Below, in pieces: positions 1 through 64,000 of a stretch of DNA of 64,000 bases (the first letter of the stretch is position 1; each line of letters opens with the position of its first letter). The notes under the pieces were generated by a model. It worked only from the letters and a program-made list of their open reading frames with translations, ran no database searches and had not been told where the DNA came from. Source of the DNA: Thermococcus henrietii (GTDB lineage Archaea; Methanobacteriota_B; Thermococci; Thermococcales; Thermococcaceae). Made by a program: the position numbers and the translations under genes. The stretch is from contig NZ_LT900021.1 in the NCBI RefSeq assembly GCF_900198835.1, positions 1,426,001 through 1,490,000 of the forward strand, read 5' to 3'.

Positions 1-475
1 CCACCCCGTTGCTCGTGGTCAGGTAAAGCCTGTTGTGGTCGGTGTAGAGAACCCCTGCCACGCGCTTGGCACCTTCGCTCAGGGCGGTGTTTATGGCAAT
101 CTCGACGTAGTCGTTCGGCTCGTCGAGCTCAACTATCGCCTTATCGAAGGTCTCGGGGATGTCTTTATACTGGAACGGCCCCTCGGCGATGCCGTAGTAG
201 TCCTCCTTGGGCGAGAGGTTCTCGATGTTCTTCTTGAGGGTCTTCAAAACCCGCTCAACGTTCTCCTCGCTCAGCTCGGTTATGGTTGTGCTCGCTATCC
301 TCTTGTCCTTCTCGACGAAGAGTTCAACCTTCCTCTCGTGCCAGTGCTTGGCAACGGTAATCTCGTTGTTGGCAAAGCGCACCTGCCTACGGTTCGTTTC
401 GTAGCTCAGAACGACGACGTCGCCGAAGCCAAGCTCTTCAGCCTTCTTGAGTATGAACTCGTTAAGCTCGAACAT
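1..475 (-). CDS. tldE: TldE/PmbA-type metalloprotease-like protein, 5' part only
   Basis: Partner of TldD in the heterodimeric TldD/TldE peptidase; in bacteria the pair processes modified peptides, and TldE supplies the non-catalytic subunit. About 158 residues are visible; the C-terminus lies beyond the window edge. The product starts MFELNEFILKKAEELG, has the long N-terminal alpha/beta domain typical of the family and contains the stretch ANNEITVAKHW. The ATG at 475 follows GAGGTGG at good spacing and lies 10 bases after the tldD stop, so the two are cotranscribed. The subunit assignment (TldE rather than a second TldD) rests on the adjacency to a complete TldD carrying the metal motif and on N-terminal similarity; the C-terminal domain cannot be checked. 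Confidence 0.85.
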   Translation of the reverse strand, partial: MFELNEFILKKAEELGFGDVVVLSYETNRRQVRFANNEITVAKHWHERKVELFVEKDKRIASTTITELSEENVERVLKTLKKNIENLSPKEDYYGIAEGPFQYKDIPETFDKAIVELDEPNDYVEIAINTALSEGAKRVAGVLYTDHNRLYLTTSNGV

Positions 476-485
476 CGCCACCACC

Positions 486-1904
486 TCACGGCCTCCTCAG
501 CGGTATGTCCCTAAGCCTCGCGTGCGCTCCGCCCATCCAGACGGGGACGCCCTGTCCCGGCTCGCCCTTGCCACAGGTTCCGGGGTAGAACTCAACCTCC
601 TTACCAACGGCGTCAACACTGCTCCACAAAGCTCTCGTGGTTATCTCGAGGATTGGCCTCCTGACCGGGTGTTTTATCTCTCCGTTCTCGATGAGATAAG
701 CTTCCCTGCCGATGTACCTCTGCTGGTAGCGCCTGTCGTCTATGTTCCACTCGTTGAAGGACACCATGTAGACGCCGAGCTTTACGTCCTCAATCAGCTC
801 CTCGAAGGAGTGGTCACCGGGGGCTAAGTAAGTGTTGGCCATCCTCACTATCGGCTCGCGGTTGTAGTTTATCGCCCTCGCGGCCGCGTTCGAGCGCTGG
901 CCGAGCTTTCTGGCGTACTCCCTGTTGGTTAGGAACTCGGTTATGATTCCGTTCCTTATGAGGTATCTCGGGCGAGCCTTAACGCCCTCGTCGTCATACA
1001 GATAGAAGCCCCAGCTGTTCGGAATCGTCGGGTCGTCTATGACAGTGACTACCTCGCTCCCGATTCTCTCGCCGAGCATATCGGGCTTGACAAAGCTCTC
1101 CCCTGCCTGCGCCGCCTCCCTTCCGAAAATCCTGTCGGACTCGTAGGGGTGGCCGACGCTTTCGTGAACCGCTATACCAGCAACTTCCGGGCTTATGACG
1201 AGGTCAACCCTTCCCTCCGGTGGCTTCTTGCCCTCGGTTATGAGCCTCTTCAGGGCTTTGACGTCCTTCACCGCCCAGTTCCAAGGCTCGTCCCTCTCGA
1301 TTAGCTCAAAACCGCCGGAGAAGGCCCTCTGGACGAAGGGCGCCTGCTCCATCTGGCCGTTCTCGAAGACGACGAGGTTGTAGACAACGGAAACGCGCGG
1401 GATTTTGCTCTTCACGTAGGCGCCTTCGCTGTTGACGAAGACCTTCTTCCAGAGCTGGTCGGAGTACATTAAATAGCGCATCGGCACGTTGACACCGGTG
1501 GCCTTGACTTCCTCCTCGATTTTCCTGAGGATTTCGAGCTTCTCTTCAGGGGAAATGTCGCGGAAGTCCTTCTTCATCTTGACCTTGTAGGAAACGCGGT
1601 GGAAGTCCTCCTCGCTGAACTCAATCGGCTCGTTTCTAACCTGGGAAGCCGCTTTCGCCAGCTTGACGGCCCTCTTAACGGCCTCGGCAACGCTTTCCCT
1701 TGTCAGAACGTTCGTGCTCGCGAACCCCATTCCGCCGTCGGCGAGAACCCTTATCCCGATTCCCCTGTCGGCCTCAATGTCCATTCCCTCGGGAGAACCG
1801 TTCTTCATGGCCAGGTGAGTCCCGCTCTTCTCCTCGTAGCGGGCCTCGGCGTAGCTGGCCCCAAGCTCAAGGGCCTTTTCGACCGCGAACTCCAAAAGCT
1901 CCAT
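486..1904 (-). CDS. tldD: TldD zinc metalloprotease family protein
   Basis: Catalytic subunit of a TldD/TldE peptidase, cytosolic. The family zinc motif HExxxH is visible as HESVGHPYESD near residue 246, and the conserved C-terminal block CGKGEPGQGVPVW is present, so the protein looks complete and active at about 472 residues. In-frame starts exist at 1913 (GTG), 1910 and 1904 (ATG); I prefer 1904 because GAGGTGAT lies just upstream of it and the protein then begins MELLEFAVEKALELG like its relatives. It is the first gene of a two-gene operon with tldE. In archaea the natural substrate is not known. Confidence 0.93.
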   Translation of the reverse strand: MELLEFAVEKALELGASYAEARYEEKSGTHLAMKNGSPEGMDIEADRGIGIRVLADGGMGFASTNVLTRESVAEAVKRAVKLAKAASQVRNEPIEFSEEDFHRVSYKVKMKKDFRDISPEEKLEILRKIEEEVKATGVNVPMRYLMYSDQLWKKVFVNSEGAYVKSKIPRVSVVYNLVVFENGQMEQAPFVQRAFSGGFELIERDEPWNWAVKDVKALKRLITEGKKPPEGRVDLVISPEVAGIAVHESVGHPYESDRIFGREAAQAGESFVKPDMLGERIGSEVVTVIDDPTIPNSWGFYLYDDEGVKARPRYLIRNGIITEFLTNREYARKLGQRSNAAARAINYNREPIVRMANTYLAPGDHSFEELIEDVKLGVYMVSFNEWNIDDRRYQQRYIGREAYLIENGEIKHPVRRPILEITTRALWSSVDAVGKEVEFYPGTCGKGEPGQGVPVWMGGAHARLRDIPLRRP

Positions 1905-2054
1905 GCACATCACCTCGGATTACTGCATAGAATAGTTCACGGAGGAGTATAAAAGTCTTTTCGTTCAGATGGCGGTCGAAAGGAAGCGCAACTTGAGCAG
2001 GTGCACCAACTCGGAAAACGAAAACGTTTAATGAAAAAACCCGCACCTTTCACC

Positions 2055-3182
2055 ATGGACTACGTGGGGCGGTTCTACCTCTCAAGCCTCCTTCACCTGA
2101 CGTTCTACTCGGGCTTCTACCTAATCTACCTCCGGAGCCTCGGCCTCACCGACGGGCAGATTGGCCTCCTCATCGGCCTCTCGCTCGTTCTCGTGGCCCT
2201 GCTTGAGGTTCCAACTGGAGTGGTCGCAGATAAAATCTCGAAGAAGGCGAGCGTCCTTCTCTCTAAACTCCTGCTGGTTCCCGGGACGCTCCTCCTCTAC
2301 CTAGCGCACTCCTTTACAGGCGTTCTCATCGCAACCCTCTTTAATTCACTCGCGCTGGCCTTCCTAACCGGTGCGGAAACCGGCTGGCTCTACGAACTCC
2401 TTTCCAGAGACGGAAGGGAAAGCGAGTATCCAATGATTTACGGAAGGTTGAGGTCGTTTGAGATGGCCGGAGGCTTCGTCGAAGCCGTTAGCGGAGGCTT
2501 CATTGCTCACTCCTTCGACATGCGTTTCGCGGTTCTCCTGAGCGTCCCCTTCGCGCTCCTCTCGGCGCTAATCCTCGCCACGGTTCCAGCAGACACCGCG
2601 AGAAGTGGAGCTTCCTACGGTAGGCACCTGCTCGAAAGCCTCCGCTTCGTTAGAAACTCCCCGGAAATTCTCAGGCTTTTCGTCTACGCGAACCTCATCG
2701 GGCTTCCCCTAACGGCTTTCACGTCCTTCATGCAGCTCTACTTTTACGCCGTCATCGCTTCCGTTATAATAGTCTCGTGGATTTCCGCCGGCTACACTTT
2801 GATAGGCGGAATCTCGTGGTACGTTGACTTTGGTGAAAAGCTCAGGACCGTCATCTACAAGTGGTCTCCGGTTTTAATTCCCTCCCTAACCCTCCTCGCG
2901 GGGGTGAACGGCTGCCTCGGCTTCCCCACGCTGGTTTTTGGGAGCCTCTTCTTCGCCCAGGCGTTCAAGGAGTGGCAGGGCCGATTTCAGAGGACCATTC
3001 CCGACGAGAAGAGGGCAACAATCGGCTCGTTCTACTCGCTGTTCACGGCGACGCTGAGCGGAGGGTTAAACGCTTTGGCCGGCTGGCTCTACGGGCGCGT
3101 TGGGATAATGAAGGGTCTCGTTCTGCTGTCCATCGTTTTCCTCCTGCTCGGAGCAGGAACAGCCCTGAAAAAAGACATATAA
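2055..3182 (+). CDS. MFS transporter
   Basis: Major facilitator superfamily permease of about 375 residues with around ten to twelve hydrophobic segments. The loop after TM2 carries EVPTGVVADKISKK, the MFS signature A form (G-x-x-x-D-R/K-x-x-R/K). The substrate cannot be read from the sequence. Possible starts are ATG at 2031 and ATG at 2055; a TATA-like TTTAAT near 2027 would place transcription initiation close to 2052, so the gene may be leaderless from 2055 (MDYVGRFYLSS). It is divergent from tldD across about 150 bases and convergent with the MazG-like gene, with one base between their stop codons. Confidence 0.75.
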   Translation: MDYVGRFYLSSLLHLTFYSGFYLIYLRSLGLTDGQIGLLIGLSLVLVALLEVPTGVVADKISKKASVLLSKLLLVPGTLLLYLAHSFTGVLIATLFNSLALAFLTGAETGWLYELLSRDGRESEYPMIYGRLRSFEMAGGFVEAVSGGFIAHSFDMRFAVLLSVPFALLSALILATVPADTARSGASYGRHLLESLRFVRNSPEILRLFVYANLIGLPLTAFTSFMQLYFYAVIASVIIVSWISAGYTLIGGISWYVDFGEKLRTVIYKWSPVLIPSLTLLAGVNGCLGFPTLVFGSLFFAQAFKEWQGRFQRTIPDEKRATIGSFYSLFTATLSGGLNALAGWLYGRVGIMKGLVLLSIVFLLLGAGTALKKDI

Positions 3183-3183
3183 G

Positions 3184-3477
3184 TCAGAACTTCTCCTCAC
3201 ACTCGCACGGCTTCTTCCCGCAGTAGGGGCAGACGCCCGGATATTTTTTCTTCGCGGCCTCCTCAAGGTCAACGCCGAGAAGGTTGGCTAAACTCGCGAG
3301 CCAAGCTAAGACGTCGGCAAATTCTTCCTCCATAGCCTCGCGGTCGTTCTTCCTTATCGCCTCGCTCAGCTCTCCAACTTCCTCGACGAACCAGAGGAAG
3401 GTTCTCTCAACGCCCCTCTTCGAGTCCTTGTGGAAGTAGATTTCCCTAATCATCTCCTGAAATTCCCTGAGCTCCAT
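3184..3477 (-). CDS. MazG-like nucleotide pyrophosphohydrolase
   Basis: Small all-alpha NTP pyrophosphohydrolase of 97 residues, likely a house-cleaning enzyme that hydrolyses non-canonical NTPs to NMP and pyrophosphate. The metal-binding pattern ExxE...ExxD is visible as EEVGELSEAI (around residue 32) and EEFADVLAWL (around 52). The C-terminus CPYCGKKPCEC is a cysteine cluster that could bind a metal; I recall similar tails in archaeal members but cannot confirm that. The length suits a single-domain MazG protein. Start ATG at 3477 is preceded by GGGTGAGAG. Confidence 0.85.
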   Translation of the reverse strand: MELREFQEMIREIYFHKDSKRGVERTFLWFVEEVGELSEAIRKNDREAMEEEFADVLAWLASLANLLGVDLEEAAKKKYPGVCPYCGKKPCECEEKF

Positions 3478-3516
3478 TCTCTCACCCGGGGAAAGGGAAG
3501 AAGAGGGCCTTAAAAA

Positions 3517-4197
3517 TCACTCGCTCGCGAGGTCGATGAGCTTGCGCATATGAATGTCGACTGTGTCGAAAACCTCGGCATCGACGTCTCCGGCCTTAAC
3601 GATGAGGGGAAGCTCCGTGCAACCGAGGATGACCCCCTCGATGCCCTCCTCCCTGATGTAGCGGTTGATTAGGTCTATTATCCAGTCCCTGCTCGCGAAG
3701 TTGCCAAGAGCGAGCTCCTCCTTGATTATCCTCTCAACTTCCTCGATTTCCTCCGCGTTCGGCGTCAGGACTTCGAAGCCGGCCTCGCGGAGGGCGTTCT
3801 TGTAGAAGTCCGCGGTCATGGTCGTCTTCGTTCCAAGGAGGAGGACCCTTTTAACGCCCCTCTTTCTCATTTCCTCGATGAGGGCGTCGATTATGCTGAC
3901 CATCGGCGTGTTAATTGCCTTCTGGACGTCGGGAAAGACTATGTGGGGCGTGTTCGCGGTCAGGGCTATTATCTCCGCCCCGGCCCGCTCAAGGGCCTTC
4001 GCCGCGTTGATGAGTATCTCCTTCCTGCCATCCCAGCCCCTCGGGTTGTCCACGAACTCCTTGAAGTTTATGGAGTATATTATCAGCTCGGGATAAACGT
4101 TGGGCTCGAAGCGCTCCCTGCTGACCTCAAGGTACTTCCTGTAATAATAGCAGGTCGACTCCGGGGTCGTTCCTCCTATAAGGCCTATCTTCTTCAT
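3517..4197 (-). CDS. Aspartate/glutamate racemase family protein, first Cys replaced
   Basis: Member of the cofactor-independent Asp/Glu racemase superfamily, 226 residues. N-terminal IGGTTPEST and C-terminal LGCTELPL (Cys193) are classic. The first active-site position, normally Cys in the motif CNTxH, is Ala81 here (ANTPH), so the usual two-cysteine racemisation may be impaired; family members with one Cys (Thr in the other site) are known to work on L-amino acids only. Possible roles are an L-specific aspartate/glutamate racemase, a one-cysteine hydrolase-like enzyme, or a non-racemase. The SD GGTGA lies about 10 bases before the ATG. A palindrome centred on the TATA box lies upstream. Confidence 0.8.
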   Translation of the reverse strand: MKKIGLIGGTTPESTCYYYRKYLEVSRERFEPNVYPELIIYSINFKEFVDNPRGWDGRKEILINAAKALERAGAEIIALTANTPHIVFPDVQKAINTPMVSIIDALIEEMRKRGVKRVLLLGTKTTMTADFYKNALREAGFEVLTPNAEEIEEVERIIKEELALGNFASRDWIIDLINRYIREEGIEGVILGCTELPLIVKAGDVDAEVFDTVDIHMRKLIDLASE

Positions 4198-4234
4198 CCG
4201 GCTTCACCGGAAGTAGTAAACCGGGGTTGATATG

Positions 4235-4260
4235 AACCTTTTGGTTTAAAACGAAAGGTT
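4235..4260 (-). promoter_or_regulatory. Promoter with palindromic operator around the TATA box
   Basis: A 26-bp inverted repeat with arms AACCTTT / AAAGGTT and the TATA-like TTTAAA at its exact centre (4245-4250); 11 of 13 symmetrical positions pair. It sits about 50 bases before the start of the racemase-family gene, so the TSS would fall near 4222. A dimeric repressor here would block TBP/TFB. The binder is unknown. Confidence 0.55.
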
Positions 4261-4311
4261 TGAGAAGGGACCCGCACACAAACTGCGGGAAAAGGAGGAA
4301 AAATACGAAAA

Positions 4312-5118
4312 TCATTCGTTCTTCAAGTGGACGTCGAGCTGCGGGAACGGAATCTCTATGCCCTCCCGGGTGTAGAGCTCGTAGATTCCCCTCGTGAGGT
4401 CGCCCTTGACGGCCCAGTAGTCCTCCGTCTTGGTCCAGGCGCGGAGCTGGAGGTTTATCGAGGAGTCCGCGAGGGCCGTTATGACGACGCTTGGCTCCGG
4501 ATCGCTGAGAACCTTCGGGTGGCTCTTCATGAGGTCCATCGCGAGCTTTATCGCCCTGTCGAGGTCGGTCCCGTAGGCGACGCCTATGTCAACGTTCACC
4601 CTCCTCGTGGGCATCCTCGTGTAGTTGGTTATGACGCTCCCCCAGACGAGCTTGTTGGGGATCGTTATCAGCTTGTTGTCAGGCGTCAGGAGTTCGGTTC
4701 CCATCAGGCCGATTTTATTTACCTTGCCAGTTTTGCCCGCGACCTCCACGACCTCCCCTATGTCAACGGGCCTCAGCGCGGCGAGCCAGACGCCGGCGGC
4801 GAGGTTGGTCAGCGTGTCCTGCAGACCGAAGCCGAGGATTAGGCCTACCACCGCCGACAGACCGAGGATTACCGGCGATACCGAGATTCCAACGGCCCCG
4901 AGGGCCACGATGAGGACGATGAGGTAGAGGCCAATGGCCAGAAACCTGCCGAGGAACTCGACGACCAGCGGCGGGAGCTTGGTCTTTCTGAGGGTCCGCT
5001 TGAAGGCCCCTACGACGGCTCTCGCAATGACGTAACCCACGATGAGAATTGCGAGAGCAGAAATCAGCTGAAACGGCGTCACCCCAACGTAGGGGAGCGC
5101 CTGGTTTAGGTTCACCAT
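4312..5118 (-). CDS. mscS: Small-conductance mechanosensitive channel (MscS family)
   Basis: Tension-gated membrane channel releasing solutes at hypo-osmotic shock. The 268-residue product has about three TM helices (residues roughly 13-105), the Gly/Ala-rich pore helix GLILGFGLQDTLTNLAAG, then the beta domain beginning RPVDIGEVVEV and the alpha/beta C-terminal domain. The start at 5118 (MVNLNQALPY) is set by a GGAGGT seven bases upstream; ATG at 5133 is an alternative. A TATA-like TTTTTAAG near 5165 gives it its own promoter between it and coaBC. Confidence 0.9.
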   Translation of the reverse strand: MVNLNQALPYVGVTPFQLISALAILIVGYVIARAVVGAFKRTLRKTKLPPLVVEFLGRFLAIGLYLIVLIVALGAVGISVSPVILGLSAVVGLILGFGLQDTLTNLAAGVWLAALRPVDIGEVVEVAGKTGKVNKIGLMGTELLTPDNKLITIPNKLVWGSVITNYTRMPTRRVNVDIGVAYGTDLDRAIKLAMDLMKSHPKVLSDPEPSVVITALADSSINLQLRAWTKTEDYWAVKGDLTRGIYELYTREGIEIPFPQLDVHLKNE

Positions 5119-5182
5119 ACCAACGACCTCCATACGAAGTTTTATCAAGAAAGGTGGGAAAAAGGACTTAAAAAGGTTCGGG

Positions 5183-6388
5183 TTAGATAAGGCGCTCAAC
5201 CTCATCCCAGAGCCGCTCAGCAAGCTCGCGCTTGTCCATTCTCGGGAGCTTCTTAACACCATCGTGGGTGACGAGAAATACCTCATTCTCCTCGCTTCCG
5301 AACGCTTTGAGAGTGTTGGCAACGACGATGTCGCTTCCCGCGCGTTCAATCTGCTTTCTGGCTTCTTCGATGAGCTTATCCTCGCTCGTCTCGGCCTTGA
5401 AGCCCACGAGGAATACGTCTGGCTGAAGCTCTTTAACGCGGTCTATTACCTTCGGCGTCGGTTCGAGTTCGAGGGTAAGGCTCTTCCCGCTCTTGATTTT
5501 TTCACCGGCTTTGTTCTTAACGCGGAAGTCGCTGACTGCAGCGGCCAGAACGACGACGTCGTATTTCTTCGCCTTCAGCTCGTTCTCTATCGCCTCGAGC
5601 ATCTCCTCCACCGTTTCCACTTCAATCTGGTTCTCGACGAAGCTCGGGACGCTCCCCTTCGTCCTGATGAGCGTAACCTCCGCTCCCCTGAAGTCCGCCT
5701 CTTCGGCTATTGCAACTCCCATTCTACCACTGCTCGCGTTGGTGATGTAGCGAATCGGGTCTATATACTCCCTCGTCGCGCCTGCCGTAACTAAAACGCG
5801 CTTCCCCACGAGGCTCTTGGGGTGGAGCTTCCTGATGACGCGGTAGACTATCTCGTCTATCGAAGCTACCTTCGCCTTGCCCTCCTCGAAGCGGGGGCCG
5901 ATAAACTCGACGCCCAGCTTTTTGAGCTTCTCGATGTTCTCAACGACTATTGGGTGCTCGTACATGCTGGAGTGCATCGCGGGGGCTATCATAATCGGGG
6001 TGTGGGCGAAGGCAGTTGTTACAACGGTCGTGACGGGTGTGTCGTCTATGCCGCAGGCTATCTTGCTTATGGTGTTCGCCGTCGCGGGGCAGACGAGAAT
6101 CAGGTCGGCCTTGTTCTCGTGGTCTCCGGCCAGCTCGACGTGCTCTATGAAGCCAGTAATCTCGGTCACGACGGGATTCCCGGTGGCGAACTCCATTGCG
6201 TAGGGGTGGATTATTTTTTGAGCGTTCTCGCTCATCACCGCGTGCACTTCCGCGCCGTGTCTTATGAGCTCCCTTGCCAGCTTGACGCACTCAACCGCGG
6301 CTATGCTCCCGGGAATCGCGAGAACGATTTTCTTGCCGACGAGCTTTCTACTTTTGGTCGCGTAAATCAGCCTAACGTGGTGAAGCAT
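5183..6388 (-). CDS. coaBC: Bifunctional phosphopantothenoylcysteine decarboxylase / phosphopantothenate-cysteine ligase
   Basis: Catalyses two consecutive steps of coenzyme A synthesis: ligation of cysteine to 4'-phosphopantothenate (CoaB) and flavin-dependent decarboxylation (CoaC). The N-terminal CoaC half has IPGSIAAVE, CPATANTISK, the active-site Cys in IACGIDD and the substrate-recognition clamp APAMHSSMY. The C-terminal CoaB half has TAGATREYIDPIRYITN and SSGRMG, with the Lys-rich NKAGEKIKSG. At 401 residues it is of normal length. The start at 6388 is favoured by GGTGGT directly upstream; a GTG nine bases earlier is also in frame. Confidence 0.95.
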   Translation of the reverse strand: MLHHVRLIYATKSRKLVGKKIVLAIPGSIAAVECVKLARELIRHGAEVHAVMSENAQKIIHPYAMEFATGNPVVTEITGFIEHVELAGDHENKADLILVCPATANTISKIACGIDDTPVTTVVTTAFAHTPIMIAPAMHSSMYEHPIVVENIEKLKKLGVEFIGPRFEEGKAKVASIDEIVYRVIRKLHPKSLVGKRVLVTAGATREYIDPIRYITNASSGRMGVAIAEEADFRGAEVTLIRTKGSVPSFVENQIEVETVEEMLEAIENELKAKKYDVVVLAAAVSDFRVKNKAGEKIKSGKSLTLELEPTPKVIDRVKELQPDVFLVGFKAETSEDKLIEEARKQIERAGSDIVVANTLKAFGSEENEVFLVTHDGVKKLPRMDKRELAERLWDEVERLI

Positions 6389-6435
6389 CGGAACCACCGA
6401 GAAGAGTTGGGAGGGGAGGTTAAGAAGTTGTCGAG

Positions 6436-6954
6436 TTAAACAAGGGCTATCTCCTTCCCCGATGAGTTCGAAACGTTCGCCCTGAGCTGGATGAAGAGTC
6501 CCCCATCAACGATTGAGCTTCTGACCTTCTCGGTTTTGAGGAGGTTCACCTTACCAATCGTCAATTTAAGCACGGTGTCTATGAGCTCCTGTGGAGCGTC
6601 CGCGGAGGTGCCAACTATTATAGTGTCTGGGTAGAACTTGCTGACGTTGTAGAACAGGAGCACGACGACTGGGTATGAGCCCGTTGAGACGTCTACCCTT
6701 AGGAGAAACGCCTCGTGAATCAACCTCGCCCCGGTTTTCTCCTCCACTATCGTGACCTCAACCGGAAGCTCCACCACCGACGCCAGTCTGAGTAGGAACC
6801 TTTCAAGCGTTCCCTTTGAGATGGTCGTCCTCACAACGACGCTCTTCGCATCGTCACGATAGTACACCCACTGGAGCTTGGCGTCCTCCCTGAGGATTAC
6901 CCCCATAACGTCGTTGAGCCTCTTCACGGGAACTTCGAACTCAAGCGACATCAT
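6436..6954 (-). CDS. Conserved hypothetical protein
   Basis: A 172-residue soluble protein that I do not recognise. It has no signal peptide or membrane segment and no cysteine. The composition and alternating hydrophobic pattern (SVVVRTTIS, PVEVTIVEE, PVVVLLFYNV, DTIIVGTS) suggest a mixed alpha/beta fold of two similar halves. ATG codons at 6954 and 6951 are both possible, with GGGGATAGAG just upstream. It stands alone between coaBC and the fluoride operon and has its own TATA-like AACTTAATAAAG near 7015. Confidence 0.7.
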   Translation of the reverse strand: MMSLEFEVPVKRLNDVMGVILREDAKLQWVYYRDDAKSVVVRTTISKGTLERFLLRLASVVELPVEVTIVEEKTGARLIHEAFLLRVDVSTGSYPVVVLLFYNVSKFYPDTIIVGTSADAPQELIDTVLKLTIGKVNLLKTEKVRSSIVDGGLFIQLRANVSNSSGKEIALV

Positions 6955-6960
6955 CTCTAT

Positions 6961-6983
6961 CCCCTCTCAGGGGTTACTGTAAC
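6961..6983 (-). promoter_or_regulatory. Leader hairpin and palindrome before the hypothetical gene
   Basis: On the minus strand the perfect palindrome GTTAC-A-GTAAC (6973-6983) is followed by CCCC-TGAGA-GGGG (6973-6961), whose 3' arm is the purine-rich Shine-Dalgarno of the gene starting at 6954. Folding of the four-base stem would mask the ribosome-binding site. The palindrome lies just downstream of the expected TSS. Confidence 0.35.
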
Positions 6984-7040
6984 GTTAGTTTGTGAGAAAG
7001 TCGAGTTAAGGCTTTATTAAGTTATTGGATTTTGGTTGTA

Positions 7041-7797
<757 letters not shown>

Positions 7798-7801
7798 GCC
7801 A

Positions 7802-8032
7802 TCACCTCTGCATGTACCTCTCGGCTATCTTGAGGACCTCTTCCCTAGCCCCGTTTCCACCGAGGAGTTTGTTTCGTGAGGAGAGTGCAAAGAGCTTCAT
7901 GGCCAGGTAGAAGTTTTCGTTCAGGACGGTGGTGAGTTTAAACCGCAGGGAAGCTATCTCACGGGAGAGCTCGAAGAGTTCCCTAACGTCATCAACGTTG
8001 TTCCCCTTTGGGTGACCTGAGGAGTCTCTCAT
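7802..8032 (-). CDS. Small helical hypothetical protein in the fluoride operon
   Basis: A 76-residue protein (MRDSSGHPKGNNVDDVRELF...) predicted almost entirely helical, ending about four bases before crcB. I recognise no family. Its N-terminal part overlaps the end of another small gene (7992-8156) by 41 bases; no later start codon is in frame before the helical core, so the overlap looks real. Its LNENFYLAMKLFALSSRNK resembles the DNQNLAIMLSGMIAENKR segment of the protein encoded at 8134-8568, hinting at a common motif within the operon, which is a weak observation by eye. Confidence 0.6.
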   Translation of the reverse strand: MRDSSGHPKGNNVDDVRELFELSREIASLRFKLTTVLNENFYLAMKLFALSSRNKLLGGNGAREEVLKIAERYMQR

Positions 8033-8156
8033 TTTCAGCCCTCAGCCGGGCTATCTCCCTCCGCATGATTTCGGCATCCTTTAAAGCTTTTTGGTACTCC
8101 TCCCTGAGCTTCTCAAGTTCGCGTAGAAGTTCTTCAACCCTTCCCACTTCCCTCAC
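7992..8156 (-). CDS. Very small coiled-coil protein in the fluoride operon
   Basis: A 54-codon reading frame from GTG at 8156 (or GTG at 8147, VGRVEELLRELEKL) to TGA at 7992. The product is a single charged heptad-like helix with LREEYQKALKDAE and IARLRAENERLL, like the C-terminal helices of its operon neighbours. It overlaps the end of the upstream gene (stop at 8134) and the start of the downstream gene, the arrangement expected of translationally coupled genes. The gene is short, so the call depends on the continuity of the operon and the coiled-coil composition. Confidence 0.5.
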   Translation of the reverse strand: MREVGRVEELLRELEKLREEYQKALKDAEIMRREIARLRAENERLLRSPKGEQR

Positions 8157-8568
8157 CGAACGCGGATGACATGTAGTAGTGTATCAGCTCCTCCACCTTC
8201 GAGTAGTCCCTTTCCGGCATGCCGAGCATCTTCCTCAACCTCTTGTTCTCGGCTATCATCCCCGAGAGCATTATCGCCAGGTTCTGGTTGTCCATGGCCG
8301 AGTAGTACGTCTTGAACTTTAAGGGGGACCAGTGACCTTCGAGCTCGTAAAGTTTCTCCTCAAGCCCGTTTATTTCCTCTTCAATTCTTCTTAGCTCCTC
8401 GTCATTAACTTCCTCGTCAACGTATCCATCGAGGAGGATAACCCGAAGTGCTTCTTCAATTCGAAAACCGTGCTTTTTGCTCACTTCTTCTATTCGCCGC
8501 CACAGGTCGTCGGGTATTGTGAAGCTAACCTTTCTCCACCTTCCCTTTGCCCACACCGTTATCTTCAT
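8134..8568 (-). CDS. Hypothetical protein with RHH-like N-terminus and coiled coil
   Basis: A 144-residue protein beginning MKITVWAKGRWRKVSF. Residues about 15-48 (SFTIPDDLWRRIEEVSKKHG) resemble a ribbon-helix-helix DNA-binding motif: a basic beta strand, then two helices. It is followed by an acidic coiled coil and the helical MIAENKRLRKMLG. A DNA-binding or membrane-adaptor role are both possible; I do not recognise the family. The ATG at 8568 has GGGTGGTG upstream. It overlaps the preceding gene by 44 bases. Confidence 0.65.
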   Translation of the reverse strand: MKITVWAKGRWRKVSFTIPDDLWRRIEEVSKKHGFRIEEALRVILLDGYVDEEVNDEELRRIEEEINGLEEKLYELEGHWSPLKFKTYYSAMDNQNLAIMLSGMIAENKRLRKMLGMPERDYSKVEELIHYYMSSAFGEGSGKG

Positions 8569-8869
8569 CCCCACCACCCAGCATCTTCCTGAGTCTCGCG
8601 TTTTCTTCCCCGAGCTCCTCGCGGAGTTTCATCATGTACTCCCTGTCGGCCTTGGCTTTTTTCTCGAATTCAACGAGCTCTTCGTAGTGTTTCTCCATCT
8701 CCTCAAGCTTTCTTCGAAGTTTTTCCCGTCTCTCAAGCAAAATCCTCAGCTTGAGGGCTCTCAGCGTTCTTTCAAGTCCCTCAACGTCCCTCAATCTTAC
8801 CTCTATCTCTCGCCTGTTCCTCCTGATTGCGTCGAGTTCCTCACCACTCACCTCAATCTCAACGGCCAA
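8525..8869 (-). CDS. Coiled-coil protein in the fluoride operon
   Basis: A protein of up to 114 residues that is nearly one long charged helix (RRNRREIEVRLRDVEGLER, KLRRKLEEMEKHYEELVEF) ending in a flexible GGGDEDNGVGKGKVEKG. No family recognised. The start is uncertain: TTG at 8869 follows GGGAGAAGCG, while GTG at 8851 would give a GTGA overlap with the stop of the DUF6062 gene. The phrase EENARLRKMLG closely matches ENKRLRKMLG in the protein encoded next, suggesting that the two share an ancestral segment. Confidence 0.6.
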   Translation of the reverse strand: MAVEIEVSGEELDAIRRNRREIEVRLRDVEGLERTLRALKLRILLERREKLRRKLEEMEKHYEELVEFEKKAKADREYMMKLREELGEENARLRKMLGGGDEDNGVGKGKVEKG

Positions 8870-9519
8870 CGCTTCTCCCTCCTCTCCCGGCGCCGGGAGT
8901 GGGGTCCTACCTCCCTCCCGACCAGAAATTCAACGGCCTCAATGACTGCCCTCTTTTCATCCTCACTCGGTTTCTCCTCGGACCTGTAGTCAAAGCTCTC
9001 GATGAGCCGCACGAGCCGGGCGTCAAGCTCCCGAAGCTTTTCCTTCTGAACCTCCTCGAGACGGGTTTTAAGGTTCTCGTCTTCTACGAGTTTGAGGATT
9101 TCCTCGTAGTGCCTCCTGCAGAGTATCGATGGGGATTCCGCATAGGCATCGAGGAGCTCCGGCAGTCTGTCGGCGATGGACTCGATTAGCGTTCTCTCCT
9201 TCTCTCTTGAGAGTCTGCAGAGGAAGCACTCGTCTTCCCCCACTTTCCCAGAGAGGTAGCTCCTAAGAACGTCCTCGTATATGACGGAGACCCCGTGGGG
9301 ACCGAGGAGGGGGTTGGAAAGGGCAAGGTGGAGGACCTTCCACGCGTGATACGTGCAGAGCCCGCCGCTTCCCCTGAACTCCCTCCGCACCTCGGGGTCG
9401 TTGGGGTGCTCGTAGAGTATCGTTTCAATCTCGGTTCTCTCGAACCTCTCAACTAACCTGCACACCGGGCAACCCGGCTCGCTCATAGCGTTCCTCAGCT
9501 CCAGCTCGATAACGTCCAT
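8848..9519 (-). CDS. DUF6062 family protein with paired Cys/His motifs
   Basis: A 223-residue protein with two similar halves, each with CxxC followed by CxxH: CPVCRL (residue 17) with LCTYHAWK, and CFLCRL (near 100) with LCRRHYEE. Spacing and sequence agree with the DUF6062 family, probably a structural zinc or other metal site. Function is not established. It is the second gene in the riboswitch-led operon, nine bases after the toroid-protein gene. The C-terminus is extremely basic (SRRRERREKRW). Confidence 0.8.
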   Translation of the reverse strand: MDVIELELRNAMSEPGCPVCRLVERFERTEIETILYEHPNDPEVRREFRGSGGLCTYHAWKVLHLALSNPLLGPHGVSVIYEDVLRSYLSGKVGEDECFLCRLSREKERTLIESIADRLPELLDAYAESPSILCRRHYEEILKLVEDENLKTRLEEVQKEKLRELDARLVRLIESFDYRSEEKPSEDEKRAVIEAVEFLVGREVGPHSRRRERREKRWPLRLR

Positions 9520-9528
9520 AGGCCTTCA

Positions 9529-10395
9529 CTAAACGAAGCGTGAGGCGAACTCAACGACCGCCAGCGCGCGGTAGGTGTTCTGGAAGTTCGAGATTCCGAG
9601 TTCTATACTCCTCCTGAATCCCCCGTTGGGATTCTGAAGCTGGCGGATGAACCATATGTGCCTCCTCGGACAGGAAGGCGCTTCGTCCTGAATCTCCAGT
9701 CCCCTGGAGGCATAGAACGTTGGCTCTAGGTATGGTGGAAGACTGTAGGGCACCTCGGTAAAGCCTCCCCAATCACCACAGAGCTCACAGTTCCTGAAGT
9801 GGGGACTCTTCGGCGGGTGATAGCCGAGTTTGCGAAGGCTGAATATCGCCTGATACGTCATAGTCGTAGTCGGCTGCTTGACGCCGTAGCCGTTGCCGTT
9901 GCGGAACTTCATGACGAACTCCCTTATGGCTTCCCTCTCGTCGGGGTTAAACTTGAGGCCGATTGCATCGAAGGCCTTTGTGACCCAGTAGGTGGCCTCG
10001 AGCGGCGTTGCCGTTCCAAACTCCTCGCTCCCCCCGAGTCCAACCGCGAACTTGCCCTCCGCGGGGTTGTACTTGGTGAAGACTATCTCACTCCTCTCCC
10101 TCGCCACGTCCTTGGCCCCGAGAACGGCCAGCCCCTCAAGCGCCATCGCTATTGCCACGACGGCCGTCTGGGGCTGTATCGCATTTGCAAGGAACTCTAT
10201 AGTCTTCTCGGGCTCTGGAAAGTCCAGGTCCAATAGCTCGTAAATCTTGACCGCGTAGTAGGTGTCGTTTACGTTCGTATCGTCGAGAAGGCTCACGAAG
10301 CAGTACCCTCCGTCCTCGTGGCGCCTCTCTCCCACGTATTTGAGAACCGCATCAACGTTAACGTAACGGGCAATCCTGTCGAACTTGGAGACCAT
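9529..10395 (-). CDS. Prenyltransferase/squalene-cyclase-like alpha-alpha toroid protein
   Basis: A 288-residue cytosolic protein made of terpene-cyclase/prenyltransferase beta-subunit type repeats: EDGGYCFVSLLDDTNVNDT, GNGYGVKQPTTTMTYQAIF and NPNGGFRRSIELGISNFQN are the GGF-type turns, each followed by a helix of the kind YYAVKIYELL. Such toroids include prenyltransferases, but I see no clear catalytic DxDD or the zinc ligands of the eukaryotic enzymes, so enzymatic function is unproven. CELCGDWGG may bind metal. Start ATG at 10395 has GGGGGTGAGGG upstream and lies 18 bases after the fluoride aptamer, making it the directly controlled gene. Confidence 0.8.
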   Translation of the reverse strand: MVSKFDRIARYVNVDAVLKYVGERRHEDGGYCFVSLLDDTNVNDTYYAVKIYELLDLDFPEPEKTIEFLANAIQPQTAVVAIAMALEGLAVLGAKDVARERSEIVFTKYNPAEGKFAVGLGGSEEFGTATPLEATYWVTKAFDAIGLKFNPDEREAIREFVMKFRNGNGYGVKQPTTTMTYQAIFSLRKLGYHPPKSPHFRNCELCGDWGGFTEVPYSLPPYLEPTFYASRGLEIQDEAPSCPRRHIWFIRQLQNPNGGFRRSIELGISNFQNTYRALAVVEFASRFV

Positions 10396-10413
10396 ACCCT
10401 CACCCCCCGGACG

Positions 10414-10465
10414 CAGAACAGGCGTCATCAGGCCCGGCGGGCCGTTAGGGCGGACGCCATCGCCC
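10414..10465 (-). promoter_or_regulatory. Fluoride riboswitch (crcB motif)
   Basis: A 52-nt minus-strand element starts GGGCGATGG and keeps every helix of the fluoride aptamer. One pairing is GGGC with GCCC, closing a loop at the 5' end. The second is GGCGTC (from 10458) with GACGCC (to 10421), forming the pseudoknot-type architecture. The third is the hairpin GGCCC-GCC-GGGCC (10443-10431). It is followed by the conserved TGATG and ends CTG. As I remember it, the Thermotoga petrophila aptamer has the same length and layout but different paired bases, that is, compensatory changes. The element begins at the predicted TSS. Confidence 0.9.
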
Positions 10466-10487
10466 GAGCATTCACTCCCGGTGGTGA

Positions 10488-10495
10488 CTTAAAAA
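10488..10495 (-). promoter_or_regulatory. TATA box of the fluoride operon
   Basis: TTTTTAAG on the minus strand, centred about 26 bases before 10465. The predicted transcript therefore starts on the first base of the aptamer. No other TATA-like element is seen between the genes of the operon down to 7041. Confidence 0.65.
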
Positions 10496-10523
10496 CATCT
10501 TGGTTCAACCTTCTAAAAGAACG

Positions 10524-10531
10524 CTTATAAA
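10524..10531 (+). promoter_or_regulatory. TATA box of amzA
   Basis: CTTATAAA with a purine-rich BRE-like AGAACG before it. It predicts a TSS near 10553 and a short leader with GGCGGTGG before the ATG at 10569. It faces away from the fluoride promoter, so the two share a 170-base divergent region. Confidence 0.6.
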
Positions 10532-10568
10532 GATTCTCCCGCCTAAGTCATGAGCGGCGGTGGAATCC

Positions 10569-11267
10569 ATGGAGTTCATCGGTTTCACATACGTTACCAA
10601 CTTCCTCAGCGAAACGCTTGAAAGGACAATGTTCGAAGTCGTTGATGACGCTAACAGGCTTTTAAAAGACCTCGACCTCCCTCTGAGGTTTCTCTACCTG
10701 GACAGCCTGACCCTCGAACCAGGTTACTTAATAACGGTTGAGACCCCCGAGGACAGGGTCAGGTTATACCCCCTCGAGGTCCTCGTTGATTTCCTTGACT
10801 ACCGCCTCAAGGTTGAGCTCGAGAAGAACGACGGAATAACCATGAACAAAATCCTCGGTTTGATAAGCTTCCCCCTCGCGTCGAGGAACCGCTACTTCGA
10901 CTTCTACGAGAGCTTCCTGGGGTTCCAGGCGGAGAGGCTCGGAAGGAGGATAATGGTGCTCTCAATGAGACCTTTTGAGTCGGACGTCCTCAGAATGGCC
11001 ATCAGAACCCTTGAGAGCCCAAACGTCGAGGAGGACGTCAAACACCTCGCCAGAAGGGTCCTTCCCCGTGAGCTCGAGACCTTCAAGGGACGCCTCCTCA
11101 AGGGCATCCTTCACGAGGTCGGCCACGCCTTCGGCCTCGAGCACTGCTCCAACCCGTGCGTCATGAACCCGCCGGCGACGATTGAGGAGTGGGACTCCAG
11201 ACCCGCCATCTTCTGTGACTCCTGCATGAAAAAACTGAAGGAGAGCTTGGGGAGCTTCACCCTTTGA
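10569..11267 (+). CDS. amzA: Archaemetzincin zinc protease
   Basis: Metzincin-clan peptidase of 232 residues. The full archaemetzincin signature is present: HEVGHAFGLEHC (His182, Glu183, His186, His192, Cys193), Cys197, the Met-turn CVMNPP, then FCDSC (Cys216, Cys219), giving one catalytic and one structural zinc. I chose ATG at 10569 over the GTG at 10560 because GGCGGTGG then lies at SD distance. Physiological substrate unknown. Its 3' end overlaps the peroxiredoxin gene on the other strand by 11 bases. Confidence 0.94.
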   Translation: MEFIGFTYVTNFLSETLERTMFEVVDDANRLLKDLDLPLRFLYLDSLTLEPGYLITVETPEDRVRLYPLEVLVDFLDYRLKVELEKNDGITMNKILGLISFPLASRNRYFDFYESFLGFQAERLGRRIMVLSMRPFESDVLRMAIRTLESPNVEEDVKHLARRVLPRELETFKGRLLKGILHEVGHAFGLEHCSNPCVMNPPATIEEWDSRPAIFCDSCMKKLKESLGSFTL

Positions 11268-11712
11268 GTTCCTTGGCAACCTTGAGAACCCTTCCGGCGT
11301 GCCCCTTTGCCCGGACGTTGCGCTTCTCCCACACGATTTCACCCTCAGGGTTCATGATGAACGTGCTCCTTATGACGCCTTCGTATTCCTTTCCGTAGCG
11401 CTTCTTCTTTCCCCACGCGCCGAGGGCCTTGATGAGCTGAACCTCGGGGTCGCTCAGGAGCTTAACCTTTAGCCCGTGCTTCTCCTTGAACCTGCGGTGG
11501 CTCTCAACAGAATCCTTCGAGACCCCAATCACCTGGAAGCCAAGCTTCTCGAATTCGGGAAGCAACTCCGTAAACTCCTTCGCCTCGGTTGTGCAACCGG
11601 GGGTGTTGTCCTTTGGGTAAACGTAGAGAACCGTCCACCTGCCCTTTACGATGTCCCCGAGCCTGACCTTTCGGCCCCCTTCGTCGTAAACCTCAACCTC
11701 AAGGAACCCCAT
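11257..11712 (-). CDS. bcp: Peroxiredoxin, Bcp/PrxQ type
   Basis: Thiol peroxidase of 151 residues reducing hydrogen and organic peroxides. The peroxidatic site is DNTPGCTTEAKEF with Cys40; there is no second Cys five residues on, so the usual PrxQ resolving cysteine is missing and the enzyme should work as a 1-Cys type or with another resolving partner. GVSKDSVESHRRFKEKHG and the Arg in RSTFIMNPEGEI complete the family pattern. SD GGTGGTTTC precedes the ATG; a TATA-like TTTATTAATTA lies at about 11741-11752. Confidence 0.92.
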   Translation of the reverse strand: MGFLEVEVYDEGGRKVRLGDIVKGRWTVLYVYPKDNTPGCTTEAKEFTELLPEFEKLGFQVIGVSKDSVESHRRFKEKHGLKVKLLSDPEVQLIKALGAWGKKKRYGKEYEGVIRSTFIMNPEGEIVWEKRNVRAKGHAGRVLKVAKELKG

Positions 11713-11806
11713 GAAACCACCAGAGCTTTTAGGGCGCCCTAATTAATAAACCTTCCGCGGGAAACGTTTTTTAGCGGGAGCGCGTAGTCCCTTCTTAGGT
11801 GGTAGC

Positions 11807-13243
11807 ATGAGACTTCCTGGGCAGAAAACGAAGATTATAGCGACCCTCGGCCCGGCTTCGCTCAAGGAGAAAACGGTTTCTGCGATGGTCCGCGCGGGCA
11901 TGAGCGTTGCGAGGCTCAACTTCGCCCACGGCGACCTCAAACAGCACGAGAGGGCGGTAAAGCTCGTCAGGAAGGTTTCAGAGAAGCTCGACAGGCCCGT
12001 CGCGATACTCGGCGACCTGCCCGGCGTCAAGATTCGCGTTGGAGAAATAGAGGGCGGTTCCGTCAACCTGAGGCGCTGGCAGACTATAACTCTGACCACC
12101 AGGGACGTCGTTGGAAACGAAGCGGTAATCCCCGTTGAGTTCAAGGACTTCCCGAGGATGGTCTCCAAGGGCGATGTGATTTACCTCAGCGACGGCTTCA
12201 TAGCGCTCCGCGTTGAGGAAGTTCGGGGTCAGGACGTCATCTGCAAGGTTCTCGTCGGGGGCACGCTGTTCTCCCACAAGGGTATAAACGTCCCGAAGGC
12301 GAGGCTGGCAATAGATGCGGTGACCGAGAAGGACTTGGAGTTCGTGGAGTTCTCCCTTGAGGTCGGCGTCGATGCGGTGGGTATAAGCTTCGTGGGCTCG
12401 GCCTACGACGTCCTCAAGGTCAGGCGCTTCGTTGACTCCCACCACGGAAATCTGTTCCTCATCGCGAAGATAGAGCGCCCCGACGCGGTCAGGAACTTCG
12501 ACGAAATTCTCAACGCCTCCGACGGCGTTATGATAGCGAGGGGCGACCTTGGAGTCGAGATGCCCATTGAAAAGCTCCCGATACTCCAGAAGAAGCTCAT
12601 CAAGAAGGCCAACTGCGCCGGCAAGCCCGTTGTGACGGCCACCCAGATGCTCGAGAGCATGACGCATGAGAAGCTCCCTACCAGGGCGGAGGTCACCGAC
12701 GTCGCCAACGCCATTCTCGACGGAACCGACGCGGTTATGCTCTCCGAGGAAACTGCAGTTGGAAAGTACCCGGTTGACGCCGTCAGGATGATGGCGAAGA
12801 TAGCCAAGACCACCGAGGCCTACCGCGACAGCCTCTGGACGAGCAGAACGGTCGAGTGGAAGATGAACGAGTGGAAGGGGCGCGGGCCGACGAAGGGAAC
12901 GATAAAGGACGCAATAGCGAGGAGCATCATAGAGGCCCTCAACTCAATTGACATCAAGTACATACTGACGCCCACCAGAACGGGACAGACCGCGAGGCTC
13001 ATAGCGAGGTTCAAGCCGAAGCAGTGGGTTCTGGCCTTCGTTACCAACGAGTGGGTCGCCAACACGCTGATGTTCTCCTACGGAGTCTACCCGTTCAAGG
13101 TGGAAGAAACGAGCGAGAGGGAGATAATCCGCCTCATAACGGGCCTCGGGCTCGTGAGCGAGGGCGACACCGTTCTGCTGACCAAGGGAACGCCGATAGG
13201 GAGGACCGCGGGAACGAACACCATAAGGATTTTCAACGTCTAA
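11807..13243 (+). CDS. pyk: Pyruvate kinase
   Basis: Glycolytic enzyme converting phosphoenolpyruvate and ADP to pyruvate and ATP; 478 residues in the normal A, B and C domain order. KTKIIATLGPAS, RLNFAHGD, the catalytic block IMIARGDLGVEMP (seen as VMIARGDLGVE), KKANCAGKPVVTATQMLESM and the AEVTDVANAILDGTDAVMLS signature are all present. SD AGGTGGT precedes the ATG at 11807. I found no exact TATCAC-N5-GTGATA (the glycolytic regulator site of this order) in the upstream 94 bases, although the region was read only by eye. Confidence 0.97.
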   Translation: MRLPGQKTKIIATLGPASLKEKTVSAMVRAGMSVARLNFAHGDLKQHERAVKLVRKVSEKLDRPVAILGDLPGVKIRVGEIEGGSVNLRRWQTITLTTRDVVGNEAVIPVEFKDFPRMVSKGDVIYLSDGFIALRVEEVRGQDVICKVLVGGTLFSHKGINVPKARLAIDAVTEKDLEFVEFSLEVGVDAVGISFVGSAYDVLKVRRFVDSHHGNLFLIAKIERPDAVRNFDEILNASDGVMIARGDLGVEMPIEKLPILQKKLIKKANCAGKPVVTATQMLESMTHEKLPTRAEVTDVANAILDGTDAVMLSEETAVGKYPVDAVRMMAKIAKTTEAYRDSLWTSRTVEWKMNEWKGRGPTKGTIKDAIARSIIEALNSIDIKYILTPTRTGQTARLIARFKPKQWVLAFVTNEWVANTLMFSYGVYPFKVEETSEREIIRLITGLGLVSEGDTVLLTKGTPIGRTAGTNTIRIFNV

Positions 13244-13290
13244 CCTCCCCTTCATTAATTCTTATAAACTCCCGGGCGTAGCTTCCGGGG

Positions 13291-15024
13291 ATGAGGCCAA
13301 AGCTGAATCCCGAGGCGAGAACAGTTCACAGGGCAATCCTGTCGGAGATTCGGAGGAGGCTGAGCCTTCCGGGTAGCGAGGCCCATCTTGAGCGCTTTTC
13401 CCTTACCAACGACCCGGACGAGATAAGGAGACGGCAGGAGTATCTCAGGGAGGGCCTCTCGAAGGTAAGGCCCGAGATGAGGGGCCTAATCTCGAAGGTA
13501 AGGCCGATAAGGTTCCAGAGGGAGTTCCTGAACGACAGGGTTCTTCTAGTTGATGAGTCCGAGGTTGAAGAGGCCGAGTCTTTGAACCTGTGCCACGTCA
13601 CGACCGACGTAGAGGAAGCCCGCGAGTATCCGATTGTCCTGAGCACACTCGGCTACGGGGTTGACGTTGAGCTGAAACCTCAGGAGATAGCCCCCGAACT
13701 CTACATTCTGCCCCTCTGGAGGAACAGGGAAACTCTGAAGGCCCTCGCCAGAATCGGCGAGCTGACCGGCGAGGGGAGCGTTGCTCCGAGAATGCTTGAG
13801 GCCTTGAAGGAATTCGAGGAGGTAATGGGGCGCCAAAAGGTTCTCGAATCCCTCGACGAGCTGATAGCGGAGAAGGAGCGCGAGCTCAACGAGAGAATCG
13901 GCGAGAGGCTTGAGAACTTCAGTTTAACCCTCAGCGGGAAAGAACTCTTGAGTTTCCTCGCCCAGCTCCGCGAGGGGAACTACGATGCCATATTCCGGCA
14001 CTTCAGCGACGTCGAGGAGGAAATCCTTGGGCTGATAAACGAGGCCGAGCGCGACCTCTCTGAGAGGCTCGGCGTTACGGTGGAGCTCTTCTCGCGGGAG
14101 GAGCTTTACCCGATTCGCGTTCCGGTGGAAAGGGTCGAAGAACTCAGAAACCTTCTCGAACGCGAGCTGGCCCTTGAGCGCTACCTGAAGGCGAGGGAAA
14201 TCCTTGAAGAGATGAAGGAACTCATTCCCAAGCTCAAGGAGGAACTTGAGAGGGTTCACGAGCTCGACTTTCTCTTAGCTGTGAGGGAATTCACCGGAGG
14301 CTTTTCGTTCCCGGAAATATGGAGCGATGGAATCGCGTTCCTGCGCGGGAGGCACCTCTTCATCGAGAACCCACAGCCGGTGAGCTACGTCGTCGGGAAG
14401 AGGCCGGAGGGGTTCAATGTCCCCGGCGCGGAGAGGATTAACGATGAAGACGTTGTAATCCTCACCGGCGCGAACAGCGGTGGAAAGACGAGTTTGCTTG
14501 AGCTGATAACGCAGGTTGAAATCCTCTTCCACATGGGCTTCCCAGTTCCAGCGGAGAGGGCCTGGCTCGAGCCCCTCGACGAGCTGTTCTTCTTCCGGAG
14601 GAAAAGGAGCGTTTACGGGGCCGGGGCATTTGAGACCGCCCTTAAGTCCTTCGTGAGGGCCCTGCGCGGTAAGGGGAGGAAGCTGATTCTGATAGACGAG
14701 TTCGAGGCCATAACCGAGCCCGGTGCCGCCGTGAAGATAATCGGCGAGCTCCTCAAGGTGGCCCACGAGAGGGGCTTTAGGGTCGTTATCATCTCTCACC
14801 TCGGCGAGGACCTCAAAAAGGAGCTCCCCTTCGCGAGGGTTGATGGAATAGAGGCGAAGGGCCTCGACGAGAACCTGAACCTCATCGTTGACAGACAGCC
14901 AGTCTTCGGAAAGCTCGGCAGGAGCACGCCGGAGCTCATAGTTGAGAGGCTCGCGAGAAAGGCGAGAGGAAAGGACAGGGAAATATACGAGCGGATTCTG
15001 GCCTCTTTCGGACGGAATGTGTAG
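13291..15024 (+). CDS. MutS-family ATPase (archaeal MutS-like protein)
   Basis: DNA-binding ABC-type ATPase of 577 residues. After a long, largely helical N-terminal and clamp region comes the MutS ATPase core: Walker A GANSGGKTSLLE, then SVYGAGAFETALKSF, Walker B KLILIDEFEAIT and the His switch VVIISHLG. It lacks the mismatch-recognising N-terminal domain with Phe-x-Glu and the C-terminal Smr domain of MutS2, so it belongs with the archaeal MutS-related group thought to act in recombination rather than classic mismatch repair. TATA TTATAAA near 13262 and ATG at 13291 suggest a nearly leaderless mRNA. Confidence 0.85.
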   Translation: MRPKLNPEARTVHRAILSEIRRRLSLPGSEAHLERFSLTNDPDEIRRRQEYLREGLSKVRPEMRGLISKVRPIRFQREFLNDRVLLVDESEVEEAESLNLCHVTTDVEEAREYPIVLSTLGYGVDVELKPQEIAPELYILPLWRNRETLKALARIGELTGEGSVAPRMLEALKEFEEVMGRQKVLESLDELIAEKERELNERIGERLENFSLTLSGKELLSFLAQLREGNYDAIFRHFSDVEEEILGLINEAERDLSERLGVTVELFSREELYPIRVPVERVEELRNLLERELALERYLKAREILEEMKELIPKLKEELERVHELDFLLAVREFTGGFSFPEIWSDGIAFLRGRHLFIENPQPVSYVVGKRPEGFNVPGAERINDEDVVILTGANSGGKTSLLELITQVEILFHMGFPVPAERAWLEPLDELFFFRRKRSVYGAGAFETALKSFVRALRGKGRKLILIDEFEAITEPGAAVKIIGELLKVAHERGFRVVIISHLGEDLKKELPFARVDGIEAKGLDENLNLIVDRQPVFGKLGRSTPELIVERLARKARGKDREIYERILASFGRNV

Positions 15025-15049
15025 GTCCCTGTGTAGGTAGTTACTACAC
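15019..15049. repeat. Short direct and inverted GTGTAG repeats
   Basis: GTGTAGGT occurs at 15019 (overlapping the mutS-like stop codon) and again at 15031; the second is followed by CTACAC at 15044, so GTGTAG-N7-CTACAC can form a hairpin, directly followed by CCTTTTT. It could act as a 3' end signal for the upstream gene or as an operator of the methyl-accepting gene. Confidence 0.35.
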
Positions 15050-15129
15050 CTTTTTGGCGTCATGTTCTTACTTTGTTGAATTAGAAAGCTTTAAGTATTT
15101 TTAACGCGTACTCCCCTGGGGGATGAGGC

Positions 15130-16389
15130 ATGGATGAGAAGAGCGCGCTCATAGCGTCACCGGTTCTGGCCTTTGGCCTGACGATAGTGCCGGCGTTTCT
15201 AGCGGGCCCCATTGCGGGCCTAATTGGAGGCATTATAGGCGTGGGAGCAGGGATAATGCTAACGAAGAACATAGCAGGAAAGGCAAAGATTCCTCCCGAG
15301 GTCGAGCAGTACCGCAGGGAGATAGAGGAGCAGATGAACGTCATCATAAAAATCCTCGACAGAATAGCAGAGGGAGACCTGACGGTTGAAGACACCGAAC
15401 TCAATGGACACCTTGGAGAGATAAGAAAGACAATTGAGAAAATGCGTCAAAATCTACACCGTATGGTCACATCAATCAAGGATGCAGCGGAGGTTGTAAA
15501 CGAGAGGAGTGCCCTCATCAAGGAGAACATAGACCAGATTAGCGAGGCAATACAGCAGGTTGCCGAGGCAATCAACCAGGTCAGCATTGAGGCGCAGAGG
15601 GAGCAGGAGAACATCAACCACATGACGGAAACCATGCGCTACATTGACGAGATAGGAAAGGAGACCATAAACACGATGGAGGACTTTGAGAGGTCCATGA
15701 GCGAGGTTGTCGGACTTGCCAGGGAGGGTGGCCAGAAGGGCGAAGAGGCCGTCGGGCAGATTGAAGAGATAAGGAACATGATGCTGATGATTGAGGAGAC
15801 CGTCAAGGGCGTTGCCGAGATGGGCAAGAACATAGCCAACATAACCAACGTGATTACGGGCATCGCGGAGCAGACGAATTTGCTCGCGTTGAACGCGGCT
15901 ATCGAGGCGGCGAGGGCAGGTGAGGCAGGAAAAGGCTTCGCGGTCGTTGCCGAGGAGATTAGAAACCTCGCGGAGGAGAGCAAGCAGGCCGCCGACGATA
16001 TCAGGAACATCGTGGAGCAGATTATGGCCAAGATTGACGAGAGCGTCGAGGTCACCGGAAAGAGCGTTGAGACCGTTGCCCAATCAACCGAAGTCCTCAA
16101 GGAGAGCGTCTCGTACCTCACCCACATAGCCGAGCTCATGGAGGAGATGGAGGTCAAGGCCAACGAGCTCAAGAACAAGGTCCTTGAGGAGGGCGAGAAG
16201 ATAGACGAGGGCCTGCGCTTCCTCGAGAACCTCGCGGCATCTGCGGAGGAAACCACTGCTGCGGCAGAGGAAGTCAGCGCCGCGGCGGAGGAGCAGACCT
16301 CGGCGCTGGAGGAGGTCCGCGCAACGCTTGCGGACTTCGAAGAGGTCGTCCAGAGGCTCATGGAAGAGGTCAACAGGTTCAAGCTTTGA
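15130..16389 (+). CDS. Methyl-accepting chemotaxis-like protein without sensor domain
   Basis: A 419-residue membrane-anchored signalling protein. Residues about 8-47 form one or two membrane helices, followed immediately by a HAMP-like segment ([19 protein letters not shown]) and a long coiled coil with the conserved hairpin tip [20 protein letters not shown] and [18 protein letters not shown]. There is no extracellular ligand domain, so any input must come through the membrane or cytosol. No che genes lie in this window. The C-terminal [19 protein letters not shown] resembles MCP adaptation regions. A TATA-like CTTTAAG lies near 15090. The 3' end overlaps bud32 by 11 bases. Confidence 0.9.
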
Positions 16390-17047
16390 GCCAGCTCCGC
16401 TCCCTGTACCTTCCCCTGCTCTCTATCTCTTCTATCTTCTCCTCGATTTCCTTCCTCGCTTCTTTGCCGAGAACCTCAGCGTAGCCCTCAAGAACCGCCT
16501 TAAATCCCTCCTCGAACCAGGTGTAGTGCGTGCTCTCCATGGCCATTTTGAGCAGGTGTAAATCAACACCCCTCGCCTCGAGCGTCGAATCAAAATCGGC
16601 CAAACCGAAGTCTATGAGGTAGACCTTCCCCCCGCGGAGAATCATATTGCTCGTTGTTAAGTCGCCGTGAACGATGCCGGCTTTGTGGAGCCTGCCTATC
16701 TGCCTTCCGACTTCCCGGCAGAGGTTTAAGCGTTCGTCCATCGGGACTTCCTCAAGGTGCTCCTTCAACCTTTTCCCCTCTATGAACTCCATCACTATTA
16801 CCATGTCGCGCAGGTTGACCTCATAGACGTACGGGCAGTTCACGCCGAACTCCTTCGCCCTGTGGAGGATTCGGGCTTCCCTGACGGTCCGCTCCTTCCT
16901 AAGTTTGACGTCTATCTCCGGAATCCTGTACCTCTTCGGAACCCTGTGCTTCACGATTACCCTCTCGTTCAGCAGGTCAACGCCAAATACCTCCTCAAAG
17001 GTCCCCTCGTAGATTTTCGCCTCGGCGCCCTGGGCTATGAGCCTCAT
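16379..17047 (-). CDS. bud32: Kae1-associated serine/threonine kinase Bud32
   Basis: Small atypical protein kinase/ATPase of the KEOPS complex, which makes the t6A modification of ANN-decoding tRNAs. The 222-residue protein has [11 protein letters not shown], the ATP-binding Lys in [12 protein letters not shown], the catalytic loop [11 protein letters not shown] and the metal motif [10 protein letters not shown]. It is free-standing, not fused to Kae1. It overlaps the upstream small gene by four bases (ATGA), so the two are translationally coupled. Confidence 0.95.
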
Positions 17048-17352
17048 TCCACCACCCCTGCTTCCCGAAGCAACTTTTCATACTCCCCGAGCTCAACCCG
17101 AATCTCAACAACGTTTTCGACGTTTATCACGAGCGTTCCCGTCCCATCTCGAACGACCAGCACGGCCTTATCAACGTTGCCCTCCTTCACCTTCTCCCGC
17201 GCGTATTTGAGCTTCTCCTCGTCCGATTTGAGCATATCGTCGAGGAGGGAAACCCTGTTCTCGACATCCGCCGCGACAATCCCATAGCGTTCGATGTCCT
17301 CAATGGCTTTTCTCGCGAAGTCTGGGGGAAGGTTGTAGGTCTTTACGTCCAT
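17044..17352 (-). CDS. Conserved hypothetical protein upstream of bud32
   Basis: A 102-residue soluble protein (MDVKTYNLPPDFARKAIEDI) with a helical N-terminal half and a beta-rich C-terminal half (KAVLVVRDGTGTLVINVENV). I do not recognise it. GGTGGTGGGC upstream of ATG 17352 favours that start over the GTG at 17373. Four-base overlap with bud32 suggests a linked role, for example in translation or tRNA modification, but this is inference from position only. Confidence 0.7.
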   Translation of the reverse strand: MDVKTYNLPPDFARKAIEDIERYGIVAADVENRVSLLDDMLKSDEEKLKYAREKVKEGNVDKAVLVVRDGTGTLVINVENVVEIRVELGEYEKLLREAGVVE

Positions 17353-17470
17353 GGACTGCCCACCACCCGTCATTGTCCCCCAAGGTTTTAGCCCTTTCCA
17401 TAATCGCTCCAGCTTTTTTCTGTCGATTGACCAAAATTAAACTGAAAATTTGAACAATTTGAACCAAAAA

Positions 17471-17478
17471 TTTATATA
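17471..17478 (+). promoter_or_regulatory. TATA box of the thermosome gene
   Basis: TTTATATA preceded by the A-rich BRE CCAAAAA. The predicted TSS near 17500 gives a leader of about 30 bases ending in TTTGGAGG, an SD ten bases from the ATG at 17533. A heat-shock regulator (Phr) operator could be expected here, but I could not recognise one. Confidence 0.65.
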
Positions 17479-17532
17479 GAGCGCTGACGAACTGATTCCG
17501 CAAAAAGGCAAAACGTTTGGAGGAATGCCAAA

Positions 17533-19188
17533 ATGAGCATGAGTGGACAGCCGGTTGTTATTCTCCCGGAGGGAACCCAGAGGTATATAGGTAAGGACGC
17601 CCAGAGGCTGAACATCCTCGCGGCGAGGATTGTCGCCGAGACGGTTAGAACCACCCTTGGCCCGAAGGGTATGGACAAGATGCTCGTCGACAGCCTCGGC
17701 GACATCGTCATCACCAACGACGGCGCCACCATCCTCGACAAGATTGACCTTCAGCACCCTGCCGCGAAGATGATGGTTGAGGTTGCTAAGACGCAGGACA
17801 AGGAGGCCGGTGATGGTACTACTACCGCCGTTGTCATTGCTGGTGAGCTTCTGAAGAAGGCCGAGGAGCTTCTTGACCAGAACATTCACCCGAGCATAAT
17901 CGTCAAGGGTTACACCATGGCGGCCGAGAAGGCCCAGGAGATACTCGACGAGATAGCCATCAAGGTGAATCCCGACGACGAGGAGACCCTCCTCAAGATA
18001 GCCGGCACCTCAATCACCGGAAAGAGCGCCGAGGCTCACCGCGAGCTCTTAGCTAAGCTCGCCGTTGAGGCCGTCAGGCAGGTCGCCGAGAAGGAGAACG
18101 GAAAGTACAAGGTTGACATCGACAACATTAAGATAGAGAAGAAGCCCGGCGAGAGCGTTGACGAGAGCGAGCTCATTCGCGGTGTCGTCATCGACAAGGA
18201 GGTCGTTCACCCGAGGATGCCAAGGCGCGTCGAGAACGCCAAGATTGCCCTCATCGGCGACGCCCTTGAGGTCAAGAAGACCGAGACCGATGCGAAGATA
18301 AACATCACCAGCCCGGACCAGCTCTTCGACTTCATAGAGCAGGAGGAGAAGATGCTCAGGGACATGGTCGAGGCGATAGCCAAGACCGGGGCCAACGTTC
18401 TCTTCGTCCAGAAGGGCATCGACGACCTGGCCCAGCACTACCTGGCCAAGCACGGCATAATGGCCGTTCGCAGGGTCAAGAAGAGCGACATGGAGAAGCT
18501 TGCGAAGGCCACCGGCGCCAAGATAGTCACCAACGTTAAGGACCTTACCAGCGAGGACCTTGGTGAGGCTGAGCTTGTCGAGCAGAGGAAGGTTGCCGGC
18601 GAGAACATGATATTCGTCGAGGGCTGCAGGAACCCGAAGGCGGTAACCATACTCATCAGAGGTGGAACCGAGCACGTGGTTGACGAGGTCGAGAGGGCCC
18701 TTGAGGATGCCATCAAGGTCGTCAAGGACGTCATGGAGGACGGTGCAATACTCCCAGCCGGCGGTGCTCCTGAAATCGAGCTCAGCATCAGGCTCGACGA
18801 GTTCGCCAAGCAGGTCGGCGGTAAGGAGGCTCTGGCCATCGAGGCCTTCGCCGAGGCCCTCAAGATAATCCCGAAGACCCTCGCTGAGAACGCTGGCCTT
18901 GACCCGGTTGACATTATGGTCAAGGTCATCAGTGAGCACAAGAACAAGGGCCTCGGAATCGGCATAGACGTCTTCGAGGGCAAGCCTGCGGACATGCTTG
19001 AGAAGGGCATCATCGCCCCGCTCCGCGTCCCGAAGCAGGCCATCAAGAGCGCCAGCGAGGCGGCAATAATGATACTCAGAATCGACGACGTCATCGCCGC
19101 CAAGCCCAGCAAGTCCGAGGGAGGACAGGCCGGCGGAATGGGCGGTATGGGTGGAATGGGTGGCATGGACATGGGTATGGGCATGTGA
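17533..19188 (+). CDS. Thermosome (group II chaperonin) subunit, GGM-tail type
   Basis: ATP-driven folding chaperone subunit of 551 residues forming an octameric double ring. Equatorial signatures are [22 protein letters not shown] and the catalytic [15 protein letters not shown]; the apical domain includes the helical-protrusion region after [18 protein letters not shown]. The C-terminus is a GGM repeat ending DMGMGM. As I recall, Thermococcus has two chaperonins, and the GGM tail goes with the heat-induced one (CpkB), while the cold-induced CpkA has an acidic tail; this points to the heat-induced form. Confidence 0.97.
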
Positions 19189-19260
19189 TGCCCCTTTTCT
19201 ACCCAATTTTGACCAAAAAGATTTATTTTTCGCCCTTGTATTCTTCCCCGGGGTGAGACG

Positions 19261-20133
19261 ATGGGGCTCGAAATGTGGCTCCGAACGGGGCTGTTGATGG
19301 CAATCCTCACCGGGCTGCTTATGGGAATCGGCTACCTCTTCGGAGGGCCCAGCTTAGCGTTCATAATGTTCCTCTTCGCCATGCTCTTCAACTTCATAAC
19401 CTACTGGTACAGCGACAAAATCGTGCTTAGCTGGTACAACGCGAGGATAGTTGACGAAACTGAGGCCCCTGAGCTCTACGCAATAGTGAGAAACCTCGCC
19501 GAGAGGGCAGGGCTCCCGATGCCCAGGATAGCGATAATCCCGACCGAAACTCCGAACGCCTTCGCCACAGGAAGGGACCCGAAGCACGCGGTCGTCGCCG
19601 TAACCCAGGGACTCCTCAGAATCCTCAACAGGGACGAGCTTGAAGCCGTCCTCGGTCACGAGCTAACCCACGTCAAGAACAGGGATATCCTCATCGGAAC
19701 AATCGCGGCCGCGATGGCAGGAGCGATAATGCAACTCGCCTACTGGGCTCGCTGGATAGCGATATTCGGCTCCTACGACGACCGTGACGGCGACAACATC
19801 ATCGCCGCAATCCTCATAGCGATACTCGCACCAATCGCGGCGATGTTGATTCAAGCCGCTATAAGCCGTTCGAGGGAGTTCCTTGCTGACGAAGGCGGTG
19901 CGAAGCTCAGCGGAAAGCCCTGGGCTCTGGCCAGCGCGCTCCTCAAGATTGAGCAGGCCGTCCGCTACAGGCCGATGCGCGAGGGCAACCCGGCAACCGC
20001 CCACATGTTCATCATCAACCCCTTCAGGGGAATGAGCATCGCCGAACTGTTCTCAACGCATCCGCCGACGGAGAAGAGAATCGAGAGGCTCAGGAAGCTC
20101 GCCGAGGAGATGGGCTACGTCCCCAACTTCTGA
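19261..20133 (+). CDS. htpX: HtpX-type membrane zinc protease
   Basis: M48 family integral membrane metalloprotease of 290 residues, involved in membrane-protein quality control. Two N-terminal TM helices (about 8-27 and 30-50), the zinc motif HELTH at residues 123-127, TM segments around 138-190, and the third ligand region [13 protein letters not shown]. The neighbouring thermosome gene fits a protein-quality theme, though HtpX has its own TATA-like TTTATTTT near 19222. ATG at 19261 follows GGGGTGAGACG. Confidence 0.93.
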
Positions 20134-20254
20134 ATTCAATTTTTGCATAATAATTTAATCCCCCAATTCTTTATTTATGTAATTCTGCTGAAAACTGTCG
20201 GTTGCGCTTCTCAACGATATGCATTTAAACGTTAGTCCTCAACTCTTAACGGTG

Positions 20255-21403
20255 ATGAACGTGAAAGCCGTAAGGGCAACCCTTCTCTACGACGGCCTCG
20301 GCAACGTCCAGAGGGACGTTTACGTCGTTTTCGATAAAAACATCGTGGACGTAACCAAAGAGAAACCAAAGGATGCAGAAGTAATCGCTGAGGGTGTTGT
20401 AACCCCAGCCTTCATAGACGGCCACAGCCACATTGGAATGGACCGCTACGGAGAGCCCTACCAGGAGGGCGAGGCCAACGAGCAGATGGATTCGGTTCTT
20501 CCGCTCGTCGATGCGCTCTACTCCATCTATATGGATGACAAGGCCTTCAAACACTCAATCGAGTTCGGCGTGCTCTACTCCTCGGTCCTGCCGGGAAGCG
20601 GTAACATCATTGGCGGAAAGGCAGTCTTCATAAAGAACTACGGGCGCGACATCGAGGACGCTTTCATCCAGTACGCGGGCGTTAAAGCTGCTTTCGGCTA
20701 CAACCCGCGCTCGACCACGAGCTGGAAGGGAACGAGGCCGAGCACGAGAATGGGCGCGATAGGAATTCTCCTCAACTGGCTCATCAAGACTCAGAAGACG
20801 ATAGCCCTCATCGAAAAGGGCAAGAAGGAGCCTGAGGAGGTCGAGCCAACCGTTGAAGCGCTAATCCCTGTCCTCAAGGGCGAACTTCCGCTCCGCGTCC
20901 ACGTCCACAAGGAGGACGACATCGCGGCTCTGCTGATGATAAAGCGGAAGTTCGGGCTTAAGATTACCATTGAACACGCCGGCGACGTCCACAGCAGGGA
21001 GACCTTTGAGAAGATTAAGGCCGAGGGCGTTCCCGTAATCTACGGCCCCTTCGACAGCCACCCCTACAAGGTGGAACTCAAGCACGAGGACTGGAAGAAC
21101 GCCAGGTATTTGCTCGAGGTCAGGCCCCTCTTCGGCCTCATGAGCGACCACCCGGTCACGCTCCAGGCGAACCTCTACCTACAGCTCAGGCACTTCATAA
21201 GGCTCGGCATGAGCAAGGCGGAAGCGATAAAGGTAATCACCCACAACAACGCGAAGATACTCGGTGTTGACGACAGGCTCGGAAGTATAGAGAAGGGCAA
21301 GTGGGCCTCTCTGGTAGTCTGGAACGGAGACCCCTTCAACCTCGAGAACTACCCGACGCACATCTTCGCCGAGGGCGAGCTTATTCACGAGGCGGACTGG
21401 TGA
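20255..21403 (+). CDS. Amidohydrolase family protein (imidazolonepropionase-like)
   Basis: Metal-dependent hydrolase of about 382 residues. The N-terminal beta sandwich is followed by the HxH motif GHSHIGMDRYGE, then the TIM barrel with HVHKEDD, IEHAGDVHS and the catalytic Asp in SDHPV; the C-terminal DDRLGSIEKGKWASLVVW closes the sandwich. The natural substrate is not known for this archaeal branch, and cyclic amide or dipeptide-type substrates are possible. ATG at 20255 is preceded by GGTG; TTTAAA at 20224 is the likely TATA. An earlier ATG at 20219 lies upstream of that TATA and is unlikely. Confidence 0.85.
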   Translation: MNVKAVRATLLYDGLGNVQRDVYVVFDKNIVDVTKEKPKDAEVIAEGVVTPAFIDGHSHIGMDRYGEPYQEGEANEQMDSVLPLVDALYSIYMDDKAFKHSIEFGVLYSSVLPGSGNIIGGKAVFIKNYGRDIEDAFIQYAGVKAAFGYNPRSTTSWKGTRPSTRMGAIGILLNWLIKTQKTIALIEKGKKEPEEVEPTVEALIPVLKGELPLRVHVHKEDDIAALLMIKRKFGLKITIEHAGDVHSRETFEKIKAEGVPVIYGPFDSHPYKVELKHEDWKNARYLLEVRPLFGLMSDHPVTLQANLYLQLRHFIRLGMSKAEAIKVITHNNAKILGVDDRLGSIEKGKWASLVVWNGDPFNLENYPTHIFAEGELIHEADW

Positions 21404-21441
21404 GTTAAAGCCTTTTACCTCCTTTTTGTTATTCTGTTGCT

Positions 21442-22245
21442 TCAGATGTCAACGCTCCTCGTCATCGCGCCGTCTATGACGACGGTGGAGCCGAGCATGT
21501 ATTCGGCATCATCACTGAGCAGAAATGCCACAAGCGAGCCGAGTTCGCTCCACCTTCCGGTTCTGTGAAGGGGCGTTCTGCCGAGCACCTCGCGTTCCCA
21601 CGTCTCTTCGAAGGGCTCTCCCCTCTCCTCGGCAACCGCCTTGAGGTTCTCCCGCGCACCGGGCGTGTCAAAACTGCCGAGCAGAACGGAGTAAGCCCGG
21701 ATTCCCTTACCTCCATAGGTCCTCGAAACGCTCTTCGCCAGCTGAACAAGTCCGGCGCGCGTTACATCGGCAAGGACGAGCGGGGGCATCGGTTCCTTTA
21801 TCGAGACCGAGTTCAGGTAGACGAGAACGCCCTTCCGCTTCGTTTCAAGCCATGTTTGAACCAGGAGCGTCGTTAGATAGCCCGGCGCCACCGTGTGGAG
21901 CGCTGAAGCCTCAATCCAGTCGAGGTAGGTGGCTTCATGAAGGAGACACGGCTCACAGCGGACGTTGCCAGCGTTCCAGACGAGGGCGTCAACTCTCCCA
22001 AGGAGCTCCCAGCTTTCTTTTACGAGGTTCTCAAGGTCGCGCTGGTCAAAAAGATTGGCCTCAACGGCGTAAACCTCGCCGTAGCCCGAGAGCTCGTCGA
22101 GGGCCTTTCTCAGGTTTTCCCTGTTTCTGGAGCTTATAACAACCCTCGCGTTCCTCCTCAAAAGCTCCCGCGCGACGTTGAAGCCTATTCCCCGTGAGGA
22201 AGCCGTCACTATTACGCCCATTCCCCCAAGGTCGACCTCAATCAT
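21442..22245 (-). CDS. Short-chain dehydrogenase/reductase family protein, catalytic Tyr absent
   Basis: Rossmann-fold SDR of 267 residues with TASSRGIG near residue 14 for NAD(P) and VWNAGNV as the NAG motif. The Ser of the catalytic triad may be in YLNSVS, but the YxxxK motif is not present: the aligned stretch reads LADVTRAGL. Such variants occur among archaeal and bacterial sugar or acyl reductase-like SDRs, so activity may be altered. ATG 22245 has no clear SD; a TATA-like GTTATTAG near 22275 fits a leaderless transcript. Confidence 0.85.
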   Translation of the reverse strand: MIEVDLGGMGVIVTASSRGIGFNVARELLRRNARVVISSRNRENLRKALDELSGYGEVYAVEANLFDQRDLENLVKESWELLGRVDALVWNAGNVRCEPCLLHEATYLDWIEASALHTVAPGYLTTLLVQTWLETKRKGVLVYLNSVSIKEPMPPLVLADVTRAGLVQLAKSVSRTYGGKGIRAYSVLLGSFDTPGARENLKAVAEERGEPFEETWEREVLGRTPLHRTGRWSELGSLVAFLLSDDAEYMLGSTVVIDGAMTRSVDI

Positions 22246-22330
22246 GGTAGCGCATACGGGGACGGGCTAATAACCTTTGTCCCGGTGACGAATTAGGCTT
22301 CCCGAATTTGAGAAATCCCCGTCACTATGG

Positions 22331-22396
22331 CAAAGTTTTCGAGAAAAGAGACTTAAGGTGCAAAACCTTCGGTTTTCAACAGGTTTTTCGAAAAAC
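22331..22396 (+). promoter_or_regulatory. Leader with two palindromes and a hairpin
   Basis: Before the GltD-like gene lie an imperfect palindrome TTTTCGAGAAAA (from 22336), a stem-loop AAAACC-TTC-GGTTTT (22362-22376) and a perfect 14-bp palindrome GTTTTTCGAAAAAC (22383-22396), the last only six bases from the SD GGGGGTGAT. The two TTTTCGA-type palindromes resemble each other and could be operators; the stem-loop may act in the RNA. Confidence 0.5.
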
Positions 22397-22411
22397 TTTG
22401 GGGGTGATAAT

Positions 22412-23458
22412 GTGAAGTTCTACATCTGCAGGGAGAAGAGCGAGCCGAAGCCCTTCAAGGTCGCAATCATCGGCGCGGGTCCCGCTGGACTGACGGCCGC
22501 CGGCTACCTTGCGTGCAGGGGCTACGAGGTTCATGTATACGACAAGATGCCAGAGGGCGGGGGAATGGTAGCCTTTGCGATTCCGGAGGTTAGAATACCG
22601 ATAAAGACCGTTAGAGAAGGTGTCAAAGACCTCGAAAAGCTGGGCGTGAACTTCCACTTCAGGACGAAGGTCATCTACGACTCCCCGCGGGAGCTTGGAG
22701 ACGAGTGGGCTGAGCACTTCGTATCGCTTGAGAGACTGCTTGGTGAGTTCGACGCCCTTCTCATTGCAACAGGCGCCTGGCGTCCGAGGAAGCTGAAGGT
22801 CCCAGGCGTTGATTTGCCGGGCGTTTACGACGCGCTTAAGCTGCTCCACCACATAAAGATGGCGAGGATAGGTTACTACCCCTGGGACCGCGTTCCCGAC
22901 TTGAAGGGCAAGCACGTCGTCATAATCGGAGCGGGCTACACCGCGGTTGACGTGGCAATAGAATCGAGGCTCCTCGGTGCTGAAAAGGTCACGATGGCCT
23001 ACCGCCGTTCCCTCGAGCGGAGCTACGCGAAGGCCGAAATCATGAAGCTCATAGAGGAGGGGCTTGAGTTCATTGAGATGGCCTCGCCCGTAAGAATCAT
23101 CGGCGAAAGCCGGGCCGAAGGGGTTGAGTTCGCGAGGACGAAAATTGTCGAGGGAAGCGTCGTTACAACGGACGAAAGGTTCATCGTTGACGCCGATGTC
23201 GTCGCCTATGCCATCGGCCAGTTACCAACGAGCCCGATTCGAGAAGTCGTTTGTGCGAATGAAGAAATCCTCAAGGAGGCCGGGATTTTCTTTGCCGGAG
23301 ACGTCGTCGCGCCGAGAAACATTGGAACCGCGATGCGAGAGGGAAGGGCGAGGGCGAAGGAGATAGAGGAGTGGCTCACAAAGAAGGCGCCGAGAAAGGT
23401 CTTCCCCGTCCCCGTTACCGCCAGGCTGATAAGCTCTGTCCTGAGCGGAAAGTGCTGA
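22412..23458 (+). CDS. FAD/NAD(P)-dependent oxidoreductase, GltD-like
   Basis: A flavoprotein of 348 residues related to the small subunit of glutamate synthase and to NfnB. FAD motif VAIIGAGPAGLTAAGYL (residue 17 on), GGGMVAFAIPEVRIP, NAD(P) motif VVIIGAGYTAVDVA, and the second FAD block AGDVVAPRNIGTAMREG. It lacks the N-terminal iron-sulfur domain of full-length GltD, and no GltB partner lies nearby; partner and substrate are unknown. The GTG at 22412 is chosen because GGGGGTGAT lies just upstream. The protein ends in Cys (SGKC). Confidence 0.87.
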   Translation: MKFYICREKSEPKPFKVAIIGAGPAGLTAAGYLACRGYEVHVYDKMPEGGGMVAFAIPEVRIPIKTVREGVKDLEKLGVNFHFRTKVIYDSPRELGDEWAEHFVSLERLLGEFDALLIATGAWRPRKLKVPGVDLPGVYDALKLLHHIKMARIGYYPWDRVPDLKGKHVVIIGAGYTAVDVAIESRLLGAEKVTMAYRRSLERSYAKAEIMKLIEEGLEFIEMASPVRIIGESRAEGVEFARTKIVEGSVVTTDERFIVDADVVAYAIGQLPTSPIREVVCANEEILKEAGIFFAGDVVAPRNIGTAMREGRARAKEIEEWLTKKAPRKVFPVPVTARLISSVLSGKC

Positions 23459-23470
23459 CGAAAGCTTTAA

Positions 23471-24505
<1,035 letters not shown>

Positions 24506-24506
24506 G

Positions 24507-24591
24507 TTTGCACCGCCACTGCAAACTTTTTTTAAATCCCTTTGCAGTTTGAGTGCAAAATCTTTATAAACATCTTTGCACTATAACTGCA
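24507..24591 (+). promoter_or_regulatory. Promoter with three TTTGCA-N7-TGCAAA operators
   Basis: Three copies of a 19-bp inverted repeat: 24507-24525 (spacer CCGCCAC), 24541-24559 (spacer GTTTGAG) and 24575-24591 (spacer CTATAAC, right arm TGCAca imperfect). The centres are 34 and 33 bases apart, about three helical turns, so a bound protein would lie on one face. The TATA CTTTATAAA (24562-24570) lies between copies two and three, and the third abuts the start codon at 24593. The layout predicts cooperative repression. Confidence 0.75.
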
Positions 24592-24592
24592 C

Positions 24593-25750
24593 ATGCTTGA
24601 GGTACAGAACCCGTGGTGGTTTGGCGAATCTGACAGAGACTGGGAGCTCTTCGAAAAGCTCACCTATAAGGTCAGGCCGAAGTGGCTCGACGGGCTCTCA
24701 TTGAAGCCTTTTTCGCTCAACTTCGTCGTCGGCCCAAGAAGGGTCGGGAAAACCATCGGAATAAAGCTTCTCATTAAAGAGCTCCTCAAAAAAGTCAGTA
24801 CTCTCTATGCCGTCTTTTACTTCAGCTGTGACGTGCTTGAGGACTACAAGGAGCTTTTGGAGGTTCTAAACGAGTACCTCCGACTGAAGAGACGAAAGGG
24901 CATAAAAACGGCCTTTATATTCCTCGATGAGGTTAGCTTAGTTGAGGACTGGTGGCGTGCCCTGAAGTTCCTCATAGACAGGGGCGAGCTGAGGGACGAT
25001 GTCGTTACCGTAACGGGCTCGATTTCCCTTGCTCTTGGACGGCACTTCGAGACCTTCGGGGGTAGGAGGGGGAACGGGAGAACGGTTGAGGTCATGCCGC
25101 TGAGCTTCCACGACTACTACAGCCTTTTCTACGACGAGTTCTTTCCCTCAACGGGAAAGGAGGTCTTCGAGAATTACCTCGAGACGGGGGGATACCTCGC
25201 ATACCTAAACGGCACCCTTAAGGTTGAGGAGCTCGTGGGCTTCCTGAAGGCGGACCTGAAAGCTTTAGAGCGCTCGACCGACCTCGCGAGGGACATTATG
25301 GGTGCTATACTCGATAAAGCGCCATCGCCGACTTCATTCAACGCGATAGCGAAGGCCGTCGGGGTTTCGCCCCACACCGCGAGGGATTACGTTGAGCTCT
25401 TCGAGGCGTTTCACGTCCTCCTGCAGGTTCTCTACCTCGGAGGCGACGGGAAGATCTATCCGCGGAAGGAAAGGAAGCTGATTCTCCGCGACCCGCTCAT
25501 CGTGAGGGCCATGGAGCTCTGGACGAGGAGAAAGGTTGATAGGGCCGTTCTCTACGAGTGGCTCGTTCAGGAGCACCTATACCGAAAGTTCGGGGAGGTT
25601 TACTATTACAGGAACTCCTACGAGGTTGATGCAATCGCTGGAAACCTAAAGGTCGAGGTGAAGTCGGGGGAGAGAGGGGGAAGGTACCCGAAGGACGTTA
25701 AAGTCCTGAAGGGCTCGGAGGTTCCGGGATTCCTTTACAACCTCACTTAG
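24593..25750 (+). CDS. AAA ATPase with DUF4143-type C-terminus
   Basis: A 385-residue archaeal ATPase of the type common in accessory regions. Walker A GPRRVGKT (residues 47-54), Walker B AFIFLDEVSLVEDWW, sensor-like VTVTGSIS, then a winged-helix-like segment SFNAIAKAVGVSPHTARDYVELF and a C-terminal nuclease-like motif EVDAIAGNLKVEVKSG. Its biological role is unproven; such proteins have been linked to mobile elements and toxin-like systems. It may regulate itself through its HTH and the three upstream repeats, which is inference. Ends overlap the facing broken gene by eight bases. Confidence 0.85.
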   Translation: MLEVQNPWWFGESDRDWELFEKLTYKVRPKWLDGLSLKPFSLNFVVGPRRVGKTIGIKLLIKELLKKVSTLYAVFYFSCDVLEDYKELLEVLNEYLRLKRRKGIKTAFIFLDEVSLVEDWWRALKFLIDRGELRDDVVTVTGSISLALGRHFETFGGRRGNGRTVEVMPLSFHDYYSLFYDEFFPSTGKEVFENYLETGGYLAYLNGTLKVEELVGFLKADLKALERSTDLARDIMGAILDKAPSPTSFNAIAKAVGVSPHTARDYVELFEAFHVLLQVLYLGGDGKIYPRKERKLILRDPLIVRAMELWTRRKVDRAVLYEWLVQEHLYRKFGEVYYYRNSYEVDAIAGNLKVEVKSGERGGRYPKDVKVLKGSEVPGFLYNLT

Positions 25751-26857
25751 CGAATTCCCTTATCCCCTCAACATCTTTCCTCTGGACGAGCCTGAGGAGC
25801 TTAACCGTATAGGCTATCTCAAGCGCGTTCTCCTCAGGGTTTTCGAGGAGTTCGTCGAGCCTTCTCAAAAGGTCTCCCTCCGCCCGCTTCATCGCCCCGT
25901 CCGAGAACCCCGCGTATTCAAGGGCCTTTGCTATGGCGACGAGCTCAGAAGATGGCCGCCGAAGCTTCTTGGCAGGGGTTGAGGTTTCTGATTTTCGGAC
26001 TTCAAAAGCCCCTGGGTCAATTCCCTTCTTCTTGAGGAATTCGTACCATAAATCGCCATACACTTCCTCTGGTTTCACGACGTTCGGGAACACTTTCTTC
26101 AGTTCAATTATGTGATCTCCTATTGTTTCAAGCACTTTCTCCCGTGGCACTCGGAGAAGCCCGTCGAACACTCCAGTTAACTGAACTGCCGGCGGTTGCT
26201 TGTGTAGGTTTTTGTAGTGGTTAACGGCAATCCAGTATGGATCTGCTCGATTGTCGAATATGTTGTGCGCAAGTTTGTCCGAAATCTCAATAGCATTCTC
26301 AACAGCCTTTCGGATTTCTTTCTTGTCTATAATCTTTCCCCTCATCCTATACGCTGTGTAAATGGCATCCGTCATCTCTTCGATTACCTTCTCTCTGTGC
26401 TTCTGCAGGAACTCTTTGAATCTCGGCACCTTTATACCTTTACCTTTTCCTCGGTATGTTATGTCTTCTAAAGGTCTTATTTCATCCAAACCGCGGATTT
26501 CTCCAACGTCTTCACCGATTTCTTTAAGTATTTCGTGGAAGCGGGACATTACATGGTTTGTGTGCGCGCCGCCGATCCCATCTCTTGCCAGCCCAGTGAG
26601 CAGTCCTATGAGAAAATCATATCCAACCTCTGTGGGTGTTTCTCTTTCTGATATAAAATGGGTTCCGTCATTTGCCCAGTGTGTGTTGGGTGTGGGTCGG
26701 GTAAGCCCGCGGCGATCTGGGCAATTTTGGCAAAGACTGTCTTGTTTTCTCCCGTAGGTGCCGTGTATACATCTACCTGCTCCCTTCTCTTTACTGTTCT
26801 GAATCTTCTTTTTTCTTCGATCTCTACTATCCCGGTTCTCTTCCGCGTGAGCACCAT
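25743..26857 (-). pseudogene. Frameshifted gene of unknown function
   Basis: Two coding-looking frames follow each other. From ATG 26857 (SD GGGGTG) one frame reads MVLTRKRTGIVEIEEKRRF to about 26700 and loses sense there; the other frame continues ANDGTHFISERETPTEVGY through to TGA at 25743, for a total of about 370 residues if joined. A one-base shift is needed near 26680-26702, a G/T-rich microrepeat on the plus strand (gtgtgtgttgggtgtgggtcggg) prone to slippage. The distal part is helical and charged, with GLLTGLARDGIGGAHTNHV; APTGENKT in the first part faintly recalls a P-loop. I do not recognise the family. The DNA from about 26100 to 26700 is more AT-rich than its surroundings, suggesting recent acquisition. 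Confidence 0.55.
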
Positions 26858-26984
26858 CTGGCACACCCCTTAAACTTCGCCCTTGGAAGAGATAAGCCTT
26901 TCGAAGTCCTTCAAGTCCCAGACCAAAAGCCCACTTTTCCAGTTCTCCCTTTCTGTCCACGACAAAGAGACATGATAACCTCGA

Positions 26985-28289
26985 TTAGGATAATCCTGAG
27001 TACCTCTCCGAGGTCATCAGAGCCCCCAAAACCCTCTCCTCCCCTCCCGGCAACACCAGAGGCCTTGACAGGTGCTTCCTCGCGTCTGGAGGAACCTCGT
27101 AAATCTTCCTCTCCAGCTCGCGCGGGACCTCCACCGGAATGAGCTTCTTCGGCATTCTGTATCCACAGCGCTTGCACTTCAGGTAGTCGCCCTTGCTCTT
27201 CATCGTTCCCCCACAGCGCGGGCACTTGGGCTTTCTGTATTCGATTTTTGGGACGAGCTTCACTGGATAGAACTTCTCAAGGTTGAGCGTCAGGACCCCC
27301 TCGTGCTCCTTGACGCCCCCGGCGGCGATTATTTCATCACCGGGCAGGAGCTTCCGAACGTAATTCCTGAACTTCTTCGTCGGTTCGAACGCCGCGACGC
27401 GTATCTTTCCCGTCTCATCCTCAAGCTCGAAGAAAACGTGCCTCCCGCGCTCCCAGTATGGCTTAGAAACCCTTCCCCTGACGACCGCGCTGTCGTATAG
27501 CCTCAGCTCGCCGATTTTTTTGGGAGTCAGATGGTCGTCGGTGTTCTGATTCGTCTTGTAGAGCTGGTAGAAAGCTATCGGCTCCCCAAAGCGGACCATC
27601 TCAAAGGTCTGGAGAACCTTTCCCCGGTCAATTCCCCTGATTCCGACGAGAACGGGGTCCTTGCCGTGAGGGGCTATGAGGACGGTTCTCTTGTAGGGGT
27701 CAACGTTGTCGTAGGTGAAGGGATAGCTCCACCTGTCGGCCAAAAACACGCTTTCGGCGTCGACTTTTCTCTCCTTTCCCCAGTTCTCGGGCTCGCGGTA
27801 AGCTAAAAGCTCGTAGGTGAAGGTCTTTAAGGGATAGCCAATGGAGGCGAGCGCGCCGATTATGCCCCTGCCGAGCTTGAACTTAAAGATTTCAGCCCCT
27901 ACTTCCCTCGCGACATTCTCGGCTTCCTCGATGGCAACGTGCTCCCTTAAAGCTTTGAGCGAGAACTCCCTCAGTTTTTCGGGAATTTCGCCTTCGAAAA
28001 AGGCGACGCCGGGGTTGGTGTTCTCGTGTGTGAAGTCTGCCAGCTGGTTGACGTAGAACAGCACGAGGTCCTTAACTTCTGGAACAGCCTCCTCCTCGAC
28101 CTCGAACGTCATCGCAACCGCTCCGTTCCCGCGCGTCTTGTAGGGGATGTTCGGGTTCAGCCTTATCAGCCTCGGAAGGTCGATGGGTTCGGCTAAGCGC
28201 GACAGCTCGCGGTACAGGAGCGCGCCGAGATAGGTCGTGCACATGCCGTTGGGCGAGTCCGTGTCGTCAATTCCGATGTGGAGGAGCAT
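26985..28289 (-). CDS. tiaS: tRNA(Ile2) 2-agmatinylcytidine synthetase TiaS
   Basis: Modifies C34 of the CAU anticodon of tRNA-Ile2 with agmatine so that it reads AUA, essential in archaea. 434 residues: N-terminal [19 protein letters not shown], then the kinase-like [17 protein letters not shown] region, an OB-fold ([19 protein letters not shown]), and a C-terminal zinc ribbon with CPRCGG and [13 protein letters not shown]. An upstream extension of 45 codons is open but lacks coding character, so the ATG at 28289 is used. Confidence 0.94.
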
Positions 28290-28326
28290 GGTTGGAGAAA
28301 AGAGAGAGGGCTTAAAAATTAAACGC

Positions 28327-30075
28327 TCAGCCCCACTCAAGGAGGACTCCCGAAGGCCGTCTAATGCTGTACCATATCGAGGCATACGCTTGTATGCCCT
28401 TGAGAGCCTCCTCGTCCGTGCCAATGACCAGCATTATCAGCGCGCTCTGGTTCCACGGATTTCTGATAACCTCCAGAACACGGAGGCTTCCGGAGTACGT
28501 TTTCCCCGTGATTCTGCTCTTTACTGTCGTTCCATTGACGAGCACCGGTGTGTTCTCCTGAAGTTTGGAGAGGATTGAAGCGTTGGATAGTAGGACAAGT
28601 ACAAGGTTTTTCCTGAGGTCACTGGAATTCAGATTTGAGACCGGCTTCATTGTTGCCCGGATGCCTTCGGCGGTGTACGATTCAAACACGAACTCCGCCA
28701 ATTGTTTTTCCGCAGGCGATGCGCCGTACGAAACTACCACGCCACTGTTGTTTGCGGCGATGACAAAATCCCACACGGTGATGGGAAGCGTGAGGTTTCT
28801 GCCTCCATCGGTACGGTTGTACACCTCCCCGATTACCCGCGCAAGTTCGGGCATGAAGTCGGTGTAGTTTTTGTAAACGTCCCGGTGCTTCATGTAGTCG
28901 TTGACGTAAGCCCTGTAGACGTCTCCGATAAAGTAAAAGCCGATGTCCCGATTTCCTATTAGGCTCTTGAGTGCCTCATCGGGATGCCCCGTAACGTTGA
29001 GGTAGTAAGCCTCGACGGCTCTGACGAAGGTCTCGTAGAGCATGACTTTGAAGTTCGGGTAGGCCATCCTGGTGAGCTTTTCCCGGACAGGGTCGTAGAG
29101 GGACTCGTATGGTTTGAAGAGGTAGTAGTACTCATCCACAGCCGGATTAACGAAGCTGTGAGCGAACTCGTGGACGAGGAACGTTATTCCTGTCCGGCTC
29201 AGGTACACCCTGGGGACACCGCCCTCAATCCTGTCAAAGCCCAAGAACGCGTAGATTCTCTTCTTCCCCCCTTCGTTGAGGTGATAACCGAAGCCGTCGT
29301 AGGCAATCAGAGTCAGCGGAACTATTGTCCAGGAGGAGGTGTTCTCGCCGAAGAAGTTCTCCTCAAAGCGGGTCACGTTGAGGATTCTCCTCCCGTTTGC
29401 CTCGAATTCGAGAAGGGTTTCGTTATAAAAGGCTCTGTGCTCGTTGTAGAACCTCCAGAAGTCTGTCTCGTTGGCGAACTGGGCAACCGCTCTCGCGAAC
29501 TCGTTGAGCAGGGTAACGTTGAGCCAGGGCCTCAGGCGGAGCATGTCGCTCCAGTTCATATCCCTTGAAAAGTTGACGGGGTTCAGGTGAAGCGCGAACT
29601 CCGGGATAGCGTCGTACGCCAGACTGTTGTTGACCATTTCAGGAACCATCCGAACGGCAGTGGCGTTTGTGTAATTCCCAAAGTAATTGAGAACGTCCCT
29701 TAGGTAGGGATAGTTATAGGGATTTGCCCCAGCCCGGTACGGACTGGCATGCTTCCGGTACCAATCGGAGTTTGAGAGGAAGTATATTATCTGGACGAGC
29801 TCAAGGCGCGGGTCAATCTCAACGTGAACCCTACTGGAGAGGTTCACTTCAACGGGGGCAAAGTCAAACCGCCTGGAGCTGGAAGAGTTCCGCGGGAAAC
29901 CCAACGAAGATGAAGTGCTCAAAGACGTGGACTCGTTGATAGTGCCTGAGTGCGCTTGTCCCCCCGTGGGATGAGCCGAAGATGTTGGAGACACCGGGTG
30001 GCTGGGACTCGAAGCGATGCACCCAGCCCCAACAACGAGAAGCACAATCAGGACCATGGAGGCAACGCGCTTCAT
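28327..30075 (-). CDS. Secreted DUF4932 lipoprotein, putative metalloprotease
   Basis: A 582-residue extracellular protein. The signal peptide ends in a lipobox (VVGAGC), followed by a Ser/Thr/Pro-rich linker that is likely glycosylated (many N-x-S/T sites), as in other Thermococcales surface proteins. The central domain matches DUF4932 and has a zinc-protease-like HEFAHSF with downstream Glu candidates; the C-terminal third ([19 protein letters not shown], then [14 protein letters not shown]) resembles a second alpha/beta domain that recurs in surface proteins. SD AGGTGAG precedes ATG 30075. The last gene before it on this strand ends at 30158. Confidence 0.8.
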
Positions 30076-30157
30076 GCTCTCACCTGAAAACAATTTGGGT
30101 TAATAAATTTAAATCTTTTTGAGGGAAGAAACCAAACATGAAAATCACGAATACGGC

Positions 30158-31222
30158 TCAGAGCAGGAGGAGCCCCGCGGAGATTACGATGACGACGATG
30201 AAGTACGGCAGGGAGCACCTGTGGAAGTCCCTCAGCGAAACCCTCGCTATTCTAACCGCGATGAGGTTGGCGAGGGAGCCGACGACCGTGCCCGTTCCGC
30301 CGGTGTTCACGCCAACCGCCAGCGGGAGCCACGCCGGCTTCGAACCTATGAATACGACGGTTGCCGGAACGTTGCTTATCAGCTGACTTAATCCTGCAGA
30401 CGCCAGAACGAGGCCGACCCCTCCGGTCGGGAAGGAGAGGCCCGCCTTGATGAGCAGCGCCGAGAGCTCGTTGAAGTCAATGAAGATGAACGCGAAGGTG
30501 AGCACGAGCGCCCAGTCGAAGCTTAGAAGGACGTCCCGCTCGAGGAGGAGAAAGGCCAGCAGAGTGAGCGCAATCGAGAGCTCGTGCCTCCCGGTCTCGC
30601 CGAGGTAGACGTTGAGAGCGAGGAGAAGGGCCGAGACGATGAAGAGGTCCTTTCTGAAGGCGACTGGAGGAAGGGAGCGGACGGAAAGCGGTTCATCTGG
30701 AGTGAGGAAGATGATTGCCAGCAACAGGCCGAGCCAGAGGAGGACGAAGGGGAGCATACCCATGATGAATGCAAAGAAGCCCAAACCGTACTCGCGCCAG
30801 ATTATGATGTTCTGAGGATTACCTATCGGCGTCAAGGCAGAACCGACGTTCGCCGCTATTGCCGAGAGAGTCACGACCCTCGCCTTGTCAATCCCGGAAA
30901 GCTCCGAGAGGGCCACGACGAGGGGAATGAAGACGAGCATTGCTGTATCGTTCATTATCAGTGCAGAGGAGAGGGCGATAGTTGGAAGCAGGAGGAGAAG
31001 CAGTCTTCTGCTCGAACCGTTTGCCCGTTCAACGAGCCTCGGCGCGAGCCTGTTGAAGACCCCCGAAAGCTCGAGACCCTTCGAGGTTATGATTAAAGCT
31101 GTGATGAGACTTAAACTGCCCCAGTCAACGAGGCCTGGCGTTCTTCCGGGGAGGGAGCGGTCTGCCAGGACTAACCCAGCGTAGAGGAGGAGCAGAAGAC
31201 TCAGGAACCACTCCCTTTTCAG
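30158..31222 (-). CDS. ArsB/NhaD-family (IT superfamily) ion transporter, start codon unclear
   Basis: An approximately 354-residue permease with about ten TM helices. Family features: IMNDTAMLVFIPLV, IGNPQNIIIWREYG in the first half and LISNVPATVVFIGSKP with GVNTGGTGTVVGSLAN in the second, the paired re-entrant motifs of the ArsB/NhaD group. The frame is open up to 31252, but no ATG, GTG or TTG occurs until 30955, inside the third TM. Coding-like sequence (RPWEFLKREWFLSLLLLLY) runs up to the stop of the preceding gene at 31236. I placed the start at CTG 31222 provisionally. Substrate (arsenite, Na+, dicarboxylate) is not determined. Confidence 0.7.
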   Translation of the reverse strand: MKREWFLSLLLLLYAGLVLADRSLPGRTPGLVDWGSLSLITALIITSKGLELSGVFNRLAPRLVERANGSSRRLLLLLLPTIALSSALIMNDTAMLVFIPLVVALSELSGIDKARVVTLSAIAANVGSALTPIGNPQNIIIWREYGLGFFAFIMGMLPFVLLWLGLLLAIIFLTPDEPLSVRSLPPVAFRKDLFIVSALLLALNVYLGETGRHELSIALTLLAFLLLERDVLLSFDWALVLTFAFIFIDFNELSALLIKAGLSFPTGGVGLVLASAGLSQLISNVPATVVFIGSKPAWLPLAVGVNTGGTGTVVGSLANLIAVRIARVSLRDFHRCSLPYFIVVIVISAGLLLL

Positions 31223-31235
31223 GAACTCCCAGGGC

Positions 31236-31697
31236 CTACAGGCCGTGCCGCCTCACCTCTTCGGTTAGATGGTAATCCGGAATCAGCTCGCTTCCGTCCG
31301 CCGAGACGCGGACGTGCAGGATTATAAAGCTTTTCCACGCCACCGGCACGACCCAGCAGTCCTCCGGCTCCCTGAACTCCGCGCCTTCGAGGACGTAAGC
31401 CTCTTTGAGAACCTCGTCTATTCTCCCGCGGGCTCCCTCCGAACAGGGCTCCGCGTGGGGCGGTGCGCCCTTCGGGCTTGGATTACCGGTTCGCGGGTCG
31501 TAGTGAACCCTGTCTATCGCGAAGTCCAGATAGAGAACAGGAACGTCCACGTGGTCTGGGTGAACTATCGGTTCTCCAGCACGGAAGAAGGGCAGTGCCT
31601 GCCTTACGAGTTCTACCGCCTTTTTTGCATCTTCCGGCTTAAGGATTCGGCTTTTCCTCTCGGGCGTTCGCCTTATCGGGGGAAACGGTGCGCTCAC
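31236..31697 (-). CDS. Conserved hypothetical protein
   Basis: A 153-residue soluble protein from GTG 31697, overlapping the DUF998 gene's stop (GTGA). It has TGNPSPKGAPPHAEP and a region VDVPVLYLDFAIDRVHYDP that look like a conserved core, but I do not recognise the family. It seems translationally coupled to the DUF998 gene upstream and the transporter downstream. Confidence 0.65.
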   Translation of the reverse strand: MSAPFPPIRRTPERKSRILKPEDAKKAVELVRQALPFFRAGEPIVHPDHVDVPVLYLDFAIDRVHYDPRTGNPSPKGAPPHAEPCSEGARGRIDEVLKEAYVLEGAEFREPEDCWVVPVAWKSFIILHVRVSADGSELIPDYHLTEEVRRHGL

Positions 31698-32236
31698 CTT
31701 TCACCACCTCCAGAAAGCGCGACGACGAGGGTGAAGGCCATGACGAGGATAATTTCATAGGTCTCCAAGAGGGCCGTTGAGGGCCACTTGAAAAGGGTTC
31801 CGATTACGGCGAGGGCAAAGAGAACGAGCGAGGCGACCCTAACGTTTCTCCTCAAGCCGAGGCCGTAAATCAAAGTCCCCAGGAAGAACTGGACGAAGAA
31901 GTACGTCGAGACGAAGACGTGGGGCTTCGTTCCCTCGTGGAATATCCCTATCAGGGCCAGGAAGATGGCCGAGACGCTTATGTAGGCTCCTCCAACGGTC
32001 TGGGCTTTGTTGAGTGCCGTTGAGATTAGATAGACCGCGAAGGCCAGCACGAAGAACGAGGTAACCACCAGGCCGGCGTTGTAAATCCAGGGGGAAGTCG
32101 CTCTGGCTCCGCCAAGGTCGCTCAGCGCGTTCCTCCAGAAGGAGAACCAGGGGTTTCGGCTTACGCTCCAGGCAACGAAGAGCCAGTAGACAAGACCGCC
32201 CGCAAAACCTGACCACTTAAGCTTTCCGATGTCCAT
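31694..32236 (-). CDS. DUF998 membrane protein
   Basis: A 180-residue protein with about five or six TM helices. The family signature FWRNALSDLGGARATSPW followed by IYNAGLVVTSFFV is clear, as is IGIFHEGTKPHVFVS. Function unknown; the family is frequent in archaea. No SD before ATG 32236; likely leaderless. Confidence 0.85.
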   Translation of the reverse strand: MDIGKLKWSGFAGGLVYWLFVAWSVSRNPWFSFWRNALSDLGGARATSPWIYNAGLVVTSFFVLAFAVYLISTALNKAQTVGGAYISVSAIFLALIGIFHEGTKPHVFVSTYFFVQFFLGTLIYGLGLRRNVRVASLVLFALAVIGTLFKWPSTALLETYEIILVMAFTLVVALSGGGER

Positions 32237-32278
32237 TGAACGGCACCGATAAAGGGTTGGGAAAAGGGCGTAAAAATG

Positions 32279-33856
32279 TTAGCCGAGGGCGGAGAAAGTA
32301 GCCTCCGCCAGTTTCTTCACAGCGTCAACGTAACCCCCCCAGTCCATCGCCTGAACGGAAGCTGGGTGGAAGAACCTGTCGATTATCACCGGGGCAAAAA
32401 TGCCAAACGCAACCACGAGGATTCCGAGGACCAAGTTAATTACTACGAAAAGCGGAACCTCGTGCCTCTCCGGTTCTCCATATTCTCCGTGCTCATGGTG
32501 ATGTCCCTCAACCGGCTTTCCGCGCCAGAGGGTTATGAAGAGCTGGAAGTAGGCCCACGCAGCTATCGCGCTCGTGATTATCACAACGGAAGCCACGAGC
32601 GGGCTCACCTGGAGGAGGGCGTTGAAAATCAGCATCTTGCTGAAGAAGACGTTAAGCGGGGGAACGCCGACGAGGCTGAGCGTCGCCAGGCCGAAGAGGA
32701 ACGTCGTTACCGGCATCTCCCTGCCGACTCCGGCAAGGTCTTCGACCTTCACCGCTCTCCTGCGGTAGATGAAGGCTCCAACCGTGAAGAACAGGAGCGT
32801 CTTCGCTATCGCGTGGTTGACGATGTGGAAGTCGATTGCCATCAGCGCGAGCTGGGTTCCGACGCCGAGGGTCATGAAGAGGTAGCCCATGTGGAGTATC
32901 GTGGAATAGGCAATCAGCCTCTTGACGTTCTTCTGGACGAGCATCATAATCGAGCCGAGGAACGCTGTTGCTGTTCCGAGGACGAGGAAGACGAGCGAGA
33001 GGATTCTCCAGAAGGGAAGCCCGTGGAAGAGCGTGTAGGTGTAGCGCGCGAGCAGGTATATTCCAACGACCTCGACGAAACTGCTGAGTATCGCTCCAAC
33101 TGGAATCGGTGCACCGGAGTAGGCGCTCGGAAGCCAGTAGTGGCCGGGGAAGATTGCGCTCTTGACTATTACCATCGCTAAAGTTAGCGCGAAGAAGATG
33201 GCCAAAGCGAGCGTCGGGTCGCCGAAGAGCTTCGTCGTTACCGGGAAGGAAACCCCGTGGAACTTGGCGCTTAGGTCAGCCATGTTGAGGGTTCCAAAGG
33301 AGGCGTAGATGAAGCCGAGGGCGAGGAAGTAGAGGCTCGTCGCTACTGCACCGCTTATTCCGTACTTGAAGGCCCCTTCAACGGCCTCGCTCCTGTTGCG
33401 GTAGAAGCCGACTATCGCGTAGGCGCTCGCGCCGATGACCTCGAGCATGACGAAGGTGTTGAAGGCATCCCCCGTCATGAAGGCTCCGAGCGTTCCTGCC
33501 TCAAGCCCGAGGAGGAAGGTGTAGTAGAACTCGAGGCCGTGCGTCCTTATGAACTTGGCGGAGTAGATTCCAGCGAGGAGGAAGCCGAATGTGGCCGTTA
33601 AAACGAGCGTCGCCGAGAGCTTGTCCACCTCGAAAACTATGCCTATCGGAGCTATCCAGTTACCGAAGGCGTAGACGAGGGGCTCGTTGCTCGAATAGGC
33701 CCTATCGAACAGCCAGATTCCAGCGAGGAACGTAACGGTGAGGGCGGTGAGAGAGTAGGCTATTACAATTCCCCTCTTTCTGCCGGTCATGAAGGCCACG
33801 AAGGGCAGAAAGAAGGCGAAGCCGAGCGGAATTACCGGAACGAGTCCGACCTGCAT
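32279..33856 (-). CDS. mrpD: Mrp antiporter subunit D (NuoM/N-like)
   Basis: Proton/sodium-translocating antiporter-like subunit of 525 residues with 14 or so TM helices. Conserved channel residues are visible: the TM5 Glu in FVMLEVIGASAYA, and Lys in VIVKSAIFPGHYWLP (TM7). LPSAYSGAPIPVGAILSS and KRLIAYSTILHMGY are typical of this family. A His-rich loop HHHEHGEYGEPERHE near residue 445 could bind metal. It is the last gene of the nine-gene operon; SD GAGGTGATAGC. Confidence 0.93.
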   Translation of the reverse strand: MQVGLVPVIPLGFAFFLPFVAFMTGRKRGIVIAYSLTALTVTFLAGIWLFDRAYSSNEPLVYAFGNWIAPIGIVFEVDKLSATLVLTATFGFLLAGIYSAKFIRTHGLEFYYTFLLGLEAGTLGAFMTGDAFNTFVMLEVIGASAYAIVGFYRNRSEAVEGAFKYGISGAVATSLYFLALGFIYASFGTLNMADLSAKFHGVSFPVTTKLFGDPTLALAIFFALTLAMVIVKSAIFPGHYWLPSAYSGAPIPVGAILSSFVEVVGIYLLARYTYTLFHGLPFWRILSLVFLVLGTATAFLGSIMMLVQKNVKRLIAYSTILHMGYLFMTLGVGTQLALMAIDFHIVNHAIAKTLLFFTVGAFIYRRRAVKVEDLAGVGREMPVTTFLFGLATLSLVGVPPLNVFFSKMLIFNALLQVSPLVASVVIITSAIAAWAYFQLFITLWRGKPVEGHHHEHGEYGEPERHEVPLFVVINLVLGILVVAFGIFAPVIIDRFFHPASVQAMDWGGYVDAVKKLAEATFSALG

Positions 33857-33865
33857 GCTATCACC

Positions 33866-34363
33866 TCAGTCGAAGATTTTCCTCGCGTAGTCCTCGAAGT
33901 AAGCGACAATGTTTTCTTTCACTTCTTTCTCGTCGAGCGTGGAAACGTCAATCCAGTGGACGTAGAGCCACTTTCCGTCGTCGCTTATGTCCACCACAAC
34001 CGTTCCGGGCGTGTTGGTTATCGAGTTTGCAACGAGGACCTTTCCGTAGTCGCTCTCGACGTCGAGGGGAATCCTCACTATGCCGGGGTTGGCCTTGAGC
34101 GTGAAGACCCTCTTTGCCACGTCAATGTGCGTCTTGGTTTCCTCGATGAAGAAGTAGCGGAGGGCGTAGACGATGGCGTAGAACCACCTCCTCGGCGAGA
34201 AGAACTTGAGTTCGTTCTCCACCAGCCAGTGGCCGACGATGAAGGAAACTATGAGCGCGACTATCGAGCCGGTTATTATGTCGTACTCCGTCGCCGAGCC
34301 CGTGTAGAACAGGTACGTTGCCAGGACTATAAAGAACGTCGCCGGTGAAAACCTGAGCCTCAT
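33866..34363 (-). CDS. mrpE: Mrp antiporter subunit E
   Basis: 165-residue membrane protein, MrpE/MnhE family: two N-terminal TM helices and a cytoplasmic domain with ANSITNTPGTVVVDIS, the signature. Overlaps the C subunit gene by four bases. Confidence 0.9.
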   Translation of the reverse strand: MRLRFSPATFFIVLATYLFYTGSATEYDIITGSIVALIVSFIVGHWLVENELKFFSPRRWFYAIVYALRYFFIEETKTHIDVAKRVFTLKANPGIVRIPLDVESDYGKVLVANSITNTPGTVVVDISDDGKWLYVHWIDVSTLDEKEVKENIVAYFEDYARKIFD

Positions 34364-34746
34364 TCGCCCTCACCCCCCATTATCTCGGCCATGTCCCTTG
34401 CATCCACCGTCCCGTGGAGGCGGTAGAACTGTATCGCATAGGTAGCCAGCAGTATATTCATGGCCATTCCGATGACTATGGCGGTGAGAACCAAAGCTTG
34501 AGGAACAGGGTCGACGGCCCTGCTCAGGAACTCCTCGAAGCTCAGGTGCTTCTCGTAAATCGGCGGGAAGACGGGGAAGACGAGGCGGTAGCCGATTAGG
34601 ATGAAGAGCATGTTTATGGCATCTCCCATGACGTTGAGCATAATGATTTTCTTAATCAGGTTGGAGCGCGTGGCAACTCCGTAGATTCCAAGGAGTATCA
34701 TGCCGAAGAGCGTCAGCGTGATGTAGGCGAGGAGGAAGCTAATCAT
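34360..34746 (-). CDS. mrpC: Mrp antiporter subunit C (NuoK-like)
   Basis: 128-residue, three-TM NuoK homologue. It carries GIYGVATRSNLIKKIIML (NuoK-type TM1-TM2 turn), DPVPQALVLTAIVIGMA and an unusually long loop VFPPIYEKHLSFEEFLSRAV in between. The ATG at 34746 follows GGGGTGAGG and overlaps the end of the B subunit gene by eight bases. Confidence 0.9.
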   Translation of the reverse strand: MISFLLAYITLTLFGMILLGIYGVATRSNLIKKIIMLNVMGDAINMLFILIGYRLVFPVFPPIYEKHLSFEEFLSRAVDPVPQALVLTAIVIGMAMNILLATYAIQFYRLHGTVDARDMAEIMGGEGE

Positions 34747-35506
34747 CGACCTCACCCCTGAGGACGGTCTTGAATATCCACTCAGAGACGCCGAGCACGA
34801 GGAACACCGTCAGGAAGCCGAAGGTTACGGCGGTGTACTCGCCCACGTCGAGGTTGAAGAGGCCGGTTTCTCCGGGCAGGAGGTTTATCTCAAGGACTTT
34901 GTCACCGTAGAGGAAAACCGGAGCCAAGACAGTGGCGAGGATTAAAGCTAAGCCGAGGGCGTAGGCCGAAATCGTGTGCCTCAGGTTGAGGCCCTTTCTC
35001 TCAAGGGTGAACTTTGAGAACACCGCGAAGAGCAGGAGGGAAGCAACTGCCATCGCCGAACCTCCCTGGAAGCCACCGCCCGGCGTTAGGTGGCCGTGGA
35101 GCGCTATCGAGGCGGAGATGGCGATTATCATTATCACGACGAGCTTTGTGGTTGCACGGGTTATGAGGTCCATCTGTCTGTGCGGTTCCTTCGCCTCGAG
35201 CTCCCTTACAATCTTCTCCTGCTCGTCGGTGAGCCTGAGCACGCTGAAGGCCCCCATTATCGCGAGGAAGAAGACGAAGGTCTCGAAGAGCGTATCGAAG
35301 CCACGGTAGTTCCAGACTATGGCCGTAACGACTTCAGGGCTGTGGCTCGTGAGGCCCTCGTGGGCGAAGGCGTGGCCCAGGTAGAACTCGCCGAGGGGTC
35401 TCAGCTCGGTCCCGCCGAGGCCCAGGACGTTGGCGTAGACTAAGGCGTAGGCGATGAACGCGAAGGCTCCGAGGAAGGAAACCGCGACGATAACGTCCCT
35501 CTTCAT
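34739..35506 (-). CDS. mrpB: Mrp antiporter subunit B
   Basis: 255-residue MnhB-family membrane protein. TM segments surround the motif HGHLTPGGGFQGGSAMA, the MrpB hallmark. The N-terminal third (FVFFLAIMGAFSVL preceded by YRGFDTLFETF) corresponds to the MrpA C-terminal/MbhE-like domain, so this looks like a fusion of the MbhE- and MbhF-type parts. Confidence 0.9.
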   Translation of the reverse strand: MKRDVIVAVSFLGAFAFIAYALVYANVLGLGGTELRPLGEFYLGHAFAHEGLTSHSPEVVTAIVWNYRGFDTLFETFVFFLAIMGAFSVLRLTDEQEKIVRELEAKEPHRQMDLITRATTKLVVIMIIAISASIALHGHLTPGGGFQGGSAMAVASLLLFAVFSKFTLERKGLNLRHTISAYALGLALILATVLAPVFLYGDKVLEINLLPGETGLFNLDVGEYTAVTFGFLTVFLVLGVSEWIFKTVLRGEVDD

Positions 35507-35760
35507 TCTCCCACCTCGTAGCGCTCCGTTTTGCTTATGGCGAGGATTACGAGGGCGGTGTAGGCTCCCACTGCTATGGCGAGGTAGGCAAGGACTATGT
35601 CCGGAGCCGCGAGTATGTAGAAGCCGAGGGCGAAGAACGTTGACTGGACGGAGCTCAAAGCGAGGGCCTTGAGCAGGTCGTGCTCCTTCATGGCCAGGTA
35701 GCTGAAGGCGAAGCCGAAGGAAACGACTATCGCAAGTATTATCAGGTGAATCTCAATCAT
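35503..35760 (-). CDS. DUF4040 (MbhD-like) Mrp subunit
   Basis: 85-residue, three-TM protein with AALSSVQSTFFALGFYIL-like sequence (ALALSSVQSTFFALG) and PDIVLAYLAIAVGA; matches the DUF4040/MbhD domain, corresponding to part of the C-terminal extension of bacterial MrpA. Four-base overlaps on both sides. Confidence 0.87.
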   Translation of the reverse strand: MIEIHLIILAIVVSFGFAFSYLAMKEHDLLKALALSSVQSTFFALGFYILAAPDIVLAYLAIAVGAYTALVILAISKTERYEVGE

Positions 35761-36215
35761 CTCGCCAGCCTCCTGAAGGTGAACTTGGGCTCTTCCTCCT
35801 CGCCGGGCAACTCTTCATGCTCGCGGACGAGTTCTGCAACGTCCTCTCTCGCCGGTAGGTCCTCCTCGAGCTGGTCAACGACGAGGGGCGGTTTCTTTCC
35901 GACCCTTCCGAAGTAAACCGCTGAGACGAGGGAGTGGGTTCCGGTGGGCGCTATCAGGAGGATTAGGACGCCGACGGTGAAGGCTATTCCCGCCATGAAG
36001 AACCTCTGGGCGCCGAGCGGGTAGTAAACGAGCGCCACCAAACCGGCACCAAAGACAGGCAACGCGGCGCCTCCGACGGTCCCAACGGTCGCGGCGTGGG
36101 TTCTCATATAGAAGTCCTTGAACCTGAGCAGGCCTATCGCCGCTATGAGGTCGTAGACCGCTCCAAGTAGTATCGCGACCGAGCCGATGATGAAGATGAC
36201 GTCCTCGATAATCAT
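35757..36215 (-). CDS. mrpG: Mrp antiporter subunit G
   Basis: 152-residue MnhG/PhaG-family protein. Three TM helices with GLLRFKDFYMRTHAATVG, then a hydrophilic acidic C-terminal tail (VREHEELPGEEEEPKF) longer than in most bacterial MrpG. The GGAGGT of CCGGGGAGGTGGAGGT precedes ATG 36215. Overlaps mrpF by four bases. Confidence 0.9.
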   Translation of the reverse strand: MIIEDVIFIIGSVAILLGAVYDLIAAIGLLRFKDFYMRTHAATVGTVGGAALPVFGAGLVALVYYPLGAQRFFMAGIAFTVGVLILLIAPTGTHSLVSAVYFGRVGKKPPLVVDQLEEDLPAREDVAELVREHEELPGEEEEPKFTFRRLAR

Positions 36216-36496
36216 ACCTCCACCTCCCCGTAGAGGACGTACTTGGTGTAGTAGATGTCCAGCATGAAGGCCCACAGGGCCAGGATTATCGCACCGCTCG
36301 CGAGCATAATGGACTTGAAGTAGATTCCTAATATTACCATAAACGCCGCCATGTCGAAGGACAGGCAGTCAACTGCGAGGATTATGTCGGCCGTCGTCGG
36401 GCCCTTAATCGCGCGGATTCCATAGAGGACGAACGCGAGGGTGTAGATGACGGCGGCAAAGTAGAGGACCTCGTTGAAAACGACCTCAACGTTCAT
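36212..36496 (-). CDS. mrpF: Mrp antiporter subunit F
   Basis: 94-residue, three-TM MrpF family protein with RAIKGPTTADIILAVDCLS, where the conserved Asp of the family sits in TM2. Overlap of four bases with the preceding subunit gene. Confidence 0.9.
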   Translation of the reverse strand: MNVEVVFNEVLYFAAVIYTLAFVLYGIRAIKGPTTADIILAVDCLSFDMAAFMVILGIYFKSIMLASGAIILALWAFMLDIYYTKYVLYGEVEV

Positions 36497-38379
36497 GCGA
36501 ACACCCCCAGGAGGATTATGAGGATTGCCATCGCAATCGCGAAGCCACTTATGAGCGCGTTCATGTCGAGGTTCCTTGACCTGCCCCAGCGGGCGAGCCT
36601 TTCAACGGCCCTTATGAGTGGCATGAACATGGCCTCGTCGAGGTGCCTCACAGGGTAGTCGAGCGCGTCGTCGTAGTCCCTGATGAGCGGAACCTCATGC
36701 TTCGGAACGACCTTTATGATTGGAAGAACCCGCTGGAGGTAAAAGCCCTTGCCCAGCGAGAGAAAGTAGTCCGCCGTGAAGCGCAGTATGTCGCCCATGT
36801 TGTAGAAGATTAGGAGTATTTCGCTGACGCGTTCTGTTGGCATCTTACCGATTCTCCAGCCGATGACCGCCATAGCCACGAGCGTGACGAGTGCAATGAG
36901 CGAACCGGGACTTCCCAGGAAGAGCTGTGACGGAGTCTCTGGCAGGGGGTAGCCGAGTTCTTTGAGCGAACCCGTCAGCCATGGGAGCAGGATGAATGGG
37001 AACACCGCCACGAGGAAGCTCGCGAGCGAGACTATTCCCGTGACGGTTCTTATCGCGAAGGGAACTTCATCCCTTTCAACTTCCCTCTTACAGATGAGCC
37101 TGTTTATCCTTCTGACCTGGATTATCGAGGCCAGCGGGAATATTCCGAGGAACGCTATCGTGACGACCATCAGCCAGAGGAGGACGTTGGTAGTGCCCAT
37201 TGAAGCCGTGTAGATGAGCCACTTGCTCACGAAGGCTGAGAGGGGAGGAATTCCAGCCATCGAAAAGACGGAGAGCGACATTAGGAGCGCGATGACGTGC
37301 CCCTTGAGGAGTTTCCTGAGGGAACAGATGTTTGGCTCTTCGCCGTAATGCTCTATCGCGCCGAGGCCGAAGAAGAGGGAGCTCTTGTAGAGCACCTGAT
37401 ACAGGACGTGAAGCAAAGCTCCGAGGAGCGCAACGGTTCCGAGGAAGGTTCCCTGAAGCACGAGGGAGCTCCCGAGGGCGAAGTAGGCTATTCCAACGTC
37501 CATAACGCTGTGGTAGGCGAACTTGCGCTTGAGCCTGATTTCCTTGAAGGAGTAGAGCGTCGCAAAGGCCGTAACCGTGCCGATAAAGGCCACGACGTAG
37601 CCGAGCGTCTCCCCCGCAGGGAGAACGAAGTGGGCAACCCTGAGGAGCATGTAAACCCCAAGGGCCTCGCCGAGGAGGAAAACCGGAATGAAGGGGCTCG
37701 GAAGCGAGCGGTAAACCCTCGGAACCCAGACGTGGAAGGGAAACGCCCCGCTCCTGACGAGGGAAGCCGAGAGGAAGAGGACGAGGAGAAACGCAGGACT
37801 GACCGCGAGGTTTCCAAGGTTCTCGCGGAGGCCGTAGAAGGTCAGGTGGTGCAGGCTCCCAACGGCGCCGTAGGCCAAGCCGGTCGCCATAAGGAGGGGG
37901 ATTATACCGAAGACCTGCGTGAGGACGAGGTAGCGCCATGTGGCCTTTCTCGAGCCCCTCGTCTCCGATGCCAGCACCATTACGGCTGTAAAGACCGCGA
38001 AGAGCTCGTAAAAGAGCGTGAGCCTCTCTATGTTGTTTGTTGACAGAAAGACCACTGCCGAAAGGAGTGCCATGTTGGTGGCCATCGCTAAGAACCTCTC
38101 GTCCCCCTTCACCTCATAGGAGAGCAGGTAGAGCGAGAGCGTGAACGTGATGAAGGCAGTGACAAGCAGGAAGAGGGCCGAAAGGGAATCTATCCTGACG
38201 GTCGTGGGGAGGAAGGGGATTATCTCACCTGAGAGGCCGTTCAATCCCTCAACGGCGCTCGCAAACAGAAAGACGGAAGAGACAAGGGTAACGTAATAGG
38301 CCCGCTTTCCTGAGACGAGGCCAACGAGTGAAGCTATGAATAGCAGTCCGAGGGCCAGTTCCATGACGTAGAGGCTCAT
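36493..38379 (-). CDS. NuoL/N-like antiporter subunit with altered TM7 lysine
   Basis: A 628-residue member of the NuoL/M/N-MrpA/D family. The TM5 Glu is present (TLFYELFAVFTAVM), but the position normally Lys in TM7 is Arg (SLVRSGAFPFHVWVPRVY), and the following SPFIPVFLLGEALGVYM differs from the canonical PTPASAFLHGAAMV. The C-terminal 120 residues add hydrophilic sequence (VVPKHEVPLIRDYDDALDY) and a final TM helix, as in NuoL or HyfB-type proteins. ATG 38379 overlaps the previous stop (ATGA); the earlier open frame is without coding character. Confidence 0.87.
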   Translation of the reverse strand: MSLYVMELALGLLFIASLVGLVSGKRAYYVTLVSSVFLFASAVEGLNGLSGEIIPFLPTTVRIDSLSALFLLVTAFITFTLSLYLLSYEVKGDERFLAMATNMALLSAVVFLSTNNIERLTLFYELFAVFTAVMVLASETRGSRKATWRYLVLTQVFGIIPLLMATGLAYGAVGSLHHLTFYGLRENLGNLAVSPAFLLVLFLSASLVRSGAFPFHVWVPRVYRSLPSPFIPVFLLGEALGVYMLLRVAHFVLPAGETLGYVVAFIGTVTAFATLYSFKEIRLKRKFAYHSVMDVGIAYFALGSSLVLQGTFLGTVALLGALLHVLYQVLYKSSLFFGLGAIEHYGEEPNICSLRKLLKGHVIALLMSLSVFSMAGIPPLSAFVSKWLIYTASMGTTNVLLWLMVVTIAFLGIFPLASIIQVRRINRLICKREVERDEVPFAIRTVTGIVSLASFLVAVFPFILLPWLTGSLKELGYPLPETPSQLFLGSPGSLIALVTLVAMAVIGWRIGKMPTERVSEILLIFYNMGDILRFTADYFLSLGKGFYLQRVLPIIKVVPKHEVPLIRDYDDALDYPVRHLDEAMFMPLIRAVERLARWGRSRNLDMNALISGFAIAMAILIILLGVFA

Positions 38380-39863
38380 GGTATCACCCCGTAGAAGGTT
38401 ATCTCCTCGACAAGCGGGTAGGCGAAGTACGCTGAGACCAGCGTCAGGACGATGAGGGTCACGAGCGACGCGGTTATTATCGGGTGGGTGCTGACCTTTT
38501 CGACGTTGGGCCTGCCGAAGACGTTCTTCGTTATCCACTTGAGGCCGACCCAGAGGAAGACGGCCGAATCGGTTAGGACCATGACAATCGGGAGCCAGGC
38601 CAGGGCGGAAACCTTGACGAGGCTCAGGTTGGTTATCAGCTCGGCCTTGCTGAAGGCTATTCCCATCGGGGGAAGGCCCGCTAAACCGAGGAGCGCCACC
38701 GTCCACGCGAGGCCGTTCACGGGCAGGATTTCCCTGAGACCGCTTATCCGCCTCAGGTCGAGAGTTCCAAGGGAGTACGTGAAGGTTCCGGCGGTGAGAA
38801 AGGCCAGGCCCTTCACGAAGGCGTGAGTAGTCAGCTGGAACATCGCCGCTTTGAGGCCGATGTCAAAGCCCGGTGCCTTGCCCGTGAGGCCGAGGACGGC
38901 GTAAGTCAATCCGGAGAACATTATTCCGGCCTCGGCAACCGTTGAGTAAGCTAAAAGCCTCTTCGCGTCCTTCTGAACCGGGTAGTTGAGTATCGGAATG
39001 AGGAGCGTGAGGGAGACCATGACGGCCATGAAGTAGAAGACCCAGACCGGAAGGGGGCCGATGAACTGGATAACCCTCGCGACGAGGTAAACGCCCATCT
39101 CGACCATCGCCGCGCCGTGAAGGAAAGCGCTCGCGGGGGTTGGGGCCTCCATCGCGTCCGGAATCCAGGAGTAGGTCGGGAACTGGGCGCTCTTGGTGTA
39201 GCCCGCTATGAGTAAAGCAAGGAACAGCCAGGGCTTGACATCGGGCGAGACCTTCGAGAGCGAGAACAGACTCAAATCGTGGAGCTGGGTGAGGCCGATG
39301 TAGATGGCCGTGTAGAAGCCTATCATCGCCCCAACGTTCGGGATTATGAAGGCCTTGAAGCCAGCCCTCCTCGCTTCCCTGGTGTTGTAATAACTCACGA
39401 CACCCCAACAGGCAAGCCCCATCAGCTCGAAGAAGATGAGCAGGCCGAGAAAGGTTGAGGAGTATATGAATCCGAGTGTTGCCCCTTCAAAGAGCGTCAT
39501 CCAGGCGTAGAAGAGTCCCCTGCCCTTTCCTCCAGGGTGGCCGACGTTTCTCTCGCTCATGTACTCGACGCCATAGAACATGAAAATGAATCCCGCAACG
39601 GCAACAACAGTGCCTATCAAAACGCTCATGGGGTCGATTATAAGGCCATAAACCTCGCCGAACTGGGCGCTTTTAAGGTAGGTGATGTGAATAAGCTCCT
39701 CGTGGCCGAGGAGATAGAGGACCGCAACGCCGAGCTGAGTAATCATCGCCGATATGAAGGAGGCGAGCATTATAACGTCCGCTTTTCTCTCGTCGAGCCT
39801 GAAGAGGATTAGCCCACCGATGAGCGGGACTGTGAAGGTTAACGTTGCGAGAAGGCCTATCAT
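38376..39863 (-). CDS. Mrp subunit D-like antiporter, first gene of the operon
   Basis: 495-residue antiporter subunit starting MIGLLATLTFTVP. TM5 Glu (LIFFELMGLACWG), TM7 Lys (YTKSAQFPTYSWIPDAM), EAPTPASAFLHGAAMVEMG and KRLLAYSTVAEAGIM are canonical, as in NuoL/MrpA. ATG 39863 follows GGAGGGGGAACC. With the two others this gives three potential ion channels in one complex. No hydrogenase, formate dehydrogenase or CO dehydrogenase module accompanies the operon here. Confidence 0.92.
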   Translation of the reverse strand: MIGLLATLTFTVPLIGGLILFRLDERKADVIMLASFISAMITQLGVAVLYLLGHEELIHITYLKSAQFGEVYGLIIDPMSVLIGTVVAVAGFIFMFYGVEYMSERNVGHPGGKGRGLFYAWMTLFEGATLGFIYSSTFLGLLIFFELMGLACWGVVSYYNTREARRAGFKAFIIPNVGAMIGFYTAIYIGLTQLHDLSLFSLSKVSPDVKPWLFLALLIAGYTKSAQFPTYSWIPDAMEAPTPASAFLHGAAMVEMGVYLVARVIQFIGPLPVWVFYFMAVMVSLTLLIPILNYPVQKDAKRLLAYSTVAEAGIMFSGLTYAVLGLTGKAPGFDIGLKAAMFQLTTHAFVKGLAFLTAGTFTYSLGTLDLRRISGLREILPVNGLAWTVALLGLAGLPPMGIAFSKAELITNLSLVKVSALAWLPIVMVLTDSAVFLWVGLKWITKNVFGRPNVEKVSTHPIITASLVTLIVLTLVSAYFAYPLVEEITFYGVIP

Positions 39864-39894
39864 GGTTCCCCCTCCACGCCGGCCAAAATCCATT

Positions 39895-39920
39895 AGGTTT
39901 GTCTAACGAACCTTTTTAAA
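39895..39920 (-). promoter_or_regulatory. Promoter and palindrome of the Mrp operon
   Basis: Minus-strand TATA TTTAAAAA (39913-39920) with a 19-bp imperfect palindrome AGGTTTGTCTAACGAACCT (39895-39913) directly downstream, covering the interval up to the expected TSS near 39890. Seven of nine paired positions match. Position suggests a repressor site. Confidence 0.5.
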
Positions 39921-39981
39921 GTTTTTCGTTCTTTCCCGAAAGACATTTAGTCAAATGCTCATTTTCGTGAAATCCGATAGG

Positions 39982-40902
39982 TCATGGCACGACGGCGCTG
40001 ACCCTCTTAAAGACCCCCTCAAAATATTCCGAAACGAGGTTTACGACATTGCTTCCGTTGAAGGGCAAGTTCCCGACGAGCCCGAGCGCCTCCTTCACGT
40101 AACCCCTCGCCCTCGCAAGGGACTCCTCGAAAACGCCCGCCCTAACCATCTTCTCAAAGAGCTCGAGAAGGTCCTCCTCCCTTGGGTTCTTGAGGATTCT
40201 CTCGACGAGGGAGGAGCCGTAGCGCTCGGTGTAGAGAATCAGCGGGAGGGTCGTTTTTCCGTTGAGCAAATCCTTAAAGCGGTCCTTTCCCGTTCCCGGG
40301 AAGTAGTCGAGAACATCATCAACTATCTGAAACGCCCTTCCCACGAGCGTTCCGGCCCTATCGAGCTCCCCCCAGTAGGGCTTTCCGGCGTAGTAAGCGG
40401 GAAGCGCAAAGGAGGCACCGAAGAGCCGTCCGGTTTTCCCATCTATTATCCTGTAGTAGGTGTCGAGGTCAAGGTGGACGCTCCCCCGCACGGCCTCCTG
40501 GAGGATTTCGGCCTTGACCATGTCCTCGACGACCTTCGCAACGTAGTCCACCATCTCGACCTTCTTCCCCGCTATAATCCTCAGCGCGCGGACGAAGAGG
40601 AAATCACCGCTGAGGACGGCAAGCTCCGGCCCCCAGCGCATGACGACGGTCGGGTTGTTCCTCCTCTTTTCCGCCAAATCAATGACGTCGTCGTGAACCA
40701 GACTCGCGGTGTGGATTAGCTCTATCGCGGAGGCGAGGTCGAGGGCATCGCTTTCGTCGAGTCCAAGGCCCTCAGCAACTGCCAGGGTTATCCTCGGCCT
40801 TATCCTCTTTCCCCCGCTCCGGATTATGTACTCCCCGATTTTCTTGGCGAGCTCAACGCTCCCCTCAAGGGCTTCAATGAGCCTCTCGTCCAGCGATTCC
40901 AT
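39982..40902 (-). CDS. Polyprenyl diphosphate synthase, long-chain type
   Basis: Trans-prenyltransferase of 306 residues adding isopentenyl units to allylic diphosphates. Motifs: GGKRIRPRI, first Asp-rich motif HDDVIDLAEKRR, GDFLFVRAL and second Asp-rich motif FQIVDDVLDYF. The residues just before the first motif (IELIHTASLVHDD) have small side chains (Ala, Ser) where short-chain enzymes have bulky ones, suggesting a long product such as a quinone tail. This is the last gene of the sulfide:quinone oxidoreductase operon. ATG 40902 has GGGGGTG upstream. An archaeal lipid GGPP synthase role is the alternative. Confidence 0.87.
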   Translation of the reverse strand: MESLDERLIEALEGSVELAKKIGEYIIRSGGKRIRPRITLAVAEGLGLDESDALDLASAIELIHTASLVHDDVIDLAEKRRNNPTVVMRWGPELAVLSGDFLFVRALRIIAGKKVEMVDYVAKVVEDMVKAEILQEAVRGSVHLDLDTYYRIIDGKTGRLFGASFALPAYYAGKPYWGELDRAGTLVGRAFQIVDDVLDYFPGTGKDRFKDLLNGKTTLPLILYTERYGSSLVERILKNPREEDLLELFEKMVRAGVFEESLARARGYVKEALGLVGNLPFNGSNVVNLVSEYFEGVFKRVSAVVP

Positions 40903-41878
40903 CGATGACACCCCCGAGCCTGAGTCCCGCTCCAACTCCCAGAAGAACGAGCAACAGCGAAAGGCCAAGATACGAAAGCGACTCCATCACGAGCGCGAGG
41001 CCCTCAATCAGGGCAAAGAGAAGGAGGAACTTAACGTTGCGGAGCTTTGAGTACGTCCCGGCAGACAGCGCGTGGAAAGCGGTGAAGGCCAGCGCGAAGA
41101 GAAAGGCCCAGTAGGTCGGCCCCGTGAAGGAAACCGGCAGTTGCATTATGAAGTTCGTCGCCACGAAGGTGCCGATGGAGAGGAGGACGTACTGGCCGAT
41201 TCCGAGGCCGAGACCGAGGGAAAGACCGTCCCTGTTCCGGGAGAAGTAGAACTTGACTGCCTCGACAGTTATCGCGGTTGTAAAGGCCGTGAACAAGGCG
41301 CGCGCAACCGTTGAGTATGCCACGATGAGGGAGATTATCCCGTAGAATGGAATTATAACCGAGAGGCCGAGCGCAATTCCAGCGCCGAGGACGAGGTCCG
41401 GAATTGAGGGCTTCCTGATGAAGTAAAACGCCCCCAGAACGAGCAGGGAGCCGATAATCATCGCGACCATTCCGGCCGGGTTCGGCTTTGCCCTCACCCC
41501 GAGGCCGATTCCAACGAGCTCGCCGTTCTCATATGTTAGAGCGACCGGAAAGCTTCCCTTCTCCGCCTTGACCTCGTATTCCAGCTTCACCATGTCCCCT
41601 TCACGACTCTCGTTGACGAAGCTGAAGGACAGCAACTTTCCGTAGTTGGTCAGGGTGAACTCCCTGAGCTGGGCGAACTCTCTTTCCCCGAGTTCCTTCT
41701 TGAGCCTCTCGCTCATGTATGGCTCTATTAGGGAGTAGTTGCCGGTGTTCATTGCCTTTATGAAGCTCTCCATGAAAGCGTTTCCCTTCTCGGTGAACTC
41801 GTCGGCTGTAACCGGGGCACTGAGGAGCAGAAGCAGGGTTAAAGTTAAAGCGAGGGGCAGTGCCTTTCTCATCTTCAT
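40874..41878 (-). CDS. Membrane protein with signal peptide and DUF3887-like domain
   Basis: 334-residue protein: signal peptide (KALPLALTLTLLLLLSAPVTA), a soluble domain at about 27-120 resembling DUF3887 (FIKAMNTGNYSLIEPYMSER), then six or seven TM helices from residue 130, ending LGLSLLLVLLGVGAGLRLGG. The membrane part resembles YhfC-type families weakly. Function unknown. It lies in the island operon, three bases after the preceding gene, and overlaps the polyprenyl synthase gene by 29 bases. Confidence 0.75.
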   Translation of the reverse strand: MKMRKALPLALTLTLLLLLSAPVTADEFTEKGNAFMESFIKAMNTGNYSLIEPYMSERLKKELGEREFAQLREFTLTNYGKLLSFSFVNESREGDMVKLEYEVKAEKGSFPVALTYENGELVGIGLGVRAKPNPAGMVAMIIGSLLVLGAFYFIRKPSIPDLVLGAGIALGLSVIIPFYGIISLIVAYSTVARALFTAFTTAITVEAVKFYFSRNRDGLSLGLGLGIGQYVLLSIGTFVATNFIMQLPVSFTGPTYWAFLFALAFTAFHALSAGTYSKLRNVKFLLLFALIEGLALVMESLSYLGLSLLLVLLGVGAGLRLGGVIDGIAGREAH

Positions 41879-41881
41879 CCC

Positions 41882-42211
41882 TCACACCGCTGGGGCAAGG
41901 GCCCTAATGAGCTTTTTGGCCAGTCCCTCGATGCCGGGAATCCTGTAGGTTTCTCCCCTCAGCATCTTCCAGGCCCCGAAGAGGGCGTAGACGTACCAGA
42001 GGGCCAAGACGTAGAGCGACCAGCCGAACTCGGGGTAGCCGGGGTACATGTGCCAGGCTCCCATGAAGGCAATCCAGAAGAAAAACCCCACCACGCTGGA
42101 ATAAGCCGCGTGAGTCTTCGTTAGCTCGTCAGTATCTTTCATGAGGAGCAGGGGAATTCCCCCGACAAAGCCGAAGACGTAGGCTATGAAAGCGTCGCTA
42201 AGCCTTCCCAT
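41882..42211 (-). CDS. Small membrane protein of the respiratory island
   Basis: 109-residue protein with three TM helices (about 8-22, 38-56, 65-83); MYPGYPEFGWSLYVLALW is distinctive. Family not recognised, although it resembles the DUF4870-type small membrane proteins. Overlap of 14 bases with the ferrochelatase-like gene; SD AGGAGGTGGG. Confidence 0.75.
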   Translation of the reverse strand: MGRLSDAFIAYVFGFVGGIPLLLMKDTDELTKTHAAYSSVVGFFFWIAFMGAWHMYPGYPEFGWSLYVLALWYVYALFGAWKMLRGETYRIPGIEGLAKKLIRALAPAV

Positions 42212-43094
42212 CTTCCCACCTCCTAAGCTCCTGGACTATCGCCGAGATGAGGTAATCGTGCCTGTGGTCGAGCTTCGCCCGGTAAAACCTAAGCCCGAGC
42301 TTTTCAGCAAATTCCCGGTATTCAACGTCGAGCTCGTAAAGCGTCTCGACGTTCTCAACGAGGAAGCTGAGCGGGTAAACCAGAACCTCCTCAACGCCCT
42401 CCTCCCTGAGCCTTTCCAGGACTTCCGGAACCTCCGGCCCGAGCCAGTCACCTCTGCCGAACCTGCTCTGGAAGGCCATCTCCCACTCGAGGTCAAAGGC
42501 CTTCATGACCCTCTTCGCCAGCTCGGTGTGACTTTTCAGGTAGGGGTCGCCCCTCTCGATGACCTTCCTTGGCAGGCTGTGGACGCTTAGAACAACGTAG
42601 GGGTTCTCAAAACCGCTCTCAGCTAAGCCCTTCTCGATGTTGTGCCTGACCCAGGCGATGAACCTTTCGTTGCCCCACCACTCCCTGATGTAGGGCCTCT
42701 CGCCGAAGAGCTCCCTGACCTTGAGCAGGCACCTTTCAGTCGTCGAGCTGGAGTAAACGTGGTAGAGCGGAAAGACGAGGTCGAAGCCGTCGCTCAGCTC
42801 CTCGAGGAGGGGTTTAGAATAGCACATGCCGAGCGCTATTTCGTGACCAGTTCTCTCGCTCACCAGCCCGGCTATCTCACGCATGTAATCCACGAGGGGA
42901 CTTTTCCCGCCCATAACCGCGTAGTGGCCCCTAACTGCCCGGGCGCGGGCCTTGGCTATGCCCCGGATTATCGCCTTTGCCCCGGGCACGTCGAGGCCTA
43001 TATCCTTTCTCACGTCGTAGAGAAAGCAGAATATGAAGTCCTCAACTTCGTCGGGCGTCGTCGGCGCTCCCATGTAGGTGAAGAGAACCCTCAA
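42198..43094 (-). CDS. hemH: Ferrochelatase family protein
   Basis: 298-residue HemH-like chelatase, which inserts ferrous iron into a porphyrin. Clear blocks: VLSVHSLPRKVIERGDPY (catalytic His), FQSRFGRGDWLGPEVPE with the motif before the catalytic Glu region, and VLVYPLSFLVENVETLYELD (Glu of the metal site). N-terminal LFTYMGAPTTPDEVEDF equals the family's YGxPxxxEDVxPF. Start: TTG at 43094 with GGAGGTGAAACC directly upstream. It likely provides protohaem or Fe-coproporphyrin for CydAB, since no other haem protein is visible nearby. Confidence 0.88.
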   Translation of the reverse strand: MRVLFTYMGAPTTPDEVEDFIFCFLYDVRKDIGLDVPGAKAIIRGIAKARARAVRGHYAVMGGKSPLVDYMREIAGLVSERTGHEIALGMCYSKPLLEELSDGFDLVFPLYHVYSSSTTERCLLKVRELFGERPYIREWWGNERFIAWVRHNIEKGLAESGFENPYVVLSVHSLPRKVIERGDPYLKSHTELAKRVMKAFDLEWEMAFQSRFGRGDWLGPEVPEVLERLREEGVEEVLVYPLSFLVENVETLYELDVEYREFAEKLGLRFYRAKLDHRHDYLISAIVQELRRWEDGKA

Positions 43095-43123
43095 GGTTTC
43101 ACCTCCAAAAGAAAATGAAATGG

Positions 43124-43543
43124 TCACTTCTCATTTAAAACCGCGCCGAGGTTCTTTGCGAGGGTCAGGAGGAATCCAAGTCCCTTCTGAACGTCCTCGT
43201 CGCGGAGGTAGCCAATCGCTCCCGTCGTTCCGACCTTCGGAACCTCCTTGGGGTTGGTCTCTGCGAGGGCCTTGAGCAACGCTTTGACGAGTTCCTCCGT
43301 GTTCCAGCTGAGCTTTCTGACGTCCTCAACCTCAAGCTCCCTGACCGGTTCGAGGGCAGAATTCCCTATCGCGGTGAGCCTCAGGACGACCTTCTCCTCG
43401 GCTATGGTCTCAAGGAGCTTGTCCCCGTTCTCGGTCATGGCCTTGAGGATTCCAAGGGTTCCGCTCTTCTTCAAAGCCACGGCAACCTCAACCAGCTCCT
43501 TAACGGCGGAAATCTCTTCGGGGGTGAACTTGAGCTCGCTCAT
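43124..43543 (-). CDS. DUF1641 family protein
   Basis: 139-residue soluble, helical DUF1641 protein (PEEISAVKELVEVAVALKKSG; VGTTGAIGYLRDEDVQKGLGFLL). The family is commonly found next to sulfide:quinone oxidoreductase or formate dehydrogenase genes; function unknown. The ATG at 43543 follows GAGGTGAGG. Located between the flavoprotein and the chelatase gene, consistent with the pairing. Confidence 0.87.
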   Translation of the reverse strand: MSELKFTPEEISAVKELVEVAVALKKSGTLGILKAMTENGDKLLETIAEEKVVLRLTAIGNSALEPVRELEVEDVRKLSWNTEELVKALLKALAETNPKEVPKVGTTGAIGYLRDEDVQKGLGFLLTLAKNLGAVLNEK

Positions 43544-43553
43544 CTTCCTCACC

Positions 43554-44702
43554 TCACAGCCTCAAACTGTCGAGCCAGCCCCTGTAGAAGGAGTCCTTCA
43601 TCATCCTGACCAGCGGGCTCTTGAAGAGAAGGTAGCACTCGCGCCTGTACTTGCTTCCGGTCCACTCGTACTCACAGTTGCCGATGAAACCGGTGTTGTA
43701 GCCGTGGCCGACGCACATCGTCGGGGCGTACTCTGCAACCGGGAACCCGCCGTGTATCTGGTGGAGTATGCTCGTCGCGGAAACTATCGAGGCGTTGTGG
43801 AGCGGAACGCCGGCCGTTAAGAGTCCAAGCGGTGGCATGCTTGCTTCGCTGACGACGTAGACCTCATCGTAGCCGGGGTAGCGGAAGTCCGGTCCCTTGA
43901 CCTTGGCCCAGCGCGGGTCCTTCTCGTCGGCCATGAAGGCCATGACGTCGGGAATCGCTATGGGCGGAACCTTGATGAGGAGGTCGTACTCAACCTCGGC
44001 GTTCTTGGTGATGACCTTGTTCGGTGTTATCTCAACGTGCCCCTCGTTCCTGATGAAGTTCACCCTGGCCTTCTCCATCTCCCTCCTGAAGAACCTGACG
44101 AGGTCCGGGCCGAGTCCGATGGCCGGCTCCTTGTCCGGGTGAACGACGGTAATCTCGACGTCGTCAATTCCGCGGTGCTCGAAGTACATCCTGAGGTTGA
44201 GGCCCATCTCGTATGGATAGATGCCACAGCGGTGAGGGGCCTCGGGGGTGTAGATGACTATTCTCTTCCCCTTGAACTCATAGAGGGCCTTTCTCAGCTC
44301 AAGGGCCCCTTCAAGGGTGAAGTTGTGGTAGCCGTGCTCGGCCAGTCCCTTGTACTTGTCCCAGACGTACTTGACGCCGAGGCCAAGGACGAGGTAATCG
44401 TAGTCGTAAACCTTTCCCCCCTCTGTCTTTACCTGTCTGTTATCGAGGTCAATCTCGGTAACCCTATCGATGTCAACCTTGAAGCCGTAGACCTTCTCGG
44501 CGTTCTTTATCGGCGCCCACGTCTCGTGCCCCTCGGCGGAACCGAGCGCGACCTCCATGAAGAGCGGTGGCATGTAGTGCCTCTCGCTCGCGGTCACCAT
44601 CGTCACGTCAACGTCAAGCTTGAGTCTGTCCGCTTCCGCCTTCAGATAGCGCGCCGCCACGAGACCGGCGGTACCTCCTCCGAGGACCAGAACCTTCGCC
44701 AT
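43554..44702 (-). CDS. Sulfide:quinone oxidoreductase-like flavoprotein
   Basis: 382-residue FAD protein of the SQR/NDH-2 family. FAD-binding VLVLGGGTAGLVAARYL, LVLGLGV, and Cys159 (PHRCGIYPYE) and Cys330 (APTMCVGHGY), positions that match the redox-active cysteine pair of SQRs; further cysteines at 343 and 356. A short amphipathic C-terminus (PLVRMMKDSFYRGWLDSL) fits membrane docking. It should pass electrons from sulfide or polysulfide to quinone. First gene of the minus arm; SD GGAGGTG, TATA at 44746. Alternative: an NADH dehydrogenase or other quinone reductase. Confidence 0.83.
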   Translation of the reverse strand: MAKVLVLGGGTAGLVAARYLKAEADRLKLDVDVTMVTASERHYMPPLFMEVALGSAEGHETWAPIKNAEKVYGFKVDIDRVTEIDLDNRQVKTEGGKVYDYDYLVLGLGVKYVWDKYKGLAEHGYHNFTLEGALELRKALYEFKGKRIVIYTPEAPHRCGIYPYEMGLNLRMYFEHRGIDDVEITVVHPDKEPAIGLGPDLVRFFRREMEKARVNFIRNEGHVEITPNKVITKNAEVEYDLLIKVPPIAIPDVMAFMADEKDPRWAKVKGPDFRYPGYDEVYVVSEASMPPLGLLTAGVPLHNASIVSATSILHQIHGGFPVAEYAPTMCVGHGYNTGFIGNCEYEWTGSKYRRECYLLFKSPLVRMMKDSFYRGWLDSLRL

Positions 44703-44744
44703 GCGTGCACCTCCAGGTCTTCTACCAATTGGAGTGAGGTTTTG

Positions 44745-44812
44745 GGGTATATAACCCTTTTGATTATCGCACCTATTAGGTTCGGAAAAAGACTCGTCCG
44801 AAAGAGATATAA
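44745..44812. promoter_or_regulatory. Divergent promoters of the respiratory island
   Basis: The minus-strand promoter has GTTATATACC (44746-44756, inside the partly palindromic GGGTATATAACCC), giving a TSS near 44722 for the SQR-like operon. The plus-strand promoter has GATATAAG (44805-44812) for the small membrane protein. Between them lie GTTCGGAAAAAGAC and GTCCGAAAGAGAT, a loose direct repeat that could be a shared operator. Confidence 0.6.
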
Positions 44813-44846
44813 GACCGAAGTTCCGAATTCGAAAGGAGGTGGTGTC

Positions 44847-45050
44847 ATGGCAGTACAGGCGGAGACTGGTAAGGAGGTCCTTGCCGGATTGGTGGCAATA
44901 GTGCTCGCATTTGTCTTTGTACTGATTGCGTTCTTGATGCACAACGTTGTCTGGGTAGTGCCAGGTATGGTCTTTGGAATAGCCTATATGATTTGGGTTT
45001 TCCACCGACACGGCATGCCTTCAGTCAACAGTCCGAAAGCAAAAGTTTAA
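44847..45050 (+). CDS. 67-residue membrane protein ahead of cydA
   Basis: Small protein (MAVQAETGKEVLAGLVAIVL) with two hydrophobic stretches, at about 12-32 and 36-51, and a basic tail HRHGMPSVNSPKAKV. AAAGGAGGTGGTGTC gives a strong ribosome-binding site just before the ATG. It lies between the divergent promoter and cydA. It might be an accessory subunit of the bd oxidase, comparable in role to CydX, although it is longer than that and I see no sequence match. Confidence 0.75.
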   Translation: MAVQAETGKEVLAGLVAIVLAFVFVLIAFLMHNVVWVVPGMVFGIAYMIWVFHRHGMPSVNSPKAKV

Positions 45051-45111
45051 TTCTTTCTTTTATGTTCTCGCTTAAAGGAAAACATTACTTTAATTAGATG
45101 CTCCGAAAACA

Positions 45112-45153
45112 TTATAAGTTTGTTTCCCGGTAAGTTCAGTTTGAAGGATGAAC
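45112..45153 (+). promoter_or_regulatory. cydAB promoter with inverted repeat
   Basis: TATA TTATAAG at 45112-45118 with a BRE-like CCGAAAAC before it. An inverted repeat GTTCA-N10-TGAAC at 45134-45153 spans the predicted TSS (about 45140). After it come AAGGGGTGG and the ATG at 45170. Confidence 0.55.
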
Positions 45154-45169
45154 TAAGGGGTGGTTCGCT

Positions 45170-46693
45170 ATGGACCCGGTACTGCTGTCGAGAATACAGT
45201 TCGCCCTGACCGCGGGTTACCACTGGATTTTCGTGCCCGCGAGCATAGGAATGGCCTTCATGGTCTTCCTGCTCTGGACCATGGCGGCTATAACCAACGA
45301 GGAGCAGTGGCACAAGGCGGCGAAGTTCTTCAGCAAGTGGCTTGGGGTTTTCTTCGTCCTCGGTGTCCCAACGGGAATAGTCATGGAGTTCGAGTTCGGA
45401 GCAAACTGGGCCAACTACTCGGTCTTCGTCGGCTCAATATTCGGTCCTCCACTGATGCTTGAGGGTCTCTTCGCCTTCGCCCTCGAGTCGACGTTCCTCG
45501 GCGTGCTTCTTTTTGGTATGGACAGGCTCCCGAGGGCCATAACCTGGATTTCGTCGTTCTTCGTGTTCATCGGTTCGAGCCTCTCCGGCCTGTGGATTCT
45601 CATCGCCAACAGCTGGCAACAGACACCGACAGCCTACATCATCAAGGACACGCCCCTCGGCCCCAGGGCCGAGCTGACCGACTTCATGAAGGCCGTCTTT
45701 AACCCGCTCTTGGTCAGCCAGTACACCCACACAATAAATTCCGCAATCCTCACCGGTGCCTACATAGTCGTCGCGGTCAGCGCCTACTACCTGCTCAAGA
45801 AGAGGCACGTCCAGGTCGCGAGGAGCGCGCTCGCCCTCGGCATAGTCGTTCTCGCAATAAGCTCGGTAATCCAGCTCTACCCGACCGGCCACGAGGAGGG
45901 TATGGTCATAGCCAAGTACCAGCCGACGAAGCTCGCCGCCGACGAGGGCCTCTTCCACACAGAGAAGGGTGCGCCGATGGTGGTCTTCGGAATCGTTGAC
46001 GAGAAGAACCAGCAGGTCAAGTACGCCATCGAGATTCCCAAACTGCTGAGCTGGCTTGCCTTCGGTGACTGGAACGCGCAGGTGCTCGGCCTCCACGACG
46101 CGGCCAAGTACGTCTGGTACGAGCAGGTTCTCAACAACCCCAACTACGAGAACGAGCAGGTCAAGAAGCAGGTCATAGACAGCCTCATGCAGGCATATGG
46201 AATCGACCCCAACGACCCGCAGGCCAACGAGAAGATGGTCAAGGTCCTTGAGGACGCCCTGCCGGTGGCGTTCATGTTCTACGCCTACCGCGTCATGGTC
46301 GGCCTTGGAACGCTCTTCATAGCCATCGGAGGTATTGGAGTGCTCCTCCTCCTGCTCGGCAAGCTCTACGACGCCCGCTGGTTCCTCAAGGTGCTCGTCG
46401 TTACCGTCCCGCTTCCGTGGCTCGCGGGCGAGGCCGGCTGGTTCACCCACGAGGTCGGCAGAATGCCGTGGATGGTCTGGGGAATGGTAACAACTAACAC
46501 TGGAATCTCGCCAAACGTTTCAGCAACAAGCGTGCTGATTACGCTGATAGCGTTCGTCGTCGTGTACAGCATACTGTTCTACATCTGGCTCCACTTCGTC
46601 AGGAAGCTCATCAGAGAAGGTCCCGAGCCCGTTGAGGGCGACGTCACCGCGAAGCCGGTCCCCGCCGTTAGCACCGCGGGAGGTGGTCAGTGA
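45170..46693 (+). CDS. cydA: Cytochrome bd quinol oxidase subunit I
   Basis: 507-residue catalytic subunit of the bd-type terminal oxidase. Haem ligands are in place: His18 (high-spin b595/d), His187 and Met376 (b558); Glu99 and the second Glu in FALESTF belong to the proton channel. The quinol-binding Q-loop has QPTKLAADEGLFHTE (Lys254, Glu259), close to the E. coli long-loop form, and the family's GRQPW is GRMPW. It reduces O2 to water with quinol as donor. This is notable for a Thermococcales genome. TATA at 45112. Confidence 0.95.
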   Translation: MDPVLLSRIQFALTAGYHWIFVPASIGMAFMVFLLWTMAAITNEEQWHKAAKFFSKWLGVFFVLGVPTGIVMEFEFGANWANYSVFVGSIFGPPLMLEGLFAFALESTFLGVLLFGMDRLPRAITWISSFFVFIGSSLSGLWILIANSWQQTPTAYIIKDTPLGPRAELTDFMKAVFNPLLVSQYTHTINSAILTGAYIVVAVSAYYLLKKRHVQVARSALALGIVVLAISSVIQLYPTGHEEGMVIAKYQPTKLAADEGLFHTEKGAPMVVFGIVDEKNQQVKYAIEIPKLLSWLAFGDWNAQVLGLHDAAKYVWYEQVLNNPNYENEQVKKQVIDSLMQAYGIDPNDPQANEKMVKVLEDALPVAFMFYAYRVMVGLGTLFIAIGGIGVLLLLLGKLYDARWFLKVLVVTVPLPWLAGEAGWFTHEVGRMPWMVWGMVTTNTGISPNVSATSVLITLIAFVVVYSILFYIWLHFVRKLIREGPEPVEGDVTAKPVPAVSTAGGGQ

Positions 46694-47688
46694 TGGACTA
46701 CGCGACTGCCTGGTTTTACTTTTCCGCCTTCCTCCTTGGAATGTACTTAGCGTTTGACGGCTTCGACCTTGGAATAGGAACGCTCCTCGCCTTCATTAAG
46801 AACCAGAGGGACAGGGACGTCCTCGTTAACACCATCGCGCCGGTCTGGGACGGCAACGAAGTCTGGTTCATCACCTGGGGTGCAGGGCTCTTCGCGATGT
46901 GGCCGGCGCTCTACGCGACGCTCTTCAGCACGTTCTACCTCGCGGTCTGGTTGCTCGCGTTCCTGTTCATATTCCGCGCCGTCGGCTTTGAGTTCAGGAA
47001 CAAGAACAAGGACCTCTGGGACAAGCTCTTCGCCCTCGTCAGCGCGTTAATCCCGCTCGTCATTGGCGTCATAGTCGGCAACCTCGTCATGGGAATCCCC
47101 ATCGACGCCAAGGGCTTCCACGGCTCACTGCTGACGCTCTTCAGGCCGTACCCGCTCATAGTTGGCCTCTTCGTGCTCTTCGCCGTGACCTGGCACGGGG
47201 CCAACTGGGGCGCCTACAAGACCACAGGAAAGCTCCAGGAGACCATGAGAAAGTACGCCTTCACATTCTGGGTGCTTACAGTGGTCTTCCTGCTCCTGAC
47301 GGTAATCGGCATGAAAATCTGGGCCCCGCTGAGGTTCGAGAGGCTCATGACCCCACTCGGACTCTTCCTGACGGTCGTAATCCTCGTCGCGGGACTGCTC
47401 GACGGCTACCTCATCAAGAAGGGCGTCGACAAGCTGGCATTCTACATCAGCTGGCTGGCCTTCCCGCTGGTCGTCGGGTTAATCTACTACACGATGTACC
47501 CCTACTGGGTCATCTCGACCACCGACCCGAACTTCAAGCTCAGCATACACGACCTCGCAGCGTCGCCACTGACGCTCCAGGCGGTCCTTGGAGTCTCAGT
47601 AATCCTGGCGGTAATCATCATGACCTACACCCTCTACGTCTACAAGATGTTCGGCGGGAAGGTCACCGAGGCAGAGGGCTACTATTAG
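46693..47688 (+). CDS. cydB: Cytochrome bd quinol oxidase subunit II
   Basis: 331-residue subunit II with about eight or nine TM helices. Conserved GFDLGIGTLLAF at residue 20 and DGNEVWFITWGAGLFAMWP are diagnostic, as is TWHGANWGAYKTTG. ATG at 46693 shares one base with the cydA stop. No cydDC-type transporter for assembly is seen in the window. Confidence 0.95.
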   Translation: MDYATAWFYFSAFLLGMYLAFDGFDLGIGTLLAFIKNQRDRDVLVNTIAPVWDGNEVWFITWGAGLFAMWPALYATLFSTFYLAVWLLAFLFIFRAVGFEFRNKNKDLWDKLFALVSALIPLVIGVIVGNLVMGIPIDAKGFHGSLLTLFRPYPLIVGLFVLFAVTWHGANWGAYKTTGKLQETMRKYAFTFWVLTVVFLLLTVIGMKIWAPLRFERLMTPLGLFLTVVILVAGLLDGYLIKKGVDKLAFYISWLAFPLVVGLIYYTMYPYWVISTTDPNFKLSIHDLAASPLTLQAVLGVSVILAVIIMTYTLYVYKMFGGKVTEAEGYY

Positions 47689-47715
47689 TTCCCTTTCCTT
47701 CTTTCGATATTCGAA

Positions 47716-47722
47716 CTTTTTT
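47716..47722 (+). terminator. T-run terminator after cydB
   Basis: CTTTTTT 28 bases after the cydB stop; T-runs are the usual archaeal termination signal. It precedes the promoter of the radical SAM operon by ten bases. Confidence 0.45.
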
Positions 47723-47731
47723 AGGGAAAAG

Positions 47732-47739
47732 TTTATAAT
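47732..47739 (+). promoter_or_regulatory. TATA box of the haem/quinone operon
   Basis: TTTATAAT with BRE-like GGGAAAAG before it, 46 bases before the radical SAM start. From here to 58576 the twelve plus-strand genes are adjacent or overlap, so this may be the only promoter of the whole operon. Confidence 0.6.
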
Positions 47740-47784
47740 TCGTTACAGCAAAGTTCTTTTTGGAAACTAAAGACGGTGGTCGAA

Positions 47785-48987
47785 ATGCACAGAGGCAAAT
47801 CTACCGGCTGGCCCTACGACCGGAAGCCGGTCCTCGTCTTCTGGGAGACGACGAAGGCCTGCCAACTCAAGTGCAAGCACTGCAGAGCGGAGGCGATACT
47901 CCAGGCACTGCCGGGCGAGCTGAGCACCAAGGAAGGAAAGGCCCTCATCGATTCCCTCACCGACTTCGGAAGGCCCTACCCGATACTCATTCTCACCGGT
48001 GGCGACCCGCTCATGAGGAAGGACATCTTCGAGCTCATCGAGTACGCCGTTGAGAAGGGCGTAAGGGTGGGCCTCGCCCCTGCCGTGACACCTCTCCTGA
48101 CCGAGGAAACAATCGAGAGAATCGCGGAGAGCGGGGTTAAGGCCGTCAGTATAAGCCTCGACAGCCCATTTCCAGATGTCCACGACGCAATCAGGGGCAT
48201 AGAAGGGACGTGGGAGAAAACCGTCTGGGCCATCAAGGAGTTCCTGAAACACGGCCTAAGCGTTCAGGTGAACACGGTTGTGATGCGCGAGACCGTTGAG
48301 GGCTTGCCCGAGATGGTGAAGCTCCTCAAAGACCTCGGCGTCGAAATCTGGGAGGTCTTCTACCTCGTTCCGACCGGGAGAGGCAACTTCGAGAGCGACC
48401 TAAGGCCGGAGGAGTGGGAGGACGTCACGCACTTCCTCTACGAGGCCTCGAAGCACCTCCTCGTGAGGACCACCGAGGGTCCGATGTTCAGGCGAGTGGC
48501 AATAATGAGGAAAGCCCTTGAGGAGAAGGGACTCGACCCCGACGAGGTTCTTAAGCCAGGGAAACTCTACTTCCGGCTGAAGAAAAGGCTCGTTGAGCTT
48601 CTCGGCAAAGGTGAAGAGGCGAGGGCGCAGACGATGGGGACGCGCGACGGGAAGGGAATCGTTTTCATCGCCTACAACGGCAACGTCTACCCGAGCGGTT
48701 TCCTGCCCTTCAGCGTCGGCAACGTCCGCGAGAAAAGTTTGGTCGAGATTTACAGGGAGGGCGAGCTGATGAAAAAGCTCCGCTCGGCCGAGTTCGAGGG
48801 GCGGTGTGGAAAGTGTGAGTTCAGGGAAATCTGCGGGGGAAGCAGGGCGAGGGCCTACGCCTATAGCTTAAACCCTCTCGCCGAAGACCCGGCCTGTCCG
48901 TACGAGCCCGGCTCATACCTCAGGCTCGCCGGCGAACTCGGGCTGAACCTTCCAATCAGAACCTTTGGAGGGCAAAAGCCGATTTGA
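47785..48987 (+). CDS. Radical SAM/SPASM protein, AhbD-like
   Basis: 400-residue radical SAM protein with the 4Fe-4S motif CQLKCKHC (Cys26, Cys30, Cys33), TGGDPLMRKDIFELI and a C-terminal SPASM-type cysteine set CGKCEFREICGGSRARAYA with DPACPYEP. It resembles AhbD, which converts Fe-coproporphyrin III to haem in the alternative pathway, and the related TIGR04053-type group. The neighbouring bd oxidase and ferrochelatase-like gene support a haem role. Start ATG 47785, preceded by GGTGGT. An alternative is modification of another peptide or cofactor. Confidence 0.85.
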   Translation: MHRGKSTGWPYDRKPVLVFWETTKACQLKCKHCRAEAILQALPGELSTKEGKALIDSLTDFGRPYPILILTGGDPLMRKDIFELIEYAVEKGVRVGLAPAVTPLLTEETIERIAESGVKAVSISLDSPFPDVHDAIRGIEGTWEKTVWAIKEFLKHGLSVQVNTVVMRETVEGLPEMVKLLKDLGVEIWEVFYLVPTGRGNFESDLRPEEWEDVTHFLYEASKHLLVRTTEGPMFRRVAIMRKALEEKGLDPDEVLKPGKLYFRLKKRLVELLGKGEEARAQTMGTRDGKGIVFIAYNGNVYPSGFLPFSVGNVREKSLVEIYREGELMKKLRSAEFEGRCGKCEFREICGGSRARAYAYSLNPLAEDPACPYEPGSYLRLAGELGLNLPIRTFGGQKPI

Positions 48988-48997
48988 GGTGGTGAAG

Positions 48998-50053
48998 ATG
49001 AGGTGGAGCGGTCTAATCCTGTCGGTCGTTCTTCTCCTCGCGGTCGTTTCGGCCGGTTGCGTGGGCAACTCAACCGGAACCTCAAGCAAAGTAATGAACG
49101 AGGTAACCGTGAAGGACTTCTCGGGAAGGAACGTTACTGTCAAAGTTCCGGTTCAGCGGGCGGTCGTTCTCTCGACTTCCGCCCTCGAAATAATCCAGCT
49201 CCTCAACGCGAGCGACCAGGTCGTCGGTATTCCAAAGGAAGCCCAGTACGACGCCCTGCTGGGCGAAAGCCTGAAGAACAAGACCGTCGTCGGCGCGAGG
49301 CTCAAGATTGACGACTGGGAGAAGGTTTTAGCCCTAAAGCCCGACCTAATCATCGACCTCGACCTGAAGAAGTTCTACAACGTTGACGAGCTCCTCAACC
49401 GCTCCGCCAGCTACGGAATACCCGTCATCCTGCTGAGAGAGGACAAACTTGAGGACATACCCAGAGCCGTTTCACTCCTCGGCGAGCTCTTCGGAAGGGA
49501 GAAAGAGGCCAGAGCCTTCGACGACTACTTCAACGAGCAGGTGAAGGGAGTTCGGGCCATAGCCTCAAAGATTCCAGCGGAGAAGAGGAAAAAGGTGGTA
49601 ATGATACAGCCGATAATGGGCAAGCTCTACATCGTCAACGGCAACGACGTCCTTGCTCAGGCAGTCAGGCTCGTTGGGGCGGACTACCTCGTGAACCTGA
49701 CCTTCAACGGTTACACACCGGTTAGGGTCCCGATGGACAGGGAGAAGATAATCGCGAGCTACCGCGACGCCGACGTCGTAATCCTCCTGACGAGCGCCGT
49801 AACGCCTTACGACCAGGTCGAGAAGCTCCGGGAGGAGATGCTCAGCGACGAGGCCTGGAGGGGCATAAAAGCTGTAAAAGAGGGCAACGTCGTAATCCTC
49901 AGGGCGGACATGGGTAAGGACTCCTTCCTCCGCTGGAGCCCGCGCTTGGCGGTGGGAATCTGGGTCATCGGCAAGGCAATCTACCCGGACTACTATCCAG
50001 ACTGGAACGAAAAAGCTAAGGAATTCCTGAAGAGGTTCTACGGCCTCTCCTGA
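48998..50053 (+). CDS. ABC transporter substrate-binding lipoprotein, FecB/BtuF family
   Basis: 351-residue extracellular lipoprotein (lipobox SAGC, Cys21) of the iron/haem/cobalamin (cluster A-II) type: RAVVLSTSALEIIQLLNASDQVVGI, KPDLIIDLDL and RWSPRLAVGIWVIGKAIYP. It binds the substrate of the ABC importer whose permease and ATPase lie downstream. SD GAGGTGGTGAAG. Confidence 0.87.
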   Translation: MRWSGLILSVVLLLAVVSAGCVGNSTGTSSKVMNEVTVKDFSGRNVTVKVPVQRAVVLSTSALEIIQLLNASDQVVGIPKEAQYDALLGESLKNKTVVGARLKIDDWEKVLALKPDLIIDLDLKKFYNVDELLNRSASYGIPVILLREDKLEDIPRAVSLLGELFGREKEARAFDDYFNEQVKGVRAIASKIPAEKRKKVVMIQPIMGKLYIVNGNDVLAQAVRLVGADYLVNLTFNGYTPVRVPMDREKIIASYRDADVVILLTSAVTPYDQVEKLREEMLSDEAWRGIKAVKEGNVVILRADMGKDSFLRWSPRLAVGIWVIGKAIYPDYYPDWNEKAKEFLKRFYGLS

Positions 50054-50074
50054 TTCTCCTTTTGGGGTGGGACG

Positions 50075-50944
50075 ATGATAGCGGTCTTTCCAGCGAGTCT
50101 CGCGGAAATCGTTAAACTCGTCGGGAAAGTCGGGGAGATAGTCGGGGTGAACGAGGAAATTAGGCTCGACCCCTGCCTGCCGGAGCTGAAGGATAAGCCT
50201 GTCATCGGGAAGTACCTCAAGCGGAGCAAAAAGACCTACTGGGACGTTCTGGAGGAGCTTAGGCCGGACCTTATCCTCGACTTCGAGGTTGAGAACCTGC
50301 ATTCCGGGGACGAGTTGAGGGCCTTTGGGGAGCGTATGGGCGCGAGGGTCGAGCTGATTGACTTTGAAACAGTCGAGGGACTGGTCGAGGCGAGCAGGAG
50401 GATAGCCGAGCTAACGAGGGGCGACTTTTCAAAGCTTGGCGGGTTCTATGAGAGGCACCTGACGAGGCTGGGCGAGATAACTGAAGCCATCGAGGAGAGG
50501 CCCAAAGTCCTGCTCACCTACCGGAACTTCAACGTCGTAACGAGGACCAACGTTCTGAGCGACGCGGTTAGAAAAGCCGGGGCGATGAACCTCGGCGAGA
50601 GGATACGGACAAGGCGGAAGGTCTATCCGGTAAAAAAGGAGCGCTTCTTCAGGGCCTTCGGCGATGCGGAGCACCTCTTCCTGCTCACGAGCATAATGAC
50701 GGACAGGGAGAAGATGGAAGAGATAAGGGACGAAATCCTCGACTCGGCCGAGTGGAGGGCAATCGAAGCCGTTCAGCTCGGAAACGTGCACATAGTCGGC
50801 TCGGCCCTCGACCTTGAGAGCTTCATGCGCTGGAGTCCCCGCATAATTCCCGGAATCTACCAGCTCGGGAGATTTGTTCATGGAAGGGCCTTTCCGAAGT
50901 GGGAACGGGTCGCAAAGGAACTCTACTCGCTCTGCGGTGTTTGA
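50075..50944 (+). CDS. BtuF/FecB-like substrate-binding protein without signal peptide
   Basis: 289-residue protein with the same fold and motifs as the upstream lipoprotein (VFPASLAEIVKLVGKVGEIVGV, LRPDLILDFEVEN, RWSPRIIPGIYQLGRFVHG) but no signal peptide or lipobox: it starts directly at the first beta strand. SD GGGGTGG before ATG 50075. A cytosolic binding protein could receive the imported porphyrin, haem or corrinoid and deliver it to HemH or the radical SAM enzyme (inference). Alternatively it is a secreted protein whose N-terminus was lost. Confidence 0.8.
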   Translation: MIAVFPASLAEIVKLVGKVGEIVGVNEEIRLDPCLPELKDKPVIGKYLKRSKKTYWDVLEELRPDLILDFEVENLHSGDELRAFGERMGARVELIDFETVEGLVEASRRIAELTRGDFSKLGGFYERHLTRLGEITEAIEERPKVLLTYRNFNVVTRTNVLSDAVRKAGAMNLGERIRTRRKVYPVKKERFFRAFGDAEHLFLLTSIMTDREKMEEIRDEILDSAEWRAIEAVQLGNVHIVGSALDLESFMRWSPRIIPGIYQLGRFVHGRAFPKWERVAKELYSLCGV

Positions 50945-50945
50945 G

Positions 50946-51884
50946 ATGAAGAAAGAACTGACTCTGGTAATCCTTCCGGTGGTGGCGGTGCTCCTCGGGG
51001 TCTTCGTGGGTAGCTACCCGACCAACCCGCTCCACCTTGATGGATTAGCCAGGGCTGTAATATGGGAAATCAGGCTTCCGAGAACTCTTATGGGGGTCTC
51101 GGCAGGAATGGCCCTGAGCCTGGGCGGAATGACCCTTCAGGCGGTTTTCAGAAACCCGCTCGTCGATACCTACATTCTGGGCGTGGCATCGGGAGTGGCC
51201 TTCGGCGCGGCACTGGCCGTCGCTTTTCTTCCCTTCGTCGGCCTCGCACCGCTCGCGCTCCTCTTCGGCCTCTTGGCGGTTTTCTTGGCCTATTACCTTG
51301 CACGCGTCAACGGCAAAGTTTCTACCGTCTCGCTAATCCTTGGCGGAATAATAGTCACTGCCCTTTTCTCCGCCCTGCTTTACCTCCTCGAACTGCTCCT
51401 CCCGAGCGAGAGCTTATCCGGTTTAGTCATCTGGCTGATGGGAAGCTTGGCGAACTCAACGTGGAAGATGGTGGTTTATTCCCTACCCGGAGTCGTCCTC
51501 ATAGCCGTGCTCCTCTATCTCCTCCGCTGGAACCTGAACGCCATGAGCCTCGGCGACGAGGCGGAAATCCTCGGCCTGAACGTCTCCCTCTGGAGAGGGA
51601 TTTTCGTGTTCCTGTCGGCCCTCCTAACGGCCCTCGTGATTTCCTTCACGGGCATAATTGGCTGGGTAGGGCTGATAGTCCCTCACACGGCGAGAATGCT
51701 CGTCGGGCCCGAGCACTCGAAGCTAATCCCCGCAACAATCTCGATTGGAATAACCGTCATGGTCCTGGCGGATGTGATAGTCCGCCTTCTCCCGGGGGAC
51801 ATCCCAGTAGGGATAATAACGACCCTCGTGGGTGTTCCATTCTTCGCGTATCTCCTCAGAAAAACCGGAGGTGGTTGGAGTTGA
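50946..51884 (+). CDS. ABC transporter permease, FecCD family
   Basis: 312-residue permease with about nine or ten TM helices. RLPRTLMGVSAGMALSLGG, TLQAVFRNPLVDTYILG and FTGIIGWVGLIVPHTARML are characteristic of the iron/haem/B12 permeases. One base separates it from the preceding stop. Confidence 0.93.
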   Translation: MKKELTLVILPVVAVLLGVFVGSYPTNPLHLDGLARAVIWEIRLPRTLMGVSAGMALSLGGMTLQAVFRNPLVDTYILGVASGVAFGAALAVAFLPFVGLAPLALLFGLLAVFLAYYLARVNGKVSTVSLILGGIIVTALFSALLYLLELLLPSESLSGLVIWLMGSLANSTWKMVVYSLPGVVLIAVLLYLLRWNLNAMSLGDEAEILGLNVSLWRGIFVFLSALLTALVISFTGIIGWVGLIVPHTARMLVGPEHSKLIPATISIGITVMVLADVIVRLLPGDIPVGIITTLVGVPFFAYLLRKTGGGWS

Positions 51885-52504
51885 GGATTCTCATCGTTTA
51901 CACGACCCGCTACGGAACGACCGAAAGGGCCGTAAAATTGGCTAAGAAGCTCTTCGAGGAGGAAGGCCACGAAGTGGAAGTCAGGGAGGTTAATGAGAAC
52001 CCCTCGCCGAGGGGCTACGATTTGGTCGTCATGAGTGCACCCGTTTACCGCGACGGCCCCCACTGGGATTTGACGGACTGGATAAGCGAGCACCGGGAGG
52101 AGCTTGAAGACGTTCCAAAGGTGTTCTTTCTGGTGGCGATGCATTTGGCAGGCTCGGTCTTCATGGGGAAGCTCCACGGGGGGATAGCCTACTCCCAGCC
52201 ACTGATAGAGGCCTTTGAGGTTCCGCCCTTCTACGGAACGCTCATCGGGGGCGAGGTTGACGTTGAAAGGCTCAGTGACGAGGACAGGAGGAAGATGAGG
52301 AGGTTTTATGCCGTTTTGGGAGAGAAACTCGAAAGCAAGAGCCTTTACAGGGAGGAGGACGTTAAGGCATTCGTGAGGAGGACTCTATTGTATTACGACT
52401 GGTTCGGGAAGCACTTCAGGCGGGGCGAGGTCGATAAGGCTAAAGACTTCGACTTCATGGAGAAGGTAAGGGAGATGGAGGCAAAGCTCGATGCTGAGGG
52501 CTGA
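51881..52504 (+). CDS. Flavodoxin-domain protein, HemG-like
   Basis: 207-residue flavodoxin with the FMN loop YTTRYGTTERAVK and VMSAPVYRDGPHWD. Start TTG 51881 lies after GGAGGTG and overlaps the permease stop. Related long-chain flavodoxins include menaquinone-dependent protoporphyrinogen dehydrogenase HemG; by position within a haem-linked operon that function is plausible but unproven. The C-terminal FGKHFRRGEVDKAKDF resembles that of HemG-family members. Confidence 0.8.
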   Translation: MRILIVYTTRYGTTERAVKLAKKLFEEEGHEVEVREVNENPSPRGYDLVVMSAPVYRDGPHWDLTDWISEHREELEDVPKVFFLVAMHLAGSVFMGKLHGGIAYSQPLIEAFEVPPFYGTLIGGEVDVERLSDEDRRKMRRFYAVLGEKLESKSLYREEDVKAFVRRTLLYYDWFGKHFRRGEVDKAKDFDFMEKVREMEAKLDAEG

Positions 52505-53261
52505 AAACCTCTCGTACTCCTACGGGGACTTTGGAATCGAGGGGGTTGGCCTGGAGGTTGAGACGGGTGAGTTCGTCGCCCTAATCGGGCCGAACGGCGC
52601 GGGAAAGAGCACGCTCCTGAGGTTAATCTACGGCCTGTTGAGGCCCGAGAAGGGGCGCGTCTTCGCCGACGGAAGGGACGTTCTAAGGCTGTCTCCCAGG
52701 GAAAGGGCGAAACTGCTCGGCTACGTTCCCCAGAACCACGTCCCGACATTTCCCTTCAGGGTTCTCGACTTCGTCCTCCTCGGGGCAACCCCCGAACTCG
52801 GGGCCTTCGGCTCGCCCGGGAGGGAGCACAGGGAAAGGGCTGAAAGGTTGCTCAAACACTTCGGCCTCGATGCCTATCGGCAAAAGCCCTACACCGCCCT
52901 GAGCGGGGGACAGAAAAGGCTTCTCCTCCTCGCGAGGGCGATGATGACGTCGCCGAAATACCTCCTCCTCGACGAGCCGACGAGCGAGCTCGACCTCAAG
53001 AACGCCCTCCTCGTCCTCGGGACCGTTAAGAGGCTCGCGAGAGATGGGGTGGGTGTTCTGGCGGTTCTCCACGACCCCAACTTAGCCTACCTTTTCGCCG
53101 ACAGAGTCATCCTAATGAGGAACGGAAGGATAGTGGCTGAAGGAAAGCCCTCGGAGGTCCTGTCGGAGGAGCTTTTGAGCGGGCTTTACGGGGTTAAGCT
53201 TAAGGTGATGGAGTGCAACGGGGAAAGGGTTTTGAGGGTTCTCCCGGAGGTGCTTCCATGA
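52491..53261 (+). CDS. ABC transporter ATP-binding protein, FecE/BtuD type
   Basis: 256-residue ATPase of the importer: Walker A GPNGAGKS (LIGPNGAGKSTLL), Q-loop VPQNHVPTFP, signature ALSGGQKRLLLLARA, Walker B LLLDEPTSELD and switch His in VLHDPNLAY. Overlaps the flavodoxin gene by 14 bases. It completes the importer with the FecCD-type permease and the binding lipoprotein. Confidence 0.93.
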   Translation: MLRAENLSYSYGDFGIEGVGLEVETGEFVALIGPNGAGKSTLLRLIYGLLRPEKGRVFADGRDVLRLSPRERAKLLGYVPQNHVPTFPFRVLDFVLLGATPELGAFGSPGREHRERAERLLKHFGLDAYRQKPYTALSGGQKRLLLLARAMMTSPKYLLLDEPTSELDLKNALLVLGTVKRLARDGVGVLAVLHDPNLAYLFADRVILMRNGRIVAEGKPSEVLSEELLSGLYGVKLKVMECNGERVLRVLPEVLP

Positions 53262-54715
53262 GGGACGTGCGCGACTATCTGGAATGGCTTGAAGCGAGAG
53301 GCGAGCTGATTAGAGTCGAGGAGGAGCTTTCGCCCGAGCTTGAGATTCCCGCGTTTCTGAGGAGGGCGATGTATCAAAAGGCCGGTGCGGTTCTCTTCGA
53401 GCGCGTCAAGGGTTATCCGGAGTGGAGAGTAGCGGGAAACCTCTTCACGAGCGTTGAGACCGTTAGGGAAGCCCTCGGCGTTGAAAGGCTTGAGGAAATC
53501 GGCGAGAGACCGCTAAAGCTAATGGAAAGCCTGCCCCTGGGTTTTGCCGACAAGCTCTCCTCGCTGGGGAAGCTCAGGGAGCTGAGCAACTACCTGCCTA
53601 AGCTCGTGAGGAAAGCGGAGTTCACGAGGAACGTGGTGGAAGACGAGCCCCTGAACTTCGTTCCGGCCTTCAAAACCTGGCCGAAAGATGCCTCGCGCTA
53701 CCTCACCTACCCGCTCGTCTGCTTCTCGGACCCGAGAGGCGTGAATTCAATCAGCGTCTACCGCGTCATGCTCCTCGACGGCGAGAGGGGAGTTGTTCAC
53801 TGGCAGGTTCACAAGCGCGGGAGTCAGGCCTGGCACGATTACATCGAGAGGAACGACGGTAGAATGCCGGTCGCGATAGCGATTGGCTCCGATATAGGCA
53901 CTCTCCTGACGGCAGTTTCTCCCGTTCCCTATCCTATGGACAAGCTCCTCTTCGCGGGCTTCGTTCGCGGTTCGGGTTTAGAACTTTACCGACTGCCCAA
54001 CGGCGTCCTCGTTCCGGCAAACGCGGAAGCGGTCATAGAGGGCTACGTTCAGGTTGACGAACTGAGCGAGGAGGGTCCCTTCGGCGACCACTTCGGCTTC
54101 TACGATAAGCCGAGCGAGAGGAACGAGCTCTACCCCGTTTTCCACGCAGAGAGGGTTTACTACCGCGACAACCCGATTTACTACGGCTCCGTCGTCGGGA
54201 AACCGCCATTGGAAGATGCCGTAATCGGAAAGGCCATCGAGAGGATTTTCCTCCCGTTGATGAGGGTCGTTTTGCCGGAGGTCGTCGATGTGAACTTCCC
54301 AGAATATGGCGTCTTCCAGGGTGTGGCGATAGTCTCGATAAAGAAGCGCTACCCTGGGCACGGAAAGAAGGTTCTCAACGCGCTCTGGGGAACGGGGCAG
54401 ATGGCGCTGACGAAGGCTATAGTGGTTGTCAGCGACGACATCAACCCCCACGACATAAACCAGGTGATATGGGCAATAGCTTCCTTCGTGAACCCCGAGC
54501 GGGACGTTTTAATAATCCCGCACGCCCACACAGACGCGCTCGACCCGGCCGTTCCGAGGCCACCCCTCGGGAGCAAGCTCGGCATAGACGCTACCAGAAA
54601 GCTCCCTGAGGAGATGGACGGCAGGGTCGTTGAGGAGGTTAAAGAAGACCCCGAAGTCCTTGAAAGGCTCGAAGGCTTATTCGTGAAATACCTCGGTGGT
54701 AGCGATGGCCTTTGA
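53258..54715 (+). CDS. UbiD-family prenylated-FMN-type decarboxylase
   Basis: 485-residue UbiD/MqnL-like carboxy-lyase. GPFGDHFGFYDKP, KPPLEDAVIGKAIERI, VNFPEYGVFQGVAIVS and DDINPHDINQVIWA are typical, including the Glu-x-x-x-Arg-type active-site region around GSQAWHDYIERN. It would decarboxylate a prenylated aromatic acid, as in ubiquinone or futalosine-type menaquinone synthesis (MqnL). Needs prenylated FMN; no UbiX is visible in the window. ATG 53258 follows CGGAGGTG and overlaps the ATPase stop. Confidence 0.9.
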   Translation: MRDVRDYLEWLEARGELIRVEEELSPELEIPAFLRRAMYQKAGAVLFERVKGYPEWRVAGNLFTSVETVREALGVERLEEIGERPLKLMESLPLGFADKLSSLGKLRELSNYLPKLVRKAEFTRNVVEDEPLNFVPAFKTWPKDASRYLTYPLVCFSDPRGVNSISVYRVMLLDGERGVVHWQVHKRGSQAWHDYIERNDGRMPVAIAIGSDIGTLLTAVSPVPYPMDKLLFAGFVRGSGLELYRLPNGVLVPANAEAVIEGYVQVDELSEEGPFGDHFGFYDKPSERNELYPVFHAERVYYRDNPIYYGSVVGKPPLEDAVIGKAIERIFLPLMRVVLPEVVDVNFPEYGVFQGVAIVSIKKRYPGHGKKVLNALWGTGQMALTKAIVVVSDDINPHDINQVIWAIASFVNPERDVLIIPHAHTDALDPAVPRPPLGSKLGIDATRKLPEEMDGRVVEEVKEDPEVLERLEGLFVKYLGGSDGL

Positions 54716-55601
54716 CCCCGGAGAAGTAAGGGAAGCCAACAGGTTTCACGCGCTGATGAGGCTCGTCAGGATAGAGCACACCCTCTTCAGCCTGCCCTAC
54801 GCCTACGTCGGCGCTTTCCTCAGCGGTTTCCCTGTAACCCTGAGGGAGCTAATCCTGATGAGCCTTGCCCTGCTCGGACTCAGGACTTCTGCTTTAGCAT
54901 ACAACAACATAGCCGACCTCGACATAGACAGCCAGAACCCGAGGACGTGGAACAGACCGCTGATTAAGGGAACCGTGAAAGTGAGCGACGCCTGGTGGCT
55001 CGTCGTCGTTGGCTCGGTACTCTACTTCGTCTCGGCAGTCCTATTAAACCGCTGGACCGCTTTACTGAGTCCTGTTCCCTGGTTGATAGCGATGAGCTAC
55101 TCTGGGGCAAAGAGGAAGCACAGCTTCCCCCATCTCCACCTCGGCCTGACCCTCGCCCTGGCCGTTGCGGGCGGAACGATAGCCGTCGCTGGAAACGCTC
55201 CCATTACTGAGGTCTTCGCGCGGATTCCCTGGGCGTTCTTCTTCGGCGTCCTCTTCTGGGTGGCCGGCTTCGACACGATATACGCGATAATGGACTACGA
55301 GTTCGACGTTAAGCACGGCGTCGGAAGCATTCCCGCGAGGTTTGGCATAGAGAAGGCCCTCAAAATTGCCCTCGCCTTCCATCTTCTCGCTATAGTCCTC
55401 TTTGGCCTGGCTGGATTCCTCTACGGCCTCGGCTGGGTTTATCTGGCCGGCTGGCTCGTCTCGAGCGCTCTAATTCTCTACGAGAACGCAATCGTCTGGA
55501 AGAGCCTTGACAACGTTCCAAAGGCCTTCAACCTCAACATTCCAATCGGCCTAATCCTCACGCTTTCGGCCATAGCGGACAAGCTTTTAGGAGGGATTTG
55601 A
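54705..55601 (+). CDS. UbiA-family prenyltransferase
   Basis: 298-residue membrane prenyltransferase with about nine TM helices. First Asp motif NNIADLDIDSQNPRTWNRPL, second YAIMDYEFDVKHGVGS. NRPLIKG followed by the AYNNIADLD segment places it with 4-hydroxybenzoate/6-naphthoate polyprenyltransferases (UbiA or MqnP) rather than with the archaeal lipid digeranylgeranyl enzyme. ATG 54705 overlaps the UbiD-family gene by 11 bases. Confidence 0.9.
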   Translation: MAFDPGEVREANRFHALMRLVRIEHTLFSLPYAYVGAFLSGFPVTLRELILMSLALLGLRTSALAYNNIADLDIDSQNPRTWNRPLIKGTVKVSDAWWLVVVGSVLYFVSAVLLNRWTALLSPVPWLIAMSYSGAKRKHSFPHLHLGLTLALAVAGGTIAVAGNAPITEVFARIPWAFFFGVLFWVAGFDTIYAIMDYEFDVKHGVGSIPARFGIEKALKIALAFHLLAIVLFGLAGFLYGLGWVYLAGWLVSSALILYENAIVWKSLDNVPKAFNLNIPIGLILTLSAIADKLLGGI

Positions 55602-56567
55602 ATGAGAAAAGCTCTGGCGTTGCTCCTAATCGGGCTGATTGTGATGGTTTCGGGTTGCATAAGCTCGAACTCGACGAAACCAACGAACACCAACGAGCTT
55701 CCCACCGTTAAAGCCGCGACCCTGCTTGGAGGAATCAGCACACTCGACGTAATGGGGGCCAAGGGCTTCGACAGGAAGAACGGCTTCAATGTCGAGGTTC
55801 TCAGGCTCGGCAAGACCCCCGACATAATAGCGGCCCTCGAAAAGGGCGAGACAGACTTCGCGGTCATTCCCGCTGAGATGGCGGCGAAATTGGCGCAGAG
55901 CGGTGTGAAGATTAAAATCATCGGCGTTGACATGTTCCAGAACCAGGCGATAATCGGAAAGGAAAAGATGAAGCCTGAAGAACTGAAGGGTAAGAAAATC
56001 GGTGCCGTCGTCGCTTCTGGAACCTTCAAGCTCTTTCAAGCTTACATGAAGGTCCTCTACAACCTCACTCCAGAGGATTACACAGTCGTGAACGTCCCGC
56101 CCGGCTCGGTTGAGGACTCGCTCAAAAGCGTTGACGCCGTCGTAATCTGGGAGCCGATTGTGAGCCAGCTTATGGCCAAGAACTACACGGTGATAGCGAC
56201 GTTTTCAGGGCTCTGGAATGAGGCCAGGGAGCGCGGCATAGTTCAGGGACCTCCGGTAATGCTCGTCTGGGTCGTCAGGGAGGACTTCCTCGAAGAGCAC
56301 AGGGATTTGGTTGATGCTTTCATAAAGGCCCAGATTGAGAGCGCCCAGTTCTGGAAAACTCACCCCGCCGAGACGAAGGAAATCCTCGGAAAGCTCTACC
56401 ACCTCGATGAAAAAACGCTGGACATTCTCTACAACAGAACGGAGGTCAACGACGAGAGGCTCAACGATGAGCTGATAAGGGGCATCAAGAGCGAGTGGAA
56501 GTTAGCCTACCTCGGGGGCTACCTCAAGGAGAACCCCGAGAACCTCGACATCTTCTACAGGGGTTGA
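55602..56567 (+). CDS. ABC transporter substrate-binding lipoprotein, NitT/TauT type
   Basis: 321-residue lipoprotein (lipobox MVSGC) of the SsuA/TauA/NMT1-like fold: AATLLGGISTLDVMGAKG, PDIIAALEKGETDFAVIPAEMAAKLAQSG. This fold also houses MqnA/MqnD, but the signal peptide and flanking permease and ATPase make it a transport protein. Embedded between prenyltransferase and methyltransferase of a quinone operon, it most likely binds an aromatic acid precursor (inference). Confidence 0.87.
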   Translation: MRKALALLLIGLIVMVSGCISSNSTKPTNTNELPTVKAATLLGGISTLDVMGAKGFDRKNGFNVEVLRLGKTPDIIAALEKGETDFAVIPAEMAAKLAQSGVKIKIIGVDMFQNQAIIGKEKMKPEELKGKKIGAVVASGTFKLFQAYMKVLYNLTPEDYTVVNVPPGSVEDSLKSVDAVVIWEPIVSQLMAKNYTVIATFSGLWNEARERGIVQGPPVMLVWVVREDFLEEHRDLVDAFIKAQIESAQFWKTHPAETKEILGKLYHLDEKTLDILYNRTEVNDERLNDELIRGIKSEWKLAYLGGYLKENPENLDIFYRG

Positions 56568-56569
56568 GC

Positions 56570-57298
56570 ATGAGGGGCTGGCTCTACCTTTTCCTCTTTG
56601 CACTGGCCTCGTGGCTCGTCCTGTCCCACCTGTATCCAGCCCTAATCCCCACCCCAGCTGAGACTTTAGCGTTCTACCGCGAGGTCGGGCTTTCCCTAAT
56701 CCTCTCCTCGCTTCTGCTGACGCTCTACCACAGCTTCTCCGGCTTTCTGGTCGCTTCCATTCTGACGGGCCTCGCGATGCTTCTGGCGCTCTACTCAGGG
56801 GCCTTCAGGGACTTTCTGAACGCTTTAAACGTCTTCCTCCAGAGCGTCTCGGTCCTCGTCTGGACGATAGTCTTCATAATGCTCTTCGGCGTTACGAGTT
56901 CAATCGCGACGATACTGGTCACCGCGATGGCGTCCTTCCCGGCACTGCTTTCGGCTGGAGTGAGCTCGAGCGAAAAGGTGGTAGAAAAATACCGCCCGCT
57001 GGTGGTCCTGCTCAAACCCTCAAAGCTTCAGCTCTACCGGCACTTCATCGTCCCGGGAACGCTCCCCGAGATGGTTTCGGCAGGCAGAGTTGCTTTGGGA
57101 ATAGCGCTCAGGATAAGCGTCGTTGCCGAGGCCTTTGGCTCCGCCGGCGGAATCGGCTACCAGCTCGTCTACTCCTACGATTTGGGAATTAAAGCTGGAG
57201 TCTTCGCGTGGGCACTGCTTCTCATAGCGCTTATGATAGCCCTCGACCAGTTGCTCCTGAGGAGGCTCGAGGAATGGGTGAAAGGCTGGTACTGGTGA
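56570..57298 (+). CDS. ABC transporter permease, NitT/TauT type
   Basis: 242-residue permease with five or six TM helices and the cytoplasmic EAA-like loop HFIVPGTLPEMVSAGRVALG. TM region LLTLYHSFSGFLVASILTGLA is typical of SsuC/TauC. Two bases after the preceding gene. Confidence 0.92.
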   Translation: MRGWLYLFLFALASWLVLSHLYPALIPTPAETLAFYREVGLSLILSSLLLTLYHSFSGFLVASILTGLAMLLALYSGAFRDFLNALNVFLQSVSVLVWTIVFIMLFGVTSSIATILVTAMASFPALLSAGVSSSEKVVEKYRPLVVLLKPSKLQLYRHFIVPGTLPEMVSAGRVALGIALRISVVAEAFGSAGGIGYQLVYSYDLGIKAGVFAWALLLIALMIALDQLLLRRLEEWVKGWYW

Positions 57299-57906
57299 GG
57301 AACCTTAGAAAGTCCTTCAGCGAGCCCATACTCGACGGGGTTAGCCTTGAGGTTCGGGCCGGCGAGGTGGTCGGCCTCATCGGGCCGAACGGGACGGGAA
57401 AGAGCACCCTCGTGAAAATTCTGGCCGGAGTGGAGAACCCGGACTCGGGCGAGGTCTTTGTGAAGAACCCCTCCGTCCTCTATCAGGAGGACTACCTTCT
57501 CCCCTGGAAGAGGCTGAGGGACAACGTCTGCCTGCCGGCCCGCTTCAGGGGAAGGGAGTGCAGGCTCGAATACGTCGAGAGACTCGGCCTGGAGAACTAC
57601 CTCGACCTCTATCCAAAGGAAGTGAGCGGGGGGACGAGGAGAAAAACTTCTCTCCTGCGCGCCCTGCTCATGGACTTCGACGTCCTGATTCTGGACGAAC
57701 CCTTTACCGGCCTCGACGCGCGCTCCAAAGAAGAACTTCTTTCCATAATTCGGGAATTAGCCAATTCTGGAAAAGGTGTTCTTGTCGTCTCGCACCAGCT
57801 CGAGGAGCTCTTCAAGGTCGCCGACAGGGTCTACCTCATAGGCGGAAGGCCCGCGAAGATAAAGAAAACGCTTGGGAGGGAGGAGCTTGGTAAAGGAGCT
57901 CTTTGA
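57274..57906 (+). CDS. ABC transporter ATP-binding protein, NitT/TauT type
   Basis: 210-residue ATPase with Walker A GPNGTGKS, Q-loop SVLYQEDYLLPWKR, signature EVSGGTRRKTSLLRA (SGG-T-RRK rather than SGGQ), Walker B VLILDEPFTGLD and His in VVSHQLEELF. The start overlaps the permease stop by 25 bases, ATG 57274. Slightly short for the family. Confidence 0.9.
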   Translation: MGERLVLVRNLRKSFSEPILDGVSLEVRAGEVVGLIGPNGTGKSTLVKILAGVENPDSGEVFVKNPSVLYQEDYLLPWKRLRDNVCLPARFRGRECRLEYVERLGLENYLDLYPKEVSGGTRRKTSLLRALLMDFDVLILDEPFTGLDARSKEELLSIIRELANSGKGVLVVSHQLEELFKVADRVYLIGGRPAKIKKTLGREELGKGAL

Positions 57907-58576
57907 CAGCATCGCGGAGCGCTACGATTTAACCAACAGGCTGATAAGCCTCGGTCTCGACAGGCTGTGGAGGAAAAAGGCCTGCGAGGAGGTTTTGAAG
58001 TCCCTTGAGGTCCGCGAAAGGCCGTTAAAAATCCTCGACGTGGCCTGCGGAACCGGGGACATGATGCTCTGCATGAGGAAGAGGCTTGAAAAGAAAAACC
58101 TGTCTGGCGAGTTCTACGGCCTCGACTGCAGTGAGGAGATGCTCAGGATAGCGAGGAGAAAGGTCCCCTTCGCGAGGCTGAGCGTCGGAACTGCCGAGGA
58201 GATGCCCTATCCAGATGGGAGCTTTGATATAGTCAGCGTCGCCTTCGGCCTCAGGAACTTCTCCGACAGGGAGCGGGCAATCGAGGAACTCCACCGCGTT
58301 CTGAAGCCTGGCGGAAGGCTCGTAATACTGGAATTCTCAAAGAATCCCTCGCTTCTCGGGAAGATGGCATGGCTATACACGAGAACGGTTGTTCCCATCA
58401 TCGGGAAGCTGACCACCGGTAACGGAAAAGCCTACGAACACCTTGTCAACTCGATAGACGCATTCCCCTCGCCGGAGGAACTTAGGGGAGAGTTCGAGAA
58501 GAGGGGCTTTAGGGCGAAAGGCCTCCGATGGCTCTTCCCGAGGATAGCGTTCATTCTCGTTCTGGAGAGGCTCTGA
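57887..58576 (+). CDS. UbiE/MenG quinone methyltransferase
   Basis: 229-residue SAM-dependent C-methyltransferase. VKELFDSIAERYDLTNRLIS, LDVACGTGDMM, AEEMPYPDGSFD and VAFGLRNFSDRERAIEE are all UbiE-family signatures. Start TTG 57887 preceded by GGGAGGAGC; TTG/GTG starts are common here. It is the last gene of the plus arm and overlaps the facing methyltransferase gene by 26 bases. It would complete a demethylmenaquinone-like precursor. Confidence 0.93.
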   Translation: MVKELFDSIAERYDLTNRLISLGLDRLWRKKACEEVLKSLEVRERPLKILDVACGTGDMMLCMRKRLEKKNLSGEFYGLDCSEEMLRIARRKVPFARLSVGTAEEMPYPDGSFDIVSVAFGLRNFSDRERAIEELHRVLKPGGRLVILEFSKNPSLLGKMAWLYTRTVVPIIGKLTTGNGKAYEHLVNSIDAFPSPEELRGEFEKRGFRAKGLRWLFPRIAFILVLERL

Positions 58577-59141
58577 TGAGCCTCACGGCACCGTTGACGA
58601 GCCCTTCCTCCTCAACGTTGAAGCCTTCCCTCCGAAAGAGCGCTGGGAGGTCTATTCTGAAATCCGTTCCCGTGAGCCTTGAGGTTAAAACACTTACCCC
58701 TGAGAGCAACGCCCTGAACGCCCGGTTCTCCGGCGGGGAGCACTCCATCGCGAGGAGAAAGCCGTTCGGCTTTAGAACCCGCTTTATCTCTTGAATAACC
58801 TTTTCCTTCTCAGGGACGACGCAGAGGAAGAACGTCGAGACGATGGTGTCGAAGCTCCTATCCGGGAATGGGAGGTCTCTTGCGTCCGCTTGAATCAGCT
58901 TAACCTGGACTTCGGCCCTTTTTCTTCTCGCTTTCTTGAGCATTTTTCTGCTGATGTCGAGGCCGATAACTTCCTCAACGTTTCTGTAGAGCGGAAGGTT
59001 CAGGCCCGTTCCCACGCCCAGCTCAAGGACTCTACCTTTAGCCTGGGAAATCAGCTTCTTTCGAGCTTTTTTTATCCCGGTCGGCCTTTCGAGGAGACCG
59101 TTGATGGGTTCATAGACGTAGCTCGCTAAGTCATATTTCAC
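58551..59141 (-). CDS. Class I SAM methyltransferase
   Basis: 196-residue methyltransferase with the glycine loop LELGVGTGLNLPLYRN and VIGLDISRKML. The stretch ADARDLPFPDRSFDTIVSTFFLC resembles phosphatidylethanolamine or arsenite-type and quinone methyltransferases (UbiE superfamily). Substrate unknown. Start GTG 59141 follows GGAGGGGTTGAG. It overlaps the dehydrogenase-like gene by four bases (GTGA). Confidence 0.85.
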   Translation of the reverse strand: MKYDLASYVYEPINGLLERPTGIKKARKKLISQAKGRVLELGVGTGLNLPLYRNVEEVIGLDISRKMLKKARRKRAEVQVKLIQADARDLPFPDRSFDTIVSTFFLCVVPEKEKVIQEIKRVLKPNGFLLAMECSPPENRAFRALLSGVSVLTSRLTGTDFRIDLPALFRREGFNVEEEGLVNGAVRLIRASPERE

Positions 59142-59923
59142 CTCAACCCCTCCGCAGTCCACTGAACTGATTCGTCGAGGCTCCTGAGCGCTCCCAAAAG
59201 TTTGAGGGCGTCGTTCCTTTCGCAGGTGTTCTCGGTTAAAGCCATGAGGAGAGACCCGTCAAGCCTCCAGAGGAGCCTTAGGATTGGCTCCGGAGCCGGA
59301 AAGAGGTGCACTTTTCTCTTGGCCGTTTCCATAACTTTCCTCACGAGCTCGCCGAGCGAAATAACTTTCCCTCCGCAGGCGTTGAACTCGCCCTTTTTGC
59401 CCTCCACGAGTTTGATGTAAAGCCCGGCCAAATCCCTCAAATCAATCGGCTGGACGGGCGTTTTCAGGTTCGGAAAGACCTTAAATCGCATGGCATCGCG
59501 GAAGAGCATCTGTCCCGAACCGAGGACGAGCGAGGGCCTCACTATCGCGTGGTTTTTAACTTCCTTCACTGCTCTCTCGCCGAGGGCCTTCGTCCTGAAG
59601 TAAGGAATCCTTGAGTTCTCGTCCGCTCCAAGGGCGCTCGTGTGAATCAACCGCGAGCCAGTTCTTCTCGCGCCTTCAGCGATAAGCCGTGGAATCTCCA
59701 CGTGAGCCACCCAATAATCGCCCCTGAGAACCCCTATGAAGTTGACCACCACGTCGGGGTTCAGCTCCTCGATTATGGCCGGTATCTCGGCATGTTCGGA
59801 AAAGCGGACGGTTTTGAAGCCCTCAACCGGTCTCCTGACGGCGAGAACTACTTCGTCAACCCCGGAAAGACGGGAAGAAACGAAGGAGCCGATGAAGCCC
59901 GTCCCGCCGAAGACGAGAATCAA
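59138..59923 (-). CDS. NAD(P)-binding NDUFA9-like epimerase/dehydrogenase-family protein
   Basis: 261-residue extended-SDR-like protein with VFGGTGFIGSFVSSRL at its N-terminus and IHTSALGADENSRIPYFRTKALGE, as in NDUFA9 and quinone-linked reductases, where Y-x-x-x-K is present (YFRTK). Possible role in quinone or lipid biosynthesis. The TTG at 59923 has GGGGTGG upstream; GTG at 59932 is an alternative without SD. Close to the ferritin stop. Confidence 0.83.
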   Translation of the reverse strand: MILVFGGTGFIGSFVSSRLSGVDEVVLAVRRPVEGFKTVRFSEHAEIPAIIEELNPDVVVNFIGVLRGDYWVAHVEIPRLIAEGARRTGSRLIHTSALGADENSRIPYFRTKALGERAVKEVKNHAIVRPSLVLGSGQMLFRDAMRFKVFPNLKTPVQPIDLRDLAGLYIKLVEGKKGEFNACGGKVISLGELVRKVMETAKRKVHLFPAPEPILRLLWRLDGSLLMALTENTCERNDALKLLGALRSLDESVQWTAEGLR

Positions 59924-59924
59924 C

Positions 59925-60446
59925 TCACCCACCCCGGGCTAAGAGCGTTCTCAGCTGAGCTTTCCTCGCGCCCAGCTCCCTGTCGAGCATGAAGAGGCCG
60001 TGCGGATTGTCGCCGATTATCTTCAGCTTGTCCACTATCGCCTTTGTGCTCGCTTCCTCCTCGACCTGCTCCTCGACGAACCACTGGAGGAACTGGTATG
60101 TTGCCCTGTCCTTCTCCTCCTCGGTCAAGTCAACGAGCTTGAAGATGGACTGCGTAACGCCGACCTCGTGGAGGTAAACCGCCTCGAAGGCCTTGAGCGG
60201 GCTCTCGAAGTCCTGCTTGGGCTTCTCAATCCTCTCAAGCTCAACTCTTCCGCCTCTGTTGAAGATGTAGTCGTAGAACTTCATCGCGTGACCAAGTTCC
60301 TCCTCGGCCTGCGCCTCCATCCAGCTGGCAAAACCGTCGAGGCCATTCTCCTTGAAGTAGGCCGCGATTCCGAGGTAGAAGTAGGCCGAGAAGAGCTCCT
60401 TGTTGAGCTGTTCGTTCAAAGCTTTGAGCATCCTTTCGCTCAGCAT
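59925..60446 (-). CDS. Ferritin
   Basis: 173-residue iron-storage protein forming a 24-mer shell. Ferroxidase ligands Glu17 (KELFSAYFY), Glu50 and His53 ([11 protein letters not shown]), Glu94 (YLHEVGVTQ region), Gln127 and [10 protein letters not shown] are present. Promoter CTTATAAG at 60478-60485; SD GAGGTGGTATC. Stores iron and limits Fenton chemistry, which fits an oxygen-using neighbour. Confidence 0.95.
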
Positions 60447-60746
60447 GATACCACCTCATTCTTTCTTGTTTTCGAACCTTATAAGTTTATCCATCGAACC
60501 TCCAAACCGGGCCGTCAGAGTGAATGTATTTGGGTGTTTCCTTGGCAGTTCTCCAAAAACACATCTTTGTATAATCAAAACGTCAATTTCTTCCCGAAAA
60601 TTATGGGAAATTTCGTCGTTCCGCCAGAGATGTTTTAGGTTAGTCTACCAAAAGTTCATTAGGGAAACCGAAAAAGTTATATCTCAGAACACCACTGGTC
60701 AGTATCGAGAACAAACCCACATAAATGGGTAGGGAGGTGAGTTAAG
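60447..60746. other. 300-base intergenic region with two promoters
   Basis: Contains the ferritin promoter (CTTATAAG on the minus strand, 60478-60485) and, for the gene at 60747, TTATAT (60677-60682) after a BRE-like CCGAAAAAG. The middle, roughly 60490-60660, has short AT-rich runs but no open frame, tRNA or stable hairpin that I can see. It is long for this compact genome, so a small RNA cannot be excluded. Confidence 0.55.
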
Positions 60747-61358
60747 ATGGCGAAGACGACCTTTGAGGAGGAGATTTACCTTAGGGCCCTGACAGGAAGG
60801 CTCGTTGGGAAGGCACTGGCGGACCTTGGCCTCAACAAGGTTGCCGTCGTGGCAAGTAAGAACATCATCTGCTCCAGCATAGCGACCGCGACCGAGGCGA
60901 CCTTCATAACCCTCAGCGGGGGCGTTACCTATCACTTCCTCGCCGAGAGGGGCAAGGAGGCCGAGCTCGCCGAGCGCGTCAAGGAGTTCGCTCCTCAGGT
61001 CACAGTCCTCCAGTTCGGCGGTGAGACTCCGATAGAGGAAACTAAGGAGATATTCGTCGAGACCCTCAGGCAGTTCGCCGAGAAGGACGTTCCTGGAGCA
61101 TTCGTAGTCCACGTCAGGATTTTTGCCGCTGGCGGACTCAGCGAAGCCCTCAAGGACGAGAAGATTAAGGAGTACCTTAGCAAGAAGGACCTCTTCGTCT
61201 ACACCGTCGGCTTCGACGAGGGCAAGGTCTACGTCAACAAGATAATCCTCGACGGCGAGGGGCTCAAGCTCGAGAAGCTCGCCGAGTACCAGGTTACCCT
61301 CGAGCACGCCGACCTGCTCAACCGCTCACTGAAGGACAGGAGCGTTACCTTCGCCTGA
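60747..61358 (+). CDS. Conserved hypothetical protein
   Basis: 203-residue soluble protein (MAKTTFEEEIYLRALTGRLV). It has a highly regular alpha/beta pattern: KVAVVASKNIICSSIATAT, TVLQFGGETPIEETKEIF, VPGAFVVHVRIFAAGGLSE, DLFVYTVGFDEGKVYVNKI. I do not recognise it. The strong SD GGGAGGTGAG and own promoter suggest a well-expressed gene; the composition is rich in Glu and Lys, like many abundant proteins of hyperthermophiles. Confidence 0.8.
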   Translation: MAKTTFEEEIYLRALTGRLVGKALADLGLNKVAVVASKNIICSSIATATEATFITLSGGVTYHFLAERGKEAELAERVKEFAPQVTVLQFGGETPIEETKEIFVETLRQFAEKDVPGAFVVHVRIFAAGGLSEALKDEKIKEYLSKKDLFVYTVGFDEGKVYVNKIILDGEGLKLEKLAEYQVTLEHADLLNRSLKDRSVTFA

Positions 61359-62211
61359 TTTCCCTTATTTTCAGTGCCCCAACCCCCAGGAGAAGGACGC
61401 CGATTAGGAGGAACTTATTCCCATTTTCTCCCTTTGTGGGGCTTTTACAGACGGGCAGTCTGTTTTCGAAGCCCCTGGTGAAGTTCAGGACTTCCAGCCT
61501 GTTCCCGTCGTAGTAGAGAACCCTAACTTCGTCCCAGTCCAGGGGAGTGTCGTATCGCCCCGGGCGGGTGTAGATTAGAACGCCCCTGCCCAAGAAAACC
61601 GCCCTCAGGGTAACGTTCGGCGGAAGTTCGAGGGAGAAGTTTTCAGGAAGCCTCAGAGAGAGCGTTAGGTTCCCCGTAGGTGGCACTTTAATAAGGTAGG
61701 TAAAATCAACCCCAATAATCTTCAGCGTGGAGCCGTTCAAAACGACTGGGTACGACTTTGACTTTATCGAGACGTTGTCGCACGAACACAGCTCCTTTCT
61801 GATTTCCTCGGGAATCGTGACGTTCCCCACGATGCAGGGCTTTTCGGAGTAGATAACTCTCCCATCGCTCAGATACCATCGGCCGTCGCGGAAGATGTAG
61901 AACAGCTCATACGCCCCGGTGGTGTTTCCGAGGTAGTAGAGCCTTCCGTCCTTGAAGTAGAAGTAGTAGTCCCCGACCATGCTCGGCGTCGGCAGGCCTG
62001 ACATTCCCGGACCGAGGGCGTCCCAGGAGAGGTCTATAATCGCATCGTTATGGCCAACCTTGATGAAGGGGTAAAATGTGCAGTATTCGGTGGGGGCGAG
62101 AACCGAGTGAGGACCGCACAGGGACCCAATAGGAGTTGCATGCACTAAGCGTATCGCGGGGAGCATCAAAACGAACAGGAAAGCAACGGCGAGCTGGGAT
62201 TTTGTTTCCAT
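61345..62211 (-). CDS. Secreted protein with C-terminal membrane anchor
   Basis: 288-residue protein: signal peptide around METKSQLAVAFLFVLML, extracellular region with several cysteines (SLCGPHSV, EYCTFYP, CIVGNV, LCSCDN) and many N-x-S/T sites, and a C-terminal TM helix (NKFLLIGVLLLGVGALKI) followed by basic REIRRR. Typical sorted or anchored surface protein; no family recognised. Overlaps the end of the preceding gene on the other strand by 14 bases. Confidence 0.75.
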   Translation of the reverse strand: METKSQLAVAFLFVLMLPAIRLVHATPIGSLCGPHSVLAPTEYCTFYPFIKVGHNDAIIDLSWDALGPGMSGLPTPSMVGDYYFYFKDGRLYYLGNTTGAYELFYIFRDGRWYLSDGRVIYSEKPCIVGNVTIPEEIRKELCSCDNVSIKSKSYPVVLNGSTLKIIGVDFTYLIKVPPTGNLTLSLRLPENFSLELPPNVTLRAVFLGRGVLIYTRPGRYDTPLDWDEVRVLYYDGNRLEVLNFTRGFENRLPVCKSPTKGENGNKFLLIGVLLLGVGALKIREIRRR

Positions 62212-62315
62212 CTGAACACCGTTTGAAGAATCGCGGGAGAACTTAAAGGGTTTCCCTCCCCATTTTTGCCCCATAAGGTCTTTAAACGCATAACGGTACT
62301 CTTCTCGGTGTTGCT

Positions 62316-62861
62316 ATGAAGGTTAAGATAGTCCTCGGAACGGGGAGAGAGGGCAGGGAAAGCGAGAGGGTTGCGAGGTATCTCCTCAGGAAAGCGAAGG
62401 AGCGCTTTGAGACAGAGCTTATAGACGTTCGAGACTATAAACTCTGCCACACCCACCGCTGGAAGGTCCCGCCCGAGGTCGAGGACTACCGGCGGAAGAT
62501 AATCGAGGCCGACGCCCTAATCATCGTTGCCCCAGAGTACAACGGCGGTTTTCCCGGGGAGCTGAAGATTCTGCTCGATACCCTCTTCGAGGAGTACGAG
62601 GGGTTGCCAGTTGGAATCGTCACCGTTTCGAGCGTCACCGGTGGGGCGAGGCTCCTGCAGGAGTTAAAGCTCCTCGCGACGAACTACCGCATGCTACCCG
62701 TCTCGTGGGTGCTCTTCTACAACGTGGGCGAGCTTTTCGAGGGAGACGAGCTGAAGGACGAGAAGCACCGCGAGAGGGTTGAGCGCTTCTTCGCGAGGCT
62801 TGAAAAGTACGCAAAAGCTCTGAAGCCGATTAGGGACGAGGTCAGGAGGGAGCTGAGATGA
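62316..62861 (+). CDS. NADPH-dependent FMN reductase family protein
   Basis: 181-residue flavodoxin-like reductase: FMN site LGTGREGRESERVARYL, VAPEYNGGFPGELKILLD is the conserved PEYN-G-xPG block. Likely a quinone or azo/FMN reductase. TTTAAA at 62281 with ATG 62316 and no SD suggests a leaderless or short-leader mRNA. Overlaps the next gene by four bases. Confidence 0.92.
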   Translation: MKVKIVLGTGREGRESERVARYLLRKAKERFETELIDVRDYKLCHTHRWKVPPEVEDYRRKIIEADALIIVAPEYNGGFPGELKILLDTLFEEYEGLPVGIVTVSSVTGGARLLQELKLLATNYRMLPVSWVLFYNVGELFEGDELKDEKHRERVERFFARLEKYAKALKPIRDEVRRELR

Positions 62862-63589
62862 GAATCTTTAGGGTTCCGAGGGAGCCCGGAGCTGGAGGAA
62901 CGATAATCCTCGCCATGATTGGCGGCTTACTCCTCAGCGGTGCCGACCTGAGGGGCTGGCTAATCGGCCTCGCCGTCGCTCTGTTAACGTTCTTCACCTT
63001 CGACTACGCCTTCGACTCCTACCGCGCTTGGAAGCTCAGGGATATGGCCGTCGCGCTGGGGCTCAACGGTCTGGCGTATCTCCTCCCTGCTCTCTACTGG
63101 GGAACGGTCGATGAACTCGTCATTCCCCTCGCCATCGTCGGCGTCATCTTCGCCCTTCACTTCGCATTCTCCCGGGCGAAGGGCTGGAAGAACCCGGTAA
63201 CGTATGCGCTCGGCAATCTACTGCCGGCCGTCCCGGCCCTCTTCGCTCCGGCCGTAGCAGGTAAGCCCTTCACGGACAAGGTCCTCGTCTTCTGGTTCCT
63301 ACTGGCTTACTACGAGGCCATTGGAGCCGCTTATGTGGAAACGAAGCTCGCCTTCAGGAAGTTCCCGCGGAAGTACCCGCTGATAGCCTGGCTTCCCGCT
63401 TTCATCGTGGTTCTCTACAACCCCTACCTTGCAATAGCTCTCATCGAGCCAACAATTAGACTCTTGAGGAACCTGAAGGACACCACTTACGTGGCCAAGA
63501 TAGAGGACATCAAAAAGCTCGGCTGGAGCGTCTTCAGGAGCGTGATGCTTCTCTACCTCCTAACGCTGGCGATACTCTACCTGACGTGA
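62858..63589 (+). CDS. YwiC-like membrane protein
   Basis: 243-residue protein with about eight TM helices, beginning MRIFRVPREPGAGGTI, related to the YwiC family. Residues VPREPGAGGT and LGNLLPAVPALFAPA are the recognisable blocks. Function unknown; in bacteria the family occurs near nitrate or formate respiration genes. The overlap of four bases with the reductase suggests an operon including the methyltransferase. Confidence 0.8.
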   Translation: MRIFRVPREPGAGGTIILAMIGGLLLSGADLRGWLIGLAVALLTFFTFDYAFDSYRAWKLRDMAVALGLNGLAYLLPALYWGTVDELVIPLAIVGVIFALHFAFSRAKGWKNPVTYALGNLLPAVPALFAPAVAGKPFTDKVLVFWFLLAYYEAIGAAYVETKLAFRKFPRKYPLIAWLPAFIVVLYNPYLAIALIEPTIRLLRNLKDTTYVAKIEDIKKLGWSVFRSVMLLYLLTLAILYLT

Positions 63590-64000
63590 TGGCCATGCCC
63601 TTCAATCCCGCCTTCGCGGACGCTCTCGACAACCCCGAGCGCAGGAGGACGCTTCCGGTAAAGGAGATACTGCGCTATCTACTGGTCCTGAAGATGGAGC
63701 GAAAGGTTGCCGTTGACGTTGGAGCGGGGACCGGCTACCTCACCGTCCCGCTCTCGTGGGTCTTTGAGAGGGTTTACGCGGTCGAAGCGAACCCGAAGAT
63801 GGCAGAGCTACTGCAGGGGAACATCGAGTGCAGGGGCATCGCGAACGTTGAGGTAATCCTCTCCGAGAAACCGCCCGAGCTTCCGGAGAGGCCAAACCTC
63901 GTTGCTTTTTTCCCTCTCGCTCCACGAGGTCGGTGACTGGCGGGGTTATTTGAGGTGGGCGTCGAGGGCGGACTACGTTCTCGTAATCGAGTGGTGCCCC
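63589..64000 (+). pseudogene. SAM methyltransferase, frameshifted and truncated by window end
   Basis: Starts MAMPFNPAFADALDNPERR and carries the SAM site VAVDVGAGTGYLTVPL and VEANPKMAELL. After NLVAF the frame runs into a TGA at 63936, while the next frame continues naturally (SLSLHEVGDWRGYL, then WASRADYVLVIEWCP) to the window end. The switch coincides with a run of six T at 63906-63911: five T would restore one frame. Either a one-base insertion (mutation or sequencing error) or slippage during transcription is possible. Overlaps the YwiC-like stop. Confidence 0.7.

What the first reader, a model, noticed from the sequence alone, without database searches (positions are those of the whole stretch)
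24507..24591. Three phased TTTGCA-N7-TGCAAA repeats around an AAA-ATPase promoter
The three copies share both arms and the spacer length of seven bases, with different spacers, and are 33-34 bases apart; one is before the TATA box, one ends at the start codon. This is a strong sign of selection for protein binding. The ATPase contains a winged-helix-like domain and faces a broken, AT-rich gene, so the pair could be a self-regulating accessory module.
Basis: seen in the sequence. Interest (0 to 1): 0.72.

Follow-up and report, generated by a model that had tools for sequence, protein, structure and literature searches.

The report
Self-matched operator arrays on archaeal ATPase genes
The three mirror-image DNA repeats around this gene's start are one case of a rule seen across archaea: many genes of a large, untested candidate virus-defence ATPase family carry their own spaced set of repeats around the promoter, and the repeat sequence changes with the protein's DNA-reading helix, so each ATPase probably controls its own gene.

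Summary
Two perfect TTTGCA-N7-TGCAAA sites and a third with one mismatch lie exactly 34 bp apart; the third ends on the A of the ATPase ATG. No other perfect copy exists in the 2.16-Mb genome. The gene is AAA_14 + DUF4143 (PADLOC candidate defence PDC-S01), modelled as AAA+, winged helix and PD-(D/E)XK-like domains. The same architecture (two to four palindromes, 31-35 bp apart, TATA usually in the last gap, last site usually at the start codon) occurs upstream of 106 of 147 ATPases scanned, in Thermococcus and many other archaeal lineages. Arms differ between subfamilies and follow the winged-helix recognition helix: SPHT(A/T) with TTTGCA, SYKVVQ with TGAGAA, SHVTVR with TTGAYA, GKPTLANY with TGTTTT. 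TTTGCA and TGAGAA recur in other phyla with the same helix. The best explanation is autoregulation: each ATPase binds its own promoter through its winged helix and probably represses it by blocking TATA. Binding and the sign of control are untested. I found no earlier description in the open-access library. The facing gene is a frame-disrupted companion that shares only a C-terminal domain with relatives.

The parts
24507..24525 (.). operator site 1, TTTGCA-N7-TGCAAA, perfect
   Evidence: kept in orthologues
24541..24559 (.). operator site 2, perfect, abuts the BRE/TATA region on its upstream side
24563..24570 (+). TATA-like box TTTATAAA in the 15-bp gap between sites 2 and 3; start of transcription expected about 25 bp on, at or near the ATG (inferred from the usual archaeal TATA-TSS distance)
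   Evidence: sequence; TATA in the last gap in 38 of 51 non-redundant loci
24575..24593 (.). operator site 3, one mismatch, last base is the A of the start codon
   Evidence: last site ends at the start codon (-1 to 0) in 19 of 51 and within -5..+12 in 41 of 51 non-redundant loci
24593..25750 (+). 385-aa AAA_14/DUF4143 ATPase (PADLOC PDC-S01)
   Evidence: Pfam; PADLOC E 1.4e-28
24713..25120 (+). AAA+ core (Walker A GPRRVGKT at 24731-24754)
25277..25486 (+). winged helix-turn-helix (residues 229-298)
   Evidence: AlphaFold2 model m6f03a62c4331, pLDDT 92.5
25370..25408 (+). predicted recognition helix (residues 260-272, HTARDYVELFEAF, after SP)
   Evidence: covaries with operator arms
25541..25738 (+). 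PD-(D/E)XK-like C-terminal domain; D346, E355 and K357 invariant in 20 sequences
25743..26866 (-). convergent companion gene, frame-disrupted, unknown family; not part of the operator system as such

Best explanation
The three palindromes are a self-operator. The ATPase, a PDC-S01-type AAA+ protein with a winged helix and a nuclease-like domain, binds each palindrome as a dimer through its winged helix, and neighbouring dimers sit at a fixed 34-bp spacing around the TATA box and start site. Occupied sites 2 and 3 would keep TBP/TFB and RNA polymerase off the promoter, so the protein holds its own level low (negative autoregulation) and the gene opens when the protein is titrated or changes state, for example during virus infection. 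Other members do the same with their own operator sequence, so paralogues in one cell need not cross-talk. Shown here: the operator architecture, its restriction to this gene, its conservation, its covariation with the recognition helix, and the predicted domains. Inferred: direct binding, dimers, repression, and the trigger.
For: Orthologues in ten genus genomes keep two or three sites with free spacers and different upstream genes. With spacing free from 22 to 60 bp, 85 of 116 Thermococcus and 21 of 31 other archaeal ATPase upstreams have a palindrome pair of score 20 or more, always 31-35 bp apart, mostly 34; shuffles reach that score in 13 of 1160 and 10 of 310 cases, and score 22 in none. 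Background genome: no other 33-35-bp pair in 464 kb. Perfect TTTGCA-N7-TGCAAA sites in ten genus genomes with the orthologue are all at that gene. Two other ATPase operators of the same genome are likewise essentially confined to their own promoters. Operator similarity follows recognition-helix identity, r 0.49, partial r 0.34 given AAA-domain identity, 0 of 2000 permutations as high; among pairs under 45% AAA identity, helix-alike pairs have more similar operators, p 8e-17 with non-independent pairs. TTTGCA operators recur with SPHT-type helices in Culexarchaeota, Brockarchaeota, Methanomethylicales and Bathyarchaeota, and TGAGAA with SYKVVQ in Thermoproteota. The model has a confident winged helix; Cdc6/Orc1 bound to DNA is among its structural matches.
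Against: No binding or expression data exist. AAA-domain identity also predicts operator similarity once the helix is accounted for (partial r 0.28), so shared descent explains part of the signal. About a quarter to a third of the ATPases scanned show no clear pair. In some subfamilies (TTTACC, TTTGTG) the sites lie upstream of the TATA box, which suits activation as well as repression. Op1-op2 pairs persist at some loci where the ATPase is lost or truncated.
Confidence: 0.74

Rival explanations
1. The ATPase binds the array but acts as an activator or concentration-dependent switch, as described for Ss-LrpB, with site 2 just upstream of the BRE recruiting TBP/TFB.
For: Site 2 abuts the BRE side of TATA; archaeal Lrp-type activators bind a dimer site just upstream of the BRE, and Ss-LrpB switches from positive to negative autoregulation (PMC2995911). 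Some subfamilies have both sites upstream of TATA.
Against: In 38 of 51 loci the last gap holds TATA and in most the last site covers the start region, which suits exclusion of the transcription machinery.
Confidence: 0.13
2. A separate transcription factor, not the ATPase, binds the palindromes.
For: Sequence alone cannot name the binder; many archaeal regulators bind palindromes of this size.
Against: A separate factor would have to exist for each of about a dozen operator types in step with the ATPase subfamily; the helix-operator match holds across phyla where neighbours differ.
Confidence: 0.06
3. The sites are the target or end sequences of a mobile or homing ATPase-nuclease element and not a regulatory operator.
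For: The C-terminal domain keeps PD-(D/E)XK-like residues; the gene with its operators lies in different chromosomal contexts; orphan op1-op2 pairs remain where the ATPase is lost or truncated.
Against: The sites sit on the promoter side only, arranged around TATA and ATG; the genome search shows no matching site at the 3' end; orphan pairs fit plain gene loss, and the search that found them required an intact site.
Confidence: 0.06
4. Site 1 is a terminator hairpin of the upstream gene and the rest is chance.
For: Site 1 scores as terminator-like.
Against: Three copies at 34 bp, conserved in orthologues with other upstream genes; the family-wide rule.
Confidence: 0.01

Closest known systems
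PDC-S01 (PADLOC candidate defence; ATPase fused to PD-(D/E)XK)
   Same: The window ATPase and all 37 members of the aligned set match PDC-S01 profiles. [quoted passage not shown]
   Different: That paper's main text does not contain the word promoter; the operator rule is not described there.
Ss-LrpB autoregulation (Sulfolobus)
   Same: A DNA-binding protein binds three sites in its own control region cooperatively (PMC2995911).
   Different: Ss-LrpB is an Lrp/AsnC protein, not an AAA+ ATPase; here a whole family diversified its operators paralogue by paralogue.
Cdc6/Orc1 initiators and origin repeats
   Same: AAA+ plus winged helix; DNA-bound Cdc6/Orc1 is the top Foldseek match.
   Different: The present protein adds a C-terminal PD-(D/E)XK-like domain, its family has up to 13 members per genome, and its sites bracket TATA.
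Archaeal AAA ATPases 2fna (SSO1545) and 2qen (PABY2304), and the PF01637 ATPases of this genome
   Same: Structural Z about 16; several PF01637 ATPases of this genome also have repeated palindromes close to their start.
   Different: Spacing is shorter and not 34 bp; a different Pfam family; no function established here.

Membership tests
AAA_14 / DUF4143 ATPases | Pfam AAA_14 and DUF4143 above gathering score | tested here: met
   74.6 bits (cut-off 27) and 34.4 bits (cut-off 28.1)
PDC-S01 | match to PDC-S01 profiles | tested here: met
   E 1.4e-28, residues 43-350; all 37 aligned sequences match
PDC-S01 | ATPase fused to a PD-(D/E)XK domain | tested here: met
   Walker A and D346, E355, K357 invariant; helix-strand order of the C-terminal part in the model. 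The fold was not searched on its own, so the nuclease fold rests on motif and layout
PDC-S01 | anti-viral activity | not testable with these tools
   no assay
Autoregulated operator (works like Ss-LrpB) | regularly spaced sites in the protein's own promoter | tested here: met
Autoregulated operator (works like Ss-LrpB) | the encoded protein binds the sites | tested here: inconclusive
   helix-operator covariation supports it; no binding data
Lrp/AsnC regulators | Lrp family domains | tested here: not met
   only AAA_14 and DUF4143 found

The most novel reading that the evidence does not exclude
The operators are part of the defence mechanism: ATPase-nucleases are parked on their own promoter as an inactive oligomer, the palindromes act as a self mark, and release from the operator (by titration on invader DNA or by an inhibitor) both derepresses the gene and frees the nuclease. 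Each paralogue's private operator would keep many such sensors independent in one cell.
Probability: 0.12. Interest if true: 0.9.

Novelty: new variant of a known kind. Interest (0 to 1): 0.73.

Why it matters
PDC-S01 is reported as the fourth most common defence across prokaryotes, yet it is a candidate whose function is unverified. The operator rule gives a direct handle: it predicts the DNA that each member binds from the sequence next to its gene, and it suggests a recognition code for the winged helix that can be tested by helix or operator swaps. It also shows a route by which many paralogues can be kept apart in one cell.

Tried and rejected
A simple 2-mismatch count in the window is not significant; significance came from the array and the family. 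The viral-collection scan for TTTGCA pairs gave 18 hits, none beside a tblastn match to this ATPase; treated as chance. Viral ATPase hits were few and distant. A plasmid search with the window protein gave one weak methanogen hit without a clear array. Seven bacterial plasmid members were read: one (Monoglobus, L228) has two perfect 28-bp palindromes 40 bp apart, the others have none or weak ones; too few to judge bacteria. phmmer against PDB sequences found nothing. For the GTAAAG subfamily (L016, L035, L163) the automatic scorer picked a TATA-overlapping pair in place of the evident palindrome, which adds noise to the correlation. Literature searches for DUF4143, COG1373, Thermococcales palindromes and ATPase promoters found no earlier description; only open-access full text was searched.

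Full report
Observation. The window has TTTGCA-N7-TGCAAA at 24507-24525 and 24541-24559 (perfect) and 24575-24593 (one mismatch), each 34 bp from the next. The third ends on the A of the ATG of a 385-aa ORF (24593-25750). TTTATAAA lies in the 15-bp gap between sites 2 and 3, so transcription should start at or very near the ATG (inferred from the usual archaeal distance). In the whole 2,155,760-bp genome no further perfect copy exists, and at one mismatch only two unrelated places appear besides site 3.

Protein. Pfam finds AAA_14 and DUF4143. AlphaFold2 with an alignment of 37 sequences gives a confident model (mean pLDDT 92.5, pTM 0.89): AAA+ core, a winged helix (helices 229-242, 249-256, 260-272, then strands), and a C-terminal alpha/beta domain. 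D346, E355 and K357 are invariant in 20 sequences, the layout of a PD-(D/E)XK active site. The best VIA-align matches are CED-4 and two archaeal AAA ATPases (2fna, 2qen; Z about 16), with DNA-bound Cdc6/Orc1 also listed. PADLOC calls the protein PDC-S01, a candidate defence system, as it does all 37 aligned sequences. [quoted passage not shown]

Orthologues. Homologues were found in 37 of 61 related genomes. Close orthologues keep the array and arms while spacers vary and the upstream gene differs (deoxyhypusine synthase in some, other genes in others). Across 61 genomes, ten same-genus genomes have a high-scoring orthologue and at least one perfect site, and all their perfect sites lie at that gene. 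Four of the five remaining same-genus sites are orphan op1-op2 pairs: in G032 the pair sits between deoxyhypusine synthase and the decayed companion gene with the ATPase gone, in G002 only the last 43 residues of an ATPase remain beside it, and G001 and G014 show the pair without the ATPase. The fifth lies inside an ORF.

Family rule. I took 240 nt or less upstream of 147 ATPases and scored the best pair of like palindromes with spacing free from 22 to 60 bp. Score 20 or more: 85 of 116 Thermococcus and 21 of 31 other archaeal members, against 13 of 1160 and 10 of 310 shuffles; score 22 or more: 61 and 10 against none. Every such pair of score 20 or more is 31-35 bp apart, most often 34 (first seen). 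An unbiased scan of 464 kb of the own genome found no other pair at 33-35. In 51 non-redundant members with a pair, TATA lies in the last gap in 38, and the last site ends within -5..+12 of the start codon in 41.

Cognate operators. Arms differ by subfamily: TTTGCA, TGAGAA, TTGAYA, TGGTAC, TGTTTT, GTGTAT, TGAAAG, GGTAAA, TTTACC, TGTGGT and others. They follow the recognition helix: SPHTARDY or SPHT(A/T)Q(A/S)Y with TTTGCA in Thermococcus and, at 34-38% protein identity, in Culexarchaeota, Brockarchaeota, Methanomethylicales and Bathyarchaeota; SYKVVQ with TGAGAA in Thermococcus and Thermoproteota; SHVTVR(D/E)Y with TTGAYA in two separate clades; GKPTLANY with TGTTTT. Operator similarity correlates with helix identity (r 0.49; partial 0.34 given AAA identity, 0 of 2000 permutations). 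AAA identity keeps a partial r of 0.28, so descent accounts for part. Among pairs under 45% AAA identity, helix-alike pairs have operator similarity 0.58 against 0.46 (pairs are not independent, so the p-value is only indicative). Two other operators of the own genome are also essentially private to their promoters.

Mechanism. The simplest reading is that each ATPase binds its own operator through its winged helix and represses its promoter by covering the TATA-start region, neighbouring dimers being held at a fixed distance. Spacing and private specificity are shown; binding, oligomeric state and sign are inferred. Ss-LrpB is the closest working model: three sites in its own control region, cooperative binding, and a switch from positive to negative autoregulation (PMC2995911). 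Activation at low level is therefore a live rival. A separate regulator for each operator type is unlikely. A homing or mobile-element reading has weak support from orphan pairs, but these fit gene loss.

Limits. Homologues were gathered by similarity and are not independent; some Thermococcus loci were sampled twice under different collections (for example L013/L158 and L014/L160), which inflates raw counts but not the non-redundant set. Start codons were assigned by rule. The literature search covers open-access text only. Bacterial members were barely sampled.

Noticed in passing
window 25743-26866, minus strand: Convergent companion gene of unknown family, split into overlapping frames; relatives share mainly a C-terminal domain, with different N-terminal parts (L006), and are frame-broken in several genomes.
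   Followed up: partly
L234, L243, L244, L245: Orphan op1-op2 pairs left at loci where the ATPase has been lost or reduced to its last 43 residues; in L244 the neighbours are the same as in the window.
   Followed up: partly
L135-L150 (own genome): Several PF01637-type ATPases also have repeated palindromes close to the start codon (for example GATAATTAAGATTATC...GGTGATTATCACATG), but with shorter spacing; possibly a second self-operator family.
   Followed up: partly
L228 (Monoglobus pectinilyticus plasmid): A bacterial DUF4143-type ATPase has two perfect 28-bp palindromes 40 bp apart upstream, hinting that the rule may reach bacteria.
   Followed up: partly
L224 (Treponema saccharophilum plasmid): The ATPase gene lies inside a type I restriction-modification operon, between hsdR and the methyltransferase.
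   Followed up: no
window 24504-24538: Site 1 with its flanks and following T run also scores as a terminator-like hairpin for the upstream deoxyhypusine synthase gene.
   Followed up: no

Follow-up and report, generated by a model that had tools for sequence, protein, structure and literature searches.

Thermococcus species are heat-loving archaea, regarded as strictly anaerobic and fermentative. Among the closest described systems is that of T. gammatolerans, in which cydAB (tg1232-1233) was reported in 2009 to adjoin ubiE, ubiA, and ubiD, and for which oxygen protection and horizontal gain were proposed (PMC2718504). The cydAB/ubiADE half of the locus discussed below is thus already known from that species (PMC2718504). 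A second relevant precedent comes from gut bacteria with Men genes, for which an exchange of menaquinone precursors was hypothesised in 2016 (PMC4746308).

The window, i.e., the whole stretch of 64,000 nucleotides of the Thermococcus henrietii genome that was analysed, holds a conserved module of 21 genes that combines an SQR-like (sulfide:quinone oxidoreductase-like) flavoprotein, a bd oxidase, and its own putative quinone-tail enzyme, without recognised ring or porphyrin synthesis. It is likely that the polyprenyl synthase (PPS) of this locus makes the long-chain tail within a two-operon sulfide-quinone-oxygen module that finishes its own quinone and heme. The first operon is a minus-strand run of six open reading frames, from 44702 to 39982, preceded by a promoter-like block:

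44747..44765, minus strand: BRE/TATA-like promoter block of the minus operon (core AATCRAAA..GTTAWATAC, 16/16 aligned loci)
43554..44702, minus strand: SQR-like flavoprotein, first gene of the operon (best PDB matches are SQRs, E 3e-18)
43124..43543, minus strand: DUF1641 protein (PF07849 48 bits, over cut-off, run from 43537)
42198..43094, minus strand: ferrochelatase HemH, TTG start (TIGR00109 166 bits, over cut-off 124.6)
41882..42211, minus strand: small membrane protein, 2TM/DUF4870-like (PF13239 and PF09685, both below cut-off)
40874..41878, minus strand: membrane protein with an N-terminal NTF2-like (DUF3887-like) domain (PF13026 27 bits, below cut-off 31.8)
39982..40902, minus strand: PPS, trans-polyprenyl diphosphate synthase of predicted long-chain type, last gene of the operon (PF00348 182 bits)

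The close packing and overlap of these genes, described in an earlier sequence-only reading, is confirmed: from the SQR-like gene to PPS, the spacing in the window is 10, 29, -14, 3, and -29 bases. The same reading set an upper limit of 30 bases on the gaps, which holds in the window but not for the HemH-2TM gap in three of the 18 loci (55, 55, and 61 bases). The six-gene order is kept in 18/18 Thermococcus genomes with readable order; a 19th module genome (G066), in which the SQR operon and cydA lie on different contigs of the draft, is broken by contig ends and stands outside this count. In all 18 loci, the last membrane-protein gene abuts or overlaps the start of PPS. An internal promoter, which would have separated the synthase from the operon, was not seen: as judged by eye in the alignment together with a pattern search, no conserved promoter block directly precedes PPS in the 16 aligned loci, and the block before the SQR-like gene is present in each of them. 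The core pattern of that block matches once in the window, against 0.01 matches expected. Scans of 39800-45200 gave three sigma-70 promoter-like sites (1.6 in shuffles) and five terminator-like sites (5.6 in shuffles), both being uninformative for an archaeon. We infer that the six genes are co-transcribed. Among the less familiar members, HemH shares the HSLP and VETLYELD blocks with the human enzyme. The 40874-41878 protein has approximately seven C-terminal helices from residue 134 on (predicted model, mean pLDDT 71.7); a Foldseek search with it reached a best E-value of only 5e-3, mostly to NTF2-like or designed curved-sheet domains, and gave no name to the membrane part. Gene content and order, promoter-block conservation, motif residues, co-occurrence, and loss scars are direct observations throughout this work.

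The PPS score in PF00348 (cut-off 27) and the presence of both Asp-rich motifs (FARM DDVID, SARM DDVLD) place the protein among trans-polyprenyl diphosphate synthases. The small residues in IHTASLVHDD had been taken as a sign of a long-chain enzyme, and the evidence bears this out. The string is present, positions -5/-4 before the first Asp motif are Ala/Ser in 18/18 aligned orthologues, and the nearest PDB relatives, both by full-length sequence and by fold, are long-chain enzymes; the titles of the first 20 fold matches name no GGPP or FPP synthase. According to a review, archaeal GGPP synthases carry an aromatic residue at -5, and those of type III carry His two positions before G(Q/E); indeed, Tyr occupies -5 in 9/9 extracted GGPP synthases. 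In the T. maritima enzyme, Phe-132 is the floor (PMC7839719). PPS has none of these three short-chain blocks: neither the aromatic -5 residue nor the type II insertion in the first Asp motif nor the type III His, which is Val in 18/18. In 17 of the 18 Thermococcus PPS proteins, Ala replaces the Gly of G(Q/E) itself.

Alternatively, PPS might serve membrane lipids as another short-chain synthase, with GGPP or a C25 chain as its product. Such a role could draw on the small -5/-4 residues that type II and III GGPP synthases also have, according to the same review, and on the N-terminal 140 residues of PPS, whose best PDB match when searched alone is, narrowly, the P. horikoshii GGPP synthase (6e-23), with E. 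coli octaprenyl synthase a close second (1e-22). Nonetheless, the missing short-chain blocks and the existence of a separate, widespread lipid-type enzyme make it quite improbable, given that PPS is found in 20 of 94 family genomes, accompanied by the module or left as a scar. A comparison with the lipid GGPP synthase of the same genome had been proposed earlier; that counterpart exists, since the genome holds two PF00348 genes, PPS and one elsewhere, near 749293, with the Tyr of lipid GGPP synthases. No chain-length-specific NCBIfam model, long or short, exceeded its cut-off for PPS (best HepT, 148 of 457). It should be noted that confidence varies along the PPS fold model: its mean pLDDT is 76.7 (41-60 in the other four models), and residues 1-31 and 72-96, which include the first Asp motif, are below pLDDT 50. 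PPS is under purifying selection, with dN/dS of 0.07-0.15 in 16/17 comparisons with the window gene, where dS is saturated in one of the 17 and exceeds 1 in several others. The motif residues point to a chain length above C25, and the product is most likely a long quinone tail.

Within the genus, PPS occurs in 20/61 genomes and the HemH of the module in 19 of those 20, the twentieth being a deletion scar without HemH; the remaining 41 have neither full-length PPS nor HemH (two of them keep PPS fragments), although such counts are not independent because the genes are physically linked and the genomes related. Module scars are found in three genomes (G020, G027, and G062), with PPS truncated in two; in G020, the first 12 residues of PPS are replaced and the conserved Asp D211 is changed to Gly. 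At least three lineages have lost the module in one piece. At the family level, 86/94 genomes have some PPS match, nearly all including one at 34-46% identity. In a phylum search (115 genomes, E 1e-20; 10 without match not listed), orthologues of PPS were found only in Thermococcus, where 22 genomes gave PPS or its fragments; the other matches fell into the GGPP synthase class, apart from a single 31% match in G113. A contig scan with PPS as the query returned three loci, all in Thermococcus MAGs, so that no relative from another genus could be named; with one protein as the query, such a scan detects only close relatives. This distribution also bears on whether the long chain serves something other than a quinone, for example apolar polyisoprenoids or a glycosyl carrier. 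Thermococcales are indeed listed as makers of long apolar polyisoprenoids (PMC6770870). However, a function of this kind is very improbable for an enzyme that decays where the module is deleted and that, together with HemH, is lacking in full-length form from most of the genus.

The flavoprotein that opens the operon has an FAD-binding fold and a candidate redox Cys pair. Cys159, 330, 343, and 356 are invariant in 14/14 aligned sequences, and two of the four align to Cys residues of mitochondrial SQR, which we take to be its redox pair. Pyr_redox_2 is common to many enzymes, and the protein scores far below the cut-off of the curated SQR model NF049943 (116 of 525), so it could be another quinone reductase with a donor other than sulfide. 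This appears unlikely, since SQRs are the best solved relatives and align over residues 3-345, whereas NDH-2 matches are weaker and cover only approximately the first 140 residues, and since the four Cys residues are conserved throughout. Sulfide is the probable electron donor of the SQR-like flavoprotein.

The divergent plus-strand operon carries the oxidase, importers, and late ring genes:

44799..44816, plus strand: TATA-like block of the divergent operon (CTTATAT, ATATAAG on the plus strand; 15/16 loci, not L057)
44847..45050, plus strand: hydrophobic protein of 67 aa preceding cydA, a candidate accessory subunit of the oxidase (conserved in synteny, 47-100% identity)
45170..46693, plus strand: CydA, cytochrome bd oxidase subunit I (PF01654 494 bits)
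46690..47688, plus strand: CydB, cytochrome bd oxidase subunit II (TIGR00203 180 bits, over cut-off 117.3)
47776..48987, plus strand: radical SAM/SPASM protein TIGR04053 (522 bits, over cut-off 395)
48998..50053, plus strand: substrate-binding protein, BtuF/IsdE type (PF01497 88 bits; IsdE model 52, below 299)
50075..50944, plus strand: second, diverged BtuF/IsdE-type binding protein (PF01497 25.6 bits, below cut-off 27.5)
50946..51881, plus strand: BtuC/FecCD-type permease (best NCBIfam BtuC 212 bits, below cut-off 461)
51878..52504, plus strand: flavodoxin-domain protein, weakly HemG-like (PF12724 54 bits, longer ORF; NF008316 28, below 142)
52491..53261, plus strand: ABC ATPase, BtuCD/heme importer type (heme ABC ATPase model 217 bits, below 261)
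53258..54715, plus strand: UbiD-family decarboxylase, nearest MqnL-type (TIGR00148 407, over 244.9; TIGR03701 416, below 495.9)
54705..55601, plus strand: UbiA-family prenyltransferase, proposed tail acceptor (NF009609 414 and TIGR01475 262, over cut-off; MqnP below)
55602..56567, plus strand: NMT1/SsuA-type binding lipoprotein, candidate ring-precursor binder (PF09084 54 bits; TIGR01728 80, below 163.5)
56570..57298, plus strand: ABC permease (PF00528 31.6 bits)
57277..57906, plus strand: ABC ATPase (PF00005 89.5 bits)
57887..58576, plus strand: UbiE/MenG methyltransferase (NF001244 222 and TIGR01934 221, both over cut-off)

Both subunits of a cytochrome bd oxidase were recognised by profile search. 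The model next nearest to the radical SAM protein is AhbD heme b synthase (306, below 500); in genome G067, the locus is cut by a contig break that leaves 33 residues of this protein. The 51062-52504 ORF was rejected as a single gene after a three-frame reading, which resolved it into the BtuC-type permease and the flavodoxin-domain gene.

An arrangement in which the tail is supplied by one operon and the ring and oxidase by the other had been suggested. It stands in part: the tail synthase lies with the SQR-like gene, and cydAB lies opposite with late ring genes. A supply of the ring by the other operon is not demonstrated, as its ring genes are those of late steps only (UbiD, UbiA, and UbiE), accompanied by importers. 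The MqnA/MqnD family (PF02621) is found in 0/94 genomes (4/14 controls positive), and MenD over cut-off in 0/61 genus genomes, with a weaker match in two; the match in the genome studied here reaches 78.6 of 244.2 bits. UbiX is over cut-off in 60/61. On the porphyrin side, 5-aminolevulinate dehydratase (ALAD, PF00490) is likewise found in 0/94 genomes (11/14 controls positive). Heme supply, too, is divided between the two operons, since ferrochelatase lies in the minus one.

The missing early ring and porphyrin steps suggest salvage of imported rings through the two candidate ABC importers that are present. Tentatively, and with rather less than even confidence, we propose that naphthoate would enter via the NMT1-type importer and porphyrin via the BtuFCD-like one, the cell only finishing both cofactors. 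A candidate for the imported naphthoate acid is 1,4-dihydroxy-6-naphthoate or a similar compound. Quinone finishing would then comprise the PPS tail, prenylation, decarboxylation, and methylation; heme finishing would comprise iron insertion by HemH and perhaps side-chain trimming by the radical SAM protein. It is also possible, although somewhat doubtful, that unrecognised enzymes make the ring de novo, without import. Quinone pathways with non-orthologous replacements are known from the literature, and hidden homologues could escape detection. Set against this are the absence of MqnA/MqnD and of MenD over cut-off in these searches and the position of the NMT1-type importer, which sits between UbiA and UbiE in every locus covering that stretch.

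Judged from gene content, the long-chain tail synthase would act as follows. A lipid GGPP/FPP synthase would supply a short allylic diphosphate, which PPS would lengthen into the tail; UbiA of the divergent operon would join the tail to a naphthoate-type ring; and UbiD and UbiE would then yield menaquinone or a close relative, a menaquinone-type ring being the expected one. Electrons taken up by the SQR-like flavoprotein would be shuttled by this quinone to cytochrome bd. Both operons start back to back in a single intergenic region; they would form one module, with which the cell may respire or scavenge oxygen. At the meeting zone of sulfide and oxygen, a module like this would account for the ability of vent Thermococcus to tolerate or exploit oxygen. 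If salvage is true, sulfide-to-oxygen electron flow in these archaea depends on neighbours, and the locus points to an archaeal quinone-ring importer. The candidate importer, the putative tail synthase, and the finishing enzymes are all encoded within 20 kb, which makes quinone-ring cross-feeding directly testable.

In comparison with known systems, PPS resembles octaprenyl/decaprenyl diphosphate synthases (IspB type) in fold, in both Asp motifs, and in the small -5/-4 residues; it differs in identity (25-31% among the first 20 fold alignments) and in the mostly Ala-substituted Gly of G(Q/E). As in the late futalosine (Mqn) pathway (MqnP/MqnL/MqnG), UbiA, UbiD, and UbiE homologues are clustered here (broad families over cut-off), but MqnA/MqnD were not found in any of the 94 genomes, the MqnL- and MqnP-specific models remain below cut-off in the module, and the late genes enclose an ABC importer. 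The T. gammatolerans cydAB-ubiADE order (PMC2718504) is that of locus L058 in genome G019, from which the radical SAM-to-ATPase block of the window is absent at this place. The account of the region in PMC2718504 makes no mention of the SQR operon, polyprenyl synthase, ferrochelatase, missing early ring genes, or importers, and the word 'heme' is absent from its text. The exchange hypothesis for gut bacteria, as presented in PMC4746308, is alike in that early steps are missing, late steps are kept, and a soluble precursor is taken up; in those bacteria, however, the importers had yet to be annotated, whereas here the organism is an archaeon whose late genes have a candidate importer in their midst.

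The trans-polyprenyl diphosphate synthase (PPS) closes a putative six-gene minus-strand operon that lies back to back with a cyd/ubi operon, in a 64 kb window of a genome assembled as one contig of 2.16 Mb.

The module of two putative divergent operons, each in its own reading direction (window coordinates)
44702 to 39982 (-): minus operon, six genes
43554-44702 (-): sulfide:quinone oxidoreductase (SQR)-like flavoprotein
next (-): DUF1641 protein
next (-): ferrochelatase HemH
next (-): small 2TM-like protein
next (-): membrane protein with an NTF2-like N-terminal domain
39982-40902 (-): PPS
44847-58576 (+): plus operon
44847-45050 (+): 67-residue hydrophobic protein
next (+): CydA, then CydB
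next (+): TIGR04053 radical SAM protein
next (+): BtuFCD-like importer with a flavodoxin-domain gene
next (+): UbiD, then UbiA
next (+): NMT1-type importer
next (+): UbiE

The sequence-only reading had described the minus-strand run correctly (44702-39982, gaps of at most 30 bases or overlaps); from SQR to PPS, the intergenic distances are 10, 29, -14, 3, and -29 bases. Among the stretches read from relatives (20, then 7 more), gene order is identical wherever all six are readable together (18 of 18 genomes), the gap 5' of PPS ranges from 0 to -38, and the HemH-2TM gap is 55-61 bases in three of these genomes. The 67-residue protein, which lies directly 5' of cydA in the loci read, is a candidate small oxidase subunit.

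A block 5' of SQR with the core AATCRAAA..GTTAWATAC is present in all 16 aligned loci and resembles an archaeal BRE plus TATA box; its 19-base pattern, with up to three mismatches, matches once in the window vs. 0.01 expected. An opposed CTTATAT block is found on the cyd side in 15 of the 16 loci (exception, L057). The 120 bases 5' of PPS lie entirely inside the preceding gene, and no promoter-like shared block is visible there by eye in the 16 aligned loci; no internal promoter, which the earlier reading had named as a possible refutation, was seen there. Conserved order, the SQR promoter block, and the lack of such a block 5' of PPS together support, without proving, that the minus operon would be read as one transcript. 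Between the two promoters lies an inverted repeat, TTCGGA...TCCGAA (44781-44802), which is intact in L053, L056, and L058, degenerate in other loci, and possibly a shared operator of both operons. Elsewhere in the window, a fluoride riboswitch (10412-10473, minus strand) exceeds the Rfam gathering score 5' of minus-strand genes, and a short membrane ORF (7426-7797) is CrcB-like by look only.

Judged from its sequence and fold, PPS is very probably a synthase of the long-chain type. The genome holds two PF00348 genes, and the second (locus L001, EFIHNYSLVHDDIMD) has Tyr at -5, as do the eight other GGPP-type synthases extracted from the loci fetched (9 of 9, from a family search with many more matches), whereas PPS has Ala at -5 and Ser at -4 in 18 of 18 aligned orthologues (the scarred G020 copy included; two fragments and the G049 and G067 copies left out). 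According to a review (PMC9385802), GGPP synthases carry a bulky aromatic residue at -5 (type I, archaeal), small residues with an insertion in the motif (type II), or small residues with His two before G(Q/E) (type III). By these rules, all three blocks are absent from PPS, in which the residue two before G(Q/E) is Val in 18 of 18 orthologues. The G of this usual motif (residues 131-135, window 40512-40498) is Ala in 17 of the 18 and Gly in G019 only. At full length, the best PDB matches are 4lob (7e-37), 3oyr (1e-36), and E. coli octaprenyl synthase (2e-36 and 3e-36), vs. 4e-31 for the P. horikoshii GGPP synthase; in a fold search, with a model poor around the first Asp motif, no GGPP or FPP synthase title occurs in the first 20 entries, and the P. 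horikoshii enzyme ranks 21st. Two results count against a long-chain product: a search with just the first 140 residues puts the P. horikoshii enzyme narrowly on top, and PPS reaches none of the chain-length-specific NCBIfam models. Most archaeal menaquinones have four to eight prenyl units, with tails shorter at high temperature, according to a review (PMC6770870).

The SQR-like flavoprotein best matches mitochondrial-kind SQRs in the PDB (3e-18), which have Cys residues opposite its Cys159 and Cys330. These two and Cys343 and Cys356 are invariant in 14 aligned sequences; it does not reach the NCBIfam SQR model.

Late quinone and late heme steps are present, each set beside an ABC importer, and the early enzymes searched for were not found: MqnA/MqnD in 0 of 94 family genomes (controls, 4/14), ALAD in 0 of 94 (controls, 11/14), and MenD above cut-off in 0 of the 61 Thermococcus genomes (controls, 7/14), with lower-scoring matches in two genomes, this one (78.6 bits) among them. 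UbiX, which UbiD requires, exceeds its cut-off in 60 of the 61; there are two UbiA-family genes in this genome, one inside the module. Read together, these gene contents suggest that imported rings may be salvaged via putative ring importers. The BtuFCD-like importer could instead carry cobalamin, and BtuFCD homologues are reported from most hem-less archaea in the consulted part of a 2010 heme survey (PMC3004389). TIGR04053 scores above its threshold in 15 of the 61, each of which also carries cydA, and is in pieces in G065 and G067. In G019 (locus L058, 10163-10281, between CydB and UbiD), the radical SAM, binding-protein, permease, flavodoxin, and ATPase genes are all missing and HemH is retained, which counts against TIGR04053 and the importer block being indispensable.

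CydA occurs in 18 of 94 genomes, all Thermococcus, and full-length PPS orthologues in 20 of 94 (76-93% identity in the 19 relatives), with fragments in two more. HemH is found in 19 of 61, namely the 18 with cydA and G066, whose SQR operon sits on a separate 3.3 kb contig. Across the 61, both PPS and HemH occur in 19, PPS alone in one (G020), HemH alone in none, and neither in 41, including the two with PPS fragments (Fisher 7e-15, with the caveat that physical linkage and shared ancestry make these counts non-independent).

The G020 PPS is a scar of module deletion, and its in-frame fusion to an epimerase-like protein (L072, 9034-10626; open frame of 552 aa) is a by-product of that event. Other sequence stands in place of its residues 1-12, and it has Gly at D211, a position that the remaining 17 aligned copies conserve; since whole-length dN/dS against the window gene is not raised (0.145), decay, if any, is recent. 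In G027, an importer ATPase remnant joins PPS from about residue 129, with the UbiE frame still open; in the draft genome G062, a UbiE remnant runs into PPS fragments that begin near residue 80 and lie in two frames. Three block deletions with different ends, one side always in PPS and the other in UbiE, ATPase, or epimerase, fit a module dispensable as a whole.

Searches of an open-licence library, with reading of the papers cited here and of PMC10821996, turned up no description of an SQR-HemH-PPS operon for Thermococcus. In the portions available, a 2012 study (PMC3512248) places the module's cydAB clade among lateral gains and gives SQR for no groups other than Thermoplasmatales and Sulfolobales, the heme survey has a T. 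gammatolerans row without hem genes and mentions hemH for just three Thermoplasmatales, and a Palaeococcus paper (PMC6981617) mentions a UbiE-type methyltransferase and no more. In T. gammatolerans, the genome paper (PMC2718504) describes cydAB with nearby ubiE, ubiD, and ubiA, suggesting that they protect against oxygen and were acquired horizontally. The gene order of L058 is exactly that of this cyd/ubi region, and we infer that G019 is T. gammatolerans.
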